Source of the DNA: Burkholderia pyrrocinia
GTDB taxonomy: Bacteria > Pseudomonadota > Gammaproteobacteria > Burkholderiales > Burkholderiaceae
DNA length: 64,000 nucleotides
Direction: 5' to 3'
NCBI RefSeq assembly: GCF_018417535.1
Contig: NZ_CP070978.1
Span: 2,914,001-2,978,000, forward strand
Below, piece by piece: positions 1-64,000 of the stretch (the stretch's first letter is position 1; each line of letters begins with the position of its first letter). Under the pieces are notes generated by a model. It was not told the origin of the DNA and made no database searches. It saw only the letters and a list, made by a program, of their open reading frames with translations. Both the position numbers and the translations under genes were made by a program.

Positions 1-1
1 T

Positions 2-271
2 GCGCTCGTCTCGTTGTCGACCGCGCGCGTTCGGCGCTGGATGCCCGGCAAGCCGGCGTCGGCGTTCGTGCAGGGGCTTGAAGTGCGATTGGTGGTCGAT
101 GAGCAGCGTTTCGCCGGGTTCAGTCTTGGCGGGCTCGCGCACGTCATGGAGAGATGCTTCGCACCGCACGTGCCTGTAACAAGTTTCGTGCAGATTGTGC
201 TGTTTTCAGCGCATACCGGTGCGCTGCTTCGCCGTGGGCAACCGTGCCCCGGCGTCCAGCCGCTGGTCTAG
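2..271 (+). CDS. tssF: TssF-like T6SS baseplate protein, 3' end only
   Basis: The open frame enters from the left edge and stops at TAG 269-271, giving about 89 residues. The visible tail has the pattern of TssF (VasA/ImpG) C-termini: a 'QGLEVRLVVDEQRFAG' stretch, then a 'FVQIVLFSAHTG' stretch and a Pro-Gly end. TssF is a wedge subunit of the type VI secretion baseplate in the cytoplasm. TssG normally follows TssF, but here a 131-bp gap and vgrG follow, so this is either a cluster boundary or a displaced fragment. Upstream sequence is outside the window, so intactness cannot be judged. Confidence 0.6.
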   Translation, partial: ALVSLSTARVRRWMPGKPASAFVQGLEVRLVVDEQRFAGFSLGGLAHVMERCFAPHVPVTSFVQIVLFSAHTGALLRRGQPCPGVQPLV

Positions 272-402
272 TTTTCGATTTTCGGGGCTCGAACGGAAAC
301 GTTTGCGGGCGTCTTTCGCGCGGTCGGATTTTGTCCTACATTAACGGGGCTTCGGGCCGCTAGCCGGTCCACGGAACCTGAGATCACAAGCAAGGAACAA
401 GA

Positions 403-2541
403 ATGAGTTTCGCTCCGAACGGGGGTATTCCCAATGGTTTGGGCGGTAGCGCGCTCGGCTCCTTGAGCGCGCTCGGCGGCCTGGCAGGCCCGGTCGCCTC
501 GAGTGTTGCCGGGAGTCTCGGGCCGCTCGCGGGCCTGGCCGGGCACGTCGACACCGTCCAGCGTGCGCTACAGCTCGCGCAAACCAGCTTCTCGCTGATG
601 GACAAGACGCCCGGTGCGGTTGCCGAAGCGATCAACGGCGCCGCCAACCCCGCGCGCCTGACCCAGCTCAATCGTTACGTGACGCTCGATACGCCGCTCG
701 GCCCGGACGTGCTGCTGGTCAGCGCCGCCGTCGTCGACGAGTACGTGAACCGGTTGCCGGAAATCCACCTCGACCTGCTGTCGCATCGCCACGACCTTCG
801 CCCCGACGACCTGATCGGCCAGCAGGTCAAGATCCGGTTCGATCAGCAGGCGCGCTTGTCGACGCTCGAACGCGTCGTTGCATCCGGTGCCGGCGAGAAC
901 GACCGTTACTTCGACGGCTACGTTGCGTCGTTCGACCGCGCCGGCAATCCCGGCAATGTCACGCAGTACCACCTGACGGCAGTGCCGTGGTTCTGGTTCC
1001 TGACGCGCTCGACCGACTGCCGGATTTTCCAGAACAAGACCGCGCAGGACATCCTCACCGAGATTTTCCAGGAGCACGGATTTTCGGATTTCGTGTTCGA
1101 CATTCGGACGAGTCAGAAACCGCTCGAATACGTGGTGATGTACCAGGAGTCCTACTACAACTTCTGCGCGCGGTTGATGGAGCAGGAAGGGCTGGTCTGG
1201 ACGCACCGCTACGAGAAGGACAAGCACATGCTTGTGATCGGCGACACGAATTTGCTGTTCCGCCCGATCGACGGGCTGGCAACTGTGCCGTTCGCCGCCA
1301 CCGAGGCGAGTGAGGACAGCGGCATCGACCAGTTGCACGAAGGTCGGCGCTTTGGCGTCGGCAAGGTCACGTTCCGCGACTTCAATCATCAGAATCCGTC
1401 GTCGCCGCTGATGCTGGTGGAAGCCGGCCCGCAGAACCTCAAGCACGCGCGGCTCGACTCGACCGAGCGGTTCGAGCACCAGTCGCTGTACGACCACGGC
1501 GACGACGGCAACCGCTATGCGCGTTTTGCGATGGAGGCCGAGGAGGCGCAGGCCCATCGCTATACCGGCGGCGGCTACGCGTGGCGCATGACCACCGCCG
1601 GCGCCGTCAACGTGGCGAATCACCCGGTCCTCGAGAACAACCAGGAATACGTGATCCTGCACGTGCGTCACGAGGCGGTGAACGACTACACGCAGCACAG
1701 CGCAAAACTGCCGTACCGCAACAGCTTCGCGTTGCTGCCGAAGAAGATTCCGTATCGTGCGCCGCGCGCCACGCCGAAACCGGTGATTCATGGCACGCAG
1801 TCGGCGATCGTCGTCGGTCCCAAGGGCGAGGAAATCTACACCAACGGGAGCGCCGTGAAGGTGAACTTCCCGTGGGACCGGCGCGGCAAGAAGGATGGAT
1901 CCGACTCGATGTGGGTGCGTGTGTCGCAACCGTGGGCGGGTGACGGTTGGGGGGCGGCCGCGATTCCGCGGATCAAGCAGGAAGTGCTCGTGGCGTTCAA
2001 TCAGGGCGATCCGGATAACCCCGTGATCGTGGGCCGCGTGTTCAACGGCGAGCAGGGCAACCCGTACCACGGTGCGGCTGGCCAAACGATGGGGATCAAG
2101 AGCCAGACGCACAAGGGGCAGGGCTCGAACGAGATCCGCATGACCGACACGAACGGCATGCAGGAATTCTTCATGCACGCCCAGAAGGACATGAACACCG
2201 TGGTCGAGAACAGCGAGACGCACAAGGTGCTCGGGCCGATGCGTACCGTCCTGGTGGCGACGGGTAGCGAAGAAAAGCAGATTCCGCAGGGCAACCTGAC
2301 CGAGACGATCGCCGAGAAGCGCAGTACGACCGCGACCACCGTCGAAGTGACGACGCCTGCCAAGGACGGGGGCGGCGGCACGCAGGTCTATGTGGCCGAG
2401 CGCGGCATCCTGCTGAAGGTGCAGGACAGCTCGATCTCGCTCGCGCCCGAAGGCATTCGCCTCGAGCACAAGGGCTCCGTGATCCTGATGACCGACGACG
2501 GCGTGATGGTCAACGGCCAGCGCATCGATCTCAACAAATAA
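403..2541 (+). CDS. vgrG: VgrG, type VI secretion spike protein
   Basis: A 712-residue spike protein that trimerises at the tip of the Hcp tube and carries PAAR/Rhs effectors. Residues 1-85 are an unusual Gly/Ala/Ser/Leu-rich extension. The gp27-like hub follows from about residue 90. The gp5-like OB domain holds the family signature 'VSQPWAGDGWGA' near residue 506 and 'NPVIVGRVFNGEQGNPY' soon after. The C-terminus is a beta-helical needle with short repeating strands and no added enzymatic domain. An AAGGAA Shine-Dalgarno sequence lies about 7 bases before the ATG. The gene is followed after 13 bp by the chaperone gene, an arrangement typical of vgrG-eag-rhs effector operons. Confidence 0.95.
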   Translation: MSFAPNGGIPNGLGGSALGSLSALGGLAGPVASSVAGSLGPLAGLAGHVDTVQRALQLAQTSFSLMDKTPGAVAEAINGAANPARLTQLNRYVTLDTPLGPDVLLVSAAVVDEYVNRLPEIHLDLLSHRHDLRPDDLIGQQVKIRFDQQARLSTLERVVASGAGENDRYFDGYVASFDRAGNPGNVTQYHLTAVPWFWFLTRSTDCRIFQNKTAQDILTEIFQEHGFSDFVFDIRTSQKPLEYVVMYQESYYNFCARLMEQEGLVWTHRYEKDKHMLVIGDTNLLFRPIDGLATVPFAATEASEDSGIDQLHEGRRFGVGKVTFRDFNHQNPSSPLMLVEAGPQNLKHARLDSTERFEHQSLYDHGDDGNRYARFAMEAEEAQAHRYTGGGYAWRMTTAGAVNVANHPVLENNQEYVILHVRHEAVNDYTQHSAKLPYRNSFALLPKKIPYRAPRATPKPVIHGTQSAIVVGPKGEEIYTNGSAVKVNFPWDRRGKKDGSDSMWVRVSQPWAGDGWGAAAIPRIKQEVLVAFNQGDPDNPVIVGRVFNGEQGNPYHGAAGQTMGIKSQTHKGQGSNEIRMTDTNGMQEFFMHAQKDMNTVVENSETHKVLGPMRTVLVATGSEEKQIPQGNLTETIAEKRSTTATTVEVTTPAKDGGGGTQVYVAERGILLKVQDSSISLAPEGIRLEHKGSVILMTDDGVMVNGQRIDLNK

Positions 2542-2554
2542 CACGAACAAAACC

Positions 2555-3013
2555 ATGCACTACGCTATCCACGAAGGCACCTTCGAACTGCCGGACGCGG
2601 CGCTCGACCGCACCGTCAACATCCTCGTGATGAACGCCGGCCCCGGCGGCCTCAACCTCGTGATCGCCCGTGGGCGGCTGCGCGACGGGGAAGATATCGA
2701 TGCGTTTGTCGCGCGCGAATGGGAAGTGGCGTCGCGCGACGCGAAGATGCTTACCGAGAAGGCGCGCCGGGCTGTGGCGGTGGCGGGCCGTTCGGGCATC
2801 CAGATCGATTCCACGCTCGAACGGGATGGCCGGCTCTGGCATCAACTGCAGACCATGTTTCCGTCGGACGACGCCGGCCGCGTGCTGGTGATGACGTTGA
2901 CCAGCGCGGCACCGCTGACCGACGAGCAGCAGGCGATCGCCGATCGTATGCTCGCCAGTTTCCAGCCGCGCGCGGCTCGACCGACTCTGCTTGGGCCGGG
3001 TGACGCGTCGTGA
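2555..3013 (+). CDS. Eag-type (DUF1795/DcrB-like) T6SS effector chaperone
   Basis: A 152-residue cytoplasmic protein of the DcrB/DUF1795 fold. Eag proteins of this fold shield the hydrophobic N-terminal segments of Rhs effectors and load them on VgrG. The sequence shows the typical start with an acidic beta strand, the 'LNLVIARGRL' strand and a closing helix ('TDEQQAIADRMLASF'). Its stop overlaps the start of the rhs gene by 4 bases, which suggests translational coupling with its client. Function is inferred from the fold and from its place between vgrG and rhs. Confidence 0.85.
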   Translation: MHYAIHEGTFELPDAALDRTVNILVMNAGPGGLNLVIARGRLRDGEDIDAFVAREWEVASRDAKMLTEKARRAVAVAGRSGIQIDSTLERDGRLWHQLQTMFPSDDAGRVLVMTLTSAAPLTDEQQAIADRMLASFQPRAARPTLLGPGDAS

Positions 3014-6000
3014 GCGCGGAACACTTCGCGGCCGCGCGCTTCGAAGACCCGATCCAGCACACGTCGTTCTGGGGTGAGCTTGTAGGCACGGTCGGGTCGG
3101 TGATCGGCGGTGCCGTTGTCGGCGCATTGGTGGCGGAGGCGATGGAGGGGCTGGTGTTCGTCGGCTTGGCCGCGCTCGAAATCGGTACGGCAGGGCTGGC
3201 GACGCCGCTGGTGATCGCGATCGGTGTGGGCGTGGCCGTCGGCTCGGGCGCGCTGATGGAAGCGAGCGGGATGAACGAAGCCATCGATGACGGCGCCAAG
3301 GCCTTGGCCGACTCGATCGCGCCGCCCGAGATCAAAGGCAAGATCGCCAGCGGCTCGGGGAACGTTTATGTCAATAACAAGGCGGCTGCGCGGGCGGCGC
3401 GGCCGGGGGATCTCGATACCGTCGCATGCCTGGATCACTCCAGCCCGCAGATGATTGCTGATGGGTCGGGGAGCGTTTACATCAATGATCATCCGGCCGC
3501 GCGCGTCGGCGACAAGACGACTTGTGACGGGACGATTGCTGAGGGTTCTGACAACGTTTTCATCGGCGGCGGCACGCAGCGGGTAAGGGACGTCAAGTCG
3601 GCGAGCCGGCTCGGGTGGTTGGGGGCGGCGCTTGGCATTGCGCTGGCGGTTTGTGGCCGCGGGAAGATGAGTTGGGGGCAGTTTCTGAAAGGCAAGCTGC
3701 CTTGCCTCGCGATCAATTTTGCGGCTGGTGCCTTCGGTACTTGGCTAGGCAGTTTGGCGAGGCCGTCAGCCGGTCACCCGGTCAACGTGATTACCGGCGG
3801 CAAGTTTCTCGATGGCACGGACGATACCGACTTCACATTGCCCGGGCCGCTGCCTATCGTGTGGCGGCGTTTTTACAGCAGCCATGATGATCGTGCTGAC
3901 AGTTTGTTCGGGCCGGGCTGGAGCGTGCCGATCAGCGTCGAGCTGCGGCTTGCGCGTGAACATGGCGAGGTCAAGTCGATCACGTACTGGGACGAGCAGG
4001 GCCGAGACATCGTGTTCCCGGCCGTGCCGCCGGGTGAGAGCCATTTCAGCGTTCCCGAAGGCATTTACCTGATCTGTACTGCCGGTGGGCACTACGTGGT
4101 CGAGACGGTCGACGGTCTGTATCGCGATTTCGGCCGTGCCCGTACCGATGCGGACAGCGAGACGCTCAAGCTGTGGCGTCTCGAGGATCGCAACGGTAAT
4201 TGGATCGAGGTGGAGCAAGAAGCGGCAGATGAGGTTGTGCGGCCGGCCCGGCTGCATGACAGCGCTGGGCGCATGCTGACGCTGGTCTACGATAAATCGC
4301 ACCCTCGACGCATTGCCACGATTGAGCTGACTCGTGGTGTGGACGGTGAGCAACCCGACACGCTGGTGCGTTATGCGTACAACGATGCCGGCGAGCTGGT
4401 GGCCGTTACCGATCGCAGTGGCCACACCGGCCGACGCTTCGCATACGAACACGGACTGATGGTCCAGCACACGTTGCGCGGCGGCTTGCAGTGCTTTTAT
4501 GCGTGGCAAGGTGTCGGCCGCGATGCGCGTGTCGTGCGCCACTGGACCGATGACGGCGAAGCGTACACGTTCGACGCGGACCTTGCGCAGCGTTCGGTGA
4601 CGATCACCGACCAGATCGGTCGCGTTACACACTGGACGTGGAACGAGGATCAGCAGCCGACGAGCCATACGGATGCGGAAGGCCACGTTTGGCAATTCGA
4701 GTGGAATGCGATGCGGCAGTTGGTCAGTACGACCGATCCGGCAGGGCATACGACCCGCTTTGAATATGACGAGCGGGGGCGGCAGACGCAGCGCATCGAT
4801 GCGCTCGGGCAGGTTGAGCGGACCGAGTGGAACGCTTACTACGACCTGCCTGTCGCGGAAACCGATCCGGCCAACTCGCGCTGGATCTACCGCTACGACG
4901 ATCGCGGCAACCTGACGATGACGCGCGATCCGGCAGGCTTCGCGACCGAGTATCACCGGGATGAACGCGGGCTGGTGCACACGATCCGCGATGCGCGGGG
5001 TGGTTACAAGTTTCTCGAATGGAATGGCCGTGCGCAGTTGACCTCGTATACCGATTGTTCCGGCAAGGTCACGCGGTTCGGGTATGACGCACGTGGCGCG
5101 CTTGCGCGTGTGACCGATGCGGCTGGGCAGTCTACCGTGTACGAAGCGGATGCAATGGGGCGGGTCACAGGGATCGGAACGGCCGATGGTGCGCGTCAGA
5201 TGTTCCGATACGATGCGGCCGGGCGTCTGGTCGAGGTCGTTGACGCGAACCAGCGCAGCACGCGTTACGAGATCAATGCGCGTGGTTTGCTGCTGTCACG
5301 GACGGACGCGGCTAATCGTGTCGTACGGTTCGGCTACGACGATGCGTTCAGGCTCGCGAGTCTGACCAACGAAAATCGCGAGGCGTATCGCTTTCAGTAT
5401 GACCGTCGCGATCTGGTTTCTTCGCAGATCGGCCTCGATGGCCACAAGCGCACGTACGAATACGATGTGTGCGGCCAAGGTACGATCGTACGGGATGGAC
5501 AGATCGAGACGCGATACGAGCGCGACGCGATCGGGCGACTGACTGCGAAGCAAGCTACGCATGAGCGTTGTGAGTACCTGTACGACAAGGCGAGCCGAAT
5601 CGCATCTGCCGAGTTGTACACGCTGGCCGCTCGTGGCCCGTCGCTGAAGAATCGGGTCAGCTTGAAATACGACGCGCGCGGAGCGGTTCTCGAGGAATAC
5701 ACGCCGACCGGCTGGCTCGCGCATACGTACGACGAGCTTGGCAACCGTGTCAGCACCACAATCTCGGGCGAGCGCACGATCGACTGGCTGCATTACGGCT
5801 CGGGACACGTACACCAGATCCGCGTTGACGGCGCTGCAGTTGCCGACATGGAACGCGATGATCTGCATCGGGAGGTGCTACGAACGCAGGGCAAGCTGAC
5901 CAGTCATTTCGGATATGACGCGGTTGGCCGTCGTGCGCGGCACGCTGCGCAGCGAGGTAGGGCTGCTGATGACCTGCTTGCGAAGCAGTGGCAATACGAT

Positions 6001-7347
6001 GCAGCGGGCGACGTGATCCAGAAGCGCGATCAGCGTCACGGCACGACGAGCTATCAATATGACCCGACTGGTCGCATTGAACAGGCGGCGGGGCCGGGAT
6101 TGCCGTCGGAAGTGTTTCGCTGGGACGCGGCGGCCAACCTGGTGTCGAGCGATCACCCGGGCGGCTACGTCGAGCACAACCGGCTCAAGATGTTCGAGGA
6201 CAAGCGCTTCGAGTACGACTCGTATGGACGGCTGGTTCGCAAGCTGAGCGGTCACGGGCCTGCCAAAGAGCTGGTTCTTGAATACGACGACTGGAGTCAG
6301 CTGAAGACCGTCGTGACGAAGGACCGTCTCGGTATCGCGACGACGCATTTCGAATATGACGCGTTCGGTCGCCGGATCCGTAAGCTCAATGGTGGTTACG
6401 CGAGTACGGATTTCCTGTGGGACGGCATGCGGCTCGAGCAGGAAACGTATCACGATCGTCAGGGCGAGGAAGCGCTGACGTACTTGTACGAGGCCAGTAG
6501 CTATGTGCCGCTCGCACGGATCGATCAGGGCAAGCCGGCGGCTAACGATGCCGATGCAAGGGATGCGGTCTACTATTTCCACAACGATGTGTCGGGGTTG
6601 CCGGAGGAACTGACCGACGCGGACGGAGAGTTGATCTGGCAGGCCCGCTACAAGGTGTGGGGCAATGCGGTGCAGGAGGAATGGATCGCGCGGGCGCCGC
6701 AGTTGCCAACACCAGAGTGGGGAAATGTGCAAGCGTTGGCGCCGGCACCAACTCACGTGCCGCGACCACAGAATCTGCGTTTCCAGGGGCAGTATCTGGA
6801 TCGTGAGACGGGGCTGCATTACAACACTTTCCGGTTCTACGATCCGGACATTGGGCGCTTCATCAATCCGGACCCGATTGGATTGCTGGGTGGAACGAAT
6901 CTCTATCGGTACGCAGCCAATCCATTGGCGTGGATCGATCCATGGGGTTGGGCTTGCGGTGAACTTAGCGGTAAAGCACAGGAAGTTCACAATTTGGCCG
7001 GTGGCGGGGATGCGCGCTCAATACGCAATTCAACGGTATCAATCGTCGAGGCCAAGGTGAATGGCAAGCCACAGTTGTTTGCGGCGGGAAGTGGAGGTCG
7101 GTTAAGTCCAGCACAACGGCAAGCACTTATGAAGATGGGCGTACCAGAAGAAAACATCTTCTATGGCAAGAAGTCTATCGATGGTTTTGATAAGCTCGAA
7201 AACCATGCGGAACGAATTATTTTGCGCAATCTGCCTGAAGGTGCCGAAGTTAGTCGCTGGGGTATCTCTTGGGGTGGATTGCAACGGAATGCATCGTGTC
7301 CATCATGTCAGCCTCATGTGGACCAGGCTGGTGGGATTTTTGATTAG
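3010..7347 (+). CDS. PAAR-Rhs effector with C-terminal deaminase-type toxin
   Basis: A 1445-residue polymorphic effector. Residues 18-90 form the hydrophobic pre-TMD that an Eag chaperone would bind. A PAAR tip (about 115-195) and a second hydrophobic stretch (200-250) follow. The Rhs shell with many YD repeats runs from about 258 to 1290. The core ends in the 'DPIGLLGG' and 'WIDPWGW' motifs, where Rhs proteins self-cleave. The variable tip (1316-1445) contains H1399-A-E1401 and C1430-P-S-C1433, the zinc-binding and catalytic signature of the cytidine-deaminase superfamily, suggesting a nucleic-acid or nucleotide deaminase toxin. Base composition drops in this tip relative to the core. The deaminase call rests on two motifs and on context; the substrate is unknown. 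Confidence 0.9.
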   Translation: MSAEHFAAARFEDPIQHTSFWGELVGTVGSVIGGAVVGALVAEAMEGLVFVGLAALEIGTAGLATPLVIAIGVGVAVGSGALMEASGMNEAIDDGAKALADSIAPPEIKGKIASGSGNVYVNNKAAARAARPGDLDTVACLDHSSPQMIADGSGSVYINDHPAARVGDKTTCDGTIAEGSDNVFIGGGTQRVRDVKSASRLGWLGAALGIALAVCGRGKMSWGQFLKGKLPCLAINFAAGAFGTWLGSLARPSAGHPVNVITGGKFLDGTDDTDFTLPGPLPIVWRRFYSSHDDRADSLFGPGWSVPISVELRLAREHGEVKSITYWDEQGRDIVFPAVPPGESHFSVPEGIYLICTAGGHYVVETVDGLYRDFGRARTDADSETLKLWRLEDRNGNWIEVEQEAADEVVRPARLHDSAGRMLTLVYDKSHPRRIATIELTRGVDGEQPDTLVRYAYNDAGELVAVTDRSGHTGRRFAYEHGLMVQHTLRGGLQCFYAWQGVGRDARVVRHWTDDGEAYTFDADLAQRSVTITDQIGRVTHWTWNEDQQPTSHTDAEGHVWQFEWNAMRQLVSTTDPAGHTTRFEYDERGRQTQRIDALGQVERTEWNAYYDLPVAETDPANSRWIYRYDDRGNLTMTRDPAGFATEYHRDERGLVHTIRDARGGYKFLEWNGRAQLTSYTDCSGKVTRFGYDARGALARVTDAAGQSTVYEADAMGRVTGIGTADGARQMFRYDAAGRLVEVVDANQRSTRYEINARGLLLSRTDAANRVVRFGYDDAFRLASLTNENREAYRFQYDRRDLVSSQIGLDGHKRTYEYDVCGQGTIVRDGQIETRYERDAIGRLTAKQATHERCEYLYDKASRIASAELYTLAARGPSLKNRVSLKYDARGAVLEEYTPTGWLAHTYDELGNRVSTTISGERTIDWLHYGSGHVHQIRVDGAAVADMERDDLHREVLRTQGKLTSHFGYDAVGRRARHAAQRGRAADDLLAKQWQYDAAGDVIQKRDQRHGTTSYQYDPTGRIEQAAGPGLPSEVFRWDAAANLVSSDHPGGYVEHNRLKMFEDKRFEYDSYGRLVRKLSGHGPAKELVLEYDDWSQLKTVVTKDRLGIATTHFEYDAFGRRIRKLNGGYASTDFLWDGMRLEQETYHDRQGEEALTYLYEASSYVPLARIDQGKPAANDADARDAVYYFHNDVSGLPEELTDADGELIWQARYKVWGNAVQEEWIARAPQLPTPEWGNVQALAPAPTHVPRPQNLRFQGQYLDRETGLHYNTFRFYDPDIGRFINPDPIGLLGGTNLYRYAANPLAWIDPWGWACGELSGKAQEVHNLAGGGDARSIRNSTVSIVEAKVNGKPQLFAAGSGGRLSPAQRQALMKMGVPEENIFYGKKSIDGFDKLENHAERIILRNLPEGAEVSRWGISWGGLQRNASCPSCQPHVDQAGGIFD

Positions 7348-7356
7348 GAGATGAGT

Positions 7357-7920
7357 ATGTTGGATATCGAGGAGCATAAAAAATATCTCGAATCAGTTCT
7401 AGCTGGAGCGAAGCTCGATAACCTTGCTCGTTTTGGCGTGTGGTGCTGTGTTGGTCTCGCTCACGATGAGTCAATATTCGAATTCCTGTCGAAGCAAGCA
7501 GGGGGTACAAGTACGCAGCTCAGGCACCGAGTAGGCGATTACTTGGATCAAGTCTGGAATGGAAAAGAAAACTCCAATCCACTAAGCGACTTAGAGCAAA
7601 TTGAATGGGACCCTGATGCAGTCGAAATCGACGACGACGCTGCGGCCCAGGGAGCGACCGATTTGCTGGCGGGACTATCTTTTTTGGCGAAATGGTGTGC
7701 AGAACATAAGATGGAGCGACTGGTCGCATGCGCCGAGGTTTTGATAAACCGAATCGACTACTTGGAGAGTTTTGAGTTGATTGGAGAACATGTTGCGAAT
7801 CCAGTTGATCATGAGATGAGCGTGCAGAAGGAATTTGCTCGTGAACTCGTTGCAGGTACCTTGACTGATCATGACAAGATGAAATATCACGAGTGGTTAT
7901 TCAATCTCGGTACCCCCTGA
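7357..7920 (+). CDS. Probable cognate immunity protein of the Rhs deaminase toxin
   Basis: A 187-residue acidic, mostly helical soluble protein directly behind the effector. ATG 7357 is preferred over the in-frame ATG 7351, because an AGGAG sequence at 7346-7350 would touch the earlier codon but sits 6 bases before 7357; that Shine-Dalgarno overlaps the rhs stop. The central 'LEQIEWDPDAVEIDDDAA' stretch and the helix after it loosely recall DUF416 proteins, but I am not certain of that family. The first gene after a polymorphic toxin tip is normally its immunity gene, and the lower GC content matches that of the toxin tip. Confidence 0.75.
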   Translation: MLDIEEHKKYLESVLAGAKLDNLARFGVWCCVGLAHDESIFEFLSKQAGGTSTQLRHRVGDYLDQVWNGKENSNPLSDLEQIEWDPDAVEIDDDAAAQGATDLLAGLSFLAKWCAEHKMERLVACAEVLINRIDYLESFELIGEHVANPVDHEMSVQKEFARELVAGTLTDHDKMKYHEWLFNLGTP

Positions 7921-7942
7921 ATCATGAGCTCAAGGAACAAGC

Positions 7943-8416
7943 GTGCAAACGATTGACCTGTTGATCTCCCATAGTCAAATCGTAGTTCGATCCAGGCCGT
8001 ACGATGAGGGTTTGAGCCAATGGGGAGCGGGCAACATTGATCAGGGCGCGGTGTTGCACGCCGACTACCTTATTTTCGATCCGCTTCCGGACGATACCTT
8101 CGGTGCAAAGGTGTACTTGCGGGTGGTGGATAAGTTCGAGATGGACGAGCGGGCCGCACGGTGCATTGTTGCGCCGTTTCGTATTGAAGATCGCAATTCG
8201 CTCGAAGTCGCCTCGGCGACCGAAAAATTCAAGATTATGCTGGAGCTGCCGCTTAACTCGTACGACGTGTATTACGAGGTTTGCGAGGGGGAAGAGGTTT
8301 TCTATAAATTCACGTTTGCTTCAGAAGCGGTTCATCGGCAAGCAATGTATTTGCGTGATGACCCTTGGCGGGGCAAGAAAGACAAGCCGCTTGTAGCAGG
8401 GAGGTTTGACAGATAA
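7943..8416 (+). CDS. ComJ-like protein, probable orphan nuclease immunity gene
   Basis: A 157-residue protein starting at GTG behind a weak AAGGAA signal. Its start, 'IDLLISHSQIVVRSRPY', followed by an 'LSQWGAGNIDQGAVLHAD' block, resembles ComJ of Bacillus subtilis, which inhibits the DNase NucA. ComJ-like proteins also occur as immunity partners of NucA/NucB-type toxin tips. No NucA-type nuclease is visible next to it, so it probably protects against a toxin that this strain has lost or that neighbours deliver. The family call is by remembered resemblance and needs a profile search. Confidence 0.6.
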   Translation: MQTIDLLISHSQIVVRSRPYDEGLSQWGAGNIDQGAVLHADYLIFDPLPDDTFGAKVYLRVVDKFEMDERAARCIVAPFRIEDRNSLEVASATEKFKIMLELPLNSYDVYYEVCEGEEVFYKFTFASEAVHRQAMYLRDDPWRGKKDKPLVAGRFDR

Positions 8417-8471
8417 CTTAGATTCGGTTGCTCCTTGGGTTAACTGGACCAAATTCGCAGTGATCTTGCCG

Positions 8472-9405
8472 GAGCGACTGACAGCAAAGGAGTCCGGGCG
8501 CGAGCGCTGCGAATACGTGAGCACCGATTGTCTGTGGGATGGCGTGCGGCTTGTACAGGAGATGTAACACGACAGGAGCGGCGAAGAGGCGCTGACCTAC
8601 CGGTACGAGTCGGGCAGCTACGTACGGCTGGCGCGGATCGACCAGAATGCACCAGCTGCCAATAATGCCGACGCGCGGGACACTGTCAATTATTTGGTTC
8701 AACGCGGAATTCCGGGCAACGCGGTGCAGGAGGAATGGATCGCGCGGGCAACTGCAGCGATCGACGCCGGGATGGGGCGAGGGGCAGGAGGCGGCGCCAA
8801 CATCTGTCCATGTACCAAGACCGCAGAACCTGCGTTTCCAAGACGAGTATCTGGATCGGGAAACGGAGCTGCACTACAACACCTTCCGGTTCTACGACCC
8901 GGACATCGGGCGATTCGTCAATCCCGATCCCATCGGGCCGGCCGGCGGCGCAAATCTAAATTACTATGCAGGGAATCTGCGGACATGGATCGACCCTTGG
9001 GGATGGTGCCGTCGAGGCAACCAGGCGACCAAGAACCATATGGACACGGTGAGAGATCAATATCTTGCTGATAATCCGACTCATACCCACGTTGCTGGTG
9101 GGTGGAACTCTATTACTGGAGCAGAACGCCCGGAGACCTATCTGCCGCCGTTAAATGGGAGCGGACGAAAGGGCAGTTCATATACAGATATGACGTTCCA
9201 AGATCAACAAGGTAATCCTATTTATATCCAGACGGTTGATAAGGGCTCCGCGAACGGAATGTTGCAACGCGAATGGACGAATGCGAACCGCATCACACAA
9301 CAAGATCCGAACGCGATTGTCGTCACGATCGTAAAGGGAGCACCTCTTCAACCCGGCGACTTGAATACGGCGACAATAATGCCTGGAACAGTTGCCACTC
9401 GATGA
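8472..9405 (+). pseudogene. Displaced rhs 3' fragment with a second, different toxin tip
   Basis: This is a broken second Rhs end. From 8472 the frame reads 'ERLTAKESGRERCEY' (as in the core around 5527-5575) and jumps directly to 'STDCLWDGVRL' (core around 6405), so about 830 bp of core are missing. TAA at 8565-8567 interrupts it, about 60 bp are lost again near 8690, and the frame changes between about 8790 and 8815. From there it is open through 'DPDIGRFVNPDPIGPAGG' and 'WIDPWGW' to a new tip of roughly 130 residues ending at 9405. The tip has 'SSYTDMTFQ' and 'IYIQTVDKG', reminiscent of a PD-(D/E)xK-type nuclease, but this is weak. It could act as a recombination reservoir for the intact rhs gene. 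Confidence 0.8.
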
Positions 9406-9424
9406 TGATAGTAAGGAGGTCATT

Positions 9425-10021
9425 TTGACCACTAAGATGCCGACGTTGCAGACCTTTATGACCAATGCCGATGAGGCGGCATTCTCGGACTTTCTGAAAA
9501 CGCATATCCCTAGTGTCAAATTTATCGACTCATATATTTGGAATTCCCCGGTCCCTCCAGCATATAATAGTATGACTGAATGTCATGGTCAGCCATTTTC
9601 AAATATCGTGATCATCAACGAGGAAATTTGTTCCGTTGAGCGTTATGCACGTGAATTCATTGCACCTCATCCCGGTGGGTCTGGTTATATGGGGTCCATG
9701 GAGGGCCCGGGAGCAATCCAGTTTCTTCGGTCGCGAGAAGCGGACTATGCGCCGGAATGTCTTCGAGACGGCCGTTTGGCGGCATCTTATGACCCCGCCA
9801 TCGATCCGGCAACCGATGTTTTTGTCAAGATGACATGGAACGTGTTCAAGAAATTTGCGCACAAGACATTCGTCGTCAACCGCGAGACGGGTGTGGTGAA
9901 TGAAAAACCGGAGTCTCGTTTTTTTGCGGAGCCGGATGCGGCAGCGAAATTCGATGGCATGCACGGGCACTATCTAACAAACAACGCGTTCTTCTACCTT
10001 GTAGCCAAATCACCCAAGTGA
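9425..10021 (+). CDS. Probable immunity protein for the displaced Rhs tip
   Basis: A 198-residue protein not recognised as a known family. TTG 9425 is chosen as the start because GGAGG at 9415-9419 lies 5 bases upstream; the frame is open a little further, to TTG 9392, which would overlap the toxin end. It begins 20 bp after the displaced toxin tip, the usual toxin-immunity order. It is soluble, with aromatic-rich strands and no signal peptide. Base composition is AT-richer than the flanking core genes, as is common for exchanged immunity genes. Retention of an intact frame behind a broken toxin suggests selection for protection. Confidence 0.65.
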   Translation: MTTKMPTLQTFMTNADEAAFSDFLKTHIPSVKFIDSYIWNSPVPPAYNSMTECHGQPFSNIVIINEEICSVERYAREFIAPHPGGSGYMGSMEGPGAIQFLRSREADYAPECLRDGRLAASYDPAIDPATDVFVKMTWNVFKKFAHKTFVVNRETGVVNEKPESRFFAEPDAAAKFDGMHGHYLTNNAFFYLVAKSPK

Positions 10022-10052
10022 GGGAAATTTTGGCAGCAGTAGATCTGAGCTT

Positions 10053-10391
10053 ATGAAAATTTATCGTTCAATTCAGGACCTGCTTATTGATCTCGATAGT
10101 CTCAATTGGGATTCTGCGCTATTTATTGATCAGAGCGCATGGGTGGTCAATCCTCAGCACGCAGAGATTCTTTATTTGGAAGGAGACGATGAGCTCGAGG
10201 ATATTGTTCCCGGCACACACCTTCCAAAAATTGCAAAAGATCACGGAATGCGGCAGCTATTCGACCTGGAAGCGTTTAGGGACATAGTTAACTTCGAGCG
10301 GAAGCGAAACCCAACTGCGTCGATCGCCGAAGTCATTTACGCTCTGAACTATTACCGAGAGAAAGACGATTTTTATGATCCGCAGCACTGA
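10053..10391 (+). CDS. Small acidic protein, immunity-like, paralogue A
   Basis: A 112-residue soluble acidic protein of unknown family. It aligns from end to end with the protein at 10537-10881: both begin with a short 'M-K/Q-I-Y/F' strand, keep an Asp-Trp or Asn-Trp step near residue 20, and end with 'YYRE-D/N-D/E-F'. No toxin precedes it. Position within a run of orphan immunity genes and loss of flanking rhs DNA suggest it once followed an Rhs tip. The Shine-Dalgarno is weak (GAG at 10047-10049). Function as an immunity protein is inference. Confidence 0.6.
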   Translation: MKIYRSIQDLLIDLDSLNWDSALFIDQSAWVVNPQHAEILYLEGDDELEDIVPGTHLPKIAKDHGMRQLFDLEAFRDIVNFERKRNPTASIAEVIYALNYYREKDDFYDPQH

Positions 10392-10417
10392 CCGCAAGCC
10401 TTTATTGACGAGAAAGA

Positions 10418-10447
10418 CGGATCGGTAAGTTCAACAGTGGCTATGCA
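10418..10447 (+). repeat. Scrap of rhs core between immunity genes
   Basis: These 30 bases translate to RIGKFNSGYA and match the intact Rhs core at about 6374-6403 (RIRKLNGGYA), with 23 of 30 bases identical by eye. The reading frame is dead on both sides. It looks like residue of an Rhs end that once preceded the next immunity gene. Confidence 0.5.
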
Positions 10448-10536
10448 AGGCATCGCGGCTATCACCCGAAGGGCTGCGGTGGACGAAAAACGTGGGGTGG
10501 TGGTAATGGTTGTGGATGATTAATGCAGAGGAGGTT

Positions 10537-10881
10537 ATGCAAATTTTCAATTCTCTGGTTGAGTTAATTGAAGATATTCCATCTTTGCCGGGAAAAGATT
10601 GGATTTATACAAACTTGGATTCGTGGAAAAGTGGTCCGGAAAAAACAAAACTCTTCTACATTCCATGGAATTACATTCAAGATCTTGAGGATGATGAGAT
10701 TTATCTGGATGAAGAGGGTATGGAGATGCCGAAGTCGGTTGAAAAATGCAATTTGAGATGCTGGATGTTGGTGAATCAATTGGGTTATATTTTAAAGAAT
10801 AAGGTCGATAGAGGTGAGGGTGTGAAGTGGTTTGTCGAGGAAATAGATTATTATCGCGAAAACGATGAATTTAGAACTTGA
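10537..10881 (+). CDS. Small acidic protein, immunity-like, paralogue B
   Basis: A 114-residue acidic protein. ATG 10537 is chosen over the upstream TTG 10510 because GAGGAGG at 10528-10534 precedes it closely and because the alignment with its paralogue at 10053 begins there (MQIFNSLVELIEDI against MKIYRSIQDLLIDL). It is one of the most AT-rich genes in the window, unlike the surrounding Burkholderia DNA, which points to recent transfer. The end 'YYRENDEF' is shared with the paralogue. The family is unknown to me; an immunity role is inferred from place only. Confidence 0.6.
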   Translation: MQIFNSLVELIEDIPSLPGKDWIYTNLDSWKSGPEKTKLFYIPWNYIQDLEDDEIYLDEEGMEMPKSVEKCNLRCWMLVNQLGYILKNKVDRGEGVKWFVEEIDYYRENDEFRT

Positions 10882-10933
10882 AATTTAAATATCGAATCAT
10901 TTTTGCAATACTTGCCGATTCAACGATTCGGAT

Positions 10934-10964
10934 GCTATGTGCCGCTCGCACACATTGACCGGGG
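10934..10964 (+). repeat. Second scrap of rhs core between immunity genes
   Basis: Eighteen bases (10934-10951) are identical to the intact rhs gene at 6500-6517, and the following bases keep the protein pattern (CYVPLAHIDRG against SYVPLARIDQG). No open frame continues. As with the first scrap, it sits directly before an immunity-like gene. Confidence 0.6.
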
Positions 10965-10991
10965 TGTGTGCATTGGTTGGGAGTTGGTTTT

Positions 10992-11435
10992 ATGGAAAAA
11001 CAGAACAACTTGACGTTGCCCGAGGATTGGTGCGAATTTTCGCGCCCCCACTTGGAATGTGATTTTGACCATACGCGAATGCAGGCGGAACTTGAAATTG
11101 AGCTCCACCCGGGTCACCCATTTCATGGGTACAAGCTGAAGGTGATAGCACATGCCATCAGTAATGACGACGTTCTATGTGCTCACACAGAAGAGTCTGG
11201 GCGTTACTCGATAATTCACCTGACATGGAGAGGGAGGGCGGAGATAGGCAGCTGTCCAACCATCGATTTCGATGGCGACTGGAACAGCGTTTGTCGCTAT
11301 TTTGGCTTTGTCACTAAGGTGCTAGCTCAGGTTGCAGAAGACGAGCGTCTGGGACTACGGAAGCCAATGACGAAGGCGGGAACGTCTTCACAGCCTGTAG
11401 TTACTCGTTATAACGAACAGGATGGCATCGAGTAG
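10992..11435 (+). CDS. Hypothetical protein, immunity-like
   Basis: A 147-residue soluble protein of unknown family. ATG 10992 is preferred because GGGAG lies about 8 bases upstream; the frame is open to ATG 10968, but that would overlap the end of the rhs scrap region. The body is rich in beta strands with Trp and aromatic positions ('HLTWRGRAEIGSCP', 'DFDGDWNSVCRYFGF'). It is the last gene of the post-rhs series and has no toxin in front. An immunity role is inferred from location. Confidence 0.55.
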   Translation: MEKQNNLTLPEDWCEFSRPHLECDFDHTRMQAELEIELHPGHPFHGYKLKVIAHAISNDDVLCAHTEESGRYSIIHLTWRGRAEIGSCPTIDFDGDWNSVCRYFGFVTKVLAQVAEDERLGLRKPMTKAGTSSQPVVTRYNEQDGIE

Positions 11436-12049
11436 ATCGGCGCAGTCCTATGGGAGCCTCGCGCTACGACTATTGGGAGGGCTCGCGGCAAAACGCTACG
11501 CGGTCTTTACCTAAAGCGGCCTGCTCCCGGCGGTTAGTACGGTGACGGTGTGAAGTCTGTTCCAGAGAGAAACGGCCACCTGTTCAAAAGAAATAATTTC
11601 ACCAGGGTATACCCGTTGGACGGAGAATTTGCCGAATCTGTTCGCGGATAGCTACGCCGCCCTCGCGCGTCACGCGCTCCCCGGTAGGTGTGTGCTGGCG
11701 CGTTCTCCAGCCTGCGGCGCGCGCGTGGTGTCCGGTCGATGGTCGGGCGACGGAGCACCGGAGACTGCGCCGCTCTGTTCGCAAACGACCGTAAGTCGCA
11801 GGCATTCGCGTGGTAAATCGAGACTGTCTAATGTTCCTCGGTAGGAAACATTGCTCTACACAATAGCGGAGCGATTGGATTGGGTCGGACTGAGCCGCAC
11901 AGGTTCGACCGGGTGCGGCCAGGAAGGGACGATTGTGGTGCACTCCCGACTGGCCGTTCGTGGTGTGCGAAGCAGCTCGTCGGACACATGTCCCTTGGGT
12001 TACCACCGCGGTTTACCTAAGATCAATCTAACCACAACGGGGACAAATC
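11436..12049. other. Intergenic stretch without a convincing gene
   Basis: About 610 bp between the last immunity-like gene and a small-protein operon. No frame has coding-like codon use plus a ribosome binding site. A partly matched inverted repeat (AATGTTCC at about 11829-11836 and GGAAACATT at about 11845-11853) surrounds a short loop. No transposase trace was recognised. The last 50 bp should hold the promoter of the gene at 12050. Confidence 0.5.
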
Positions 12050-12202
12050 ATGGCAAAGAAACTGACCGCGACAAGCAAAGCAGTGAAGCACGCAGCAGGC
12101 GAGGCTTTACGAAAGCCCACTAGTGTCACAAAAAAGCAGGTGCAAAAGCTCGCTGGCTCGGTTGAAGCCCACATCCAGCCGCGCAATAAAGCGAAGAAAT
12201 GA
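12050..12202 (+). CDS. Very small basic protein (50 aa), first gene of a two-gene operon
   Basis: A 50-residue Lys/Ala/Thr-rich protein (start MAKKLTATSKAVKHAAGEAL, end RNKAKK). GGGGA at 12039-12043 lies 6 bases before the ATG. Its stop overlaps the ATG of the next gene as ATGA, strong evidence that it is translated. The composition, with repeated Lys and helix-forming residues, suggests nucleic-acid binding, similar in style to small histone-H1-like or ribosome-associated peptides, but no family was recognised. Confidence 0.55.
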   Translation: MAKKLTATSKAVKHAAGEALRKPTSVTKKQVQKLAGSVEAHIQPRNKAKK

Positions 12203-12441
12203 ATCCCGACTGCAAACCTCTTCGTGCCGGAGACTATGTAATCAAACCCATCGCTGAACCCATGGCGGACGGCACATTCGGCGCCTCTGTAACGATCATC
12301 CGAGACCGGGGAATCAAGAACATTGCGGAACAATGGTTCCCTGCGCAGCGCTATTTTGCATCAGAGGCAGAAGCTTGTCAGGAAGGTGCACGGATTGGCT
12401 GGTCACTCGTCAATGGCTACGTGATGGGTCTTGACATATAG
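12199..12441 (+). CDS. Small hypothetical protein (80 aa)
   Basis: An 80-residue soluble protein translationally coupled to the 50-residue protein by a 4-base ATGA overlap. It reads as a compact beta-beta-alpha domain: 'DYVIKPIAEPMADGTFGASVTI' is split over two strands, then a helix rich in Ala/Glu ('ASEAEACQEGARIGWSLVNG'). This layout is seen in small uncharacterised Burkholderia proteins that carry a strand pair and an EA-rich helix. No signal peptide or membrane span. Function unknown. Confidence 0.6.
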   Translation: MNPDCKPLRAGDYVIKPIAEPMADGTFGASVTIIRDRGIKNIAEQWFPAQRYFASEAEACQEGARIGWSLVNGYVMGLDI

Positions 12442-12650
12442 CGGCGCAGCATCTATCGAACGAAACGGTTCGTGTGAAGGAAAAACTGCAGAGGTAGTCA
12501 GCACTTCACAGCCACCCTTGGGCCAGACCAATAGGCCAAAAATGCTGTGACAAAGAATAAAACGCTGCGGCATCTGATCGATCTGTCGCAAGACTTGATT
12601 CGGGTGATGAGATCTATGTTCGTTCAGTCTGGCGCATTAAGGAGCATACA

Positions 12651-14462
12651 GTGAAGCTGTGCAAACTGCGCATTCGAAACCTACGTTCGATCAAAGATAC
12701 CGGCGAATTTCCCATCACTTCGATGTTCGGGCTCGTAGGTGAGAATAATACTGGTAAGTCTACGATATTAAAGGCTATTGAGGTAGTGCTGTCGGCCGGT
12801 GCGGCGCGTCTCACGCCAGAGGACCTTAACTCCGATGCCGAGCCGATTATTATCACGGCTGCTTTCGATGGGTTGTCTGCGACAGACAAGGTTCGATGGC
12901 GTCCATATCTCGTCGAGGATCAACTAATACTCGAGAAGCAGCTTACGCTCGTGATCGACGATCGAACTGGGAAGGAGAAACTCGAGGCGGAGTTTCACGG
13001 TTACAAGGCAGAGCCCAAGGAGTGGTTCCTGTCAATGTCGAAGATTCAGGAACGACACGGCGATCGTCCGAAGTGGGCTGACATCGTAGGGGAGGCTGGT
13101 CTGCCTGACTATTTTCTTGAGGGTGGCAAGGCAACGAAGTCCAGCTACGTGAAGGCACTTTCGCGGTACCTACTCGAAAACGAGGTGGCGTTCGATGCTC
13201 CGGACCTTAGCCATACGCAAGCCCTAGGACTGCAAAGCAACGTAATAGCTGCACTTCCACGAGTATATCTCCTGCCGGCCATTACTGATTACTCAGACGA
13301 AGTGGACCGCAGATCGTCAAATTCGACGTTCCGTCGGCTGATGGGCACGTTGTCTGAGCGCATATTGGAGAAGGATCCGCGTTTCGCGGAACTTCAAGAA
13401 GCCCTATCAAAGATTAGGGCGTTGCTTAACCGCAGCACGTTGCAAGACGCACCCCCTCGGATCACTTCGCTGAAGCAAGTCGAGGATCGGATCGGTGAAA
13501 TCCTCTCTCGCGTTATGCCGTCGGTCAAGGGCGTCGCCCTTTCGGTTGAGGTGGATGACATTAAGGACCTGTTTGCGGCCGGAGTGGCATTGTCCGTTGA
13601 CGATGGTATTAATACGGATGTTCTGGCGAAAGGACATGGGCTCCAACGATGCGTTGTGTTCTCGTTGCTACAGACACTCATTCTGAACGAGCGAAATCAG
13701 CTTATTCCACAAGAAGCAGAAGCGGCGCTTCTTCCCGATCCAATCATCTTGCTTGTGGAAGAACCAGAACTCTACCTGCACCCGCAGCTTTCAAAGATTT
13801 TCTCGGATGTGCTTTCTGTCTTTTCCGAAACAGATCAGGCGGTTTATACAACTCATTCGCCATGGTTTGTCGACGCGTACCAATCAGAGCGCGTCGCGAT
13901 CGTGTCCAAGCCAAGCCTTGATGTGGGTACGAAAGTTCGAAGTTGTAACCGAAGTGCATTTAACGGGCTCACTGAACGCAAAATTTTCCAAGGTTTCACT
14001 CGATTGAACCCGGCGATGAACGAGCTGTTTTTTGCGACGCGTGTGCTATTGGTGGAGGGGCCCGAGGATCTAGTGGCGGTTACTTCTATCTTGCAAAGAG
14101 CCGGGATTGTCCGCGTGCGGGCTGAAGAACTTGGTTGGTCCATTCTCGTCTGTGGCGGAAAGCCATCTATTCCGTTCTTTCAGCGCGTTCTAAACGCATT
14201 TACCATCCCGTACGCGGTGATGCACGATCTAGACGAGGCCGAGGGAATGAACGAGAACGACAAGGCCACGAACAAGTTACGCAACGACGCTATCACGGAA
14301 TTGGCTGGAGTGAATCCAATCTACACGTTCCCAGTGAGGCTGGAGCACTCTCTAGGTGTAAAACAGCACTTTAAGGAACAGTATGATGCCCATGCCTATT
14401 TTTCCACGGTCGATGTCATTCCAGAAGATGTGCAAAAACTTGTACTGAAGATATTTTCGTAA
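12651..14462 (+). CDS. OLD-family ATP-dependent nuclease (AAA ATPase plus TOPRIM)
   Basis: A 603-residue protein that starts at GTG behind AAGGAG (12639-12644). The N-terminal SMC/ABC-like ATPase has Walker A 'GENNTGKST' near residue 30, Walker B 'ILLVEEPELYLHP' near 366 and the switch His in 'YTTHSP' near 400. The C-terminal TOPRIM nuclease shows 'VLLVEGPEDLVA' near 468 and 'MHDLDEAEG' near 526, the metal-binding acidic residues. OLD proteins are DNA nucleases; P2 Old blocks phage lambda, and related GajA works in Gabija defence. No UvrD-like GajB partner follows, so this is a solitary (class 1-like) OLD protein. Location in an accessory island fits a defence role. Confidence 0.88.
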   Translation: MKLCKLRIRNLRSIKDTGEFPITSMFGLVGENNTGKSTILKAIEVVLSAGAARLTPEDLNSDAEPIIITAAFDGLSATDKVRWRPYLVEDQLILEKQLTLVIDDRTGKEKLEAEFHGYKAEPKEWFLSMSKIQERHGDRPKWADIVGEAGLPDYFLEGGKATKSSYVKALSRYLLENEVAFDAPDLSHTQALGLQSNVIAALPRVYLLPAITDYSDEVDRRSSNSTFRRLMGTLSERILEKDPRFAELQEALSKIRALLNRSTLQDAPPRITSLKQVEDRIGEILSRVMPSVKGVALSVEVDDIKDLFAAGVALSVDDGINTDVLAKGHGLQRCVVFSLLQTLILNERNQLIPQEAEAALLPDPIILLVEEPELYLHPQLSKIFSDVLSVFSETDQAVYTTHSPWFVDAYQSERVAIVSKPSLDVGTKVRSCNRSAFNGLTERKIFQGFTRLNPAMNELFFATRVLLVEGPEDLVAVTSILQRAGIVRVRAEELGWSILVCGGKPSIPFFQRVLNAFTIPYAVMHDLDEAEGMNENDKATNKLRNDAITELAGVNPIYTFPVRLEHSLGVKQHFKEQYDAHAYFSTVDVIPEDVQKLVLKIFS

Positions 14463-15083
14463 GGAACATCACCCCCGTATCGTAATAAGCGGGCACGCAA
14501 AACAATCGATGACTTGCCAGCGATCTACATGAGATGGATGTCCGTTTGACCTCGTAGACCAGCCTGTGAGGCGGAGCAGGAGGAACGACCGGAGTGGGTC
14601 GATATCGGTCTGATTGAGATGCTGAAACCGGACATCAACCGCAGCAATTTCCGGTGCCCCGCACGACTACAAAGATTGAGCAGCAGTCGTACCCGTATCG
14701 ACACGAACTCATACAGTTCGTCCGATCCAATCGAACTGTTTCGAATAGTCAAGTTCTGATCAATCGCTCACTGTGACAGATCGACGTGCGCCATCAGCTC
14801 TCGCAATGGCCGCAAGCATTGCCCTCGTTCGTGCCTATAACCAACGGCTAACGTGTGCTCATGCGACGAACACTGTCTAATAGGTAATGTCCAACCGATG
14901 ATGATCGCGCGCGTGGATGGATACGCTGCATACTCTGATCCACACGTCGAAGCCCTGTTTCCAACGAACCACCAACAAAGGAGGAATCCGAACCATCAAA
15001 ACGCCGCGGTAAACGAGCGCGGGCCGCAAGTGCTACCAACACTCACGACCCGCTAACCACAGCCAACTTTCAAGGAGTTGCCC
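14463..15083. other. Intergenic stretch before symE-like gene
   Basis: About 620 bp. A short coding-like stretch at roughly 14570-14670 reads 'ERPEWVDIGLIEMLKPDIN' on the + strand but lacks a start and is closed by stops, so it may be a gene remnant. In enterobacteria the symE leader hosts an antisense RNA (SymR); the last part of this stretch, which contains an isolated AAAGGAGG near 14979, is where to look for an equivalent. I see no definite promoter. Confidence 0.4.
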
Positions 15084-15302
15084 ATGGCTAAGGCGAATCA
15101 TAAAGCACGACCACCGAAGACGGAACGTTTCGTAACGATCCAGGAAATGTGGGGTACGCCGAAAACGGACCTCAAGCCGGAGAAGTTCTACCCGTACATG
15201 AAGATTGGTGGAATGTGGCTGATCAACGATGCGTGTTTTGTCCCGGGCCGAAAGGCGCAAATCGTTATTGAGCCTGGCCGGCTGATCATCACGCAGTTGT
15301 AA
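15084..15302 (+). CDS. SymE-like toxin of a type I toxin-antitoxin system
   Basis: A 72-residue protein. ATG 15084 follows AAGGAG (15072-15077) by 6 bases and is preferred over TTG 15078. The C-terminal half has the SymE pattern: 'YPYMKIGGMWL', then an Ala/Phe-x-PG-x-K/R turn and 'VIEPGRLIIT', an AbrB/MazE-like fold. In E. coli, SymE is an SOS-induced RNA-associated toxin controlled by antisense SymR, and later work links it to nucleoid condensation. SymE-like genes are often found next to rhs and T6SS loci in Burkholderia, as here. No antisense RNA could be identified by eye. Confidence 0.75.
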   Translation: MAKANHKARPPKTERFVTIQEMWGTPKTDLKPEKFYPYMKIGGMWLINDACFVPGRKAQIVIEPGRLIITQL

Positions 15303-15387
15303 AAGGCAACGCCGCAAGATGCGGCCGCGCTGCGCGACGTCGCGCAGCGCGCCGGGTAGGGCGACTGCTATCAGCCGCTCCAGCGCA

Positions 15388-16011
15388 TCACCAGGCGATA
15401 TTGCAAGACGACCGCGACGTCCCGGCACCGCCCGTTGCCGTGCAATGCGTGCCCGCGCCGTTGTCGTAGAACGTGCGCGTTTCAGGTTGCGGCACAGACG
15501 GATCAAACGGATTAGGCGCGCCGTGCGGACCACGTGCGGCATCGTACGGGCGCTGCGGCGCATACGAGCCGCCACTGCCAGCCGGCCACGAGCCGTTGGC
15601 CCGCAGGTATTCATTCCAGTTCTGCTCGCGCTGTTCGTATCCAGGCAACGCGCGACCAAGACTATCGCTGCCACCCGCGCCGAGCGCGACGCGATTCGCG
15701 GGCAACACCAAATCGGGTTCATGCTCCGACGAAGGTGGCGGTGCCTCAAGCCTATCGCCCGACACACGCAGCGGCCGCGTATCCGGCGTATCGAACGGGC
15801 TTCGTTCCACGGGCGCGGCGTACTGCACGCGGCGTCGGCTCATACGTGTCGCACGCTCATCATCACGAGCAGCAGCACGCCGTTCCGAGCGAAACACATT
15901 GGCACCCGCCGACCGATCGGCCAGCGTATCGCGGCCCGACGCATCGGCGGTGGAAACAGAAAGCGCACAAGCAAACGCGGCGGCGGAAGAAAGACGGAAG
16001 GGATGATTCAT
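15388..16011 (-). CDS. Small exported hypothetical protein
   Basis: A 207-residue protein with a Sec-type signal peptide (MNHPFRLSSAAAFACALSVS, cleavage likely near ADA-SG). The mature part is Arg/Pro/Ser/Gly-rich and of low complexity, without recognisable catalytic motifs. Two cysteines lie near the C-terminus (in 'GTHCTATGG' and 'SSCNIAW'), which could form a disulfide in the periplasm. It is transcribed toward the symE-like gene. The family was not recognised. Confidence 0.55.
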   Translation of the reverse strand: MNHPFRLSSAAAFACALSVSTADASGRDTLADRSAGANVFRSERRAAARDDERATRMSRRRVQYAAPVERSPFDTPDTRPLRVSGDRLEAPPPSSEHEPDLVLPANRVALGAGGSDSLGRALPGYEQREQNWNEYLRANGSWPAGSGGSYAPQRPYDAARGPHGAPNPFDPSVPQPETRTFYDNGAGTHCTATGGAGTSRSSCNIAW

Positions 16012-16822
16012 CAGCGATCCAAATCAGGTGATGTGCATTGAAAAAACGGCAGATCACTGGCTGGCGGCTGGGCAACGGACGGCCGTCGAAGCGGCCCTGA
16101 AGCGACTACGAAGCGCGGCGGACGCGGCTCGGAGGAAGGCTGGCTGGATTGCAGAGGCGAATTCGTATTATTTCATATTTATAACAATGGCCTTTCTAAG
16201 CGACGAAAACCGTCGGCAAACAGAAGGCATGAGCCGCTCAACCGGGCGCACCACAATGGTGCCCATCAATCCAATCATCAGTCGATTGAAGCGCGAGGAT
16301 GTGACCCTTTACGCACCCCGACCCAAGCCGCGCAAGATCGCCTATCACCAGATCTCAATCCCAACAAGGCACAGCGCCAGAACACCCCCACCGATAGCAA
16401 CCAAATTGCACCACCAGCAAACGTTCTCGCTCCCCCAAGGTTGCGCCGTCATTGCTACCGACTGTCACATCATCCCTACGTGTTTTCCCTCACTCGACCG
16501 GCATTTTTGACAGACGATTTAAAAACGCCCATATAATTTCGACTGCCTTGCCAACGGCTGTCGGACCATCCCTCCGATCTAGCGGTTTGGCAAGCGGGGC
16601 AGGCGAAACGCTTGCGCAATGCAAGACGCATCACGATGTCTTTCCGAACCAGACGTCCCCTTCGGGGACTGCAAGAGCCGGGCCCCGCTACGCAACATTC
16701 CGCCGGAGTTCCGTCTTCTATGTGTCTCGGGCGTGTCCCATGTCCTCGCCCCGGGTGCTGTTCGATTGCGCAAGTCATGCCGCCTTTGCCCGTATGACTA
16801 AACAACATCGAGGAGCTCCCAG
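16012..16822. other. Long intergenic region upstream of the liv operon
   Basis: About 810 bp between a leftward small gene and the liv operon. No frame looks coding. A compact hairpin GTCCCC-TTC-GGGGAC lies at about 16649-16663, roughly 160 bp before the binding-protein start; it lacks a T-tract and could be leader structure rather than a terminator. The liv promoter must be in the right half, but no clear sigma-70 boxes stand out. Confidence 0.4.
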
Positions 16823-17941
16823 ATGACGCTGTCCCGTCTTACGTCCATTTCCGTCGCCGCCGTGCTGTTCGCCGCGGGCGCCGCCGCCGCGCAAGCGGAA
16901 ACCGTGAAGATCGCCATCGCTGGTCCGATGAGCGGATCGGTCGCGCAGTATGGCGACATGGTGAAGGCCGGCGCGCTGACCGCGATCGAGCAGATCAACG
17001 CGGCAGGCGGCGCGGGCGGCAACAAGTTCGAAGTGGTGATGATGGACGACGCATGCGAGCCGAAGCAGGCCGTCGCCGTCGCCAACAAGATCGTCAGCCA
17101 GAAGATCAAGTACGTGATCGGCCACGTGTGCTCGGGTTCGACGATTCCCGCGTCCGACATCTACGAGAACGAAGGCATCGTGATGGTCACGCCGTCGGCC
17201 ACCGCGCCGCAGCTGACCGAAGGCAAGAAGCGCCACTTCATCTTCCGCACGATCGGCCGCGACGACCAGCAAGGCCCGGCCGCCGCGCATTACATCATCA
17301 ACAACGTGAAGCCGAAGAAGGTCGCCGTCCTGCACGACAAGCAGTCGTACGGCCAGGGCATCGCGTCGTCGGTGAAGAAGGACCTCGAAGCCGCGAAAAT
17401 CCCGGTCGTGCTGTTCGAAGGCGTCAACGCCGGCGATTCCGACTACTCGGCGATCATCACGAAGCTGAAGTCGCAAGGCGTCGATTTCGTCTACTTCGGC
17501 GGCTACCACCCGGAAATGGGCCTGCTGATGCGCCAGGCGCGCGAGCAGGGCGTGAAGGCAACGTTCATGGGCCCTGAAGGCGTGGGCAACAAGGACGTGA
17601 CGGCGATCGCCGGCCCGGCTTCCGAAGGCATGCTGGTCACGCTGCCGGCCGACTTCTCGGCCGACCCGGCCAACGCGGCGCTCGTGAAGGCGTTCGCGGA
17701 CAAGAAGCGCGACCCGAACGGCCCGTTCCAGATGCCGTCGTACGCAGCGGTGAAGATCATCGCCGACGCGATCGCGGGAGCGAAGACGACCGATCCGACC
17801 AAGGTCGCCGCGTACATGCACAAGACGACGTTCGACACGCCGATCGGCAAGGTCGCGTATGACGCACAGGGCGACCTGAAGGCGTTCAAGTTCGTCGTGT
17901 ACACGTGGCACAAGGACGCGACGAAGACCGCCGCCAAGTAA
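16823..17941 (+). CDS. livK: Branched-chain amino acid ABC transporter, periplasmic binding protein
   Basis: A 372-residue periplasmic protein that captures leucine, isoleucine or valine for the LivHMGF permease. A signal peptide ends at about residue 25 (AAAAQA-ETVKIA). The mature start 'VKIAIAGPMSGSVAQYGD' and later 'DDACEPKQAVAVANK', 'GHVCSGSTIPASDIY' and 'GYHPEMGLLMRQAREQG' follow the LivJ/LivK pattern, with the paired cysteines near 53 and 78 of the precursor. GGAG at 16812-16815 precedes the ATG. It is the first gene of the liv operon; a 170-bp gap separates it from livH, which often allows higher expression of the binding protein. Confidence 0.93.
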   Translation: MTLSRLTSISVAAVLFAAGAAAAQAETVKIAIAGPMSGSVAQYGDMVKAGALTAIEQINAAGGAGGNKFEVVMMDDACEPKQAVAVANKIVSQKIKYVIGHVCSGSTIPASDIYENEGIVMVTPSATAPQLTEGKKRHFIFRTIGRDDQQGPAAAHYIINNVKPKKVAVLHDKQSYGQGIASSVKKDLEAAKIPVVLFEGVNAGDSDYSAIITKLKSQGVDFVYFGGYHPEMGLLMRQAREQGVKATFMGPEGVGNKDVTAIAGPASEGMLVTLPADFSADPANAALVKAFADKKRDPNGPFQMPSYAAVKIIADAIAGAKTTDPTKVAAYMHKTTFDTPIGKVAYDAQGDLKAFKFVVYTWHKDATKTAAK

Positions 17942-18114
17942 TACGGAGTACCCGCCCCGCGCACCCGCTCTGCCCGTCACCCGGGCGGGGCGCGTGCGCA
18001 TTTGGCCGTTCCGCGGCCAACGGGCGGCCCGAGACGACACCGTGCGTTGCGCGCGGCCGAACGCCGTGATCCGGCGACGGCATGCGACCCAGCGCCAACG
18101 GGAGCTTCCCGCAC

Positions 18115-19041
<927 letters not shown>

Positions 19042-19052
19042 GGGAGACGCAG

Positions 19053-20324
19053 ATGAGTACAGTCATTACCGTTCGCCGCCCGGCCGCCGACGCGTCGTTC
19101 GGCCAGGCACTGAAAAATGCCGTGGCCGCCGCATTCCTGACGGCGATCCTCACGATCCCCGTGCTCGGGCTGCAACTGAAGCTCGACGGCTACCAGGTCG
19201 TGCTCACGCCGCACTGGCGGCCGGTATGGATCGCGGTCGCGGCCGTGTTCCTGTTCCAGTTGTTCAAGCCGTGGCTCGTGCGCGCGAAATCGGCGGTGAA
19301 GCTGCCGGCGCTGCCCGCGATGGGCGCGCAGCAGCAGCGCGTGGTCGTGTGGGTGCTGCTCGCGGTCGGGCTCGTGTGGCCGTTCTTCGGCTCGCGCGGC
19401 GCGGTGGACGTCGCGACGCTCGCGCTGATCTACGTGATCCTCGGCCTCGGGCTGAACATCGTGGTCGGTTTCGCGGGGCTGCTCGATCTCGGTTATGTCG
19501 GGTTCTACGCGGTCGGCGGCTATACGTACGCGATGCTGAACCAGTACTTCGGGCTGTCGTTCTGGGAATGCCTGCCGCTCGCCGCGATCGCGGCGGCGAC
19601 GTTCGGCTTCCTGCTCGGCTTCCCGGTGCTGCGGCTGCGCGGCGACTATCTCGCGATCGTCACGCTCGGCTTCGGCGAAATCATCCGCCTGCTCGCGAAC
19701 AACCTGACGAGCCTCACCGGCGGCCCGGACGGCATCTCGGGCATCGCGAAGCCGACGGTGTTCGGCTTCGAGATGGCGCGCTCGGCGAGCGTCGAAGGCG
19801 CGAAGACCTTTCATGAACTGATCGGGCTGGAATACAGCGGCGAGCACATGGTGATCTTCCTGTACCTGATCGCGCTGCTGCTGGTCGGCTTCACGCTGTT
19901 CGTGACGAGCCGCCTGATCCGCATGCCGATGGGCCGCGCGTGGGAAGCGCTGCGCGACGACGAGATCGCGTGCCGTTCGCTGGGCCTGAACCCGACGCGC
20001 ATCAAGCTGTCGGCGTTCACGCTCGGCGCGTCGTTCGCGGGCATCGGCGGCGCGTTCTTCGCGGCGCGCCAGGGCCTCGTGAATCCCGAATCGTTCACCT
20101 TCATCGAATCGGCGCTGATCCTCGCGATCGTCGTGCTCGGCGGGATGGGCTCGCAGCTCGGCGTGATTCTCGCGGCGATCCTGCTGACCGTGCTGCCGGA
20201 AGTCGCGCGCGGCTTCGCCGAGTACAGGATGCTGATCTTCGGTCTGGTGATGGTGTTGATGATGATGTGGCGTCCGCAGGGCCTGCTGCCCGCGAGCCGT
20301 CCCCACGTGGAGCTGCCCCAATGA
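19053..20324 (+). CDS. livM: Branched-chain amino acid ABC permease LivM
   Basis: A 423-residue inner-membrane permease. The first 110 residues are the extra N-terminal region found in high-affinity LivM proteins (DUF3382-like), with two hydrophobic spans. The conserved core follows: '[20 protein letters not shown]', '[18 protein letters not shown]', and '[19 protein letters not shown]' as the coupling loop. AGGGAG lies 7 bases before ATG 19053. The gene ends with an ATGA overlap with livG. Confidence 0.93.
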
Positions 20325-21093
20325 GCGCGAATGCAGAACTGTTGAAGGTCGCCGGGCTGCAGATGCGCTTCGGCGGGTTGCTCGCGGTGGACGGCATCGA
20401 TTTCGACGTGCGCCGCGACGAGGTGTTCGCGATCATCGGGCCGAACGGCGCGGGCAAGACCACGGTGTTCAACTGCGTCGGCGGCTTCTACAAGCCGACC
20501 TCCGGCGCAGTCGAACTCGACGGCCACCCGATCGCCGGGCTGCCGAGCCACAAGATCGCGGTGAAGGGCCTGGTGCGCACGTTCCAGAACATCCGCCTGT
20601 TCAAGTCGTTGACCGTCGTCGAGAACCTGCTCGTCGCGCAGCACCGCAAGGTGAAGGCAGGGCTGCTGCCCGGCCTGTTCGCGACGCCCGCGTATCGCCG
20701 CGCCGAGAAGGAAGCGCTCGAGCGCGCGGCCGTGTGGCTCGACCGGATGGGGCTGACGTCGGTCGCCAACCGGCCGGCCGGCACGCTGTCGTACGGGCAC
20801 CAGCGGCGTCTGGAGATCGCGCGCTGCATGATCACCGAGCCGCGTCTGCTGATGCTCGACGAGCCGGCGGCCGGCCTCAACCCGCAGGAGAAGATCGAAC
20901 TCCAGCACCTGATCGACAAGCTGCGCCGCGAGTTCGGCGTGTCGGTGCTGCTGATCGAACACGACATGAGCCTCGTGATGGGCGTGTCGGACCGCATCCT
21001 CGTGATGGAGCACGGCCGGCCGATCGTGATCGGCACGCCGGAAGCGGTCCGCAACGACCCGCGCGTGATCAAGGCGTATCTGGGGGAAGAGTG

Positions 21094-21094
<1 letters not shown>
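20321..21094 (+). CDS. livG: Branched-chain amino acid ABC ATPase LivG
   Basis: A 257-residue cytoplasmic ATPase. Walker A is 'GPNGAGKTT' near residue 42, the Q-loop lies in '[10 protein letters not shown]', the LSGGQ-equivalent is 'LSYGHQRR', Walker B is '[13 protein letters not shown]' and the switch His is in 'LIEHDMS'. The '[13 protein letters not shown]' variant and the long insert before it are typical for LivG. Its start overlaps the livM stop (ATGA) and its stop overlaps the livF start (TGATG region), so the operon is tightly coupled. Confidence 0.95.
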
Positions 21095-21795
<701 letters not shown>

Positions 21796-21803
21796 CGGTC
21801 GAT

Positions 21804-21836
21804 GCCGCCGGCTTGCAACGGGCCGGCGGCGCTTTC
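21804..21836 (+). terminator. Hairpin at the end of the liv operon
   Basis: GCCGCCGGC (21804-21812) pairs with GCCGGCGGC (21822-21830), followed by a weak T-stretch (CTTTCGCCTT). It lies 8 bases behind the livF stop and between convergent genes. The same hairpin is conserved in the livF remnant at 26725-26751. Confidence 0.65.
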
Positions 21837-21872
21837 GCCTTCACGTATCCAGGGCCGCTCCAGGCCCCGTTT

Positions 21873-22727
21873 TCATTGTCCGATCCTGAACGTGCTTTTC
21901 AGCACGTCGCGCAGATGCAGCGCGGCGCGATTGCTGTCGTCGGTCAGGATATAGATCAGGTGCGGCGGGAGATCGGGCAGGACGATCCCCGCGACGTTGC
22001 TCGTCAGGTTGCCCGAGACGCGATCGTGCTCGATGAGGCCGACCGCGAGGCCGTTGGCGATACAGGCTTCGACCGCCGGCGAACTCGCGCTCTCGAGCAG
22101 CATCCGGTGCGCGATCCGCTCCTTCTTCAGCGCGTTCAGCGCGGTGTCCCGGTACGGGCATCCCTGCAATTGCACCGCGATCGGCAGCGGTGCGTCGGGG
22201 TTGAACTTGAACGTTCGCGCGGCCACCCAGACCGGATGGGTCTTGCTGAGCAGCTCGCCATGCGGCAGCGCTTTCGGCACCACGGCGATCGTGATGTCCA
22301 GTTGGCCGCGCGCGAACAGGAGCTGCAGTTCCTCGCTGGAACGCGCTTCGACCGTCAGTTCGAGCAATGGCCGGTCGGCGGCAAAGCGCGGCAGGAACTC
22401 GGCCATGAAGTGCGCCGCGTAGGAGTCCGGGATGCCGAGCCGCAGCTTGCCGGTCAGCATCTGCGGCGACAGCGATTCGACGAGCCGGTCGTGGCTCAAC
22501 AGGAACTCCGTGGTGTCGCTCAACAGTTTATGGCCGTACTGCGTGAGTTCGACTGCCTGATTGTTTCGCGTAAACAAGCGCTGCGCGACCATCTCTTCCA
22601 GCTTCTGAATCTGGGCCGTGACCGACGACGGGCTGCGGTTCACATAGACGGCCGCGTCCTTGAAGCGGCCGAGCTTCGCGACGGCGTGGAAGGTACGCAG
22701 CAGATCGACGTCCAGGGTGCGCGGCAT
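21873..22727 (-). CDS. LysR-family transcriptional regulator, divergent from the methyltransferase cluster
   Basis: A 284-residue regulator. The N-terminal winged HTH covers residues 6-64 ('LLRTFHAVAKLGRFKDAA', 'RSPSSVTAQIQKLEE'), and a periplasmic-binding-like effector domain follows from about 90. It is transcribed away from the methyltransferase gene with 134 bp between the two starts, the usual arrangement of a LysR regulator and its target. It therefore probably controls the three-gene cluster at 22862-25794. The co-inducer is unknown. Confidence 0.9.
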   Translation of the reverse strand: MPRTLDVDLLRTFHAVAKLGRFKDAAVYVNRSPSSVTAQIQKLEEMVAQRLFTRNNQAVELTQYGHKLLSDTTEFLLSHDRLVESLSPQMLTGKLRLGIPDSYAAHFMAEFLPRFAADRPLLELTVEARSSEELQLLFARGQLDITIAVVPKALPHGELLSKTHPVWVAARTFKFNPDAPLPIAVQLQGCPYRDTALNALKKERIAHRMLLESASSPAVEACIANGLAVGLIEHDRVSGNLTSNVAGIVLPDLPPHLIYILTDDSNRAALHLRDVLKSTFRIGQ

Positions 22728-22861
22728 GATTTTGATTTTCCGAATTAGTGATTCACGTAATCTCGATTGACGGAATTATTAAGCCTCCCTATCCTCGGGT
22801 CAACAGGCAGACGAATGCAGGCAGGTCGATCGAGCGTGACACGTATCCGGGGAACGATTTC

Positions 22862-23842
22862 ATGTCTATCAATGATTTTGTCGTAGATGCGCTGGTGCGG
22901 GACAGGAAGCTGAAGGCGGAGTCGGTATGGACGGTCGAGAATCACGAAAAGTATTCGACGCTGACGCGGCGTGACGATGGCGCACGGCGCAGGGAGGCGG
23001 GGCGCGAAGTCTTTTCGCTGATGCGGAACCTGAACGAACTGGGCGTGCGGAGTCCGGCGCTGTGCGCGGACCGCGACGGCAACGGATCGCTGAGGGAAGC
23101 GATCGGCGCGTTGAGCGAACGTCTTGCGACGTTGTCGCGCGGCCGTCATGTGCACTACATCGAACTCGGGCCGGAGCCGGTCAAGACGACCGAGTTGATG
23201 AAGGCCGTCAGCGGCGGCGAGCCGAATCACTTGCGTTACACGGCCGTCGACATCAACGAGTCGTCGGAAGAAGCGATGCGGCACGCGATCATGCCGTTCC
23301 TGAAGACGCCCGGCTGTTTCAACTACATCGCCGACGATTATCGGAACGTGCAGTGGAACCATATCGACCTGGGCCAGGACGTGACCTTCATCACGATGCT
23401 CGGTTTCCAGGAGGGCAACGAATTGCCCGTGACGATCGGCCGGCTGATTCGCAATCTCGGCGGCAAGTCGACCTACGTCGTGTCGGAGATGCAACTGCTC
23501 GTCGAGGGCCGCGAAGAGCCGATCTACAACTTCTACCAGAACGAGAGCATGGTGCGGTTTTCCGAAATCGTCAGCCGGCAGCAGGGCTTCGAGCCGCTCG
23601 GCGAGCATCATGTTTCCATCGTCCGGCTCAACCTGCTCGGCGACCAGTTTCATGTTGCAGTTACGTTGCAGCCGGTGTCGAAAGCCGGCGCCGACGGGCA
23701 TCTGATCACCAACGTCTGCCTGAAATACACGCCGGAGCAATTCCGCCACGTGCGTGCCAGTCACGGCAATTGCCGCGTGATCGACGAGCTGCGCAGCGGG
23801 GACGGCAGCGTCGTGTACCAGATCGCCCAGTTCAAGGGCTGA
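22862..23842 (+). CDS. EgtD-like SAM-dependent methyltransferase (Methyltransf_33 type)
   Basis: A 326-residue protein, close to the 320 or so residues of EgtD. The SAM-binding strand-turn 'YIELGPEPVKTTELMKAV' lies near residue 98, with 'YTAVDINESSEEAM' near 125, matching the LG-x-G-x-x-x-KT and VDIS pattern of histidine N-alpha-methyltransferases. Residues near 'NYIADDYRN' and 'TFITMLGFQEGNE' follow the same family order. ATG 22862 is chosen over ATG 22748, because the longer form adds an unlikely 38-residue leader; GGGGAA lies about 8 bases upstream. The substrate is probably an amino acid or related amine, but this cannot be fixed from sequence. First gene of a LysR-controlled operon. Confidence 0.65.
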   Translation: MSINDFVVDALVRDRKLKAESVWTVENHEKYSTLTRRDDGARRREAGREVFSLMRNLNELGVRSPALCADRDGNGSLREAIGALSERLATLSRGRHVHYIELGPEPVKTTELMKAVSGGEPNHLRYTAVDINESSEEAMRHAIMPFLKTPGCFNYIADDYRNVQWNHIDLGQDVTFITMLGFQEGNELPVTIGRLIRNLGGKSTYVVSEMQLLVEGREEPIYNFYQNESMVRFSEIVSRQQGFEPLGEHHVSIVRLNLLGDQFHVAVTLQPVSKAGADGHLITNVCLKYTPEQFRHVRASHGNCRVIDELRSGDGSVVYQIAQFKG

Positions 23843-23871
23843 ATGCCGCAACGGCGAAAGCGAGGCACGCG

Positions 23872-24858
23872 ATGAACAAGGGGAATGCATTGCCGGTGTT
23901 TGCGCGCGGGATCGACCGGGTGAGGCTTGCGTTGCAGACTTCGCTGTCCGGCGGCGCGAATGTCGACGGCACGCTGGACGCGTCGACGGAGCCGATGCGC
24001 TGGACAAGCGATTGCCTGCGCGATGGCTACGAGGTGCGATATCGCCGCAACCTCGACGATCTTGGCTACCGCGACGAGCCGATGCGCGGCACGCGCACGA
24101 GCGCGCTCAACGCGGTGTGCAGCCTGCGCGGCCTGTTCGCCGACGAAGCGATCGACGCGTTGCGCGAGATCGGCCGGGCGCTGGAAGGCAGCGCGTCGAG
24201 CAGCAACTGGATCATCTCGAAGCGGGTGCGCGCGGTGACGCAGCGCTCGCGGTTCATCGACGACATGATGCACGACCGCGCGTTCCTGTTGAGGATATCC
24301 CGTCTCGCCGGCGCGCCGCTGATTCCGTATCCGATGGTCAATGCGCGGTCGCAGTTCAACTATTACTATCCGTCGGAGCGGCACGACGGCAAGGAACAGC
24401 TGGGCATGTGGCACACGGACGGCACCAGTTTCGTGCTGAATATCGTGCTGTCGGATCGATCCGATTATGCCGGCGGCAACTTTCTGTTCTACGAATCGAC
24501 CGCCGAGACGTTCGACCGGCATGATCGGGCACGCAAGCATGTGAAGACGGCGAGCCTGGACCAGGCGGGCGACGCGCTGCTCATCTACGGCAGCAAGCTG
24601 TTCCATGGCGTCGAACCGGTCGAGGCGGGGCGTCGCATGTCGCTGGTGCTGTCGTTCCATTGCCCGTATACGCGCGAGGACGATAACGGCTTCTGGCATC
24701 TCGCGTCGGACGACGGCATTCCGCGTACCGTCGTCAACTGGCTGGCGCTGCAACGCAGCCTCAGGGACGACGCCGACGTCCAGTACCAACGCCTCGGGCT
24801 CGCACCCATCCGGGCCGAGGACCTGAAAGACACCCGCTTGTCCACGGCAACACTCTGA
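23872..24858 (+). CDS. 2-oxoglutarate/Fe(II)-dependent oxygenase
   Basis: A 328-residue cytoplasmic enzyme of the prolyl-4-hydroxylase-like 2OG oxygenase fold. The iron facial triad is visible as H181-T-D183 in 'MWHTDGTSF' and H245 in 'LFHGVEPVEAGRR', with R254 or R255 positioned to bind 2-oxoglutarate. 'QFNYYYPSERHDGKEQLG' precedes the first triad residue, as in this family. It starts 29 bp after the methyltransferase, whose product is a plausible substrate for hydroxylation or desaturation. No non-ribosomal peptide or polyketide genes are nearby. Confidence 0.8.
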   Translation: MNKGNALPVFARGIDRVRLALQTSLSGGANVDGTLDASTEPMRWTSDCLRDGYEVRYRRNLDDLGYRDEPMRGTRTSALNAVCSLRGLFADEAIDALREIGRALEGSASSSNWIISKRVRAVTQRSRFIDDMMHDRAFLLRISRLAGAPLIPYPMVNARSQFNYYYPSERHDGKEQLGMWHTDGTSFVLNIVLSDRSDYAGGNFLFYESTAETFDRHDRARKHVKTASLDQAGDALLIYGSKLFHGVEPVEAGRRMSLVLSFHCPYTREDDNGFWHLASDDGIPRTVVNWLALQRSLRDDADVQYQRLGLAPIRAEDLKDTRLSTATL

Positions 24859-24870
24859 GCGCCTTCGCCC

Positions 24871-25794
24871 ATGCAGTTATTCCTGATCCAGCTTGTTTTC
24901 GTGTTGTCGTGGAGTTCCGGCTTCATCGGCGCCAAGCTCGGCGCGGAGACGGCAGGCGCGTTCAACCTGTTGTTCTGGCGTTTCCTGCTCGTGACGCTGT
25001 GCCTGGCGATCGTCCTCAACCGGCAGCTCGGGCGCCTGACGCTGGAAAAAATCCGCTATCACGCGGTGATCGGCTTCCTGTCGCAGTTCCTGTACCTGAG
25101 CTGCGTCTACGTGGCCATTCAGCACGGCCTGCCGCCGGGCATCGCGGCGGTCATCGCCGCGTTGCAGCCGCTCATCACGGCGGCGATGACGACGCTCGAA
25201 GGCAGCGAGCGCAGCGGGGCGCGACAGTGGGCCGGGCTCGTCGTCGGATTCGTCGGCGTCGGCATCGTGATCGGCGGGCAATACGCGCTGCCGACCGAGT
25301 CGGTCGGTATCGTCATGTACATCCTGCCGCTGGTTTCCGCGCTGGGGCTGTCGGTCGCGACGATCTACCAGCGGCGGCGCGCGCTGACGGCCGCGCGCAG
25401 CAACGAGGACGGGCTGTTTCTGCCGCTGTTCGTGCAGGGGGGCGTCAGCCTGGTCCTGTTCGCGGTGTGCGGGATCGTCACGGGCGACCTGCACGTGCCG
25501 ACCCAGCCGAATGTGTGGGTATCCGTCGTGTGGCTGACGGTATTCTCGACCTTCATGGCCTACCTGACGTTGTGGGCGCTGCTCAAGCGCATGCCCGCGA
25601 CGCGCGTGGCGACCCTCGTCTATCTCGAACCGCCCGTGACGCTGACCTGGGCCGCGTGGATGTTCGGCGACAGCATCCACGTGTCGACTTACCTCGGTAT
25701 CGTTGTCGTCGCGATCGGCGTGTGGCTGGCCAGCAAGCAAGGCGAGCGAACCGCCCGGGCCCGGCGCGCGGAAATGGAGGCGGCCGGCCGCTGA
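24871..25794 (+). CDS. EamA/DMT-family transporter
   Basis: A 307-residue inner-membrane protein with ten predicted hydrophobic spans in two EamA repeats. The first repeat begins with 'FVLSWSSGFIGAKLGAE' and the second closes with 'RVATLVYLEPPVTLTWAAWM'. This family exports amino acids and small metabolites. It starts 12 bp after the oxygenase gene, so it is part of the same operon and may release the product of the two enzymes. The substrate is not deducible. Confidence 0.9.
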   Translation: MQLFLIQLVFVLSWSSGFIGAKLGAETAGAFNLLFWRFLLVTLCLAIVLNRQLGRLTLEKIRYHAVIGFLSQFLYLSCVYVAIQHGLPPGIAAVIAALQPLITAAMTTLEGSERSGARQWAGLVVGFVGVGIVIGGQYALPTESVGIVMYILPLVSALGLSVATIYQRRRALTAARSNEDGLFLPLFVQGGVSLVLFAVCGIVTGDLHVPTQPNVWVSVVWLTVFSTFMAYLTLWALLKRMPATRVATLVYLEPPVTLTWAAWMFGDSIHVSTYLGIVVVAIGVWLASKQGERTARARRAEMEAAGR

Positions 25795-25859
25795 GCCGCT
25801 GGTTGCGTGCGCGGTTCCGGTGTAGCTTCGCGATACGGCCCGGCTCGCGGAGGAACCCG

Positions 25860-26210
25860 ATGAAAGTCAAACGGATCGTCGCCAATATCGACACGCGGTC
25901 GATCGGCGACGCCAAGCGCTTCTACCAGCAGATTCTCGGCCTCGACCTGTTGATGGAGCACGGCTGGATCGCGACGTACGGCAATGCCGAGCCGATGAGC
26001 GTGCAGATCAGCTTCGCGTCGCAGGGTGGGGCCGGGACGCCGACGCCCGACCTGTCGATCGAGGTCGACGATCTCGATGAAGCGCTCGCGCGTGTTCGTT
26101 CGGCGGGCATTCCCGTCGAATACGGCCCGGCCGACGAGCCGTGGGGCGTGCGGCGTTTTTACGCGCGTGATCCGTTCGGGGAGCCCGTGAATGTGCTGGT
26201 GCATCGCTGA
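25860..26210 (+). CDS. VOC-family (glyoxalase/bleomycin-resistance fold) protein, copy 1
   Basis: A 116-residue vicinal-oxygen-chelate protein with two beta-alpha-beta-beta-beta units ('RSIGDAKRFYQQILGLDLL' and 'IEVDDLDEALARVRSAGIPV') ending in 'RFYARDPFGEPVNVLVH'. VOC proteins use paired His/Glu or Gln residues to bind a metal. The copy at 27994 is nearly the same protein. AGGA lies about 6 bases before ATG 25860. It may act on a toxic small electrophile or drug, or only bind it; the substrate is unknown. Confidence 0.88.
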   Translation: MKVKRIVANIDTRSIGDAKRFYQQILGLDLLMEHGWIATYGNAEPMSVQISFASQGGAGTPTPDLSIEVDDLDEALARVRSAGIPVEYGPADEPWGVRRFYARDPFGEPVNVLVHR

Positions 26211-26237
26211 CCTGACATGTCGGCTTTGAGCCGGCGT

Positions 26238-26597
26238 TTACGCATGCAACGCCAGCCCCTTCACCGCCTTGTCCACGGCCTTCTTCGGCCCGTGCAGCGC
26301 CAACCCGACCAGATCGAGATTTGCCGCATCCTCGGCGCGAAACACTTCGCGGTTGGCCGCATCGTGCCCGGTCGAAAACATCGTGCGCACGTACGGCACG
26401 ATCGTGAGTTCGCGCGACAGCGCCTGCCGGTGCGCGGCTTGCAGGCCGTTCAAATCGGCCGCGAACACCAGCATCGGCTGGCCGAACATGCGGCCGTAGC
26501 GATGCCCGGCCGCATCCTCGTAAGGCTCGCCGAGCGCTTCGGGTGCGCCGGCCGCGACGGCATTGAGTTTCTGCCACGCCGCGAGATCGTCGTGCAC
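26238..26597 (-). pseudogene. DUF2000 gene, 5'-truncated at a rearrangement joint
   Basis: The 119-residue frame has the DUF2000 pattern: 'GRMFGQPMLVFAADLNGLQ', 'ELTIVPYVRTMFSTGHDAAN' and 'LDLVGLALHGPKKAVDKAVK'. The family is usually longer by about 15 residues at the N-terminus. Here only a GTG at 26597 is available, 3 bases from the point where homology to livF begins (26601), and no Shine-Dalgarno is present in that remnant. The gene has therefore probably lost its start and its promoter. Function of DUF2000 proteins is not established. Confidence 0.65.
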
Positions 26598-26600
26598 GAC

Positions 26601-26757
26601 ACTCGGTGTGGCCGATCGCGGCTACGTGCTCGAAACCGGGCGCGTGGTGCTCGCGGATACGGGCGCGAATTTGCTCGCGAACGACCGGATCAAGCAAGGC
26701 GTACCTCGGCGGTTGATGAGGGAAGCCGCCGGCCTGCAATGGGCCGGCGGCGGTGCC
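26601..26757 (+). pseudogene. Remnant of the livF 3' end with its hairpin
   Basis: This stretch matches livF from about 21681 through the stop and on through the GCCGCCGGC hairpin to about 21836. It reads 'LGVADRGYVLETGRVVLADTG' divided over the open part, then has one extra A before the final codons that shifts the frame. There is no start, Walker motif or promoter. It abuts the broken 5' end of the DUF2000 gene, marking a deletion or insertion joint. Confidence 0.85.
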
Positions 26758-26812
26758 TATGTGTTTGCATCTTGTTGGCGACATGCCGGCACGGTGGTCT
26801 GCAGGTGTTTTG

Positions 26813-26940
26813 TAGCCAATTCGGCTTCGATCGTAGTCAAATCGGCTACATTCGACTGTTCCGTCGAGACCGACACGAAATCGGCATGGTACGACTATGC
26901 CTTGTAGCCAATTCGGCTACAATCGTAGCCAATCATGCTA
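26813..26940 (+). promoter_or_regulatory. Four TAGCC-N5-GGCTA-type operators before an HTH-nucleotidyltransferase gene
   Basis: Four 15-bp palindromic sites are visible: 26813-26827 (last base mismatched), 26834-26848 (one mismatch), 26905-26919 (perfect arms) and 26926-26940 (one mismatch). Members of each pair start exactly 21 bp apart, two helical turns. The last site covers the ATG at 26935. This is the expected look of an autoregulated toxin-antitoxin promoter bound by the HTH part of the downstream protein; the binding itself is inference. Confidence 0.75.
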
Positions 26941-27534
26941 CGATCCATCGCCTCGACCCTATTTAGTGACTACCGGCGCCGTGTACTGGGCCTGCTTTTG
27001 TTGCGGCCTGATCAGGCGTTGCACGTCCGCGAAATTGCGCGTTTGACGGGTACGACGCCCGGCACGCTGCACAAGGAACTGAGCAAACTGGCCGAAGCCG
27101 GCATCTTGAGCCGTGATCGGCAGGGCAATCAGGTGGTTTATCGCGCCAATCGCAGTTGTCCGATCTACGACGAACTGGCGTCGATCATGCGAAAGACCTC
27201 AGGGATGGGCGACGTGCTTGCCGAAGCATTGCTGCCTTGTGTCGGGCAAATTGGCGTGGCGTTTGTTTTCGGCTCCGTTGCGCGCGGCCAGGAGACGATG
27301 GACAGCGACGTCGACGTCATGGTTATCGGCACGGTCGGCTTTGCAACGGTAGTCCGATTGCTTTACGACGCACAGGCAACCTTGAGGCGAGACATCAATC
27401 CCAAGGTACTGTCGCCCGACGAGTTTCGCGATGGAGTTGCCGGGCAGGACGCTTTTTTGCAGGACGTCCTTGGAAAACCCAAGATCTTCTTGATTGGCAG
27501 CGACCATGACCTTGCAGAGCTTGCTCGGCGTTAG
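26935..27534 (+). CDS. HTH-nucleotidyltransferase (MNT) protein, antitoxin-like
   Basis: A 199-residue fusion. Residues 1-75 form an ArsR/MarR-like winged helix ('HVREIARLTGTTPGTLHKEL', 'GNQVVYRANR'). Residues 95-190 form a minimal nucleotidyltransferase with 'FGSVARGQETMDSDVDVMVI', containing the GSxxRG and DxD-type metal site. In MNT-HEPN systems the MNT protein AMPylates and silences the HEPN RNase; a DNA-binding domain on it would give autoregulation, supported by the four palindromes upstream. It overlaps the HEPN gene by 29 bp. A leader peptide start upstream was not seen. Confidence 0.85.
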   Translation: MLRSIASTLFSDYRRRVLGLLLLRPDQALHVREIARLTGTTPGTLHKELSKLAEAGILSRDRQGNQVVYRANRSCPIYDELASIMRKTSGMGDVLAEALLPCVGQIGVAFVFGSVARGQETMDSDVDVMVIGTVGFATVVRLLYDAQATLRRDINPKVLSPDEFRDGVAGQDAFLQDVLGKPKIFLIGSDHDLAELARR

Positions 27535-27952
27535 TCTCGATACGGTTCGGCCGGACCGAGAACAGGTGATGCGGTTGCTGGCGGCCGCAGAGCGAAATCT
27601 GGCGGATGCGCAACTCGCGGGATTGAGCAACGAAAACCGTTTTGATGCGGCTTATAAGGCGATCATGCAGCTTGCGATGCTGGCATTGCACGCGAACGGC
27701 TTTCGTACATTGACGAGCCGGCCGGGGCATCACCAGACGGCAATCCAGACGCTTCCGCAGACGATCGGTCTGGCGGTCGATCGCATGATCGTTCTCGATG
27801 CGTTGCGCAAGCAGCGCAATTTGTCCGATTACTCGGGGGATGTGGTGCAGACCTCTGCTGTGAACGAATGTTTTGTTAGCGCGACGTCGCTGATGATCGA
27901 CGTGGAGGCATGGCTGATGGCGAACAAGCCCGAGTTGCTGGGAGCTCGATAG
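27506..27952 (+). CDS. HEPN-domain protein, toxin-like partner of the MNT gene
   Basis: A 148-residue all-helical protein. ATG 27506 lies inside the end of the MNT gene (TTG 27494 is an in-frame alternative). The N-terminal helix 'VMRLLAAAERNLADAQLAGL', the central 'RFDAAYKAIMQLAMLALHANG' and the C-terminal 'LRKQRNLSDYSG' follow the HEPN order. Classic HepT RNases carry RX4HXY; here the residue after R-N-L-S-D is Tyr, so the catalytic His is replaced. It may be an RNase variant with a different active site or an inactive binding partner. Confidence 0.75.
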   Translation: MTLQSLLGVSLDTVRPDREQVMRLLAAAERNLADAQLAGLSNENRFDAAYKAIMQLAMLALHANGFRTLTSRPGHHQTAIQTLPQTIGLAVDRMIVLDALRKQRNLSDYSGDVVQTSAVNECFVSATSLMIDVEAWLMANKPELLGAR

Positions 27953-27993
27953 CCATTGCGTGTCGAATCGCAATCGCACAGAAGAGGAAACCG

Positions 27994-28344
27994 ATGAAGG
28001 TCAAACGAATCGTCACCAATATCGACACGCAATCGATCGACGACGCGAAACGTTTCTACCAGCAGATCTTCGGTCTCGACCTGCTGATGGACCACGGCTG
28101 GATCGCGACCTACGGTAATGCCGAGCAGATGGATGCGCAGATCAGCTTCGCGTCGCAAGGCGGGTCGGGCACGCCGACGCCCGATCTGTCGATCGAAGTC
28201 GACGATCTCGACGAAGCGCTCGCGCGCGTGCATGCGGCGGGCATTCCGGTCGAATACGGTCCGGCCGACGAGCCTTGGGGTGTTCGGCGGTTCTATGTTC
28301 GCGATCCGTTCGGCAAGCTCGTCAACGTGCTCGTTCACCGCTGA
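27994..28344 (+). CDS. VOC-family protein, copy 2
   Basis: A 116-residue protein that aligns without gaps to copy 1 at 25860, with about 15 differences by eye, mostly near residues 8-16, 46-50 and the C-terminus. AGAGGA lies 6 bases before the ATG. It is the second half of a direct duplication that brackets the DUF2000/livF joint and the MNT-HEPN pair. The substrate is unknown. Confidence 0.88.
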   Translation: MKVKRIVTNIDTQSIDDAKRFYQQIFGLDLLMDHGWIATYGNAEQMDAQISFASQGGSGTPTPDLSIEVDDLDEALARVHAAGIPVEYGPADEPWGVRRFYVRDPFGKLVNVLVHR

Positions 28345-28502
28345 ATCGGCGTCCGCAGACGACACAAGGCTGACGAACGTCCAGGCAAGCGCGGTGGGTT
28401 CGAGCGGCAACGCCCGCGCGTAAAACACCTGCCTCGCCGCGACAAAACCGAATCGGCGGTTCAGGCGCCATGCTCGAATCCGCAACCTGTCGCCACGCGA
28501 AA

Positions 28503-28697
28503 TCAGTCCACCCCCTCCCCGGCACGCCACGCTCGGCGCATCGTCTTCAGTTGCGACCACAACCGGTTTTCCGGTCGCATGATCGCGACGGGCTTCGGTT
28601 TCGTCAGCGTCATTTTCTTCAGCACGTCGTCCGACGGATAAACCGACGGGTCTTGCGCAATCGCGGCCAGCACGAACCGGCGCGACGGATCGCGCGA
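28503..28697 (-). pseudogene. C-terminal scrap of a polyamine-type ABC binding protein
   Basis: Read on the minus strand, about 64 codons end at TGA 28503-28505. The text 'AQDPSVYPSDDVLKKM' and 'ENRLWSQLKTMR' matches the C-termini of PotD/PotF-like periplasmic binding proteins (a 'YP' step, then Arg-x-Trp-x-x-x-K-T). There is no start, signal peptide or N-terminal lobe, and dgdA ends 27 bp upstream. It is probably the rest of a transporter gene removed by deletion. Confidence 0.6.
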
Positions 28698-28724
28698 TGC
28701 GGAGAAGGGCGTTACCGCACGCCG

Positions 28725-30065
<1,341 letters not shown>

Positions 30066-30131
30066 CTAGGCGCGCGTCTGGTTTGATGGAAACGAATAGT
30101 TCTTATGCAAGGTAGAAAAGGAGCTAATACC

Positions 30132-30989
30132 TTGGGACTCTCGCTCGACATCGACCTGCTGCGTTCGTTCGTCGTGATCGCCGAGGTGCGCGCGCTCAGC
30201 CGCGCGGCCGCGCGCGTCGGCCGGACCCAGTCCGCGCTCAGCCAGCAGATGAAGCGGCTCGAAGAGATCGTCGACCAGCCGCTGTTCCAGCGTACCGGCC
30301 GCGGCGTGGTGCTGACCCACCCGGGCGAGCGGCTGCTCGTGCATGCGCAGCGCATCCTGCGGCTGCACGACGAAGCGATGGCCGACCTGTGCGGCACGGG
30401 ATTGTCGGGGACCATCCGGTTCGGGTGCCCGGACGATTACGCGGAGGTGTTCCTGCCGTCGCTGCTGCGGCAGTTTTCGAGCCAGCATCCGCAGGCGATC
30501 GTTGAAATCGTCTGCGGGCCGACGCCGCGGCTGCTCGAACAACTGGAGAAGCGCGCGGTCGATCTCGCGATGATTTCATTGCCGGACGACGGGGCGAACG
30601 ACGACATCATTCGCCGCGAACAACTGGTCTGGATCGGCTATCCGGGGCTCGAGCCCGCGCATTTCGAGCCGTTGCCGCTCGCGCTTTCCGATCGCGATAC
30701 GCTCGACCATATCGCGGCCTGCGACGCGCTGAATCGCGCCGGCCGCGCTTACCGCGTCGCGTATGCGAGCAGCAGTCTCGCAGGGCTGATCGCGCTCGTG
30801 CGCTCGGGGCAGGCGTTCGCGGTAATGACGCAGACGGCGGTGCCGGCCGACCTGGCGATCGTCAACGGCGATCCGCGATTGCCGCCGTTACCGGCCGTGG
30901 GCATTACGCTGAAGTTCGACCGGAAACGGCCGTCGCATCTGACGGCGGTGTTTGCGGAGCATATCCGCGCGGTGTTGCCGGTGCTGTGA
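30132..30989 (+). CDS. dgdR: LysR-family repressor/regulator of dgdA
   Basis: A 285-residue LysR regulator, divergent from dgdA, known in B. cepacia to control its expression. TTG 30132 is chosen because AAAAGGAG (30116-30123) lies 8 bases upstream and the HTH then starts at the usual distance ('LDIDLLRSFVVIAEVRALS'); the frame is open to ATG 30105, which has no Shine-Dalgarno. The HTH covers residues 4-62 ('RVGRTQSALSQQMKRLEE'), and the effector domain follows. The intergenic space of roughly 100 bp must hold both promoters and the operator. Confidence 0.88.
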   Translation: MGLSLDIDLLRSFVVIAEVRALSRAAARVGRTQSALSQQMKRLEEIVDQPLFQRTGRGVVLTHPGERLLVHAQRILRLHDEAMADLCGTGLSGTIRFGCPDDYAEVFLPSLLRQFSSQHPQAIVEIVCGPTPRLLEQLEKRAVDLAMISLPDDGANDDIIRREQLVWIGYPGLEPAHFEPLPLALSDRDTLDHIAACDALNRAGRAYRVAYASSSLAGLIALVRSGQAFAVMTQTAVPADLAIVNGDPRLPPLPAVGITLKFDRKRPSHLTAVFAEHIRAVLPVL

Positions 30990-31067
30990 CGGGTGCCGAC
31001 GCGAACGCGCAAACCGGAAGCGATCGTTCTGCAAGTCGATGGGTGTCGTCGCCGGTCGAAACCTGAT

Positions 31068-31976
31068 TCACGCGCGCACGGGCTTTTTCAGCATGTCGAG
31101 CACTTCGTCGACCATCGGATGATGGCGTTGGGTGTTCCATACGGCTGCTGCCGTCACCACCATGACTTTTTCCTTCAGCGGACGAACCACCACATTCTCC
31201 GGCGCCAGCTTGCGCATGGAAGAGGGCACGAGCGCCACGCCCTGACCGCAACCGACGTACGCAATTTGCGAAGTCACCGATCGTACTTCATGCACGACGC
31301 GCGGCGTCAGGCCATGCGTGCGACAGACCGACATCAGCATGTCGAAGTAGACCGGGCTGACTTGCCGCGCCGACATGATCAGTTGTTCGCCCATCAGCGA
31401 TCGAAGCCGTACCCTCGGCATCGCGGCAAGAGGATGTTCCTTCGGTAGCGCCACGGCCAGGCGATCCTCGGCGAGCGGCAGCGTTGCGATGCCGTTTGCC
31501 ACCTCGCCGTCGACGCGCGCAAACGCGAGATCGAGCTCGCCGGCCTCCAGCGCGGGAATCGCGTCGACACTGTCGATCTCGTTGACGAACACGGTCAGAT
31601 CCGGATGCGCGCGCTTGAGCGCATCCAGCAACGGCGGCACCGTATCGAGCATCGCCGACGTAATCGCACCCACGTGCAGCACGCCCGACTGGCCGGCAGC
31701 GACCTCTTGAACGACGCGTTGCAGCCGCTCGACCTGACCGGCGAATTGCCTGACGGCCGGCAGGATAGCCGCGCCTGCGGGGCTGAGCTGCGTTCCCTGC
31801 CGCGAACGATAGAACAACTGAATCTTCAGCGATTGCTCCAGCACCTTGATCTGCTCGGTCAACGGCGGTTGCGACATGTTCAGCCGTTTCGCCGCCCGTC
31901 CGAAATGCTGCTCTTCCGCGACGGCGAGAAACATCCAGAGCTGTCGAATCAGCCGGTAGTCGATCGTATTGCTCAT
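31068..31976 (-). CDS. LysR-family regulator, divergent from the RraA-family cluster
   Basis: A 302-residue LysR regulator with HTH at residues 10-68 ('AEEQHFGRAAKRLNMSQPPL') and a CatM/BenM-like effector domain ('FVNEIDSVDAIPALEAGELD', 'ALPKEHPLAAM'). The 198-bp gap to the first RraA-family gene carries a clear inverted repeat, so it probably controls that operon. CatM-type regulators usually respond to an intermediate of the catabolic pathway they govern. Confidence 0.9.
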   Translation of the reverse strand: MSNTIDYRLIRQLWMFLAVAEEQHFGRAAKRLNMSQPPLTEQIKVLEQSLKIQLFYRSRQGTQLSPAGAAILPAVRQFAGQVERLQRVVQEVAAGQSGVLHVGAITSAMLDTVPPLLDALKRAHPDLTVFVNEIDSVDAIPALEAGELDLAFARVDGEVANGIATLPLAEDRLAVALPKEHPLAAMPRVRLRSLMGEQLIMSARQVSPVYFDMLMSVCRTHGLTPRVVHEVRSVTSQIAYVGCGQGVALVPSSMRKLAPENVVVRPLKEKVMVVTAAAVWNTQRHHPMVDEVLDMLKKPVRA

Positions 31977-32088
31977 GACGGGGGCGTCCAGGGTGAAATG
32001 ATGCCGATGCCGCCTCCGGAGCGGCCTCCGTGACGACGCATGATCGCCGCCGCCGGCCGGCGACGGTGCGTTTTCCGTATTCCTGAAA

Positions 32089-32107
32089 TCGTATCAGGCA
32101 GATACGA
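32089..32107 (+). promoter_or_regulatory. LysR-type operator candidate before the RraA-family operon
   Basis: Perfect inverted repeat TCGTATC-N5-GATACGA, 68 bp before the first start codon. Its shape agrees with the T-N11-A core bound by LysR regulators. The flanks carry related half-sites (CGTATT at 32076-32081 and ATACGA at 32110-32115). Confidence 0.6.
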
Positions 32108-32174
32108 AATACGAAATTTACATACCACGCTGCCGCGGCGACGATTGTCGCACTTGTCAACCGGGATCAGCGTG

Positions 32175-32834
32175 ATGAACCAGCCCTCCTTTCTCGACCG
32201 CCTTGCCGCGCTCGACACGAACACCGTGTCGGATGCGCTCGACTTTCTGGGCATGCCCGGCGCGACCTACGGTTTGCGCCCGCTGTGGGAATGCCCGAAA
32301 GTCGTCGGGCGGGCCAGCACCATTCAACTCGGTCCGAAGACGGATGCCAAACCGACCGTGCACCTCATTTCGCCGGTCATCGACGCCGTCGCCACGGACG
32401 ACCGCGTGCTGGTGATCGCCGGCGGCGCGGACGGCATTTCGTGCTGGGGCGACATCCTGGCCAACGCGGCGACCGCCAAGGGGATTCGCGGCTCGGTGAT
32501 CGACGGATCGAGCCGCGACATCGAAGGCAGCGAATCGATCGGCTATCCGGTTTACGGCCGTGGCGTCACGATGATCAGCGCGCGCAACCGCGTGGTCCAG
32601 ATTGACTCCGGCACGCCGGTGCAGATGGCCGGCGTGACCGTGCACCAGGACGATTACGTGATCGCCGACCGCTGCGGCACGGTCTTTGTGCCGGCGATGT
32701 GCATCGCGGACGTACTCGATCTCGGCGAGCGTATCGCGAAGCGGCAGGACGGCATGGTCGCGGCCGTACGCGCCGGCCGCCCGGTCGCCGACGTGATGCA
32801 CGACACGCAATTCGAAGCCATTGCGGTGCGCTGA
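32175..32834 (+). CDS. RraA/HMG-aldolase-family protein 1
   Basis: A 219-residue protein of the RraA-like fold. It keeps the D-X20-R-D signature of metal-dependent 4-hydroxy-4-methyl-2-oxoglutarate aldolases: D93 in 'CWGDILANAA' and R114-D115 in 'DGSSRDIEG'. That marks it as a probable pyruvate-aldolase or oxaloacetate-decarboxylase type enzyme rather than the RNase E inhibitor. It is the first of three different paralogues in one operon. GGGA lies about 10 bases before ATG 32175. The true substrate is unknown. Confidence 0.85.
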   Translation: MNQPSFLDRLAALDTNTVSDALDFLGMPGATYGLRPLWECPKVVGRASTIQLGPKTDAKPTVHLISPVIDAVATDDRVLVIAGGADGISCWGDILANAATAKGIRGSVIDGSSRDIEGSESIGYPVYGRGVTMISARNRVVQIDSGTPVQMAGVTVHQDDYVIADRCGTVFVPAMCIADVLDLGERIAKRQDGMVAAVRAGRPVADVMHDTQFEAIAVR

Positions 32835-32863
32835 CCGCGCATCCTTCTCTCGGAGCATTTGAT

Positions 32864-33544
32864 ATGACGAATCCACGCAGGGCGGACGCGGACGACCGGG
32901 AACTGGTCTCGCTGTTCGACGGCCTCGATACGCCCGGTGTCTCGGATGCCATGGACAAGCTGGGCCTGCACGGGCAGGCGCTGGGCGTCATGCCGTTGAC
33001 CGACTACGCGACAGTCGTCGTCGGCCCCGCATTCACGGTCAAGTACGTGCCGGCCAGCGTGCCGCCCGGCACGGTCGGCGACTTTATCGACGACGTCGCG
33101 CCGGGCGATGTGATCGTGATCGATAACGACGGCCGTACCGACTGCACCGTGTGGGGCGACATCATGACCCAGTACGCTGGGCTGCGCGGTATCGCCGGCA
33201 CCGTGATCGACGGCGTCTGCCGCGACGTGAACAAGGCACTGGGCGACCACTACCCGCTGTTCACGGCAGGGCGCTTCATGCGTACCGGCAAGGATCGCGT
33301 GCAGGTCGAAGCGGTGAATGCCACGGTCGGGATCGGCACCGTGCGCGTGGCGGCGCGCGACATCGTCGTCGCGGATGCCAACGGCGTCGTCATCGTGCCG
33401 CGCGGCCGTGCACGCGAAGTGGCCGAAGTCGCTCGCCGGATCGAAGAAACAGAATCGCGCATTCGCGAACAGCTCGCACTCGGCAAGACGCTCGGCGAAG
33501 CGCGCGCCGCGCTCGGCTATCACACGCTCCAAAGGAAAGCCTGA
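32864..33544 (+). CDS. RraA/HMG-aldolase-family protein 2
   Basis: A 226-residue second paralogue with D99 ('VWGDIMTQYAGLRG') and R120-D121 ('DGVCRDVNK'), so the D-X20-R-D metal and substrate site is intact. CGGAG precedes the ATG by about 7 bases. Its stop overlaps the next start (TGATG), showing coupling. The sequence differs from copy 1 over most of its length, so the three copies are not a recent tandem duplication. They may form a hetero-oligomer or act on successive intermediates. Confidence 0.85.
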   Translation: MTNPRRADADDRELVSLFDGLDTPGVSDAMDKLGLHGQALGVMPLTDYATVVVGPAFTVKYVPASVPPGTVGDFIDDVAPGDVIVIDNDGRTDCTVWGDIMTQYAGLRGIAGTVIDGVCRDVNKALGDHYPLFTAGRFMRTGKDRVQVEAVNATVGIGTVRVAARDIVVADANGVVIVPRGRAREVAEVARRIEETESRIREQLALGKTLGEARAALGYHTLQRKA

Positions 33545-34188
33545 TGTCCACGATCAACCCCTACCGCGCGGAACTGCTCGACCGGGCCCGTACGCTCGGG
33601 ACTTCCACGCTTTACGAAGCGTCCGGCCTTGCCACCAGTTCGGTCGATCCCGCGATTCGCACGGTATGGCCGGGCGCGTCGGTCGCCGGCGCGGCGTATT
33701 CGCTCGAATGTTCGCCGGGCGACAACTTGTCGATCCACATCGCGATGGAGCAGGTGCCGCGCGGCAGCGTGCTCGTCGTATCGACCGGCGGCTTCGTGTC
33801 GGGCTACTGGGGCGAAGTGCTGACGGTGGCGGCCGAAGCGGCCGGCGTCGTGGGGCTCGTGATCGACGGCGGCGTGCGCGACATCGCGGCGCTGGTTGCG
33901 CGGCGCTTCCCGGTGTTTACGCGTGGCGTCTCGATGCGCGGCACGATCAAGGCGAGCGCGCCTTCGGTCGGGCAGCCGATCAGCTTTGCCGGCACGCCGG
34001 TGGCGGTCGGCGATCTGGTCGTGGGGGACGACGACGGGGTCGTCGTGATCCCGGCGGCCCACGTCGAACGGACGCTGGCCGACGGGCAGGCGCGTGCCGA
34101 CAAGGAGGCACGGATGATGGAATCCTTGCGTGCAGGTCGCAGCACGCTGGAACTGATGGGGCTGACCCACTGGAGGGCTGCGCAATGA
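33544..34188 (+). CDS. RraA/HMG-aldolase-family protein 3
   Basis: A 214-residue third paralogue. The signature is E91 ('YWGEVLTVAA') and R112-D113 ('DGGVRDIAA'), so the first acidic residue is Glu instead of Asp, a change that also occurs in this family. It begins in the TGATG overlap with copy 2 and ends in an ATGA overlap with the aminotransferase gene, which makes a tightly coupled four-gene unit. Its substrate is unknown. Confidence 0.85.
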   Translation: MSTINPYRAELLDRARTLGTSTLYEASGLATSSVDPAIRTVWPGASVAGAAYSLECSPGDNLSIHIAMEQVPRGSVLVVSTGGFVSGYWGEVLTVAAEAAGVVGLVIDGGVRDIAALVARRFPVFTRGVSMRGTIKASAPSVGQPISFAGTPVAVGDLVVGDDDGVVVIPAAHVERTLADGQARADKEARMMESLRAGRSTLELMGLTHWRAAQ

Positions 34189-35402
34189 ACGCGCCGATCG
34201 ATACGCTGAACCGCTTCCTGGCTGCGGCCCGCCCGTCGGACACCTACAGGGTGATGGACCGCGTGGCCGCACGGCGCGCCAGCGGTGCCGCGGTGATTTC
34301 GCTGAGTGCCGGCGAGCCGGACTTCGACACGCCCGAGCACGTGCGCGAGGCCGGCATCGCGGCGATCCGTGCGGGCCACACACGCTATGCACAGGTGGCA
34401 GGCCTGCGCGCGTTGCGCGAAGCGATCGCCGTCAAGTTTCAGCGCGAGAACGGGCTCGACGTGGATTGGCGCGACACGCTCGTTTGCAGCGGCGGCAAGC
34501 AGGTGATCTTCAATGCGCTGGCCGCGACCTTGAACGAAGGCGACGAAGTCGTCGTGCCGGCGCCGTACTGGGTGAGCTATCCGGAGATCGTGCAGCTTTG
34601 CGGCGGCAGATCCGTCACCGTCGCCTGCGGCGCGGAAAGCGGCTTCAAGCTCACGCCGGCCGCGCTGCAAGCGGCAATCACGCCGCGCACGCGGTGGCTG
34701 ATCCTGAACTCGCCGTCCAATCCGACGGGAGCCGTGTACAGCCGCACGGAACTGCAGGCACTCGCCGATGTTCTGCTCGTGCATCCGCATGTGCTGGTGC
34801 TGTCCGACGATATCTACGAGCACCTGATTTTCGACGGCATCGAATTCTTCACGATCGCGCAGGTCGAGCCGCGCCTGCGCGAACGTGTGCTGACAATGAA
34901 CGGCGTGTCCAAGGCCTACGCGATGACGGGCTGGCGCATCGGTTTCGGTACCGGGCCGCGCTGGCTGATCGATGCGATGGAGAAGCTTCAGGGGCAGCAA
35001 ACATCCGGCGCGTCGACGATTTCGCAGCACGCCGCGCTGGCCGCGCTGACCGGGCCGCAGGATTTCATCGTGCACTCGCGCGTCGCATTTCAGCGCCGGC
35101 GCGATCTTGTCGTCGAGCAACTCAACCAGGCGCCGGGGTTGCGGTGCGAGGTCCCGCAGGGTGCGTTCTATGCGTTCGCGTCGTGCGCTGCGCTGATCGG
35201 CAAGACGACACGCGCCGGCACGTCCCTGGCGAGCGACGAGGACGTGGCGAATGCGTTGCTCGATGAAGCCGGCGTCGCGACCGTACACGGCAGCGCGTTC
35301 GGGTTGGGCCCGTATATCCGTATCGCATACGCACTGGACGACCAGTCGTTGCTGCACGCGTGCGTGGCCACCAAGGACTTCTGCCGGGCGCTGGCGGGCT
35401 GA
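34185..35402 (+). CDS. Class I PLP aminotransferase (aspartate aminotransferase-like)
   Basis: A 405-residue fold-type I PLP enzyme of the subgroup Ib aspartate aminotransferases. Visible markers are 'SLSAGEPDFDTPEHV', 'LNSPSNPTGAVY', 'LSDDIYEHLIFDG' and the PLP lysine K243 in 'MNGVSKAYAMTGWRIGFG'. Its translational coupling to the three RraA-family genes suggests it makes the 2-oxo acid that they cleave, for example from a 4-hydroxy- or 4-methyl-glutamate-like amino acid. That substrate is inference only. Confidence 0.9.
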   Translation: MNAPIDTLNRFLAAARPSDTYRVMDRVAARRASGAAVISLSAGEPDFDTPEHVREAGIAAIRAGHTRYAQVAGLRALREAIAVKFQRENGLDVDWRDTLVCSGGKQVIFNALAATLNEGDEVVVPAPYWVSYPEIVQLCGGRSVTVACGAESGFKLTPAALQAAITPRTRWLILNSPSNPTGAVYSRTELQALADVLLVHPHVLVLSDDIYEHLIFDGIEFFTIAQVEPRLRERVLTMNGVSKAYAMTGWRIGFGTGPRWLIDAMEKLQGQQTSGASTISQHAALAALTGPQDFIVHSRVAFQRRRDLVVEQLNQAPGLRCEVPQGAFYAFASCAALIGKTTRAGTSLASDEDVANALLDEAGVATVHGSAFGLGPYIRIAYALDDQSLLHACVATKDFCRALAG

Positions 35403-35492
35403 GCGTCGTTGTCCGGGGCTGGCTGTTCGACGTCGACCGACCGCATCGCGTCGACGTCGACGCGACCCCGTCTTTACTCGGGAATCAAGACG

Positions 35493-36299
35493 ATGAGTGA
35501 TGAATTTTCCCGGTCGCGGTTTTCGTTCTCGGTTGACGACACCGCACTGGATGTTTCGGCCATTTATCGCGGCGGCGACAAGGCGCCGATCGTGTTCCTT
35601 CACGGCTTCGGCTCGACGAAGGACGACTACGCGGACATCGTCCGCCATCGCGCATTCGACGGTCGGCCTTTCGTCGCCTATGACGCGCCGGGCTGCGGGG
35701 AAACGCAGTGTACGGATCTGTCGAGGATCTCGATTCCGTTCCTCGTCGACACCGCGTTGAACGTGATCGACCGCATGGGCTTCGAGCGATTCCACCTCGT
35801 CGGACATTCGATGGGCGGGCTGACGGCGCTGATGCTCGCACACCGGCATCCGGAGCGGGTGCTCAGCTTTGTCGACATCGAAGGGAACATCGCACCTGAA
35901 GATTGTTTCCTGAGCCGCCAGATCGTCGACCATCCGCGCGACAGCGCCGAGCGCTTCTTCGACGATTTCATCGAGCGAACCCGTCGCGCACCTGCGTATG
36001 CGAGCGCGCTGTACGCCGCCAGCCTGCGTCACAAGGTGCGCGCGGAAGCCGTCGGCGGCATCTTCCGCTCGATGGTCGAACTGTCCGACAACGGCGACCT
36101 GATGCGCAAATTTCTCGGGCTGCCGTGCCCGCGGATGTTCATGTACGGCGAGCAGAATGCGTCGCTCTCGTACCTGAGCGCCGTCGAGGAACAGGGCGTC
36201 GTGTTGTCTGAAATTTCGGATTGCGGGCATTTCCCGATGTATTCGAACCCGGTGCTGATGTGGGAAGCCATCGCCGGCTTCCATGCGAACGGAGGTTGA
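35493..36299 (+). CDS. Alpha/beta hydrolase
   Basis: A 268-residue alpha/beta hydrolase. The oxyanion motif 'FLHGFGSTKDDY' precedes the nucleophile elbow 'GHSMGG' with S106, and 'SDCGHFPMY' near the end supplies the catalytic His; the acid is probably the Asp in 'FVDIEGN' or Glu in 'YGEQNAS'. No signal peptide. It starts 90 bp after the aminotransferase and is probably co-transcribed. It may open an ester, amide or lactone to feed the pathway. GGGAA lies about 10 bases upstream. Confidence 0.88.
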   Translation: MSDEFSRSRFSFSVDDTALDVSAIYRGGDKAPIVFLHGFGSTKDDYADIVRHRAFDGRPFVAYDAPGCGETQCTDLSRISIPFLVDTALNVIDRMGFERFHLVGHSMGGLTALMLAHRHPERVLSFVDIEGNIAPEDCFLSRQIVDHPRDSAERFFDDFIERTRRAPAYASALYAASLRHKVRAEAVGGIFRSMVELSDNGDLMRKFLGLPCPRMFMYGEQNASLSYLSAVEEQGVVLSEISDCGHFPMYSNPVLMWEAIAGFHANGG

Positions 36300-36489
36300 C
36301 GCGAGCGGCGAGCAACGCGCACGGGCCGTCAACTGACAAACGCATCTCGGCAACGTGCAACGCACGACGAGATGACACAACAGAACAATGTTTGGGACTG
36401 CTATGGAGATTCCATCGCTCGCACTCACGCTGAACGTGCTTGAAGCTGGCGGCAAGTGACCGAAAAGCGCGGGACGCCCGCCGCGCCCG

Positions 36490-37731
36490 TTACACGCGGG
36501 TCAATCGACGTGCAGCCAGCAGCCCGAGCACGAGCAGCACCGCGACATACGCGGCGACGCTCGCCCATGCGCCGTGTTGCCAGAACGACCCGCCGACCGA
36601 ACCGAGCACGCTCGACCCGAGATAGTAGGCAAGCAGGTACAGCGAAGCGGCGTGCCCCTTCGCGGATCCCGCGAGGTAGCCGACCCAGCCGCTTGCGACC
36701 GCATGGGCGACGAAGAAGCCGATCGTGACGAGCACGATGCCGACGACGATCGCGACGAGCGAGTGCGACAGCGTCAGCGCAAGGCCCGCCGCGAATACGA
36801 GCATGCCGCTGACAAGCACCGGGGCCCGCCCGAGGCGATCGGCGAGCGCGCCGGCGCTCGATGACGACACCATCCCGAACAGGTAGGCGCCGAAGATCAG
36901 GCCGCACTCGGTCGAGCTCAGGTTGAAAGGGGCCGCCGTGAGCCGGAACCCCGCATAGTTGTATATCGTCACGAACGCGCCCATCACCAGGAAGCCGATC
37001 GCGAAAACGAACGGGAGCCGGGCGTGATGCAGTTGCGCGTTCCACAGCCGAAAATGGTGGCGCAGCGTCAGATCGGTGCGCTTCACGAAGCGCCGCGATG
37101 GCGGCAGCAGCATCACGAAGGCGACCGCCGCGACGAGATCGACGACGCCGATCGTCAGCATCGCCGTTCGCCACGAGAAGTGCTCTTCCAGCGCGCTCAT
37201 GCCGATTCGTCCGATCATGCCGCCGAACGCGGTCCCGCCGACATAAAGCCCCATCGAGAAACCCAGCCCCTCGGACGCGATTTCTTCGGCGAGATAAGCC
37301 ATCGCGACCGCCGGGACGCCGCCCAGCGCGAAACCTTCGAGCGCACGCCAGACCAGCAGCAGGTTCCAGCTCGGCGAAAGCGCGGCGAGCACATTGAACA
37401 GGGCGGCCAGCGTCATCGACGCGAACATAAGCCCGCGTCGCCCGACGCGTTCGGACAGTGCGCCCGCGCACAAAATGGAAACCGCCAGCATCCCGGTCGA
37501 CAGCGACAGCGAGAGCGAACTCGATGCCGCGCCCAGCCCGAACTCCCGTGCGAACGCGGGAAGCAGCGGCTGGACGCAGTACAGCAGCGAGAAGGTGGAA
37601 AAGCCCGCAAGGAAGAGCGCCAGCGCGATGCGCTTGTACGCGGCCGAGCGTGGGGAAACGCCGGCAGGCAGCGCGTCGGGCGCGGCTGTTTGCGTTCCAG
37701 GCATGGATCGGGAAATCGAAGGAGAGGACAT
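36490..37731 (-). CDS. MFS transporter
   Basis: A 413-residue inner-membrane protein with about 12 hydrophobic spans. The loop 2-3 motif is 'GALSERVGRRGLMFAS' and its second-half equivalent is 'GALADRLGRAPVLVSGM'. It resembles the YnfM/arabinose-efflux-like subgroup ('FSTFSLLYCVQPLLPAFARE'). It faces a LysR gene across 139 bp, so that regulator is its likely controller. Export or drug efflux is more likely than uptake, but the substrate is unknown. It converges with the hydrolase gene. Confidence 0.9.
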   Translation of the reverse strand: MSSPSISRSMPGTQTAAPDALPAGVSPRSAAYKRIALALFLAGFSTFSLLYCVQPLLPAFAREFGLGAASSSLSLSLSTGMLAVSILCAGALSERVGRRGLMFASMTLAALFNVLAALSPSWNLLLVWRALEGFALGGVPAVAMAYLAEEIASEGLGFSMGLYVGGTAFGGMIGRIGMSALEEHFSWRTAMLTIGVVDLVAAVAFVMLLPPSRRFVKRTDLTLRHHFRLWNAQLHHARLPFVFAIGFLVMGAFVTIYNYAGFRLTAAPFNLSSTECGLIFGAYLFGMVSSSSAGALADRLGRAPVLVSGMLVFAAGLALTLSHSLVAIVVGIVLVTIGFFVAHAVASGWVGYLAGSAKGHAASLYLLAYYLGSSVLGSVGGSFWQHGAWASVAAYVAVLLVLGLLAARRLTRV

Positions 37732-37781
37732 GGATGCACTCGATGTGCGACGGAATGCATGAATTCTTGCGCACCGTCATG

Positions 37782-37798
37782 CATATGTCCAATATATG
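37782..37798 (+). promoter_or_regulatory. LysR-type operator candidate between MFS and lysR genes
   Basis: CATAT-N7-ATATG inverted repeat in the only AT-rich part of the divergent spacer. It contains a T-N11-A core and lies 51 bp from the MFS start and 73 bp from the regulator start. Confidence 0.45.
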
Positions 37799-37870
37799 AA
37801 AGAAACCGAAGCGATATGTTTTACCACTGGCTGACGAGCCAGCCCGACTCACCGTGAGGTCACCTGGCGA

Positions 37871-38743
37871 ATGGAACTCCGACATCTCCGATACTTTCTG
37901 GCCGTGGCGGCCACGTCGAATTTCACCAAGGCCGCCGAAACGCTCGGCATCGGGCAGCCGCCGTTGAGCCAGCAGATCAAGGCGCTCGAGAGCGAACTCG
38001 GCGTGGAACTGTTCAAGCGGACCGCGCGCGGCGCCGAACTGACGCTGGCGGGCGAGGTCTTTGCGCACGAGGCGCGCCGCGTGCTCGACGATGCCGAGCG
38101 TGCGGCACGGGCGGCAAGGCGGGCCGCACGCGGGGAAACCGGACATCTGCGGGTGGGCTTCACCGGGACGGCGGCGTTCAATTCGAAAGTGTCGGATTTG
38201 ATTCGCCGCTTTCGGGAGGCGTTTCCGGAGGCCGAGCTGACGTTGCAGGAGGCGACGTCGCGCGTCCTGCTGGAGGCGCTGGATGCGGGACATCTCGACG
38301 TCGCGATCGTGCGGCCGGAACGCCGGGTCGCCGCGACGTTGCGGGTGTTCGACTGGGACGAGGAGCCGATGTTTGTCGCGTTGCCCGTTGCGCATCGGCT
38401 GGCGCAGCGTCGGCGCATCGATCTGGCGGAGCTGGCCGACGAGTCGTTCGTGCAGGTGCCGCGGGAAGCCGGCAGCGCGCTGTTCGACGACATCGTCGCC
38501 GCATGCCATGCCGCCGGATTCGAGCCGCGGATGGCGCAACCCGCGCCGCAAATCACGTCCGCGGTGACGCTGGTCGCTGCCGGGCTGGGCGTGTCCGTCG
38601 TGCCGAAGGCGATTACGCAGGTGCAGGTTGCCGGAGTCGTCTATCGGCCGTTCGCAGGTAATGCGCTTCGTGCAAGGCTGGCCATTGCGTCGCGATGCGA
38701 CGAGCCGTCGGCGGTCGTTCGCAATTTTCTTTTGCTGGCCTAG
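37871..38743 (+). CDS. LysR-family regulator, divergent from the MFS gene
   Basis: A 290-residue LysR protein. The HTH covers residues 1-60 ('MELRHLRYFLAVAATSNFT', 'GIGQPPLSQQIKALESELG'), and the effector-binding domain starts near 90. The 'VPREAGSALFDDIVAACHAA' segment is of the BenM/CatM-like type. It probably governs the neighbouring MFS transporter. No obvious metabolic genes share its spacer. Confidence 0.9.
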   Translation: MELRHLRYFLAVAATSNFTKAAETLGIGQPPLSQQIKALESELGVELFKRTARGAELTLAGEVFAHEARRVLDDAERAARAARRAARGETGHLRVGFTGTAAFNSKVSDLIRRFREAFPEAELTLQEATSRVLLEALDAGHLDVAIVRPERRVAATLRVFDWDEEPMFVALPVAHRLAQRRRIDLAELADESFVQVPREAGSALFDDIVAACHAAGFEPRMAQPAPQITSAVTLVAAGLGVSVVPKAITQVQVAGVVYRPFAGNALRARLAIASRCDEPSAVVRNFLLLA

Positions 38744-38844
38744 CGGCGTGTGCTGAGGTGCTTGGGGCAGATCCGTCCCAAGCATGAATTTCCCGGTGCG
38801 CGCCGGGATTGCATTGGTATCGTGTCGTCGAGCGCGATACAAAC

Positions 38845-38881
38845 AAAAAACCCGCGAAGCCATGCGCTGTCGCGGGTTTTT
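38845..38881. terminator. Bidirectional terminator between lysR and tRNA-Leu
   Basis: CCCGCGA (38851-38857) pairs with TCGCGGG (38870-38876), flanked by an A-run on the left and a T-run on the right. It can end transcription of the lysR gene from the left and of the tRNA gene from the right. Confidence 0.85.
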
Positions 38882-38912
38882 GGACATGCTCGAAACGCGG
38901 TGAAACCGCATC

Positions 38913-38997
38913 TGGTGCCGACGGCGAGACTCGAACTCGCACAGCTTTCGCCACTACCCCCTCAAGATAGCGTGTCTACCAATTTCACCACGTCGGC
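38913..38997 (-). tRNA. leuU: tRNA-Leu (anticodon GAG)
   Basis: The minus strand gives an 85-nt class II tRNA with encoded CCA. The acceptor stem GCCGACG pairs with CGUCGGC. The D-loop has the GGUAGAC form, the anticodon arm is CUAUC-UUGAGGG-GGUAG with anticodon GAG, a variable arm follows, and the T-loop is GUUCGAGUC. The symbol leuU is used as for the E. coli GAG isoacceptor. Confidence 0.95.
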
Positions 38998-39137
38998 ACT
39001 GCAAGGGGCGCAATTCTAGCGTCACATTGCGCGTTTGTGAAGGGGGTATGACACGATTGCGGTGTGCGTGAGAGCGATCCCGGTAGAATTCTGGCGACCG
39101 GTCCGACGACCATCGCTATGGCTACCCGCTTTCCACC

Positions 39138-40463
39138 GTGACCACCACCCTCGAACAACTGCAGGCCGGACAACTGTCGGGCGCCCGGCAACTGAAGCTC
39201 GCGTGCGGGCTGACCGAATTTCCGCGCGAGATCTTCGATCTCGCCGACACGCTCGAAGTGCTCGACCTGACCGGCAATGCGCTGTCCGCGCTGCCGGACG
39301 ACCTGCCGCGGCTGCATCGCCTGCGCATCCTGTTCGCGTCCGGCAACCGCTTCACCGCATTCCCCGACGTGCTCGGCGCATGCCCGCAACTCGACATGAT
39401 CGGCTTCAAGGCGAACCGGATCCGCACGGTGCCGCGCGGATCGCTGCCGCGCGCGCTGCGCTGGCTGATCCTGACCGACAACGAAATCGACGTGCTGCCC
39501 GCCGAGATCGGCGACTGTTCGCGGTTGCAGAAGCTGATGCTCGCGGGCAACCGGCTGCGCACGCTGCCTGCCGAAATGGCCGCGTGCCGTGCGCTCGAAC
39601 TGGTGCGCCTGTCGGCGAACCGGCTGGACGAATTGCCCGACTGGTTGCTGCGCCTGCCGCGCCTCGCGTGGCTCGCGTACTCCGGCAATCCGTTCAGCGC
39701 CGCACCGGAAGCCGCGGCGTCGGCCGGGCCCGAGGTCGCGGACATCGACTGGGCATCGCTGTCATGCGAACAGAAACTGGGCGAAGGCGCGTCGGGCGTC
39801 ATTTACCGCGCGCAATGGCGTGCGGACGATCATCCGTCGCGGGCGGTCGCGGTCAAGCTGTTCAAGGGCGCGGTGACGAGCGACGGGCTGCCCGACAGTG
39901 AAATGGCCGCGTGCCTGCACGCCGGCCGCCACCCGAACGTGATCCCGGTGATCGGCAAGGTGCGCGGTCATCCGGACGGCGCGCACGGCCTCGTGATGGA
40001 ACTGGTCGATCCGGCGCTCGCGAACCTTGCCGGGCCGCCGAGCTTCGCAACCTGCACGCGCGACGTGTATGCGTCCGACGCGCGATTCGAGCCGGCGGAG
40101 GCCGTGCGTATCGCGCACGGCATCGCGTCGGCCACACGCCATCTGCACGCGCGCGGCATCATGCATGGCGACCTGTATGCGCACAACATCCTGCACGACG
40201 GCGACGGCGGCGCACTGCTGGGCGACTTCGGCGCGGCATCGTTCTACGATGCGAGCGACGCACGGCATGGCGCCCGGCTCGAACGGCTGGAAGTCCGCGC
40301 GTTCGGTCACCTGCTTGGCGAATTGCTTGCACACCGCGCGTCGCGCCCATGGGCTGGGGAGCGTGAGCTGGAAGCGCTCGCGGCGGCTTGCGTGAGCGAG
40401 GACATCGACAGCCGGCCGTCGTTCGACGAGATTGTCGACGCGCTGGCCGGGTGGAAGGTCTGA
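39138..40463 (+). CDS. Leucine-rich-repeat protein kinase
   Basis: A 441-residue cytoplasmic fusion with GTG start. Residues 15-195 hold about seven leucine-rich repeats of the 'L-x-x-L-x-L-x-x-N-x-L-x-x-L-P' type. A eukaryotic-like kinase domain follows: glycine loop 'GEGASGVIY' near 214, VAVKLF lysine near 235, catalytic 'HGDLYAHNIL' near 342 and 'GDFGAAS' near 363. The HGD form in place of HRD occurs in many bacterial kinases. It is a lone gene without a phosphatase neighbour. The target is unknown; the repeats probably choose the partner protein. Confidence 0.9.
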   Translation: MTTTLEQLQAGQLSGARQLKLACGLTEFPREIFDLADTLEVLDLTGNALSALPDDLPRLHRLRILFASGNRFTAFPDVLGACPQLDMIGFKANRIRTVPRGSLPRALRWLILTDNEIDVLPAEIGDCSRLQKLMLAGNRLRTLPAEMAACRALELVRLSANRLDELPDWLLRLPRLAWLAYSGNPFSAAPEAAASAGPEVADIDWASLSCEQKLGEGASGVIYRAQWRADDHPSRAVAVKLFKGAVTSDGLPDSEMAACLHAGRHPNVIPVIGKVRGHPDGAHGLVMELVDPALANLAGPPSFATCTRDVYASDARFEPAEAVRIAHGIASATRHLHARGIMHGDLYAHNILHDGDGGALLGDFGAASFYDASDARHGARLERLEVRAFGHLLGELLAHRASRPWAGERELEALAAACVSEDIDSRPSFDEIVDALAGWKV

Positions 40464-40479
40464 GGGGGATGGGCTGCTT

Positions 40480-40501
40480 GCCGGGCCGTCCATTGCCCGG
40501 C
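40480..40501. terminator. Hairpin between convergent kinase and lysE genes
   Basis: GCCGGGC (40480-40486) pairs with GCCCGGC (40495-40501) around an 8-base loop, directly between the two stop codons. No strong T-tract is present. Confidence 0.45.
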
Positions 40502-40514
40502 GTGCGTACGCTTA

Positions 40515-41144
40515 TTAAACCTGCCGCGCCGTCAGCAGCTTGATCCCGAGCCCGACGAACAGCAGCCCGCTGGCGCGCTTGAGCGTGCGCACCGCGCGGC
40601 TCATGCCGAAGCCGCGATGGAACCGGCGCACGCCGGCCGAATAGACGCTGTGAACGACCACGACGGTGCACGCGATCGTCGCGTACATCACGACGAACTG
40701 CAGTGCGAGCGGACGATCGTGCACGATGAACTGCGGCATGAACGCCGACAGGAAGATCATCGTCTTCGGATTGCTGCCCGACACGAACAGCGCTTCGCGG
40801 AACAGCTTCCTGCGGTCGGGCACGGCGAGCTCTGCTGCGCCGGTCGACCCGGCGGCCTTGCGGTCGCCGCGCAGTTGCCGGACACCCAGAACCATCAGGT
40901 ACGCGGCGCCGACGACCTTCATCGCGACGAACAGCGGCGGCATCGCGGCAAGCACCGCGCCGACGCCGAGCGCGACGAGCAGCACGACCACACCCTGCGC
41001 AACGAGGTTGCCCGCGATCGTCGCGGCGGTGCCGTGCGTGCCGTAGCGCACCGTGTTGCGGATGACGAGCAGCACGTTGGGGCCCGGCGACAGCGTGGTT
41101 GCGAGATAGGCTGCGGCAAACAGCATCCAGGTCTGAATGGACAT
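40515..41144 (-). CDS. LysE/RhtB-family amino acid exporter
   Basis: A 209-residue inner-membrane protein with six hydrophobic spans. The start 'WMLFAAAYLATTLSPGPNVL' carries the family's SPGP motif, and 'NPKTMIFLSAFMPQF' is also typical. ATG at 41144 has CGGAG 6 bases upstream; the frame is open further but without support. Family members export homoserine lactones, threonine, lysine or other amino acids. The exact substrate is not deducible. Confidence 0.9.
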   Translation of the reverse strand: MSIQTWMLFAAAYLATTLSPGPNVLLVIRNTVRYGTHGTAATIAGNLVAQGVVVLLVALGVGAVLAAMPPLFVAMKVVGAAYLMVLGVRQLRGDRKAAGSTGAAELAVPDRRKLFREALFVSGSNPKTMIFLSAFMPQFIVHDRPLALQFVVMYATIACTVVVVHSVYSAGVRRFHRGFGMSRAVRTLKRASGLLFVGLGIKLLTARQV

Positions 41145-41236
41145 GCGTCGCTCCGAGAGGCGGTTCCGGCGGTCGGGGTGAAGCGATGATGCCACGCCAA
41201 AATGGCGCACACATCCGCCGGAACCGTCGCGGTGCG

Positions 41237-41410
41237 TCAGCGCGCGTCGCGCATGCAGTACGCGGGGATCGACGGCGGCGTATCGATCGCGGCAGGCCGC
41301 GTCATCCACGCGATCCATGCGGCCCATAACCCGCAGGCGATCAGCACGGCGACATTCAGCGGCGTCCGGTAGCGGACGATCAGGTCGGCCAGCGGCAGGC
41401 GGTTTTTCAT
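41237..41410 (-). CDS. Small single-span membrane protein, end of copper cluster
   Basis: A 57-residue protein with one hydrophobic span (LNVAVLIACGLWAAWIAWM). ATG at 41410 is chosen because GGAGA lies 6 bases upstream; longer starts at 41422 and 41440 lack such a signal. It follows the PCu(A)C gene by 32 bp and is the last gene of the same leftward run, so a link with copper handling is likely but unproven. No Cys or His cluster apart from one C-terminal Cys. Confidence 0.6.
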   Translation of the reverse strand: MKNRLPLADLIVRYRTPLNVAVLIACGLWAAWIAWMTRPAAIDTPPSIPAYCMRDAR

Positions 41411-41442
41411 GTTCGTCTCCATCTGTAGTTGCGCATGCAACG

Positions 41443-41889
41443 TTACTGGCCGGTGTACGACGGCGCCTTCGCGTCGCAGGTCGCGGACACCGTCGAACCG
41501 TCCGCGAAATGCAGCCGGAACGGCACCTTCGCGCCGGGCGCGACGGGCTGGCGCGGTTGCTCCAGCATCACGTGATAGCTCTTCGGCTTGAACGTCACGG
41601 TGCCGTGCGCGGGCACCTCGACCGCGTCGACATGAACCATCTTCGCGGTGCTGCCGTTCGTCTGTGTTTCATGCACCATCGCCATCCCGTACGCGGGGGT
41701 GTCGATGCCTGTCAGCCTGGCGGGCGCATCGCCGTTGTTCTTCACCGTGAAGTAACCGGACGACGGTACCGTCGCCGGCATCGCGCGGATCCAGCAGTTG
41801 TCGGCCTGCACGGCCGGTGCGGCGAATGTGGCGGGGGCTTGCAGCGCCAGCAGCGCGAGGAGCAGGCTGGTCGGAATCGAGCGTTTCAT
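41443..41889 (-). CDS. Periplasmic copper chaperone PCu(A)C
   Basis: A 148-residue periplasmic protein with a signal peptide (cleavage near AAPA or TFAA). The PCu(A)C copper site is visible as 'GMAMVHETQ', then Met in 'TAKMVHVD', and 'SYHVMLEQP', the H-x-x-x-x-M...H-x-M ligand set. Such proteins carry Cu(I) to cytochrome oxidase assembly factors. It sits between CopC and a small membrane protein gene in a leftward run. Confidence 0.93.
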   Translation of the reverse strand: MKRSIPTSLLLALLALQAPATFAAPAVQADNCWIRAMPATVPSSGYFTVKNNGDAPARLTGIDTPAYGMAMVHETQTNGSTAKMVHVDAVEVPAHGTVTFKPKSYHVMLEQPRQPVAPGAKVPFRLHFADGSTVSATCDAKAPSYTGQ

Positions 41890-41972
41890 CGTTTGTTTTC
41901 CTTATGGGGTGTGCTGCATGGGGCATCGAGGGCAATGCGATCGGTGCGGAATGCCGATGCACATCGTGTGCG

Positions 41973-42338
41973 TCACTTCAGCGTGAACGTGTAGCGGCCT
42001 TTCGTGCGATGGCCGTCGCTGGCTACCGCGATCCACGCGACCGCGTACGTGCCGGCCGTCAGGCTGGCAAGCGCGACGTGCATCCGCTTCCGGTTGCCGG
42101 CGTCGACGGTCGATTTACCGTCGGCGACCGATTGTCCGTGGCTGTCGGTCACGGCGATCGAGCTGAAGGCCGGCTCGAGCGCTTCGCTGAAATCGATCGT
42201 GACTGCGTGTGGCGCGCTCGAAAGCGTGGCGTCGGCGGCCGGTTCCTGCGTCTTCGGGAGCGCATGGGCCTGGGCAGCCTGGATGACGACGAAGCCGAGT
42301 GCGGCGAATGCGCCGCGGGCGAAACGGGTGGTTTTCAT
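41973..42338 (-). CDS. copC: CopC-domain copper resistance/chaperone protein
   Basis: A 121-residue periplasmic protein. The signal peptide ends at 'IQAAQAHA', giving a mature N-terminal His as expected for Cu(II)-binding CopC. The 'P-x-x-x-A-x-L-x-x-x-P' step and 'DFSEALEPAFSSIAVTD' and the C-terminal 'VASDGHRTKGRYTFTL' follow the CopC pattern. No CopD fusion follows. Its start overlaps a possible upstream 71-codon frame (ATGA). Confidence 0.9.
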   Translation of the reverse strand: MKTTRFARGAFAALGFVVIQAAQAHALPKTQEPAADATLSSAPHAVTIDFSEALEPAFSSIAVTDSHGQSVADGKSTVDAGNRKRMHVALASLTAGTYAVAWIAVASDGHRTKGRYTFTLK

Positions 42339-42550
42339 GGCTGGATTTGCGAGTGGCGATTCGGATGGAGACACACGGATTCGACGGACGGATGCGCGAG
42401 CGGCATCGCCACGGCACCGGTGCCGGCTGCTGTCGGTACGAACGTGTGCGGCCGGACGTTCGCAGGCGAGCGAAGGTGGGCGCGGCAGGTCGAACCGGAA
42501 GCGGCCGACCGCACGCACGGCACGACGCCGCGCGCAATACGGTGAGACAT
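42335..42550 (-). CDS. Possible small His/Cys-containing ORF coupled to copC
   Basis: A 71-codon frame with ATG 42550 behind GAAGGA, ending in an ATGA overlap with copC. The product has several His and three Cys (start MSHRIARGVVPC) and no clear domain. Without it, 303 bp between the DUF2946 and copC genes would be empty. The overlap and Shine-Dalgarno favour translation; the unusual composition argues caution. It could be a leader peptide. Confidence 0.35.
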   Translation of the reverse strand: MSHRIARGVVPCVRSAASGSTCRAHLRSPANVRPHTFVPTAAGTGAVAMPLAHPSVESVCLHPNRHSQIQP

Positions 42551-42641
42551 GATCGTCCTTCGAAAACGTGACATGTCACGCACGCCGGCGGCGCGCGCGG
42601 GCCGCGCGATGCGCTACGGCATCACGCGCGATGACGACGGT

Positions 42642-43019
42642 TCAGGACGCGAACGGAGGGGCGCGCGGCTGCGCGGCCGTGAGCGGCAGCGCGCGGCGCA
42701 GGCTTTCGAAGCGGGTCGCTTCATGGTGCTGGATCACGCGCACGTTGGCCGCGAACGTCAGTTCGGGCGCGGGCAGTGCGGGCGTATGGGCAAGCAGGCT
42801 GCAGTAGCCGCATGCCTGGAGGTGGGCCTGCAGGCTCTTCGACGACGAATCGGCGGAGCGATCGCCGGTGGCCGGCGCGGCCGTGCAGTAGCCGGCCAGC
42901 AGCGCATCGACGCGGCCTTGCGTCGTCAGTGCCTGCGAGATCGTCGGCGCGAGCGCCGTCATCAGGATGGCGAGCATCCCGAACAGACTGCCGATCTTCC
43001 GGAGACGACGACTCAGCAT
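42642..43019 (-). CDS. DUF2946 protein with CxxC motif, copper cluster
   Basis: A 125-residue protein with one N-terminal hydrophobic span (SLFGMLAILMTALAPTISQA) and the DUF2946 hallmark 'ACGYCSLLAHTPAL', a CxxC followed by His. In Bordetella the DUF2946 protein CruR acts as an upstream ORF that links copper to expression of the downstream uptake gene. Here the gene is first in a run with copC and PCu(A)C genes, so an analogous copper-sensing role is plausible. The C-terminus is Pro/Ala-rich. Confidence 0.8.
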   Translation of the reverse strand: MLSRRLRKIGSLFGMLAILMTALAPTISQALTTQGRVDALLAGYCTAAPATGDRSADSSSKSLQAHLQACGYCSLLAHTPALPAPELTFAANVRVIQHHEATRFESLRRALPLTAAQPRAPPFAS

Positions 43020-43111
43020 GCGATGCGCGGCGGCGTATGGACGACGATGGAGCGGATTATGCCACGCACGCCGATTCGCCTGTCGGCAGGGGCGTGCGGC
43101 ATCGCGGCACG

Positions 43112-43606
43112 CTATGCGTGCTTCGCCAGATATTTCGTGATCAGCATCATCTGCGCGGCCCAGCCCTGTTCGTTCATCTCGCGCGCCTTCGCGCGACGCG
43201 CTGCGATCAACTGGTCGAAACCCGTTTCGGTGACCGTCAGCAGCGTGCCGCCGGCCTGTGCGGCGAGCGTGAACGTGACGAGCGTCATCGGCTCGGACGT
43301 GTAATCGAAATTCGGATCGATTGCGAACGGATGCCAGCGAAACGAAAACAGTTGCTTCGGCTGGACGCGATCGACGACGATTTCGAACACAGTGCCCGCA
43401 TAGGGCTCCTGTGCCCTGGCGACGTCGTCGTCGACGCGCGTCGGCGTGATGCGGCCGAACAGCGGCTGGTCGGCCGCGAACGGGCCGTCGAACGTGACGC
43501 CGAACCAGTGGCCGAATTCCCCGGAATTGCTGACGGCTTCCCAGACGCGGTCGGGCGCTGCCGCGAGCAGGGTCTGTTTTTCGATGCGATCGGTTTGCTG
43601 GGTCAT
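43112..43606 (-). CDS. SRPBCC (AHSA1-like) domain protein
   Basis: A 164-residue soluble protein of the START-like helix-grip fold, with 'LLAAAPDRVWEAVSNSGEF' at the N-terminus and a C-terminal helix 'GTLLTVTETGFDQLIAARR'. ATG 43606 is preferred because GGAGA lies 6 bases upstream; ATG 43618 is 4 codons longer. The family binds hydrophobic ligands or modulates partner proteins, with no conserved enzymatic role. It stands alone. Confidence 0.85.
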   Translation of the reverse strand: MTQQTDRIEKQTLLAAAPDRVWEAVSNSGEFGHWFGVTFDGPFAADQPLFGRITPTRVDDDVARAQEPYAGTVFEIVVDRVQPKQLFSFRWHPFAIDPNFDYTSEPMTLVTFTLAAQAGGTLLTVTETGFDQLIAARRAKAREMNEQGWAAQMMLITKYLAKHA

Positions 43607-43662
43607 CACGTTCTCCATGCAGGATCAATCGTTGCAGGACGGCACGCGACCGCACGCCGCGT

Positions 43663-43965
43663 CTAGTCGAGCATGACCGCGTCGGGCACGTCGAGCACGA
43701 GGTCCGACGTCGCGACGGCCACGCACGGCAGCGTATAGCCGTCGGCCTTTTCCTCGCGGCTCAGCCCAGGCCATTCGATCAAGTAGCGTACGCTGCCGCT
43801 GACGATCCGGCAAAGGCAGCTTCGGCACGTGCCGTTGCGGCACGAGCGCGGCAGCGACACGTGCGCGAACGCGGCAGCCTCGAGCAGCGTGAGCGAATCG
43901 GGCGCATCGAAGGTCGTGCCGAGCGGCTCGATGCGCACGAGGTGGGGGTGTTCGGGATCGGTCAT
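43663..43965 (-). CDS. Plant-type 2Fe-2S ferredoxin
   Basis: A 100-residue electron-transfer protein. The cluster ligands are visible in 'CRNGTCRSCLC' (C-x4-C-x2-C, with a fourth Cys in 'LPCVAVATSD'). The fold is that of [2Fe-2S] plant-type ferredoxins that serve oxygenases or reductases. It lies 82 bp after the sigma-54 activator gene on the same strand. No partner oxygenase is adjacent, so its electron donor and acceptor are unknown. Confidence 0.9.
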   Translation of the reverse strand: MTDPEHPHLVRIEPLGTTFDAPDSLTLLEAAAFAHVSLPRSCRNGTCRSCLCRIVSGSVRYLIEWPGLSREEKADGYTLPCVAVATSDLVLDVPDAVMLD

Positions 43966-44047
43966 GGCTGAAGCGGGCGGCGGTTCGGCGGCAACGCGCC
44001 AAGCATACCCGAAGCCGCTTGCGGCCGGCGCCCGCCGGCCGCGGGTA

Positions 44048-45952
<1,905 letters not shown>

Positions 45953-45970
45953 GACTTGTCTCCTGTCGGT

Positions 45971-46116
45971 CCCAGTTAGCGCTTTAGCGCTTACTGGGAC
46001 TCCATGCTTCGCGGTCGGCCCAGTTAGTGCTTTAGCGCTTGCTGCGATCCCATGCTTCGCGGTCGGCCCCGGTTAGCGCTCCAACGCTTACTCGGGCCCC
46101 ACGCTCCTCGATCAGC
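45971..46116 (-). repeat. Three 48-bp tandem repeats in the leader of the sigma-54 activator
   Basis: Units at 45971-46018, 46019-46066 and 46067-46116 (the third divergent). Each contains two AGCGCT-type palindromes close together, enclosed in unit 1 by CCCAGT...ACTGGG, and ends with a CATGCTTCGCGGTCGG-like stretch. The first unit lies 18 bp before the gene start, so it is probably transcribed and can form a hairpin in the 5' UTR. Confidence 0.85.
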
Positions 46117-46368
46117 CAGTCCGGCCGTCCCGAATCCACCGAAACCACCCACGGTTTCGACGTTCCGCTTGCGGCGCACCATCGGGCACGAAGGCCGACC
46201 ATCCGGGTACGCATCATCATACAAGCGCGACGTGCGATATGCGACCGCGAACAAAATCCCCTTGCTTTTAAATGGCCGCATGCAATGATGGAAATGGAGC
46301 ACGCACGCGCCGTGTTCCGCATCGCAACATGCATGCGACGTGACATGCATCCGTTCGGGAGACGCATC

Positions 46369-46560
46369 ATGGTTCGGACGGAACTGAGAGTCGTGCTGGC
46401 AGCCATCGCCACCTTCATCATGCTGGGCGGCATTGCCGTGGCGATCCACGGTTTGCTGTTCGATCTGACCGATGCGGTGCGATACGGGGCGGCCGCGATT
46501 GCGGTGGGCGTCACGACAGCCGCGGTCGCGCTCAACGTCTGGCCCACCGATCCGCACTGA
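46369..46560 (+). CDS. Small two-span membrane protein
   Basis: A 63-residue protein with two hydrophobic spans (VVLAAIATFIMLGGIAVAI and AAAIAVGVTTAAVALNVW). CGGGAGA (46356-46362) lies 6 bases before ATG 46369. The frame is open far upstream, but that part has poor coding character and includes repeat DNA. Family and function unknown; such small proteins often attach to larger membrane complexes. Confidence 0.6.
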   Translation: MVRTELRVVLAAIATFIMLGGIAVAIHGLLFDLTDAVRYGAAAIAVGVTTAAVALNVWPTDPH

Positions 46561-46803
46561 TGCCTGTTTCCGAAACGGTGCCGGATGCCGCGCTGATCTG
46601 ATGAAATGCGCGTCGGAACGACGCACACCGGAAAATTTGTCTCCTGCGCGAAACCGTCTAAAGTGGAAAGCAACCAGCATGCATTGTCCGCGCCATAACC
46701 CCGCGGGCCGTGCCTCCGCTGGCGAGCCCGCGTACATTTCGTCCGGCCGGTGGCGGACGGCGTACGCGGTCATTCGTTTTCTACCGGTCGAGGCGGCTCA
46801 CCC

Positions 46804-47091
46804 ATGCAGATCCATTTCACGAACGAGAAGCCTGAATATTCGGGGCGCGACCTGATGCTTGGGTTCACGGCGCTGGTCAATGGCGAGCGTGTCCAATGTC
46901 AGATCACCGCCGAGGCGCTGGAAGACCACTTCGGCGCGGCTTCGCCGCGCTTCGAGGACATGGTCGGCGCATTCGACCAGCACCGTGACCGCATCGAGGC
47001 GGCCGCACGGCGCCTGCTGTCGGAGACGCGCGCGCAATGCGTGACGCTGCGCAGCGGTTACGTTCGCTTCTATGAGGCGAACTGGCGTTGA
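46804..47091 (+). CDS. DUF1488-family small protein
   Basis: A 95-residue soluble protein. The strand 'LGFTALVNGERVQCQITAEA' and the helix 'FDQHRDRIEAAARRLL' match the DUF1488 outline found across Burkholderia. ATG 46804 is preferred to the upstream in-frame ATG 46750, which lies in a part that looks non-coding. No function is established for the family. Confidence 0.7.
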   Translation: MQIHFTNEKPEYSGRDLMLGFTALVNGERVQCQITAEALEDHFGAASPRFEDMVGAFDQHRDRIEAAARRLLSETRAQCVTLRSGYVRFYEANWR

Positions 47092-47116
47092 ACCGGACGA
47101 CCGGCCAGCGACGGAG

Positions 47117-47139
47117 CGGGCGCCGAATACCGGCGCCCG
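47117..47139. terminator. Hairpin after the DUF1488 gene
   Basis: CGGGCGCCG (47117-47125) pairs with CGGCGCCCG (47131-47139) around AATAC, 25 bp after the stop. The T-tract is weak (GTGTCGT). Confidence 0.6.
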
Positions 47140-47247
47140 TGTCGTATCGGCGCATGCTCATCCGGCTGCACGCTGACTGACGCCGCATGATGCGCGGTCG
47201 ATCCGATCGCCGTGCGGCGCGATGGCGTGCCCGTTGTTCCGTTTCAC

Positions 47248-48105
47248 TCAGTCCGCCCCGGTGATCGCATACGCGCCGGCTGTTTCGACGCTCGTTCGCG
47301 CGATGCGTGCGAAGCCCGTTTCGGCGAGGTGCATTCCCGCAATCAGCAGGTTGTGCGCAGCGGCCTCGGCGAGTGTCGCCGCGCGCGTCGCAATTGCCTG
47401 CGACGGATCGTGATCGAACGCGATCGAGACGTCCGGGCGAGCCACCTGAATCGGCGCGAAATGCACGAGATCGCCCCAGATCAGCAGGCGCTCGCCACGC
47501 GATTCGACGCGATAGCCCGTGTGGCCGGGCGTATGCCCCGGCAGCGGCACGGCGACGATGCCGGGCAGCACGCCGCCTGCTTCGACGGTACGCAGCCTGG
47601 CCCGATAGACGTCGAAAGTGTGCCGCGCGATCCGGAAATTGACGCGTGCTCGCTCATTTGCCCGATCGTACTGTTCATCGTCCAGCCAGAACGCGCGTTC
47701 CCGTTCGTGAATAACCACCTCCGCATCCGGAAAGGCCGGCTGCTCGCCCGTGTCGAGCAGGCCGCCGATGTGGTCGGGATGTGCGTGCGTCAGCAGGATC
47801 GTGTCGATGTCGCGCGCATCGATGCCGGCCTGCGACAGCGACGGAATCAGGCGCCCACCCCAGTTCCGGATGCCGCCGGCGCCGGCATCGACCAGCACGG
47901 TACGGCCGTTCCCGCGTATCACGTAGCAGTTGATGTTCACGTTGGACGGTGCGTGGATGCCCGCCCGGCGCATGATGCCGGCCGCGTCGTCGAGCGCGAT
48001 GTTCGACAGCAGGTCGAGGCCGGCCGTCAGCGTGCCGTCGCTGATCGCGGTGACAGTGAAATCGCCGATCGGGCGGGACGGGAAGCAGGGAAGCGGTTCG
48101 TTCAT
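47248..48105 (-). CDS. MBL-fold metallo-hydrolase
   Basis: A 285-residue hydrolase of the metallo-beta-lactamase fold. The zinc motif is 'LTHAHPDHIGG' (HxHxDH), with further ligands in 'LPGHTPGHTGY' and 'GDLVHF'. It resembles the quorum-quenching lactonase/AttM-like branch in layout but also many unspecific hydrolases. No signal peptide is visible. It starts just upstream of a rightward-to-leftward run with two small genes and may share a promoter with them. Confidence 0.88.
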   Translation of the reverse strand: MNEPLPCFPSRPIGDFTVTAISDGTLTAGLDLLSNIALDDAAGIMRRAGIHAPSNVNINCYVIRGNGRTVLVDAGAGGIRNWGGRLIPSLSQAGIDARDIDTILLTHAHPDHIGGLLDTGEQPAFPDAEVVIHERERAFWLDDEQYDRANERARVNFRIARHTFDVYRARLRTVEAGGVLPGIVAVPLPGHTPGHTGYRVESRGERLLIWGDLVHFAPIQVARPDVSIAFDHDPSQAIATRAATLAEAAAHNLLIAGMHLAETGFARIARTSVETAGAYAITGAD

Positions 48106-48108
48106 GGG

Positions 48109-48435
48109 TCAATGTCGGGCGTGTAGGTGGGCCGTGTCGTAGCCGAAGCAGCGGATGCGTGCGACGAATCCGGTGTGGCGGAGAATCTCGCGATCCAGTG
48201 CGGTCATGAATCGATCCATTAACTCAGTGGTGCGAAATGATTCGAGGCGGTAGCGGATCTCGGCGCTGACGGGATGTCCGCAGCCGTGCCTGACCGGGAT
48301 ATGAACGACATGGATCGTGCCGGGTGCGGCCCGCAACACGTCGGTGCAGAGGGTCGCGCAGGCCGACGAGAGCGCGTCGAGTGCGGCGTCCGACGGCATG
48401 CTTGCCGCGGGGATGAAAATCGTGACGCTGGGCAT
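48109..48435 (-). CDS. Tautomerase-like small protein
   Basis: A 108-residue protein that starts MPSVTIFIPAAS, so Pro would become the N-terminal residue after Met removal, as in the 4-oxalocrotonate tautomerase superfamily. An Arg-rich strand ('RYRLESFRT') could provide substrate-binding Arg residues. Length is between the short (62 aa) and long (130 aa) tautomerases. It lies 13 bp after the 48449 gene and 3 bp before the MBL gene start, so the three are probably an operon. The family call is tentative. Confidence 0.5.
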   Translation of the reverse strand: MPSVTIFIPAASMPSDAALDALSSACATLCTDVLRAAPGTIHVVHIPVRHGCGHPVSAEIRYRLESFRTTELMDRFMTALDREILRHTGFVARIRCFGYDTAHLHARH

Positions 48436-48448
48436 GGTCGCGCTCCCG

Positions 48449-48988
48449 TCAGCGTGCGGACGCCGGCGCCGGCGCGCTGACGAGTTGGTCACCCATCGGG
48501 GCGTAGAGCCGGATCGCGGCGTCGGACGGCCCGGACGCGAGCCGCGTCTGATCGTGCGCCAGGACGGCCAGCCAGCGACAGGCCGGCTGGCGGTCCAGCG
48601 CGATCGCGTGAATCGCGGTGGCGGAAATGCCCGATCGCGAGAATGGGGCAGCGTGGTCGCAAACGGCCAGCCACTGATCGCCGGACACGGTCGGCGCGGG
48701 TGCTGCGCTGTCGTACACGTTGCGTCGCCACTCGACGATATGCGGCTGCCAGCGCGCGAAATTGCCGCCGCCCTTGTCGCGATACTCGGCCGACGTCAGC
48801 ACGTCGGGGCTGTCGATCGTGTGAAGCGCGAGGTAGACGGGGCCGTCGCCGCCGAGGGCGCGAAAGCGTTGCGACGTGCGGAAGCCGGACACGGAGATCA
48901 GCGCCGGCAGTTTGATCCGGCTGTAGAAATCGTTCCACTCGGCTTCGGTGGCAAGGTCGGCGAAGCTGCATTCAACGACATAGATCAT
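48449..48988 (-). CDS. Ferredoxin-like-fold hypothetical protein (EthD/DUF4286-like)
   Basis: A 179-residue soluble protein. The first half reads as an alpha-beta dimeric barrel ('IYVVECSFADLATEAEWNDF', 'SGFRTSQRFRALGGDGP', 'LALHTIDSPDVLTSAEY'), similar to DUF4286/EthD proteins; the second half repeats a weaker version of the same layout. ATG 48988 is chosen because GGAGG lies 4 bases upstream; a GTG directly before it is possible. First gene of a probable operon with the tautomerase-like and MBL genes, divergent from a LysR gene. Confidence 0.6.
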   Translation of the reverse strand: MIYVVECSFADLATEAEWNDFYSRIKLPALISVSGFRTSQRFRALGGDGPVYLALHTIDSPDVLTSAEYRDKGGGNFARWQPHIVEWRRNVYDSAAPAPTVSGDQWLAVCDHAAPFSRSGISATAIHAIALDRQPACRWLAVLAHDQTRLASGPSDAAIRLYAPMGDQLVSAPAPASAR

Positions 48989-49152
48989 CACGCCTCCATG
49001 GGGAGCAAGCGGCCTTCGGGATCGATCGCCGCTCGACTGGTTGAGTTTTTGTCATGATAATCAGGCGACAGAGCGACGAAAAACGACAATTCGTCACCAT
49101 TCGTTGATATTTGATCAAGCTGAGCCCGACGACCGTCGGACCGGGAGCAATC

Positions 49153-50040
49153 GTGACGCGACGCAGGATTCCGAGCAATTCGGCATTGATGGCATTCGAG
49201 GCTGCGGCGCGGCACGGCAGCTTCGCGCGCGCTGCCGACGAACTGGCGTTGACGGAGGGGGCGATCAGCCGACAGATCGGCCGGCTGGAGACGTTTCTCG
49301 GCGTGGCGCTGTTCGAGCGTGTCGGCAACCGCGTTCGGGTTGCGCCGAACGGCGCGCGCTACGCGGCGCAGGTTCGCGAAGTGCTGGACCGGCTCGAGCG
49401 CGACAGCCAGTACATGATGGGGCAGCCCGGCGACGGCGGCAGCGTCGATATCGCCGTGACGCCGACGTTTGCGACGCGCTGGCTGATCCCGCGGCTCAAG
49501 CGGTTCCAGACGCAGCATCCGAACATCACGGTGCATTTCGCGGATCGCTCGGAGCCGTTCGTGCTGGCCGGCAGCGGATTCGATGCGGCGATTCACTTCG
49601 AGCATCCGGCCTGGGCCGGCATGCATACGTACCGGTTATGCGAGGAGGTGCTGGTGCCGGTGTGCCACCCGTCGCTGCTCGCGGGCGGGCATCCGGACGC
49701 GTTGCTGGGCCGACTGCCGCGCCTTCACAAGCGCCAGACGCCCGATGCGTGGTCGGCGTACGTGCAGGAGACGGGGTTGCCGGTGAGCAATCCGGCCGCC
49801 GGCGCGCGCTACGATCTTTACTCGATGCTGATCGCGGCGGCCGTGGCCGGGCTCGGCGTCGCGCTGGTGCCGCGGCTGTATGTCGACACCGAGATTGCGC
49901 AAGGGTTGCTCGCGGCGCCCTGGCCGGACGGTCGGGGCGTGGTCAAGCGTTTCTGTCTCGTGCTGCCCGAAGCGCTGGATCCGGGCGACGGGCCGCTGCA
50001 GACCTTTGCGCGCTGGGTGCTCGGGGAGGCGGATGCGTGA
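49153..50040 (+). CDS. LysR-family (GcvA-like) regulator
   Basis: A 295-residue LysR regulator of the GcvA/AmpR-like branch ('RRIPSNSALMAFEAAARHG', 'ALTEGAISRQIGRLETFLG'; 'VDIAVTPTFATRWLIPRL'). GTG 49153 is chosen because CGGGAG (49142-49147) lies 5 bases upstream; the frame is open to TTG 49111. It is divergent from the 48988-47248 run, which it probably controls. The ligand is unknown. Confidence 0.88.
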   Translation: MTRRRIPSNSALMAFEAAARHGSFARAADELALTEGAISRQIGRLETFLGVALFERVGNRVRVAPNGARYAAQVREVLDRLERDSQYMMGQPGDGGSVDIAVTPTFATRWLIPRLKRFQTQHPNITVHFADRSEPFVLAGSGFDAAIHFEHPAWAGMHTYRLCEEVLVPVCHPSLLAGGHPDALLGRLPRLHKRQTPDAWSAYVQETGLPVSNPAAGARYDLYSMLIAAAVAGLGVALVPRLYVDTEIAQGLLAAPWPDGRGVVKRFCLVLPEALDPGDGPLQTFARWVLGEADA

Positions 50041-50080
50041 TGCGTGATGCGGCGTCGTCCGCGCCGGGCGCATGCCCGAA

Positions 50081-50106
50081 CAAAAACGCCACCCGAAGGT
50101 GGCGTT
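50081..50106 (-). terminator. Intrinsic terminator of the purine permease gene
   Basis: AACGCCACC (50085-50093) pairs with GGTGGCGTT (50098-50106) around CGAA. On the minus strand the stem is followed by TTTTTG. It lies between convergent stops and serves mainly the permease gene. Confidence 0.85.
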
Positions 50107-50137
50107 GCTCATCGCGCATCGCGCCGAAGCGCGTCCG

Positions 50138-51439
50138 TCATTCGCTGCCGAGATAGAAGAAGCGGAACAGGAACACGGCCGCGATGATCCACACGACCGG
50201 CTTGACCGTGCGGGCCTGGCCCGTCAGCAGCTTGAGGCCACCGTACGCGATGAAGCCGAACGCGACGCCGTTCGCGATCGAGTACGTGAACGGCATCAGC
50301 AGCGCGGTCAGCGCGGCCGGTACGGCTTCCGTCGCATCGTCCCAAGGCACGTCGACCATCTCGCGCAGCATCAGGCACGACACGTACAGCAGCGCGGGCG
50401 CGGTCGCATAGCCCGGTACGACGCCGGCGAGCGGCGCGATGAACAGGCACGCGAGGAACAGCACCGCGACGGTGATCGCCGTCATGCCCGTGCGGCCGCC
50501 GGCCTGTACGCCCGATGCGCTTTCGATATACGCGGTGGTCGACGACGTGCCGAGCACCGAACCCGCGACGATCGCCGTGCTGTCGGCGAGCAGTGCCTTG
50601 TTCAGGCGGTTCATCTTGCCTTCGACGAGCAGGCCCGCGCGGTTCGCGACGCCCATCAGCGTACCCGTCGCGTCGAACAGCTCGACGAGGAAGAACACGA
50701 GGATCACGTTGATGATGCCGGTCGACAGCGCGGCGCGGATGTCGAGCTTGAACAGCGTCGCGTCGATCGACGGCGGCGCGGAGAACACGCCGTGGAACTG
50801 GTTGTCGCCGAAGAAGAACGACAGGATCGTGACGCCGATGATGCCGATCAGGATCGCGCCGCGCACGCGCAGGTGGTCGAGCGTGACGATCGTGAAGAAG
50901 CCGACGATCGCGAGGATCGTGTCGTGCTTGTGCAGGTCGCCGAGCGTGACGAGCGTGGCCGGGCTGCCGACGATCACGCCCGACGTCTTCAGCGAGATGA
51001 TGCCGAGGAACAGGCCGATGCCGGCGGTGATCGAGATCCGCAGCGATTTCGGAATGCCGTTGACGATCGCCTCGCGCACGCGGAACAGCGTGACGAGCAG
51101 GAACAGGCAGCCGGAGATGAACACCGCGCCGAGCGCGGCCTGCCACGTGAAGCCCATCCCCTTGACGACCGTGTACGCGAAATACGCGTTCAGGCCCATG
51201 CCGGGCGCGCACGCGATCGGGTAGTTCGCGTAGAGCCCCATGATGATCGATGCCAGCGCCGCGACGAGGCAGGTCGCGACGAACACGGATTCCTTCGGCA
51301 TGCCGGCGTCGCCGAGGATCGCGGGGTTGACGAAGATGATGTAGGCCATCGTCAGGAACGTGGTGACGCCCGCGAGTATTTCGGTGCGGAAGTCGGTGCC
51401 GGCTTCAGCGAAGCCGAAATACCGCTTGATGGATTCCAT
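50138..51439 (-). CDS. AzgA-type purine (hypoxanthine/guanine/adenine) permease
   Basis: A 433-residue inner-membrane protein with 12-14 hydrophobic spans. The start 'RYFGFAEAGTDFRTEILAGV' and 'GMGLNAYFAYTVVKGMGFTW' are typical of the AzgA group of purine transporters, as are 'VFFLVELFDATGTLMGVANR' and 'VLGTSSTTAYIESASGVQ'. It takes up purine bases by proton symport in studied relatives. A terminator follows. I see no purine riboswitch in the leader, which agrees with other beta-proteobacteria. Confidence 0.92.
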   Translation of the reverse strand: MESIKRYFGFAEAGTDFRTEILAGVTTFLTMAYIIFVNPAILGDAGMPKESVFVATCLVAALASIIMGLYANYPIACAPGMGLNAYFAYTVVKGMGFTWQAALGAVFISGCLFLLVTLFRVREAIVNGIPKSLRISITAGIGLFLGIISLKTSGVIVGSPATLVTLGDLHKHDTILAIVGFFTIVTLDHLRVRGAILIGIIGVTILSFFFGDNQFHGVFSAPPSIDATLFKLDIRAALSTGIINVILVFFLVELFDATGTLMGVANRAGLLVEGKMNRLNKALLADSTAIVAGSVLGTSSTTAYIESASGVQAGGRTGMTAITVAVLFLACLFIAPLAGVVPGYATAPALLYVSCLMLREMVDVPWDDATEAVPAALTALLMPFTYSIANGVAFGFIAYGGLKLLTGQARTVKPVVWIIAAVFLFRFFYLGSE

Positions 51440-52203
51440 GAAGGCGTTTCTCCGGTCGGGTTGTCGTGTTGCTTGTTGTGCCGAATTGTTGTAAAGGCAG
51501 CGCGCGGCCGGCGTACTGTAACCAGCCACTATTGCCCGGCTATCGGCGGATTGTAATAGCGCGGATAGCTCGGACGATATAGTTGGAGGGCACGATCGAC
51601 TGCCTGCGCGCGAACGGTCTGGCAGCCCGGTCGCGCGACGAAGGCGCGCATTTTACCGGTTCGGGCGGAACGGGCAGGCGGAAAGGGTAAAAAAACGGGA
51701 GCGTGACGAACCGGCGGGGCCGGCCGATGCGTGCGCAACGGCATGCGGGCCACATTGCGCGCGGCCGGTACGCGATGACATCCGACTGAAACGGAGCGCC
51801 CGCATGCTGCACGAACGCGGTGCAGGCATCGCATGCGGGCGAACCCGCGTGCGTGGCCGGTGCGAGAGCGCAGCGGCGTGCAGCGGCCATTCGTCAGTCC
51901 AGGCGGTTGCAGATATCGGGCTATCCTGCGCCGAAGCCATCCCGTCCGCAACTGTCATTTCGCGATGCGGAGGCGACTGTGGTTTCTGTGTAAAAGATTG
52001 CAAGACCCCATCGCATAAACCGGCAAGTCTTTCTAGGATAGATACACCGCGCATGCACACGCCGGCCAGTAATTGCCGACGCGGGGGAGTCGCAGTCCGT
52101 GCAGGTCAGGCGGTGAAGTGCGGTCAAGGCCGTTGCGCGTTCGGGCAGGCACGGCCGATTGCGATTGCCCGATGCGGGTTCGTCCGTAATCACGGAGGTC
52201 AGC
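51440..52203. other. Long intergenic region without a convincing gene
   Basis: About 760 bp between the permease promoter and a small rightward gene. All frames are short or have atypical codon use. The stretch 51950-52040 is less GC-rich and could hold a promoter reading to the right. No repeat or tRNA-like structure was recognised. Confidence 0.4.
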
Positions 52204-52482
52204 ATGTTGAACTGGATCAGCCGTTGGGCTATGCGACACGCCCCCACGCCGGAAAAAACCGCTGCGTCGATGCTCGTGACGGCGCGCATGGAACTGTTCA
52301 CAGCCGAACAGCGCGTCATCGATGCGAAATTACAGGCGGATTACTGGCGCACACGTGTGTCATTCCTCGAGGAGGTGCAGAAGCAGGGCATCGATCCGTG
52401 GGTGACCTCGCAGGCTGCGCAACGTCCCGAGCTCGATTCAACTCCCCGAGGCACGGGCCCGCGTCTCGCCGCCAGCACCTGA
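52204..52482 (+). CDS. Small helical hypothetical protein
   Basis: A 92-residue protein. GGAGG lies 6 bases before ATG 52204. Residues 20-65 form a long amphipathic helix with heptad character ('MELFTAEQRVIDAKLQADYW') and could be a coiled coil. It is similar in style to small DUF3563- or conserved hypothetical Burkholderia proteins, but no family was fixed. No signal peptide. Confidence 0.55.
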   Translation: MLNWISRWAMRHAPTPEKTAASMLVTARMELFTAEQRVIDAKLQADYWRTRVSFLEEVQKQGIDPWVTSQAAQRPELDSTPRGTGPRLAAST

Positions 52483-52642
52483 TGCATCTGCTGCATCCGG
52501 TGGCTGCGCACGGCGCGCGATCGCTCGCGGCACGCATTGGCGAGCCGCGTCATTCGATGCGCACCTGCGGCGCGTTGCGCCGCGGGTGCGTCCGTTTCCG
52601 GTCGTGGCCGTTCCGCGTTTCGCGCGCGTGACGGCGCGCCGA

Positions 52643-53017
52643 TCATCCACTCCTTCTCCATACCCCGACGAGCAAACGTTGCACTTGCGCGAGCGTGCGC
52701 TTGAAGCGCTCGCCGCGCCGCACGTAGGCGGTCGTGATCGTCGCTTCGGCCGCTCGGTCGGCATCGGTGCCGAGCCAGATGCGCTCGCCGCGTGCGATGC
52801 GCAGCACGTCGCCGGGCTGCACCCAGTAGTCGTCGACGCTCGGCGGGCGCGTGATCCACAGCGCCGCGCCGTGCGCGCGGATCTCCGCGTCTTGCGGCGC
52901 GCGCCAGGTCATCGTCGTGCGCGGCGCGACCGCGAAACGGATCACGACAGTCGGTAACGCGATCGTGCCGGCGCGGCGCCGATCGGGACGGTCAAACAGT
53001 TGGCTTGCCTGGTCCAT
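52643..53017 (-). CDS. DUF2917-family protein
   Basis: A 124-residue soluble protein with the DUF2917 core: 'ALWITRPPSVDDYWVQPGDV', then 'RIARGERIWLG'. ATG 53017 is chosen because GGAG lies 6 bases upstream; ATG 53029 is possible. The family has a small cupin-like beta fold; its function is not established. Confidence 0.75.
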   Translation of the reverse strand: MDQASQLFDRPDRRRAGTIALPTVVIRFAVAPRTTMTWRAPQDAEIRAHGAALWITRPPSVDDYWVQPGDVLRIARGERIWLGTDADRAAEATITTAYVRRGERFKRTLAQVQRLLVGVWRRSG

Positions 53018-53061
53018 CGTCTGCTCCATTCAGTGAGCCGGACGGATGACGCGCACCAGAA

Positions 53062-53094
53062 CAAAAAGGCCTCATCCGTTTCCGGCGAGGCCTT
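53062..53094 (-). terminator. Intrinsic terminator after the 95-residue gene
   Basis: AAGGCCTC (53066-53073) pairs with GAGGCCTT (53087-53094). On the minus strand TTTTTG follows the stem. It ends the leftward transcription unit whose last gene stops at 53269. Confidence 0.75.
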
Positions 53095-53268
53095 GTGTGA
53101 CATGCGGTACTGCTCGATTGCTAACGCACAAGCGCCTCCCGTGATCCATTCTTTCGAATGTTCACCGGGCAATGATTCGCGATGGCGATGAGCTTGAACG
53201 TAGGCATGCGAACGAGTTTGTCTTCGTGGTGCGGCGTTGTCAACGACAATTTTCGAGATGCGTGGCGG

Positions 53269-53556
53269 TTACGCGTCGCGTTGCGCGAGCCCGTTCACGA
53301 GCAGTTCGGACAGCAGGCCCGTCATCCCTTCGGGATGCGTGGCCGCGCGCGCCTTGATCTGCTCGACGAGTTCGGCGTTGAGCTTGCACGCGAACGGCAC
53401 GAGCCCCTGTTCCTGGTCGAGCTTGCGCTGCGCGCGGCGGTCGAGCTTTGCCGTGTCTTCGGCGCCCTTGCCGAAACGGGCGGCGCCCGACTGCTTCATC
53501 GCTTGCGTCAGCTTGAGCGCCTTGTTCTTTTCGAGATCGGTTTTCTTCATGGCCAT
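53269..53556 (-). CDS. Small basic hypothetical protein
   Basis: A 95-residue Lys/Ala/Arg-rich protein ('MAMKKTDLEKNKALKLTQAM'). GGAGG at 53564-53568 lies 7 bases before ATG 53556. The C-terminal part ('LVPFACKLNAELVEQIKARA', 'GMTGLLSELLVNGLAQ') looks like a ribbon-helix-helix DNA-binding domain of the kind found in plasmid and antitoxin proteins, but no toxin gene is adjacent. Function is unproven. Confidence 0.6.
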   Translation of the reverse strand: MAMKKTDLEKNKALKLTQAMKQSGAARFGKGAEDTAKLDRRAQRKLDQEQGLVPFACKLNAELVEQIKARAATHPEGMTGLLSELLVNGLAQRDA

Positions 53557-53634
53557 CGCGGCACCTCCGGGAAATGAAGCCGCGATTGTACGCATTTCGG
53601 CGGGCGCCGCCCGCCGCGCCCGCCGGAAACCCGG

Positions 53635-54540
53635 TTACGCACCCTTCGTCGTGCCCCAGTTGCCGCCGTGCGCGGCCGCCTGCGCGGCCGGCGAGCGTGC
53701 GAGGTAGGCAAGCGCCTGCTCGGTCGAGCCTTCGTGGTGCGGCGTATAGCTCGGCTTGAAATAGCGCAGCGCCGCGCCGATCACCTTCCAGAACGACGGC
53801 AGGTGCCCGCGCCGCGAACCCTGCCACCACGCGAGCGCGAAGCCCGGGTAGCGGCCGGCCGCCGGGTCGCGCTTGTACATGAACTTCGCGCCGGTCGTGA
53901 TGTAGTAGAGCAGCAGCAGGATCACGAACGCCATGTGCACGCAGCGCTCCGCGTAGGTGCCGCCCAGGTGCCGGTAGATGTCGAACGCGACGGTGCGATG
54001 CTCGACTTCCTCGGCACCGTGCCAGCGCAGCAGGTCGACCATCGTCGGGTCGGCACGGCCTTCGTCGAGCCCGTGTGCGTTGAGCACCCAGTTGCCGAGA
54101 TAGCCGAAGAAATGCTCGAGCGACGCGATCACCGCGAGCTGCTGTCGCAGCCAGAATCGCGTATGACCGATCTTCAGCCCGAGCGGCTGTTCGCCGAGCA
54201 CGCGCGTGAACAGCCGGTTGAGCTTCTGCGTGAACGGCTTCGTGTCGATGCCGTGCCGGTCGTAGTAGTGCTTGAGCACGCCGCCGTGCGAACGCGAATG
54301 CACGGCTTCCTGCCGCAGGAAGCCTTCGGCCTCGTCGCGCAGGCGCGCATCGGCGATCAGCGGCAGCGCCTTGTTGTACACGCGGCAGAACCACAGCTCG
54401 CCTTCCGGGAACAGCAGGTTCAGCGTGTTGATGATGTGGGTGCTGCCCGGATCGTTCGGCACCCAGGTAATCGGCGTGTCGCTGAAGTCGAACTTCACGT
54501 GCCGGGCCTTGATCTTGTGGTAATCGGCGGTAGCGCTCAT
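53635..54540 (-). CDS. Predicted metal-dependent hydrolase (PF10118 type)
   Basis: A 301-residue all-helical protein of the ferritin-like 'predicted metal-dependent hydrolase' family. Carboxylate/His metal ligands are visible as 'RDEAEGFLRQEAVHSRSHG' and 'HGAEEVEHRTVAFDIY'. One hydrophobic stretch (MAFVILLLLYYITTGAKFM) suggests membrane contact. It is the last gene of an operon with a hydrolase-SDR fusion and an M24 peptidase homologue. Roles in lipid or sterol-like substrate use have been suggested for relatives; none is shown here. Confidence 0.85.
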   Translation of the reverse strand: MSATADYHKIKARHVKFDFSDTPITWVPNDPGSTHIINTLNLLFPEGELWFCRVYNKALPLIADARLRDEAEGFLRQEAVHSRSHGGVLKHYYDRHGIDTKPFTQKLNRLFTRVLGEQPLGLKIGHTRFWLRQQLAVIASLEHFFGYLGNWVLNAHGLDEGRADPTMVDLLRWHGAEEVEHRTVAFDIYRHLGGTYAERCVHMAFVILLLLYYITTGAKFMYKRDPAAGRYPGFALAWWQGSRRGHLPSFWKVIGAALRYFKPSYTPHHEGSTEQALAYLARSPAAQAAAHGGNWGTTKGA

Positions 54541-54570
54541 CTGTGTCTCCGTGTGCGGCGTCATGCGCCG

Positions 54571-56358
54571 TCAATGCGATGCCATGCTGACGCGGGCGAT
54601 CATCCGGCCGAGCCAGGGCATGAAGCGGCCGACGAAGCGCATCGCGTGCGCTTCGCCGCCGATCGCGACGACCGGGCGGTTGCGCAGCACGCCGTCGACC
54701 ATCGCCTGAGCGACGGTTTCGGGTTTCAGGCCGCGCATCTGGTACAGCTTCGTCGCGCGCTTGCGCAGCCGTGCTTCGTCCTGCGCGTTGGCACCCGCGT
54801 ATTGCGTCGACGCCATGATTCCGGTTTCCGCGAAGCCCGGGCATACAGCGGTCACGCCGATGCCTTTCTCCGCGAGTTCCGCGCGCATGCATTCGCTGAG
54901 CATCAGCACGGCGGCCTTCGTCGTCGCATACGCGGGAAGATCGCGCGACGGGCCGAACGCGGCCGCCGACGCGGTGTTGACGATGTGGCCGCCGGTGCCG
55001 CGTGCGGCCATCTGCTGCGCGAACAGCCGCGAGCCGTGGATCACGCCCCACAGGTTCACGTGCAGGATGCGCTCCCAGTGCCGCGTGCTCGTGTCGAGGA
55101 TGCCGCCGGCCATGCCGATGCCTGCGTTGTTGATCACGACGTCCGCGCCGCCGAGTTCGCTGCCGACCCAGGTCGCGAGCGCTTCCATCTCGTCGGCGGA
55201 CCCGACGTCGACGCGTTTCGCGTGCGCCTGCGCACCGGTCAGCCCGATCAGCAGCGCGGTGCGCCCGGCGCTCGCGACATCGATGTCGCATGCGACGACC
55301 GTCGCGCCTTCGCGTGCGAACGCAAGCGCCGCGCAGCGGCCGATGCCGCTGCCCGCGCCGGTGACGACCGCGACCTTGCCGCTGAAGCGGCCGGTTTTCG
55401 CGCTGCGCCGGGCCTTCGCGAGCGCGGGCGGTTCGTCGCCCGATTCGACCGCGTCGATCAGTTGCCCGGCGAGATCCGCGAAGCGCGCGGGATCGGCGAG
55501 CGGCAGCCAGTGGCCGGCCGCGACCTCGCGGCGGTAGTACTGCGGTACCCAGCGCGACAGGTTTTCTGACAGCGCGGGGCTCACGTACTTGTCGCCGAGC
55601 GGCACGATCGTCTGCACGGGCGCATGCGCGTAGCGTTCGCGCGGCGCGAACAGGCAGCGGATGAAGTTCGCGCGATAGAGGCGCACGCCGCGCGCACCGT
55701 CGTCGGCCTGCGTCGCGCGCGGCGCGGCGGTCGTCTTCTCGAGCCGGCGCAGCAGGCGCGGCCATGCGCGGCCGAGCCACAGCCGCCAGCCGAGCTCGGG
55801 GATGAACGGCAGGTGGAACAGGTACACGTACCACGACCGCACGAGCTGGCCGCCGAGCTTGGCCAACGATGCCGGCGTCGGGCGCAGCATGCGTTCGCGC
55901 AGCCAGAAGCCGACGTGATCCAGGCACGGCCCCGAGCACGACGTGTACGACGCGATGCGGCCGGCGAGGCGCGGATCGGTGACGAATTCCCAGCCCTGAA
56001 TCGAGCCCCAGTCGTGCGCGATCAGGTGCACGGCGCGGCCGGGGCAGAGCGCATCGATCACCGCGATGAAATCGTCGGTCAGCTTCGCGAGGTGGTAGTC
56101 GGCCGTGCGCTTCGGCACGCCGGACAGGCCCGCGCCGCGCACGTCGTATGCGATCACGTAGTGCTTGCGCGCGAGCAGCGGCGCGACGTGCTGCCAGACG
56201 CTGCTGTCGTCGGGATAGCCGTGCACGAGCACGACCGGCGAACGGGCCGGGTCGCCCCAGGTCTTGACTGCGAGCGTCAGGTCGCCGGACGCGACCGCCG
56301 TCTCGCCATGAACCGATTCGAACAGGGCCAGCGGCGCTTCGTCGGAAAGTGGCTGCAT
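54571..56358 (-). CDS. EphD-like fusion: alpha/beta hydrolase plus short-chain dehydrogenase
   Basis: A 595-residue bifunctional protein. Residues 20-300 are an alpha/beta hydrolase with 'LVHGYPDDSSVW' and the nucleophile region 'LIAHDWGSIQGW', where Asp replaces Ser as in epoxide hydrolases and haloalkane dehalogenases. Residues 325-595 are an SDR: 'VVTGAGSGIGRCAALAF', 'NNAGIGMAGG', Ser in 'NTASAAAFG' and Y-x-x-x-K in 'AYATTKAAV'. The same order is found in mycobacterial EphD. It could open an epoxide and oxidise the diol. It is the middle gene of a three-gene operon. Confidence 0.9.
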   Translation of the reverse strand: MQPLSDEAPLALFESVHGETAVASGDLTLAVKTWGDPARSPVVLVHGYPDDSSVWQHVAPLLARKHYVIAYDVRGAGLSGVPKRTADYHLAKLTDDFIAVIDALCPGRAVHLIAHDWGSIQGWEFVTDPRLAGRIASYTSCSGPCLDHVGFWLRERMLRPTPASLAKLGGQLVRSWYVYLFHLPFIPELGWRLWLGRAWPRLLRRLEKTTAAPRATQADDGARGVRLYRANFIRCLFAPRERYAHAPVQTIVPLGDKYVSPALSENLSRWVPQYYRREVAAGHWLPLADPARFADLAGQLIDAVESGDEPPALAKARRSAKTGRFSGKVAVVTGAGSGIGRCAALAFAREGATVVACDIDVASAGRTALLIGLTGAQAHAKRVDVGSADEMEALATWVGSELGGADVVINNAGIGMAGGILDTSTRHWERILHVNLWGVIHGSRLFAQQMAARGTGGHIVNTASAAAFGPSRDLPAYATTKAAVLMLSECMRAELAEKGIGVTAVCPGFAETGIMASTQYAGANAQDEARLRKRATKLYQMRGLKPETVAQAMVDGVLRNRPVVAIGGEAHAMRFVGRFMPWLGRMIARVSMASH

Positions 56359-56402
56359 CGTGAGTCCGTCGTTCAGGGATTCGGGAGGAAGGCGCGGGCG
56401 CG

Positions 56403-57302
56403 TCAGGCGGCGGCCGGCACGGTCGCGGCGGCCTGCGCGCGTTCGGCCTGGCGGCGCTGCCAGCGGCGCACGTGCGGCAGGTCGTTGTCGAGCCAGTACG
56501 CGTCGTCGTCGGTGATCACGAGCAGCTCTTCGAACTTCGCGCCGACGCCGGCGAAGCCGAGATGCGGCTCGACGGCCCACAGGCCCGGCACGGGCGCATG
56601 CTCGGAGCGGCGGTCGATCGACCACAGCGGCGACCAGCCCTGCTGTTTCGCCGCGCGGCCCTGGTCGAGCAGCAGGTTGCGCGTCGCGTTCAGCCCGAAA
56701 CGCGCGACGAAGCGCGGCTTCGACAGCTTGTGGATCTTCGCGACACGATGCGCGAGCACCTTGAACGGATAGGCCTTGTGGCGCGGTTCGACGCCCTGGC
56801 GGCGGCACAGCGCGTCGACTTCCTGCGCGACCTCGGCCATCGACCGGCGTTCCTTCACGAGCCGCACGATCATGTCGCGGTGGTCCATCAGGTCGTCCTG
56901 CAACTGCTCGAGGATCGGGTTTTCGCCGAGGCAGTGCGCGTAGCCGACGTCGGCCACGATGCCGTCGAGCACGGGCGCGACGTCGAGGATCACCGGCATG
57001 TCGGTTTCGAGCTGACGGTTGCTCGGGAAGAACGCGAGATTGAAGCCGCCCATGTGCTTGAGGCCCGAGAAGCCTTCGAACGCGGTGCGGTCGCCGAACC
57101 ACGCGAACGGCTTGTGCAGCCAGTCGTGCACGCCGTTGTCCTGCAGCCATTCGGTCAGGAGGCGCGCGGCTTCCTTCTCGGTGATGCCGGGGTAGAGCAT
57201 CGCGCCGACGGTTTCGACACAGCGGTAGGCAAGCTGCTGGACCGCACGGAATTGCGGCAGCTCGTCGAGGTGGACTTCCGCCAGCGGATGGTGGTCGGCC
57301 AT
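56403..57302 (-). CDS. M24-family (methionine aminopeptidase/creatinase fold) protein
   Basis: A 299-residue 'pita-bread' fold protein. The metal-ligand positions are represented by 'VILDVAPVLDGIVADVGYAH', where the usual Asp pair is present, and 'WAVEPHLGFAGVGAKFEELL' near the end carries the Glu and His-type ligands. Several M24 members are peptidases, prolidases or creatinases; others lack activity. First gene of the operon with the EphD-like fusion and the metal-dependent hydrolase. CGACCGCCATG shows no strong Shine-Dalgarno; GGAGA lies about 8 bases upstream. Confidence 0.8.
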   Translation of the reverse strand: MADHHPLAEVHLDELPQFRAVQQLAYRCVETVGAMLYPGITEKEAARLLTEWLQDNGVHDWLHKPFAWFGDRTAFEGFSGLKHMGGFNLAFFPSNRQLETDMPVILDVAPVLDGIVADVGYAHCLGENPILEQLQDDLMDHRDMIVRLVKERRSMAEVAQEVDALCRRQGVEPRHKAYPFKVLAHRVAKIHKLSKPRFVARFGLNATRNLLLDQGRAAKQQGWSPLWSIDRRSEHAPVPGLWAVEPHLGFAGVGAKFEELLVITDDDAYWLDNDLPHVRRWQRRQAERAQAAATVPAAA

Positions 57303-57320
57303 GATGCGTCTCCAAATGTC

Positions 57321-57420
57321 GGCCGGAGTGGGCGCTTCAGCGCTTGTCGACCGGTGTTGGTGCTTCAGCACTTACTCCCGGTCCTGCGCAAAGCGCACTC
57401 CGGTCCTGTGCAAAGCGGGG
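57321..57420 (-). repeat. Degenerate repeat element in the leader of the M24 operon
   Basis: Two GCTTCAGC-centred palindromic pieces (57332-57345 and 57360-57373) are followed by two copies of CTCCGGTCCTG-GCAAAGCG-like sequence (57375-57396 and 57397-57417). The order, spacing and bases resemble the 48-bp units at 45971, and the place is the same: just before a leftward start codon. Confidence 0.65.
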
Positions 57421-57918
57421 GCGCTGATCCGGAATGCATCCGCTGGTGTTCCCGTCGCGAATTATTCAGTCAGCATTTAATGTGCCATTGAGCGATGTAA
57501 TGATGATAGCCGGTTCGGCGTTGCGCGCCAGCCCCCGGGGGTGAGGATTTGTCCTAATGAAGGGCCGAAATGGAGGGGAGACTCTAGGTCTCCGGAGGTT
57601 GGGGCCGGATGACCGTCGGCGCGCACGCGTACGGATCGGGGCGCCGGCCGGAGGTTGTCACGCGCGGTCCCGGCGCCGGCCTGGATGGCCGCGCGTGCGG
57701 GCTGCCTTGCGATGGCCCGACGGCCCGGCATGTCGCGCCGGATCAACTCCCCGTCGCGTCACGGCGTGACGCTGTCAAATTGACGAAATAATTTCGTCAC
57801 ATCATTCGCCCCCGGTTCGGAGCCGTCCCGGCTTCGCCGAGCCGATGAGCCGCCGGTGCGCGGTGTGCCGCGCGGGGTAGCGACCGAAGCCGATTCGACA
57901 TTTCACCGGAGAGAGACC
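57421..57918. other. Intergenic region before the HAD phosphatase gene
   Basis: Divergent spacer of about 500 bp. Short frames are present but none has a ribosome binding site and good codon use. AT-rich patches at 57460-57500 (leftward promoter candidate) and 57770-57800 (rightward promoter candidate, with a TTGACG-like box) are the likely control regions. Confidence 0.4.
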
Positions 57919-59196
57919 ATGCAACGCCGCCAGTTCATGAATACCCTTGCCGCGGCGACCGCTGCGACGTCGCTGATGCTCAAGGCCGGCACGGCCGGTG
58001 CGAAGAGCGCAACCGCGCCGGATGCGCTGGACCCGGGCCGCTGGTCGCCGTTCAACGCCGCGCGCCTGCAGGCGGTGCTTGACCAGCATGGCGCCGCGAG
58101 CGCGCGCTACGACGAAAAGCGCCGCCCGTACGCGGTGTTCGACTGGGACAACACGTGCATCATGAACGACTGCGAAGAGGCGCTGCTGATGTACCAGATC
58201 AACCATCTGCAGTACAAGCTGACGCCGGACGAATTCGTCGACGTGATGTGGAAGGACGTGCCGAAGGGCGCGTTCATGAAGGACTACACGACGGTGGACG
58301 GCAAGCCGGTGACGATGGAAGACCTCGCGGCCGACGTCGAATCCGACTATCGCTGGCTCTACGCGAACTACAAGGGATTCGGCGGCGACAAGAGCCTCGA
58401 CGAGATTCGCGAGACCGATCAGTTCAAGGATTTCCGCGCGAAGCTGTACTTCATGTACGACGCGATCTGCGACACGCATCCGCTCGAGATTGGCTACAAG
58501 TGGATCATCTACTTCTACAGGAACATGACGACCGCCGAGCTGCAGGCGATGGCGGAAGCGTCGAACAACTACGGCATCGGCGACGCGCTGCGCAAGGTCC
58601 GCTACGAAAGCCCGAAGTCGCTGCCGGGCAAGGCCGGTGTGGTGGCCGACACGCATTTCCACGGCATTCGCATTCACGAGGAAATCCGCGCGGTGATGCA
58701 CACGCTGCGCGCGAACGGCATCGACGTATACGTGAGCACGGCGTCGCTCGACGATGTCGTGCGCGTGTTCGCCGGCAATCCGAACTATGGCTACGGCGTG
58801 CCGCCCGGGAACGTGATCGGCCTGCGTCTCGACATGCGGGACGGCAAGTACACGAGCACGTATCCGGCCGGCTGGCATTTCAACTGGGGGCCCGGCAAGA
58901 CGGTGGGCATCCGCAACGTCCTCGAGTCGAACAAGGGCTACGGCCCGCTGCTGGTGTTCGGCGACAGCGACGGCGACGCGTGGATGCTGCGCGACTTCAA
59001 GGACACCGCGGCCGGCGTGATCGTCAACCGGATGAAGAAGGGCGAGATCGGTGCGGACAGCAAGCTCGCGGCCGAGCAGATCGGCAAGCCGGACGCGCGC
59101 TTCCTGCTGCAGGGCCGCGACGAGCACACGGGCCTGATGATCCCGGACGAGAAGTCGATCAAGTACGGCAAGACCGAGCGCAAGCTGCTGGCTTGA
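57919..59196 (+). CDS. HAD-family phosphatase, phosphorylcholine-phosphatase-like
   Basis: A 425-residue exported enzyme. The N-terminus 'MQRRQFMNTLAAATAATSLM' looks like a Tat/Sec hybrid signal. HAD motif I is 'AVFDWDNTCIMND' (DxDNT), motif II is the 'YVSTASLDD' Ser/Thr, and motif IV is 'LVFGDSDGDAWML'. The order and length resemble PchP of Pseudomonas, which releases choline from phosphorylcholine in the periplasm. GGAGAGAG lies about 6 bases before the ATG. A strong hairpin follows. The substrate is a good guess, not proven. Confidence 0.8.
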   Translation: MQRRQFMNTLAAATAATSLMLKAGTAGAKSATAPDALDPGRWSPFNAARLQAVLDQHGAASARYDEKRRPYAVFDWDNTCIMNDCEEALLMYQINHLQYKLTPDEFVDVMWKDVPKGAFMKDYTTVDGKPVTMEDLAADVESDYRWLYANYKGFGGDKSLDEIRETDQFKDFRAKLYFMYDAICDTHPLEIGYKWIIYFYRNMTTAELQAMAEASNNYGIGDALRKVRYESPKSLPGKAGVVADTHFHGIRIHEEIRAVMHTLRANGIDVYVSTASLDDVVRVFAGNPNYGYGVPPGNVIGLRLDMRDGKYTSTYPAGWHFNWGPGKTVGIRNVLESNKGYGPLLVFGDSDGDAWMLRDFKDTAAGVIVNRMKKGEIGADSKLAAEQIGKPDARFLLQGRDEHTGLMIPDEKSIKYGKTERKLLA

Positions 59197-59207
59197 CGTA
59201 AGCCGGG

Positions 59208-59230
59208 CGCCGGGCCGTTGCGGCCCGGCG
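59208..59230 (+). terminator. Hairpin after the HAD phosphatase gene
   Basis: CGCCGGGCCG (59208-59217) and CGGCCCGGCG (59221-59230) form a perfect 10-bp stem around TTG, 12 bp after the stop. T-tract weak. It lies between convergent genes. Confidence 0.65.
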
Positions 59231-59277
59231 TCCATCGGGATCGATGGCCGCGCCGCGCGGGCCGGAAAACGAGCGTC

Positions 59278-60051
59278 TCAGCGCTCGCGCGGCGAGCCCA
59301 ACCGGTCCAGCATCGCTCCCAGAAAATCGACCGGCAGCGGAAACACGATCGTCGAATTCTTGTCCGCCGCGATCGTCGTCAGCGTCTGCAGGTAGCGCAG
59401 TTGCATCGCCTGCGGCTCCTGCGCAAGCCGCTGCGCGGCCTGCAGCAGTTTCTCCGACGCCTGCAATTCGCCTTCCGCGTGTATCACCTTCGCGCGCCGC
59501 TCGCGCTCGGCCTCGGCCTGCCGCGCGATCGCACGGATCATCGTTTCGTTCAGGTCCACGTGCTTGATCTCGACCGTCGACACCTTGATCCCCCACGCAT
59601 CGGTTTGCGCGTCGAGCGTTTTCTGGATGTCGGCATTCAACTGCTCGCGCTCGGCGAGCAGCGCATCGAGCTCGTGCTTGCCGAGCACCGAGCGCAGCGT
59701 CGTCTGCGAGAGCTGGCTCGTCGCGTCGAAGAAGCGCGCGACCTGGATCACGGCCTTCTCCGGATCGACGACGCGGAAATACACGACCGCATTCACCTTC
59801 ACCGACACGTTGTCGCGCGTGATCACGTCCTGCGGCGGCACGTCGAACACGACGGTGCGCAGGTCGATCCGCACGACCTGCTGGACGATCGGGATGATCA
59901 GCACGAGCCCCGGCCCCTTTACCTTCCAGAACCGGCCGAGCATGAACACCACGCCGCGCTCGTACTCGCGAAAGATGCGGATCGACGATGCGACGAGCAC
60001 CACGACGAAGACGATCAGGACGCTGCTGAAGCCGAACGTGTAGCCCATCAT
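59278..60051 (-). CDS. Slipin (SPFH/stomatin-like) membrane protein
   Basis: A 257-residue SPFH protein. One N-terminal membrane span ([19 protein letters not shown]) is followed by the band-7 domain ('[20 protein letters not shown]', 'VDLRT'-type strand, '[18 protein letters not shown]') and an Ala/Glu/Gln-rich coiled coil that oligomerises. It forms membrane microdomains with NfeD partners. Its ATG overlaps the stop of the nfeD gene by 4 bases, so the pair is translated together. Confidence 0.93.
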
Positions 60052-61613
60052 GTTGGTTCTCCTTGGTGTTGTTGTTCCTGAGCCGGCACGTCATAGAGCG
60101 GCGCGACGGTGAGCAGCAATCCTTGACGGCCGGTGACGCGCACGCGGCAGCCCGCGGCGAGCGGCACGCTGCTCGCGACGCGCCAGCGCTCGCCATGCAC
60201 GCGCACCCAGCCCGCGGCCGATGGCGCGGGGCCGGCCGCACCGTGCGGCTGGTCGGCCTGCAAGCCGTCGTCGAGCACTTCGCCGATGCTGCCGACCATC
60301 GCCTCGGCGCCCGTCACGACCGGACGCCGCCGCGCGCGCAGCGCAACGCTCGACACGCCCGCGACGAGCAGCCCGCCGCCGAGCGCGAGGCTCGCGATCA
60401 CGGGCCACGGAATCCCGTAGCCGGGCACGTCGGTATCGATCAGCATCAGCGCGCCGATCGTGAACGACACGATCCCGCCGAAACCGAGCACGCCGAAGGT
60501 CGGCAGGAACGCCTCGGCGACCAGGCAGCCGAGACCGAGCAGCACGAGGCCGAGGCCCGCATAGCTGATCGGCAGCAACTGCATCGCGAACAGCCCGACC
60601 AGCAGGCAGATCGTGCCGGCGACGCCCGGCAGCACGAAGCCGGGGTTCGCGAATTCGAAGAACAGGCCGTAGATGCCGATCGTCAGCAGGATCAGCGCGA
60701 CGTTCGGATCGGCGATGATCAACAGGAAGCGGCTGCGCCAGTCGGGTTCGACCACGACGAGTGGCGCATGCGCGGTGGCGAGCCGCACCGTGCCGGCGGT
60801 GGTCGTCGCGCTGTGGCCGTCGAGCTGGCGCGCGAGGTCGGCCGGATCCTGCGCGATCAGGTCGACGACATGCTGCGCGCGCGCCTCGCTGGCCGACAGG
60901 CTGACGGCTTCGCGCACCGCGCGCTCGGCCCATTCGGCATTGCGCCCGCGCAACTGCGCGAGGCCGCGGATATAGGCCGACGCATCCTGCATCGCCTTGC
61001 GGATCTCGGTCGATTGCGTGTCGTTCGGCAGCGCGGCCGGCGACGTGCCCGAGGCGCCCGATGCACCCGGCGTCCCGGCCGGGGGCGCCCGTGGCGCAGC
61101 GGGGTTCGCGCCCGGCGGCGCGGCGCCGCCGACGCCGATCTGCACGGGCGACGCCGCGCCGAGATTGGTGCCGGGCGCCATCGCCGCGAAGTGGCTCGCA
61201 TAGACGATGTAGGTGCCCGCGCTCGCGGCGCGCGCGCCGCCCGGCGCGACGAACGCGGCGACCGGCACCGGCGAGCCGAGGATGGCCTTGATGATCTGCC
61301 GCATCGACGTGTCGAGGCCGCCGGGCGTGTCGAGCTGCAGGATCGCGAGCGGCGCGTGCTCGCGTGCGGCGCGGTCGAGCGAGCGAACGATGAAGTCGGC
61401 GCTGGCCGGCCCGATCGCGCCGTTGATGGGGATCACGACGACGGGGGGCGCGGCTAACGGGGTAGTGGCAGGCGGCGGCGCGGCGACGGCCGCACACACG
61501 ACGAGCAGCGCCGCGAACAGCGCAGCGCGCGCGACCCGCGCGGACAGCGGGTGACGGGGGTGGCCGTCGGGCGCGGCAGGCGCCGGCGGCGACCCATGAC
61601 GGTGAAATCGCAT
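60048..61613 (-). CDS. NfeD-family membrane serine protease, long form
   Basis: A 521-residue long-form NfeD. After a signal or anchor segment (residues 20-48), a ClpP-like serine protease domain follows, with the Ser in '[15 protein letters not shown]' and the Lys-bearing helix later. Four to five membrane spans cover about 290-420, and the C-terminal OB-fold NfeD domain is Arg/Gly-rich. Long-form NfeD proteases cut the C-terminus of partner slipins in archaea. The slipin gene follows in the operon. A low-complexity Pro/Gly/Ala insert (residues 160-190) lies inside the protease domain. Confidence 0.9.
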
Positions 61614-61734
61614 CGGGACGTCCGGGCGGCGCGCGGCCGCGCGCCGTCCGGCTTGCGGAAAGGGCGTTAGCCCGATGCTTAAAGATTAGGCGGTTTCGGC
61701 GCAAAGCGCGAAGGCGCGGCCGCCCCGGCCGGAT

Positions 61735-62769
61735 TCAGCTTGCGCCGCCGCCCCGCGCGAGCACTTCGTCGCGATAGTCGGCCGGACTGCGCCCGCTCCA
61801 TTTGCGAAACGCGCGGTAGAACGCGCTCGGCTCCGCGAAACCGGTTGCCGCCGCGACGTCGGCGATCGTGCGCGCAGGGTCGGCCAGCGCCTCGAACGCG
61901 AGATCGCGCCGCAGCGTGTCCTTGATCGACTGGTACGCGTGGCCTTCCTGATGCAGCTTGCGGCGCAGCGTGGCCTCGGCCACGTGCAGCCGCGCGGCCA
62001 TCCCGCCCGCGCCCGGCCACGCGGCGGGCGGCATCCCGCGCAGCACCGCGCGCACGCGCTGCGCGAGCGCGTTCGGGTTGCGGTACTTGACGATGAAACT
62101 GGCCGGCGCGTTGCGCAGGAACGTCTTCAGCGTCTTCGCGTTCTGCACGACCGGCAGCGTCGCGAATTCGGGATCGAAATCGACATACGAATCGGGCTCG
62201 TTGAAACGCATGTCGTCGCAGAACATCGACGGATATTCGTGATCGGCGGGCGGCGTGTCGCAGCGGAAGCTCGCATGCAGCAGCGGGATGCGCCGCCCGA
62301 TCAGCCAGCAGGTGAGCCCGTAGACGATGATGAAATAGGTCGCGTACGTGAACATCGCGGGCGTCGCGCCGTTGTTGCGGTGCACGAAGCGCAGCCGCAC
62401 GCGCTGCGGGTTCGCGTCGAGCTCCGCGTGCAGGTCGTCGAGCACGCAGTGCATGAAATTCACCGCGCGCGCCATCGCGTGCAGCCCGTCGCGCGCGGAC
62501 AGCGCGGCCTGGCTCAGCGCGATGAAGCTGCCGCTGCGCATCGGGTGGCGATCCTGCCCGAAAAACTCGTCGTCGAGCGCGCGCGCGATCGCGTTCCACA
62601 GCGCGCCGTATTGCTGCGCGGAGACACGTGCGCGCGGCTGCCCGAGCAGCGCGGGGGCGATGCCGGCCTGCGCGAGCAGCGGTTCGGCCGCGACGCCGCG
62701 CCGGGTGGCGAGCGCGACGCTGTACGCGACGAGGCTGATCGCGACGGTTCCCTTGTCTTCCTGCTTCAT
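61735..62769 (-). CDS. AraC-family regulator (OruR/AraC-like with Arabinose_bd N-domain)
   Basis: A 344-residue regulator. The N-terminal two-thirds resemble the Arabinose_bd/OruR sensor ('PLLAQAGIAPALLGQPRARV', 'FIALSQAALSARDGLHAM'). The C-terminal HTH pair is clear ('LHVAEATLRRKLHQEGHAYQ' and 'IADVAAATGFAEPSAFYRAF'). It is divergent from the acyl-CoA dehydrogenase gene, with 137 bp between the starts, so it probably controls that gene. Confidence 0.9.
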   Translation of the reverse strand: MKQEDKGTVAISLVAYSVALATRRGVAAEPLLAQAGIAPALLGQPRARVSAQQYGALWNAIARALDDEFFGQDRHPMRSGSFIALSQAALSARDGLHAMARAVNFMHCVLDDLHAELDANPQRVRLRFVHRNNGATPAMFTYATYFIIVYGLTCWLIGRRIPLLHASFRCDTPPADHEYPSMFCDDMRFNEPDSYVDFDPEFATLPVVQNAKTLKTFLRNAPASFIVKYRNPNALAQRVRAVLRGMPPAAWPGAGGMAARLHVAEATLRRKLHQEGHAYQSIKDTLRRDLAFEALADPARTIADVAAATGFAEPSAFYRAFRKWSGRSPADYRDEVLARGGGAS

Positions 62770-62804
62770 CGGTGTCGCCGGTATGGCAAAAACGCTCAGT
62801 GTAA

Positions 62805-64000
<1,196 letters not shown>

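Follow-up and report, generated by a model that had tools for sequence, protein, structure and literature searches.

A LysR-linked unit of a distant EgtD relative, a 2-oxoglutarate oxygenase and an EamA transporter in Burkholderia and Pseudomonas, with repeated loss of its two enzymes

The stretch of DNA analyzed here (64,000 nucleotides from Burkholderia pyrrocinia, hereafter called the window) belongs to contig C2 of a three-contig genome of 8.54 Mb and contains a compact group of three genes on the forward strand. The first encodes a SAM-dependent methyltransferase of 326 residues, hereafter abbreviated as MT (22862-23842, with an in-frame ATG at 22862 and its stop codon ending at 23842), which appears to be a distant relative of EgtD. 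It is followed after 29 bp by a predicted 2-oxoglutarate/Fe(II) oxygenase of 328 residues, or 2OG (23872-24858), and after a further 12 bp (gaps from the ORF list) by a transporter of the EamA or DMT type with 307 residues (24871-25794). A LysR-type regulator, scoring over the Pfam cut-off for both HTH_1 and LysR_substrate, is encoded divergently on the reverse strand (21873-22727), and the intergenic region that it shares with MT (22728-22861) carries a putative sigma70-like promoter, TTGACG-N17-TATCCT, at 22767-22795. The gene set and the two spacings are thus as the earlier note had described them, with all ORF starts and stops and the divergent orientation of LysR confirmed. No gene for EgtB, EgtC or EgtE was found inside the unit among the ORFs or by Pfam search. 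A VOC gene lying 3' of EamA was considered as a further member and excluded, since it is present also in loci lacking LysR and EamA (L109 and L112).

The methyltransferase had been called EgtD-type, and its removal from Methyltransf_33 (PF10017) by a profile search had been named beforehand as a refuting outcome. Searched alone, the window protein does fall outside this family, with no match at E <= 1 in either Pfam or NCBIfam. Among its relatives, 26 of the 35 aligned rows match Methyltransf_33 at E <= 1 (best value 1.8e-7, the window row itself being a miss), and some carry a precomputed PF10017 label; P0039 and P0013 score 19.4 and 17.1 bits against a gathering cut-off of 23 bits and P0050 gives no match, while P0050 alone among these three relatives matches the TIGR03438 model (11.8 bits, cut-off 290.9). 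We then compared a profile of 80 MT rows (the window sequence and 79 of the 120 matches listed) with two sets of EgtD sequences by hhalign. Against 29 rows picked by their HTExS motif the alignment covered 286 columns at 16% identity and had a probability of 92.6, with values of 0.2 for the 2OG profile and 0.5 for the reversed MT profile as controls. Against 30 loci taken without motif filter from the 67 genomes over the EgtD cut-off, the window's genome included, the probability was 88.8 across 248 columns, with control values of 0.1 and 0.7, respectively. A single EgtD row gave a probability of 2.5 only, and a profile search of PDB returned EgtD at E 0.025 with one MT alignment and did not return it with a larger one. 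What stands of the earlier assignment, therefore, is a distant relationship, with profiles that align along most of the protein, which places MT in the wider EgtD superfamily.

The residues around the putative active site refine this picture. In EgtD a role is ascribed to E282. Histidine is contacted in EgtD by Tyr56, Tyr206, Ser284 and Asn166 (accessible part of PMC8593015); the equivalent of Asn166 in MT is N186, kept in 80/80 rows, and the SAM loop carries GPEP in all 80 rows as well. At the position of HTExS, MT has instead the motif TNxC, with N284 in 80/80 and C286 in 79/80 rows. In the unfiltered EgtD set, E and S of HTExS are found in all 23 rows that have letters at this position, seven of the 30 rows being too short, and the corresponding 29/29 in the motif-picked set is circular because those rows were chosen by that motif. 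MT thus forms a separate branch of the EgtD superfamily, and histidine is probably not its substrate. The relatives of MT include fungal proteins lacking names, and neither EasF nor TrpM appears among the names of the fungal relatives listed. Contig C1 of the same genome encodes a true EgtD (420 bits, over the cut-off) adjoining an ORF that by eye resembles EgtB. With this bona fide EgtD elsewhere and HTExS replaced in MT, ergothioneine synthesis by the unit is rejected, in agreement with the earlier note.

The 2OG protein of the window scores below the Pfam cut-off for every 2OG family, and a profile search of solved structures returned nothing convincing, the best related chain being a PKHD-type hydroxylase at E 0.61. 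In an alignment of the window sequence with 44 of its 65 matches, H181, D183 and H245 of the facial triad and R255, the 2OG arginine, are invariant (45/45 rows), so that the intact HxD...H triad reported previously holds in all the rows aligned. HalD is matched by 27 and 2OG-Fe_Oxy_2 (PF10014) by 15 of these 45 rows at E <= 0.01. The HalD/BesD-type and 2OG-Fe_Oxy_2 families act on free amino acids, and the matches may be taken as weak leads to oxidation of a small amino acid by 2OG. In HalD/BesD halogenases the Asp of the HxD motif is replaced, its retention being typical of hydroxylases; the intact D183 consequently argues for a hydroxylase-type enzyme, and a halogenase identity is rejected on the intact HxD motif of all 45 rows.

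The transporter scores 89 bits with PF00892 (cut-off 28.2) in two stretches corresponding to two domains, and it resembles the carboxylate/amino acid/amine transporter model TIGR00950 at 67.7 bits, the cut-off of which is 230.2. EamA-family members of described function are mostly exporters, and LysR-type regulators are known beside divergent amino-acid exporters, as in ArgP/ArgO and LysG/LysE. The archetype of the family exports O-acetylserine/cysteine, and in P. aeruginosa an EamA protein is paired with an Lrp-type regulator (PA2577/PA2576), according to the accessible part of PMC8707732. The promoter pattern, in the form TTGACG-N17/18-TATtCT, recurs in each of the 11 loci examined from the 15 Burkholderia genomes with the enzymes, and in 8/9 of the loci lacking them, L110 having a diverged form. 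Searching for LysR boxes of the T-N11-A type revealed none that all groups share.

To follow the unit across genomes, contigs were scanned with a profile from a 29-row MT alignment, which returned 52 loci: 10 in Burkholderia, 19 in Pseudomonas, one in Stenotrophomonas and 22 in other organisms, mostly Alphaproteobacteria. The closest named relatives of MT, at 96-97%, are in Burkholderia cenocepacia, catarinensis, cepacia, lata and arboris. Both a divergent LysR and 2OG adjoin MT in all 30 named loci of the first three genera, and EamA is present in 29 of them; in the exception, P. cerasi (L022), transposase-like ORFs occupy by eye the expected position of EamA. The co-arrangement of LysR, MT, 2OG and EamA is far beyond chance, which bears out the proposal of a single functional unit and the inclusion in it of the EamA gene, with export as its predicted direction of transport. 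Because the genes on either side are not the same in Burkholderia as in Pseudomonas (by eye, among the flanks listed), it is these four genes that define the unit. Conservation in different genomic surroundings, equally judged by eye, speaks for a unit that makes and exports a compound.

The 22 distant loci show another arrangement. A gene for an MFS transporter, assigned to the YbfB type by a Pfam run on three of these loci, directly adjoins MT in all of them, downstream of it in 21 loci and upstream of it in L037; LysR is divergent in the same number, 21, the remaining locus being L037 on a contig of 3.3 kb. Neither 2OG nor EamA was found in the flanks examined of the 22 loci (tblastn with the window proteins, E <= 1e-5). 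The type of exporter is therefore exchangeable between units, EamA in one case and a YbfB-type MFS protein in the other. As to the co-occurrence of homologues, which the earlier note had regarded as decisive, MT and 2OG do occur together in 30/30 β- and γ-proteobacterial loci, whereas LysR and EamA are found also without the enzymes (9/24 Burkholderia and 28/46 Pseudomonas genomes with EamA, see below) and no 2OG was found in the 22 distant MT loci. The unit is rare: MT turned up in one genome out of 398 drawn from the phylum and in one out of 369 from the class, the sole carrier being the window's own genome. In a plasmid collection it occurs on three records, all of them Burkholderia replicons larger than 2.4 Mb typed as non-mobilizable.

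Within Burkholderia, LysR was detected at E <= 1e-90 in 24/65 genomes and EamA, at the same threshold, in exactly those 24. Full-length MT is present in 15 of these and in fragments in three more; no genome has full MT without LysR or EamA (0/15). The 41 genomes with neither LysR nor EamA at this threshold speak against a make-and-export unit. The livF region was inspected in 20 of the 50 genomes without full MT, including all nine that keep LysR and EamA. In these nine loci MT and 2OG are absent or fragmentary; among the 11 others a LysR fragment remains in two and an EamA fragment in one. By their breakpoints the nine enzyme-less loci represent about seven deletion configurations; in every case LysR is spared, and EamA is spared entirely or for the most part. 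L097, L098 and L099 have an apparently common deletion junction and the other six each differ, yet L097 is placed with L103, at a support of 99, in a tree built from the two retained genes, so the number of loss events is uncertain, with recombination or recurrence possible in the case of L097. LysR is open in 9/9 of these loci. EamA has its normal end in six, runs into the contig end in L099, has an extended C-terminus in L096 and shows a frame change near residue 248 in L095; the LysR-EamA module can, therefore, decay too.

In Pseudomonas (398 genomes sampled from the genus to which L013 belongs), EamA was found at E <= 1e-80 in 46 genomes. It is adjoined by 2OG in 18 of these, 17 of which also have an MT match in the DNA examined, L156 being without; in the other 28, LysR is directly divergent from EamA and there is no match to MT or 2OG. 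In the EamA phylogeny the enzyme-less rows are nested within lineages that have the enzymes: a row next to P. fulva (support 100), five rows grouping together (99), another lone row and 21 rows that form a group (96). The well-supported branches of the EamA tree force at least three changes in Burkholderia and at least three in Pseudomonas; those of the LysR tree force only one and two, respectively, and this small number speaks against the make-and-export model. Seen over a longer stretch, the genome next to P. fulva (L185, left out of the trees as a duplicate of L147) shows by eye the flanking genes of the putida group, which points to loss of the enzymes in place. In fluorescens-group Pseudomonas the intergenic region beside LysR is similar with and without the enzymes: of 15 enzyme-less regions compared, the 14 from this group resemble the enzyme-bearing ones, and that of L147 is longer and of putida-type resemblance; EamA has thus taken the place of MT behind a similar control region.

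The kept genes remain constrained. In the Pseudomonas group of 21, where by parsimony all divergence should postdate the loss of the enzymes, EamA has a median omega of 0.093 and LysR one of 0.080 (210 pairs each); the group of five gives 0.142 and 0.054, and eight enzyme-bearing rows of the fluorescens group 0.074 and 0.041. For Burkholderia, pairs of the nine enzyme-less loci have an omega of 0.149 for EamA and 0.104 for LysR, compared with 0.098 and 0.047 for pairs among 11 enzyme-bearing loci, in which MT has 0.085 (55 pairs) and 2OG 0.174 (28 pairs, three longer rows being left out). Since omega is low in all groups, purifying selection has acted throughout, somewhat relaxed after enzyme loss. 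Both enzymes have been repeatedly lost, then, with LysR and EamA kept under constraint. The relaxation in enzyme-less Burkholderia, like the decaying EamA of L095 and L096, is an observation against the make-and-export model.

The reading that we prefer, with a probability of roughly one half, is that of a LysR-controlled unit that makes and exports a methylated and hydroxylated amino acid, in which the sensor-exporter module is separable and outlives synthesis as self-protection would. MT would methylate the amine of a small amino acid with SAM as donor, and 2OG would hydroxylate one of the carbons of this compound, either ahead of the methylation or following it. EamA would export the product, and LysR, judging from the architecture, may sense the product or its precursor and switch the promoter at 22767-22795. 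The LysR-EamA pair would be kept because the product, when made by neighbours, is harmful. We infer in this scheme the amino-acid substrate, the order of the steps, the direction of export and the equation of retention with protection. Retention would also be expected if EamA served another metabolite. A bolder version, tentative and rather unlikely in our judgement, holds that the two enzymes make a diffusible small-molecule antagonist, a methylated, hydroxylated amino acid not yet described chemically, and that producers repeatedly become resistant non-producers when the enzyme genes are lost and sensor and exporter stay behind an unchanged control region, generating a producer/immune polymorphism in Burkholderia and Pseudomonas.

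The main rival takes LysR and EamA as a general amino-acid efflux pair kept for everyday export, with MT and 2OG as optional enzymes acting on that amino acid. Doubtful as we consider it, it is in line with the pair standing alone in 28 of the 46 Pseudomonas genomes, with the resemblance to TIGR00950 and with the ArgP/ArgO and LysG/LysE precedents; but close relatives of the pair are patchy at the thresholds used (46/398 Pseudomonas and 24/65 Burkholderia genomes for EamA), and enzyme-less states are nested in enzyme-bearing ones. Less likely still is detoxification, in which the enzymes would act on an amino acid or amine that is toxic and comes from outside, EamA would expel it, and the enzymes would be lost where efflux suffices. 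The apparent LysR control and the retention of the exporter fit this idea, but two-step modification ahead of export is uncommon in detoxification, and no 2OG was found in the 22 distant units. The repeated loss of synthesis with a transporter kept could also reflect a public good, a shared solute or metal binder that enzyme-less strains take up as cheats; we consider this improbable, given that no receptor gene is seen in the unit and that the archetype and most described members of the EamA family are exporters. A variant pathway for ergothioneine or histidine betaine, suggested by the distant homology of MT to EgtD, is highly improbable in view of the true EgtD elsewhere in the genome, the TNxC motif with its asparagine in every MT row and a unit without EgtB, EgtC or EgtE.

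We recognised no paper on this gene set in the open-access literature, subscription papers lying mostly outside the scope of the search; to that extent the claim that no pathway with this exact set has been described is upheld. The accessible parts of PMC12171316, PMC8719888 and PMC8262913 contain nothing tied to the LysR-MT-2OG-EamA unit. LcsG, considered as well, is annotated with PF00891, another family (accessible part of PMC11193748), and the accessible part of a paper on lysine trimethylation in muscarine formation does not name the responsible methyltransferase (PMC13245600). MT stands for a branch of the EgtD superfamily that appears to be uncharacterised and extends to fungal relatives; it is embedded in a minimal two-enzyme unit the product of which should be within reach of one co-expression experiment. 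Because both enzymes were lost repeatedly while sensor and exporter were retained, a scenario of producer, resistant and sensitive strains is directly testable, with the enzyme-less strains as natural controls.

Three known systems invite comparison with the make-and-export unit proposed here. EgtD (Methyltransf_33, TIGR03438) shares with MT homology over 248-286 columns, the lysine of the SAM loop, the equivalent of Asn166 and a C-terminal KY, but MT differs by GPEP in the SAM loop, by TNxC in place of HTExS, by an identity of about 15-16% and by a unit devoid of ergothioneine genes. Oxygenases of the HalD/BesD type and of PF10014 resemble 2OG in weak profile matches and in the 2OG/Fe triad, whereas HalD/BesD halogenases lack the Asp that is kept here (D183, 45/45) and the window protein lies below every cut-off. 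Finally, systems of a regulator with a divergent EamA/DMT transporter share with the unit their architecture and their persistence as a two-gene pair; they differ from its enzyme-bearing state, in which two enzymes are interposed between regulator and exporter.

The 3' end of livF is present twice in the window, at 21675-21831 and again at 26595-26752, the copies matching each other in two adjoining blocks at 89% and 86% identity. They flank the unit formed by the LysR regulator, the methyltransferase (MT), the 2-oxoglutarate/Fe(II) oxygenase (2OG) and the EamA transporter, a layout that would fit acquisition of this unit, or of the region around it, in an event that also duplicated the end of livF. 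Acquired DNA is also suggested for positions 6000-14000, because GC falls there to 0.50-0.54, versus 0.57-0.73 in the rest of the window.

Directly after EamA, inspection by eye recognizes a VOC/glyoxalase-like gene (25860-26210) and, at 27984-28344, a similar one, the two sharing 87% identity across 300 nt; such genes are still found in Burkholderia loci without LysR/EamA. A nucleotidyltransferase-regulator-like gene and an adjacent HEPN-type partner-like gene, also assigned by eye, occupy 26935-27952.

EamA is missing from one of the 30 MT/2OG loci, namely L022 of P. cerasi, where its expected place (12200-15200) is taken by ORFs that by eye resemble transposases. The metagenome protein P0185 has the N-terminal part of MT fused in frame with the C-terminal part of 2OG, and represents either a deletion or an assembly chimera. 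The MT relatives P0066, P0078 and P0088, from Acrasis, Aspergillus and Mycena, have in common the GPEP motif together with N284.
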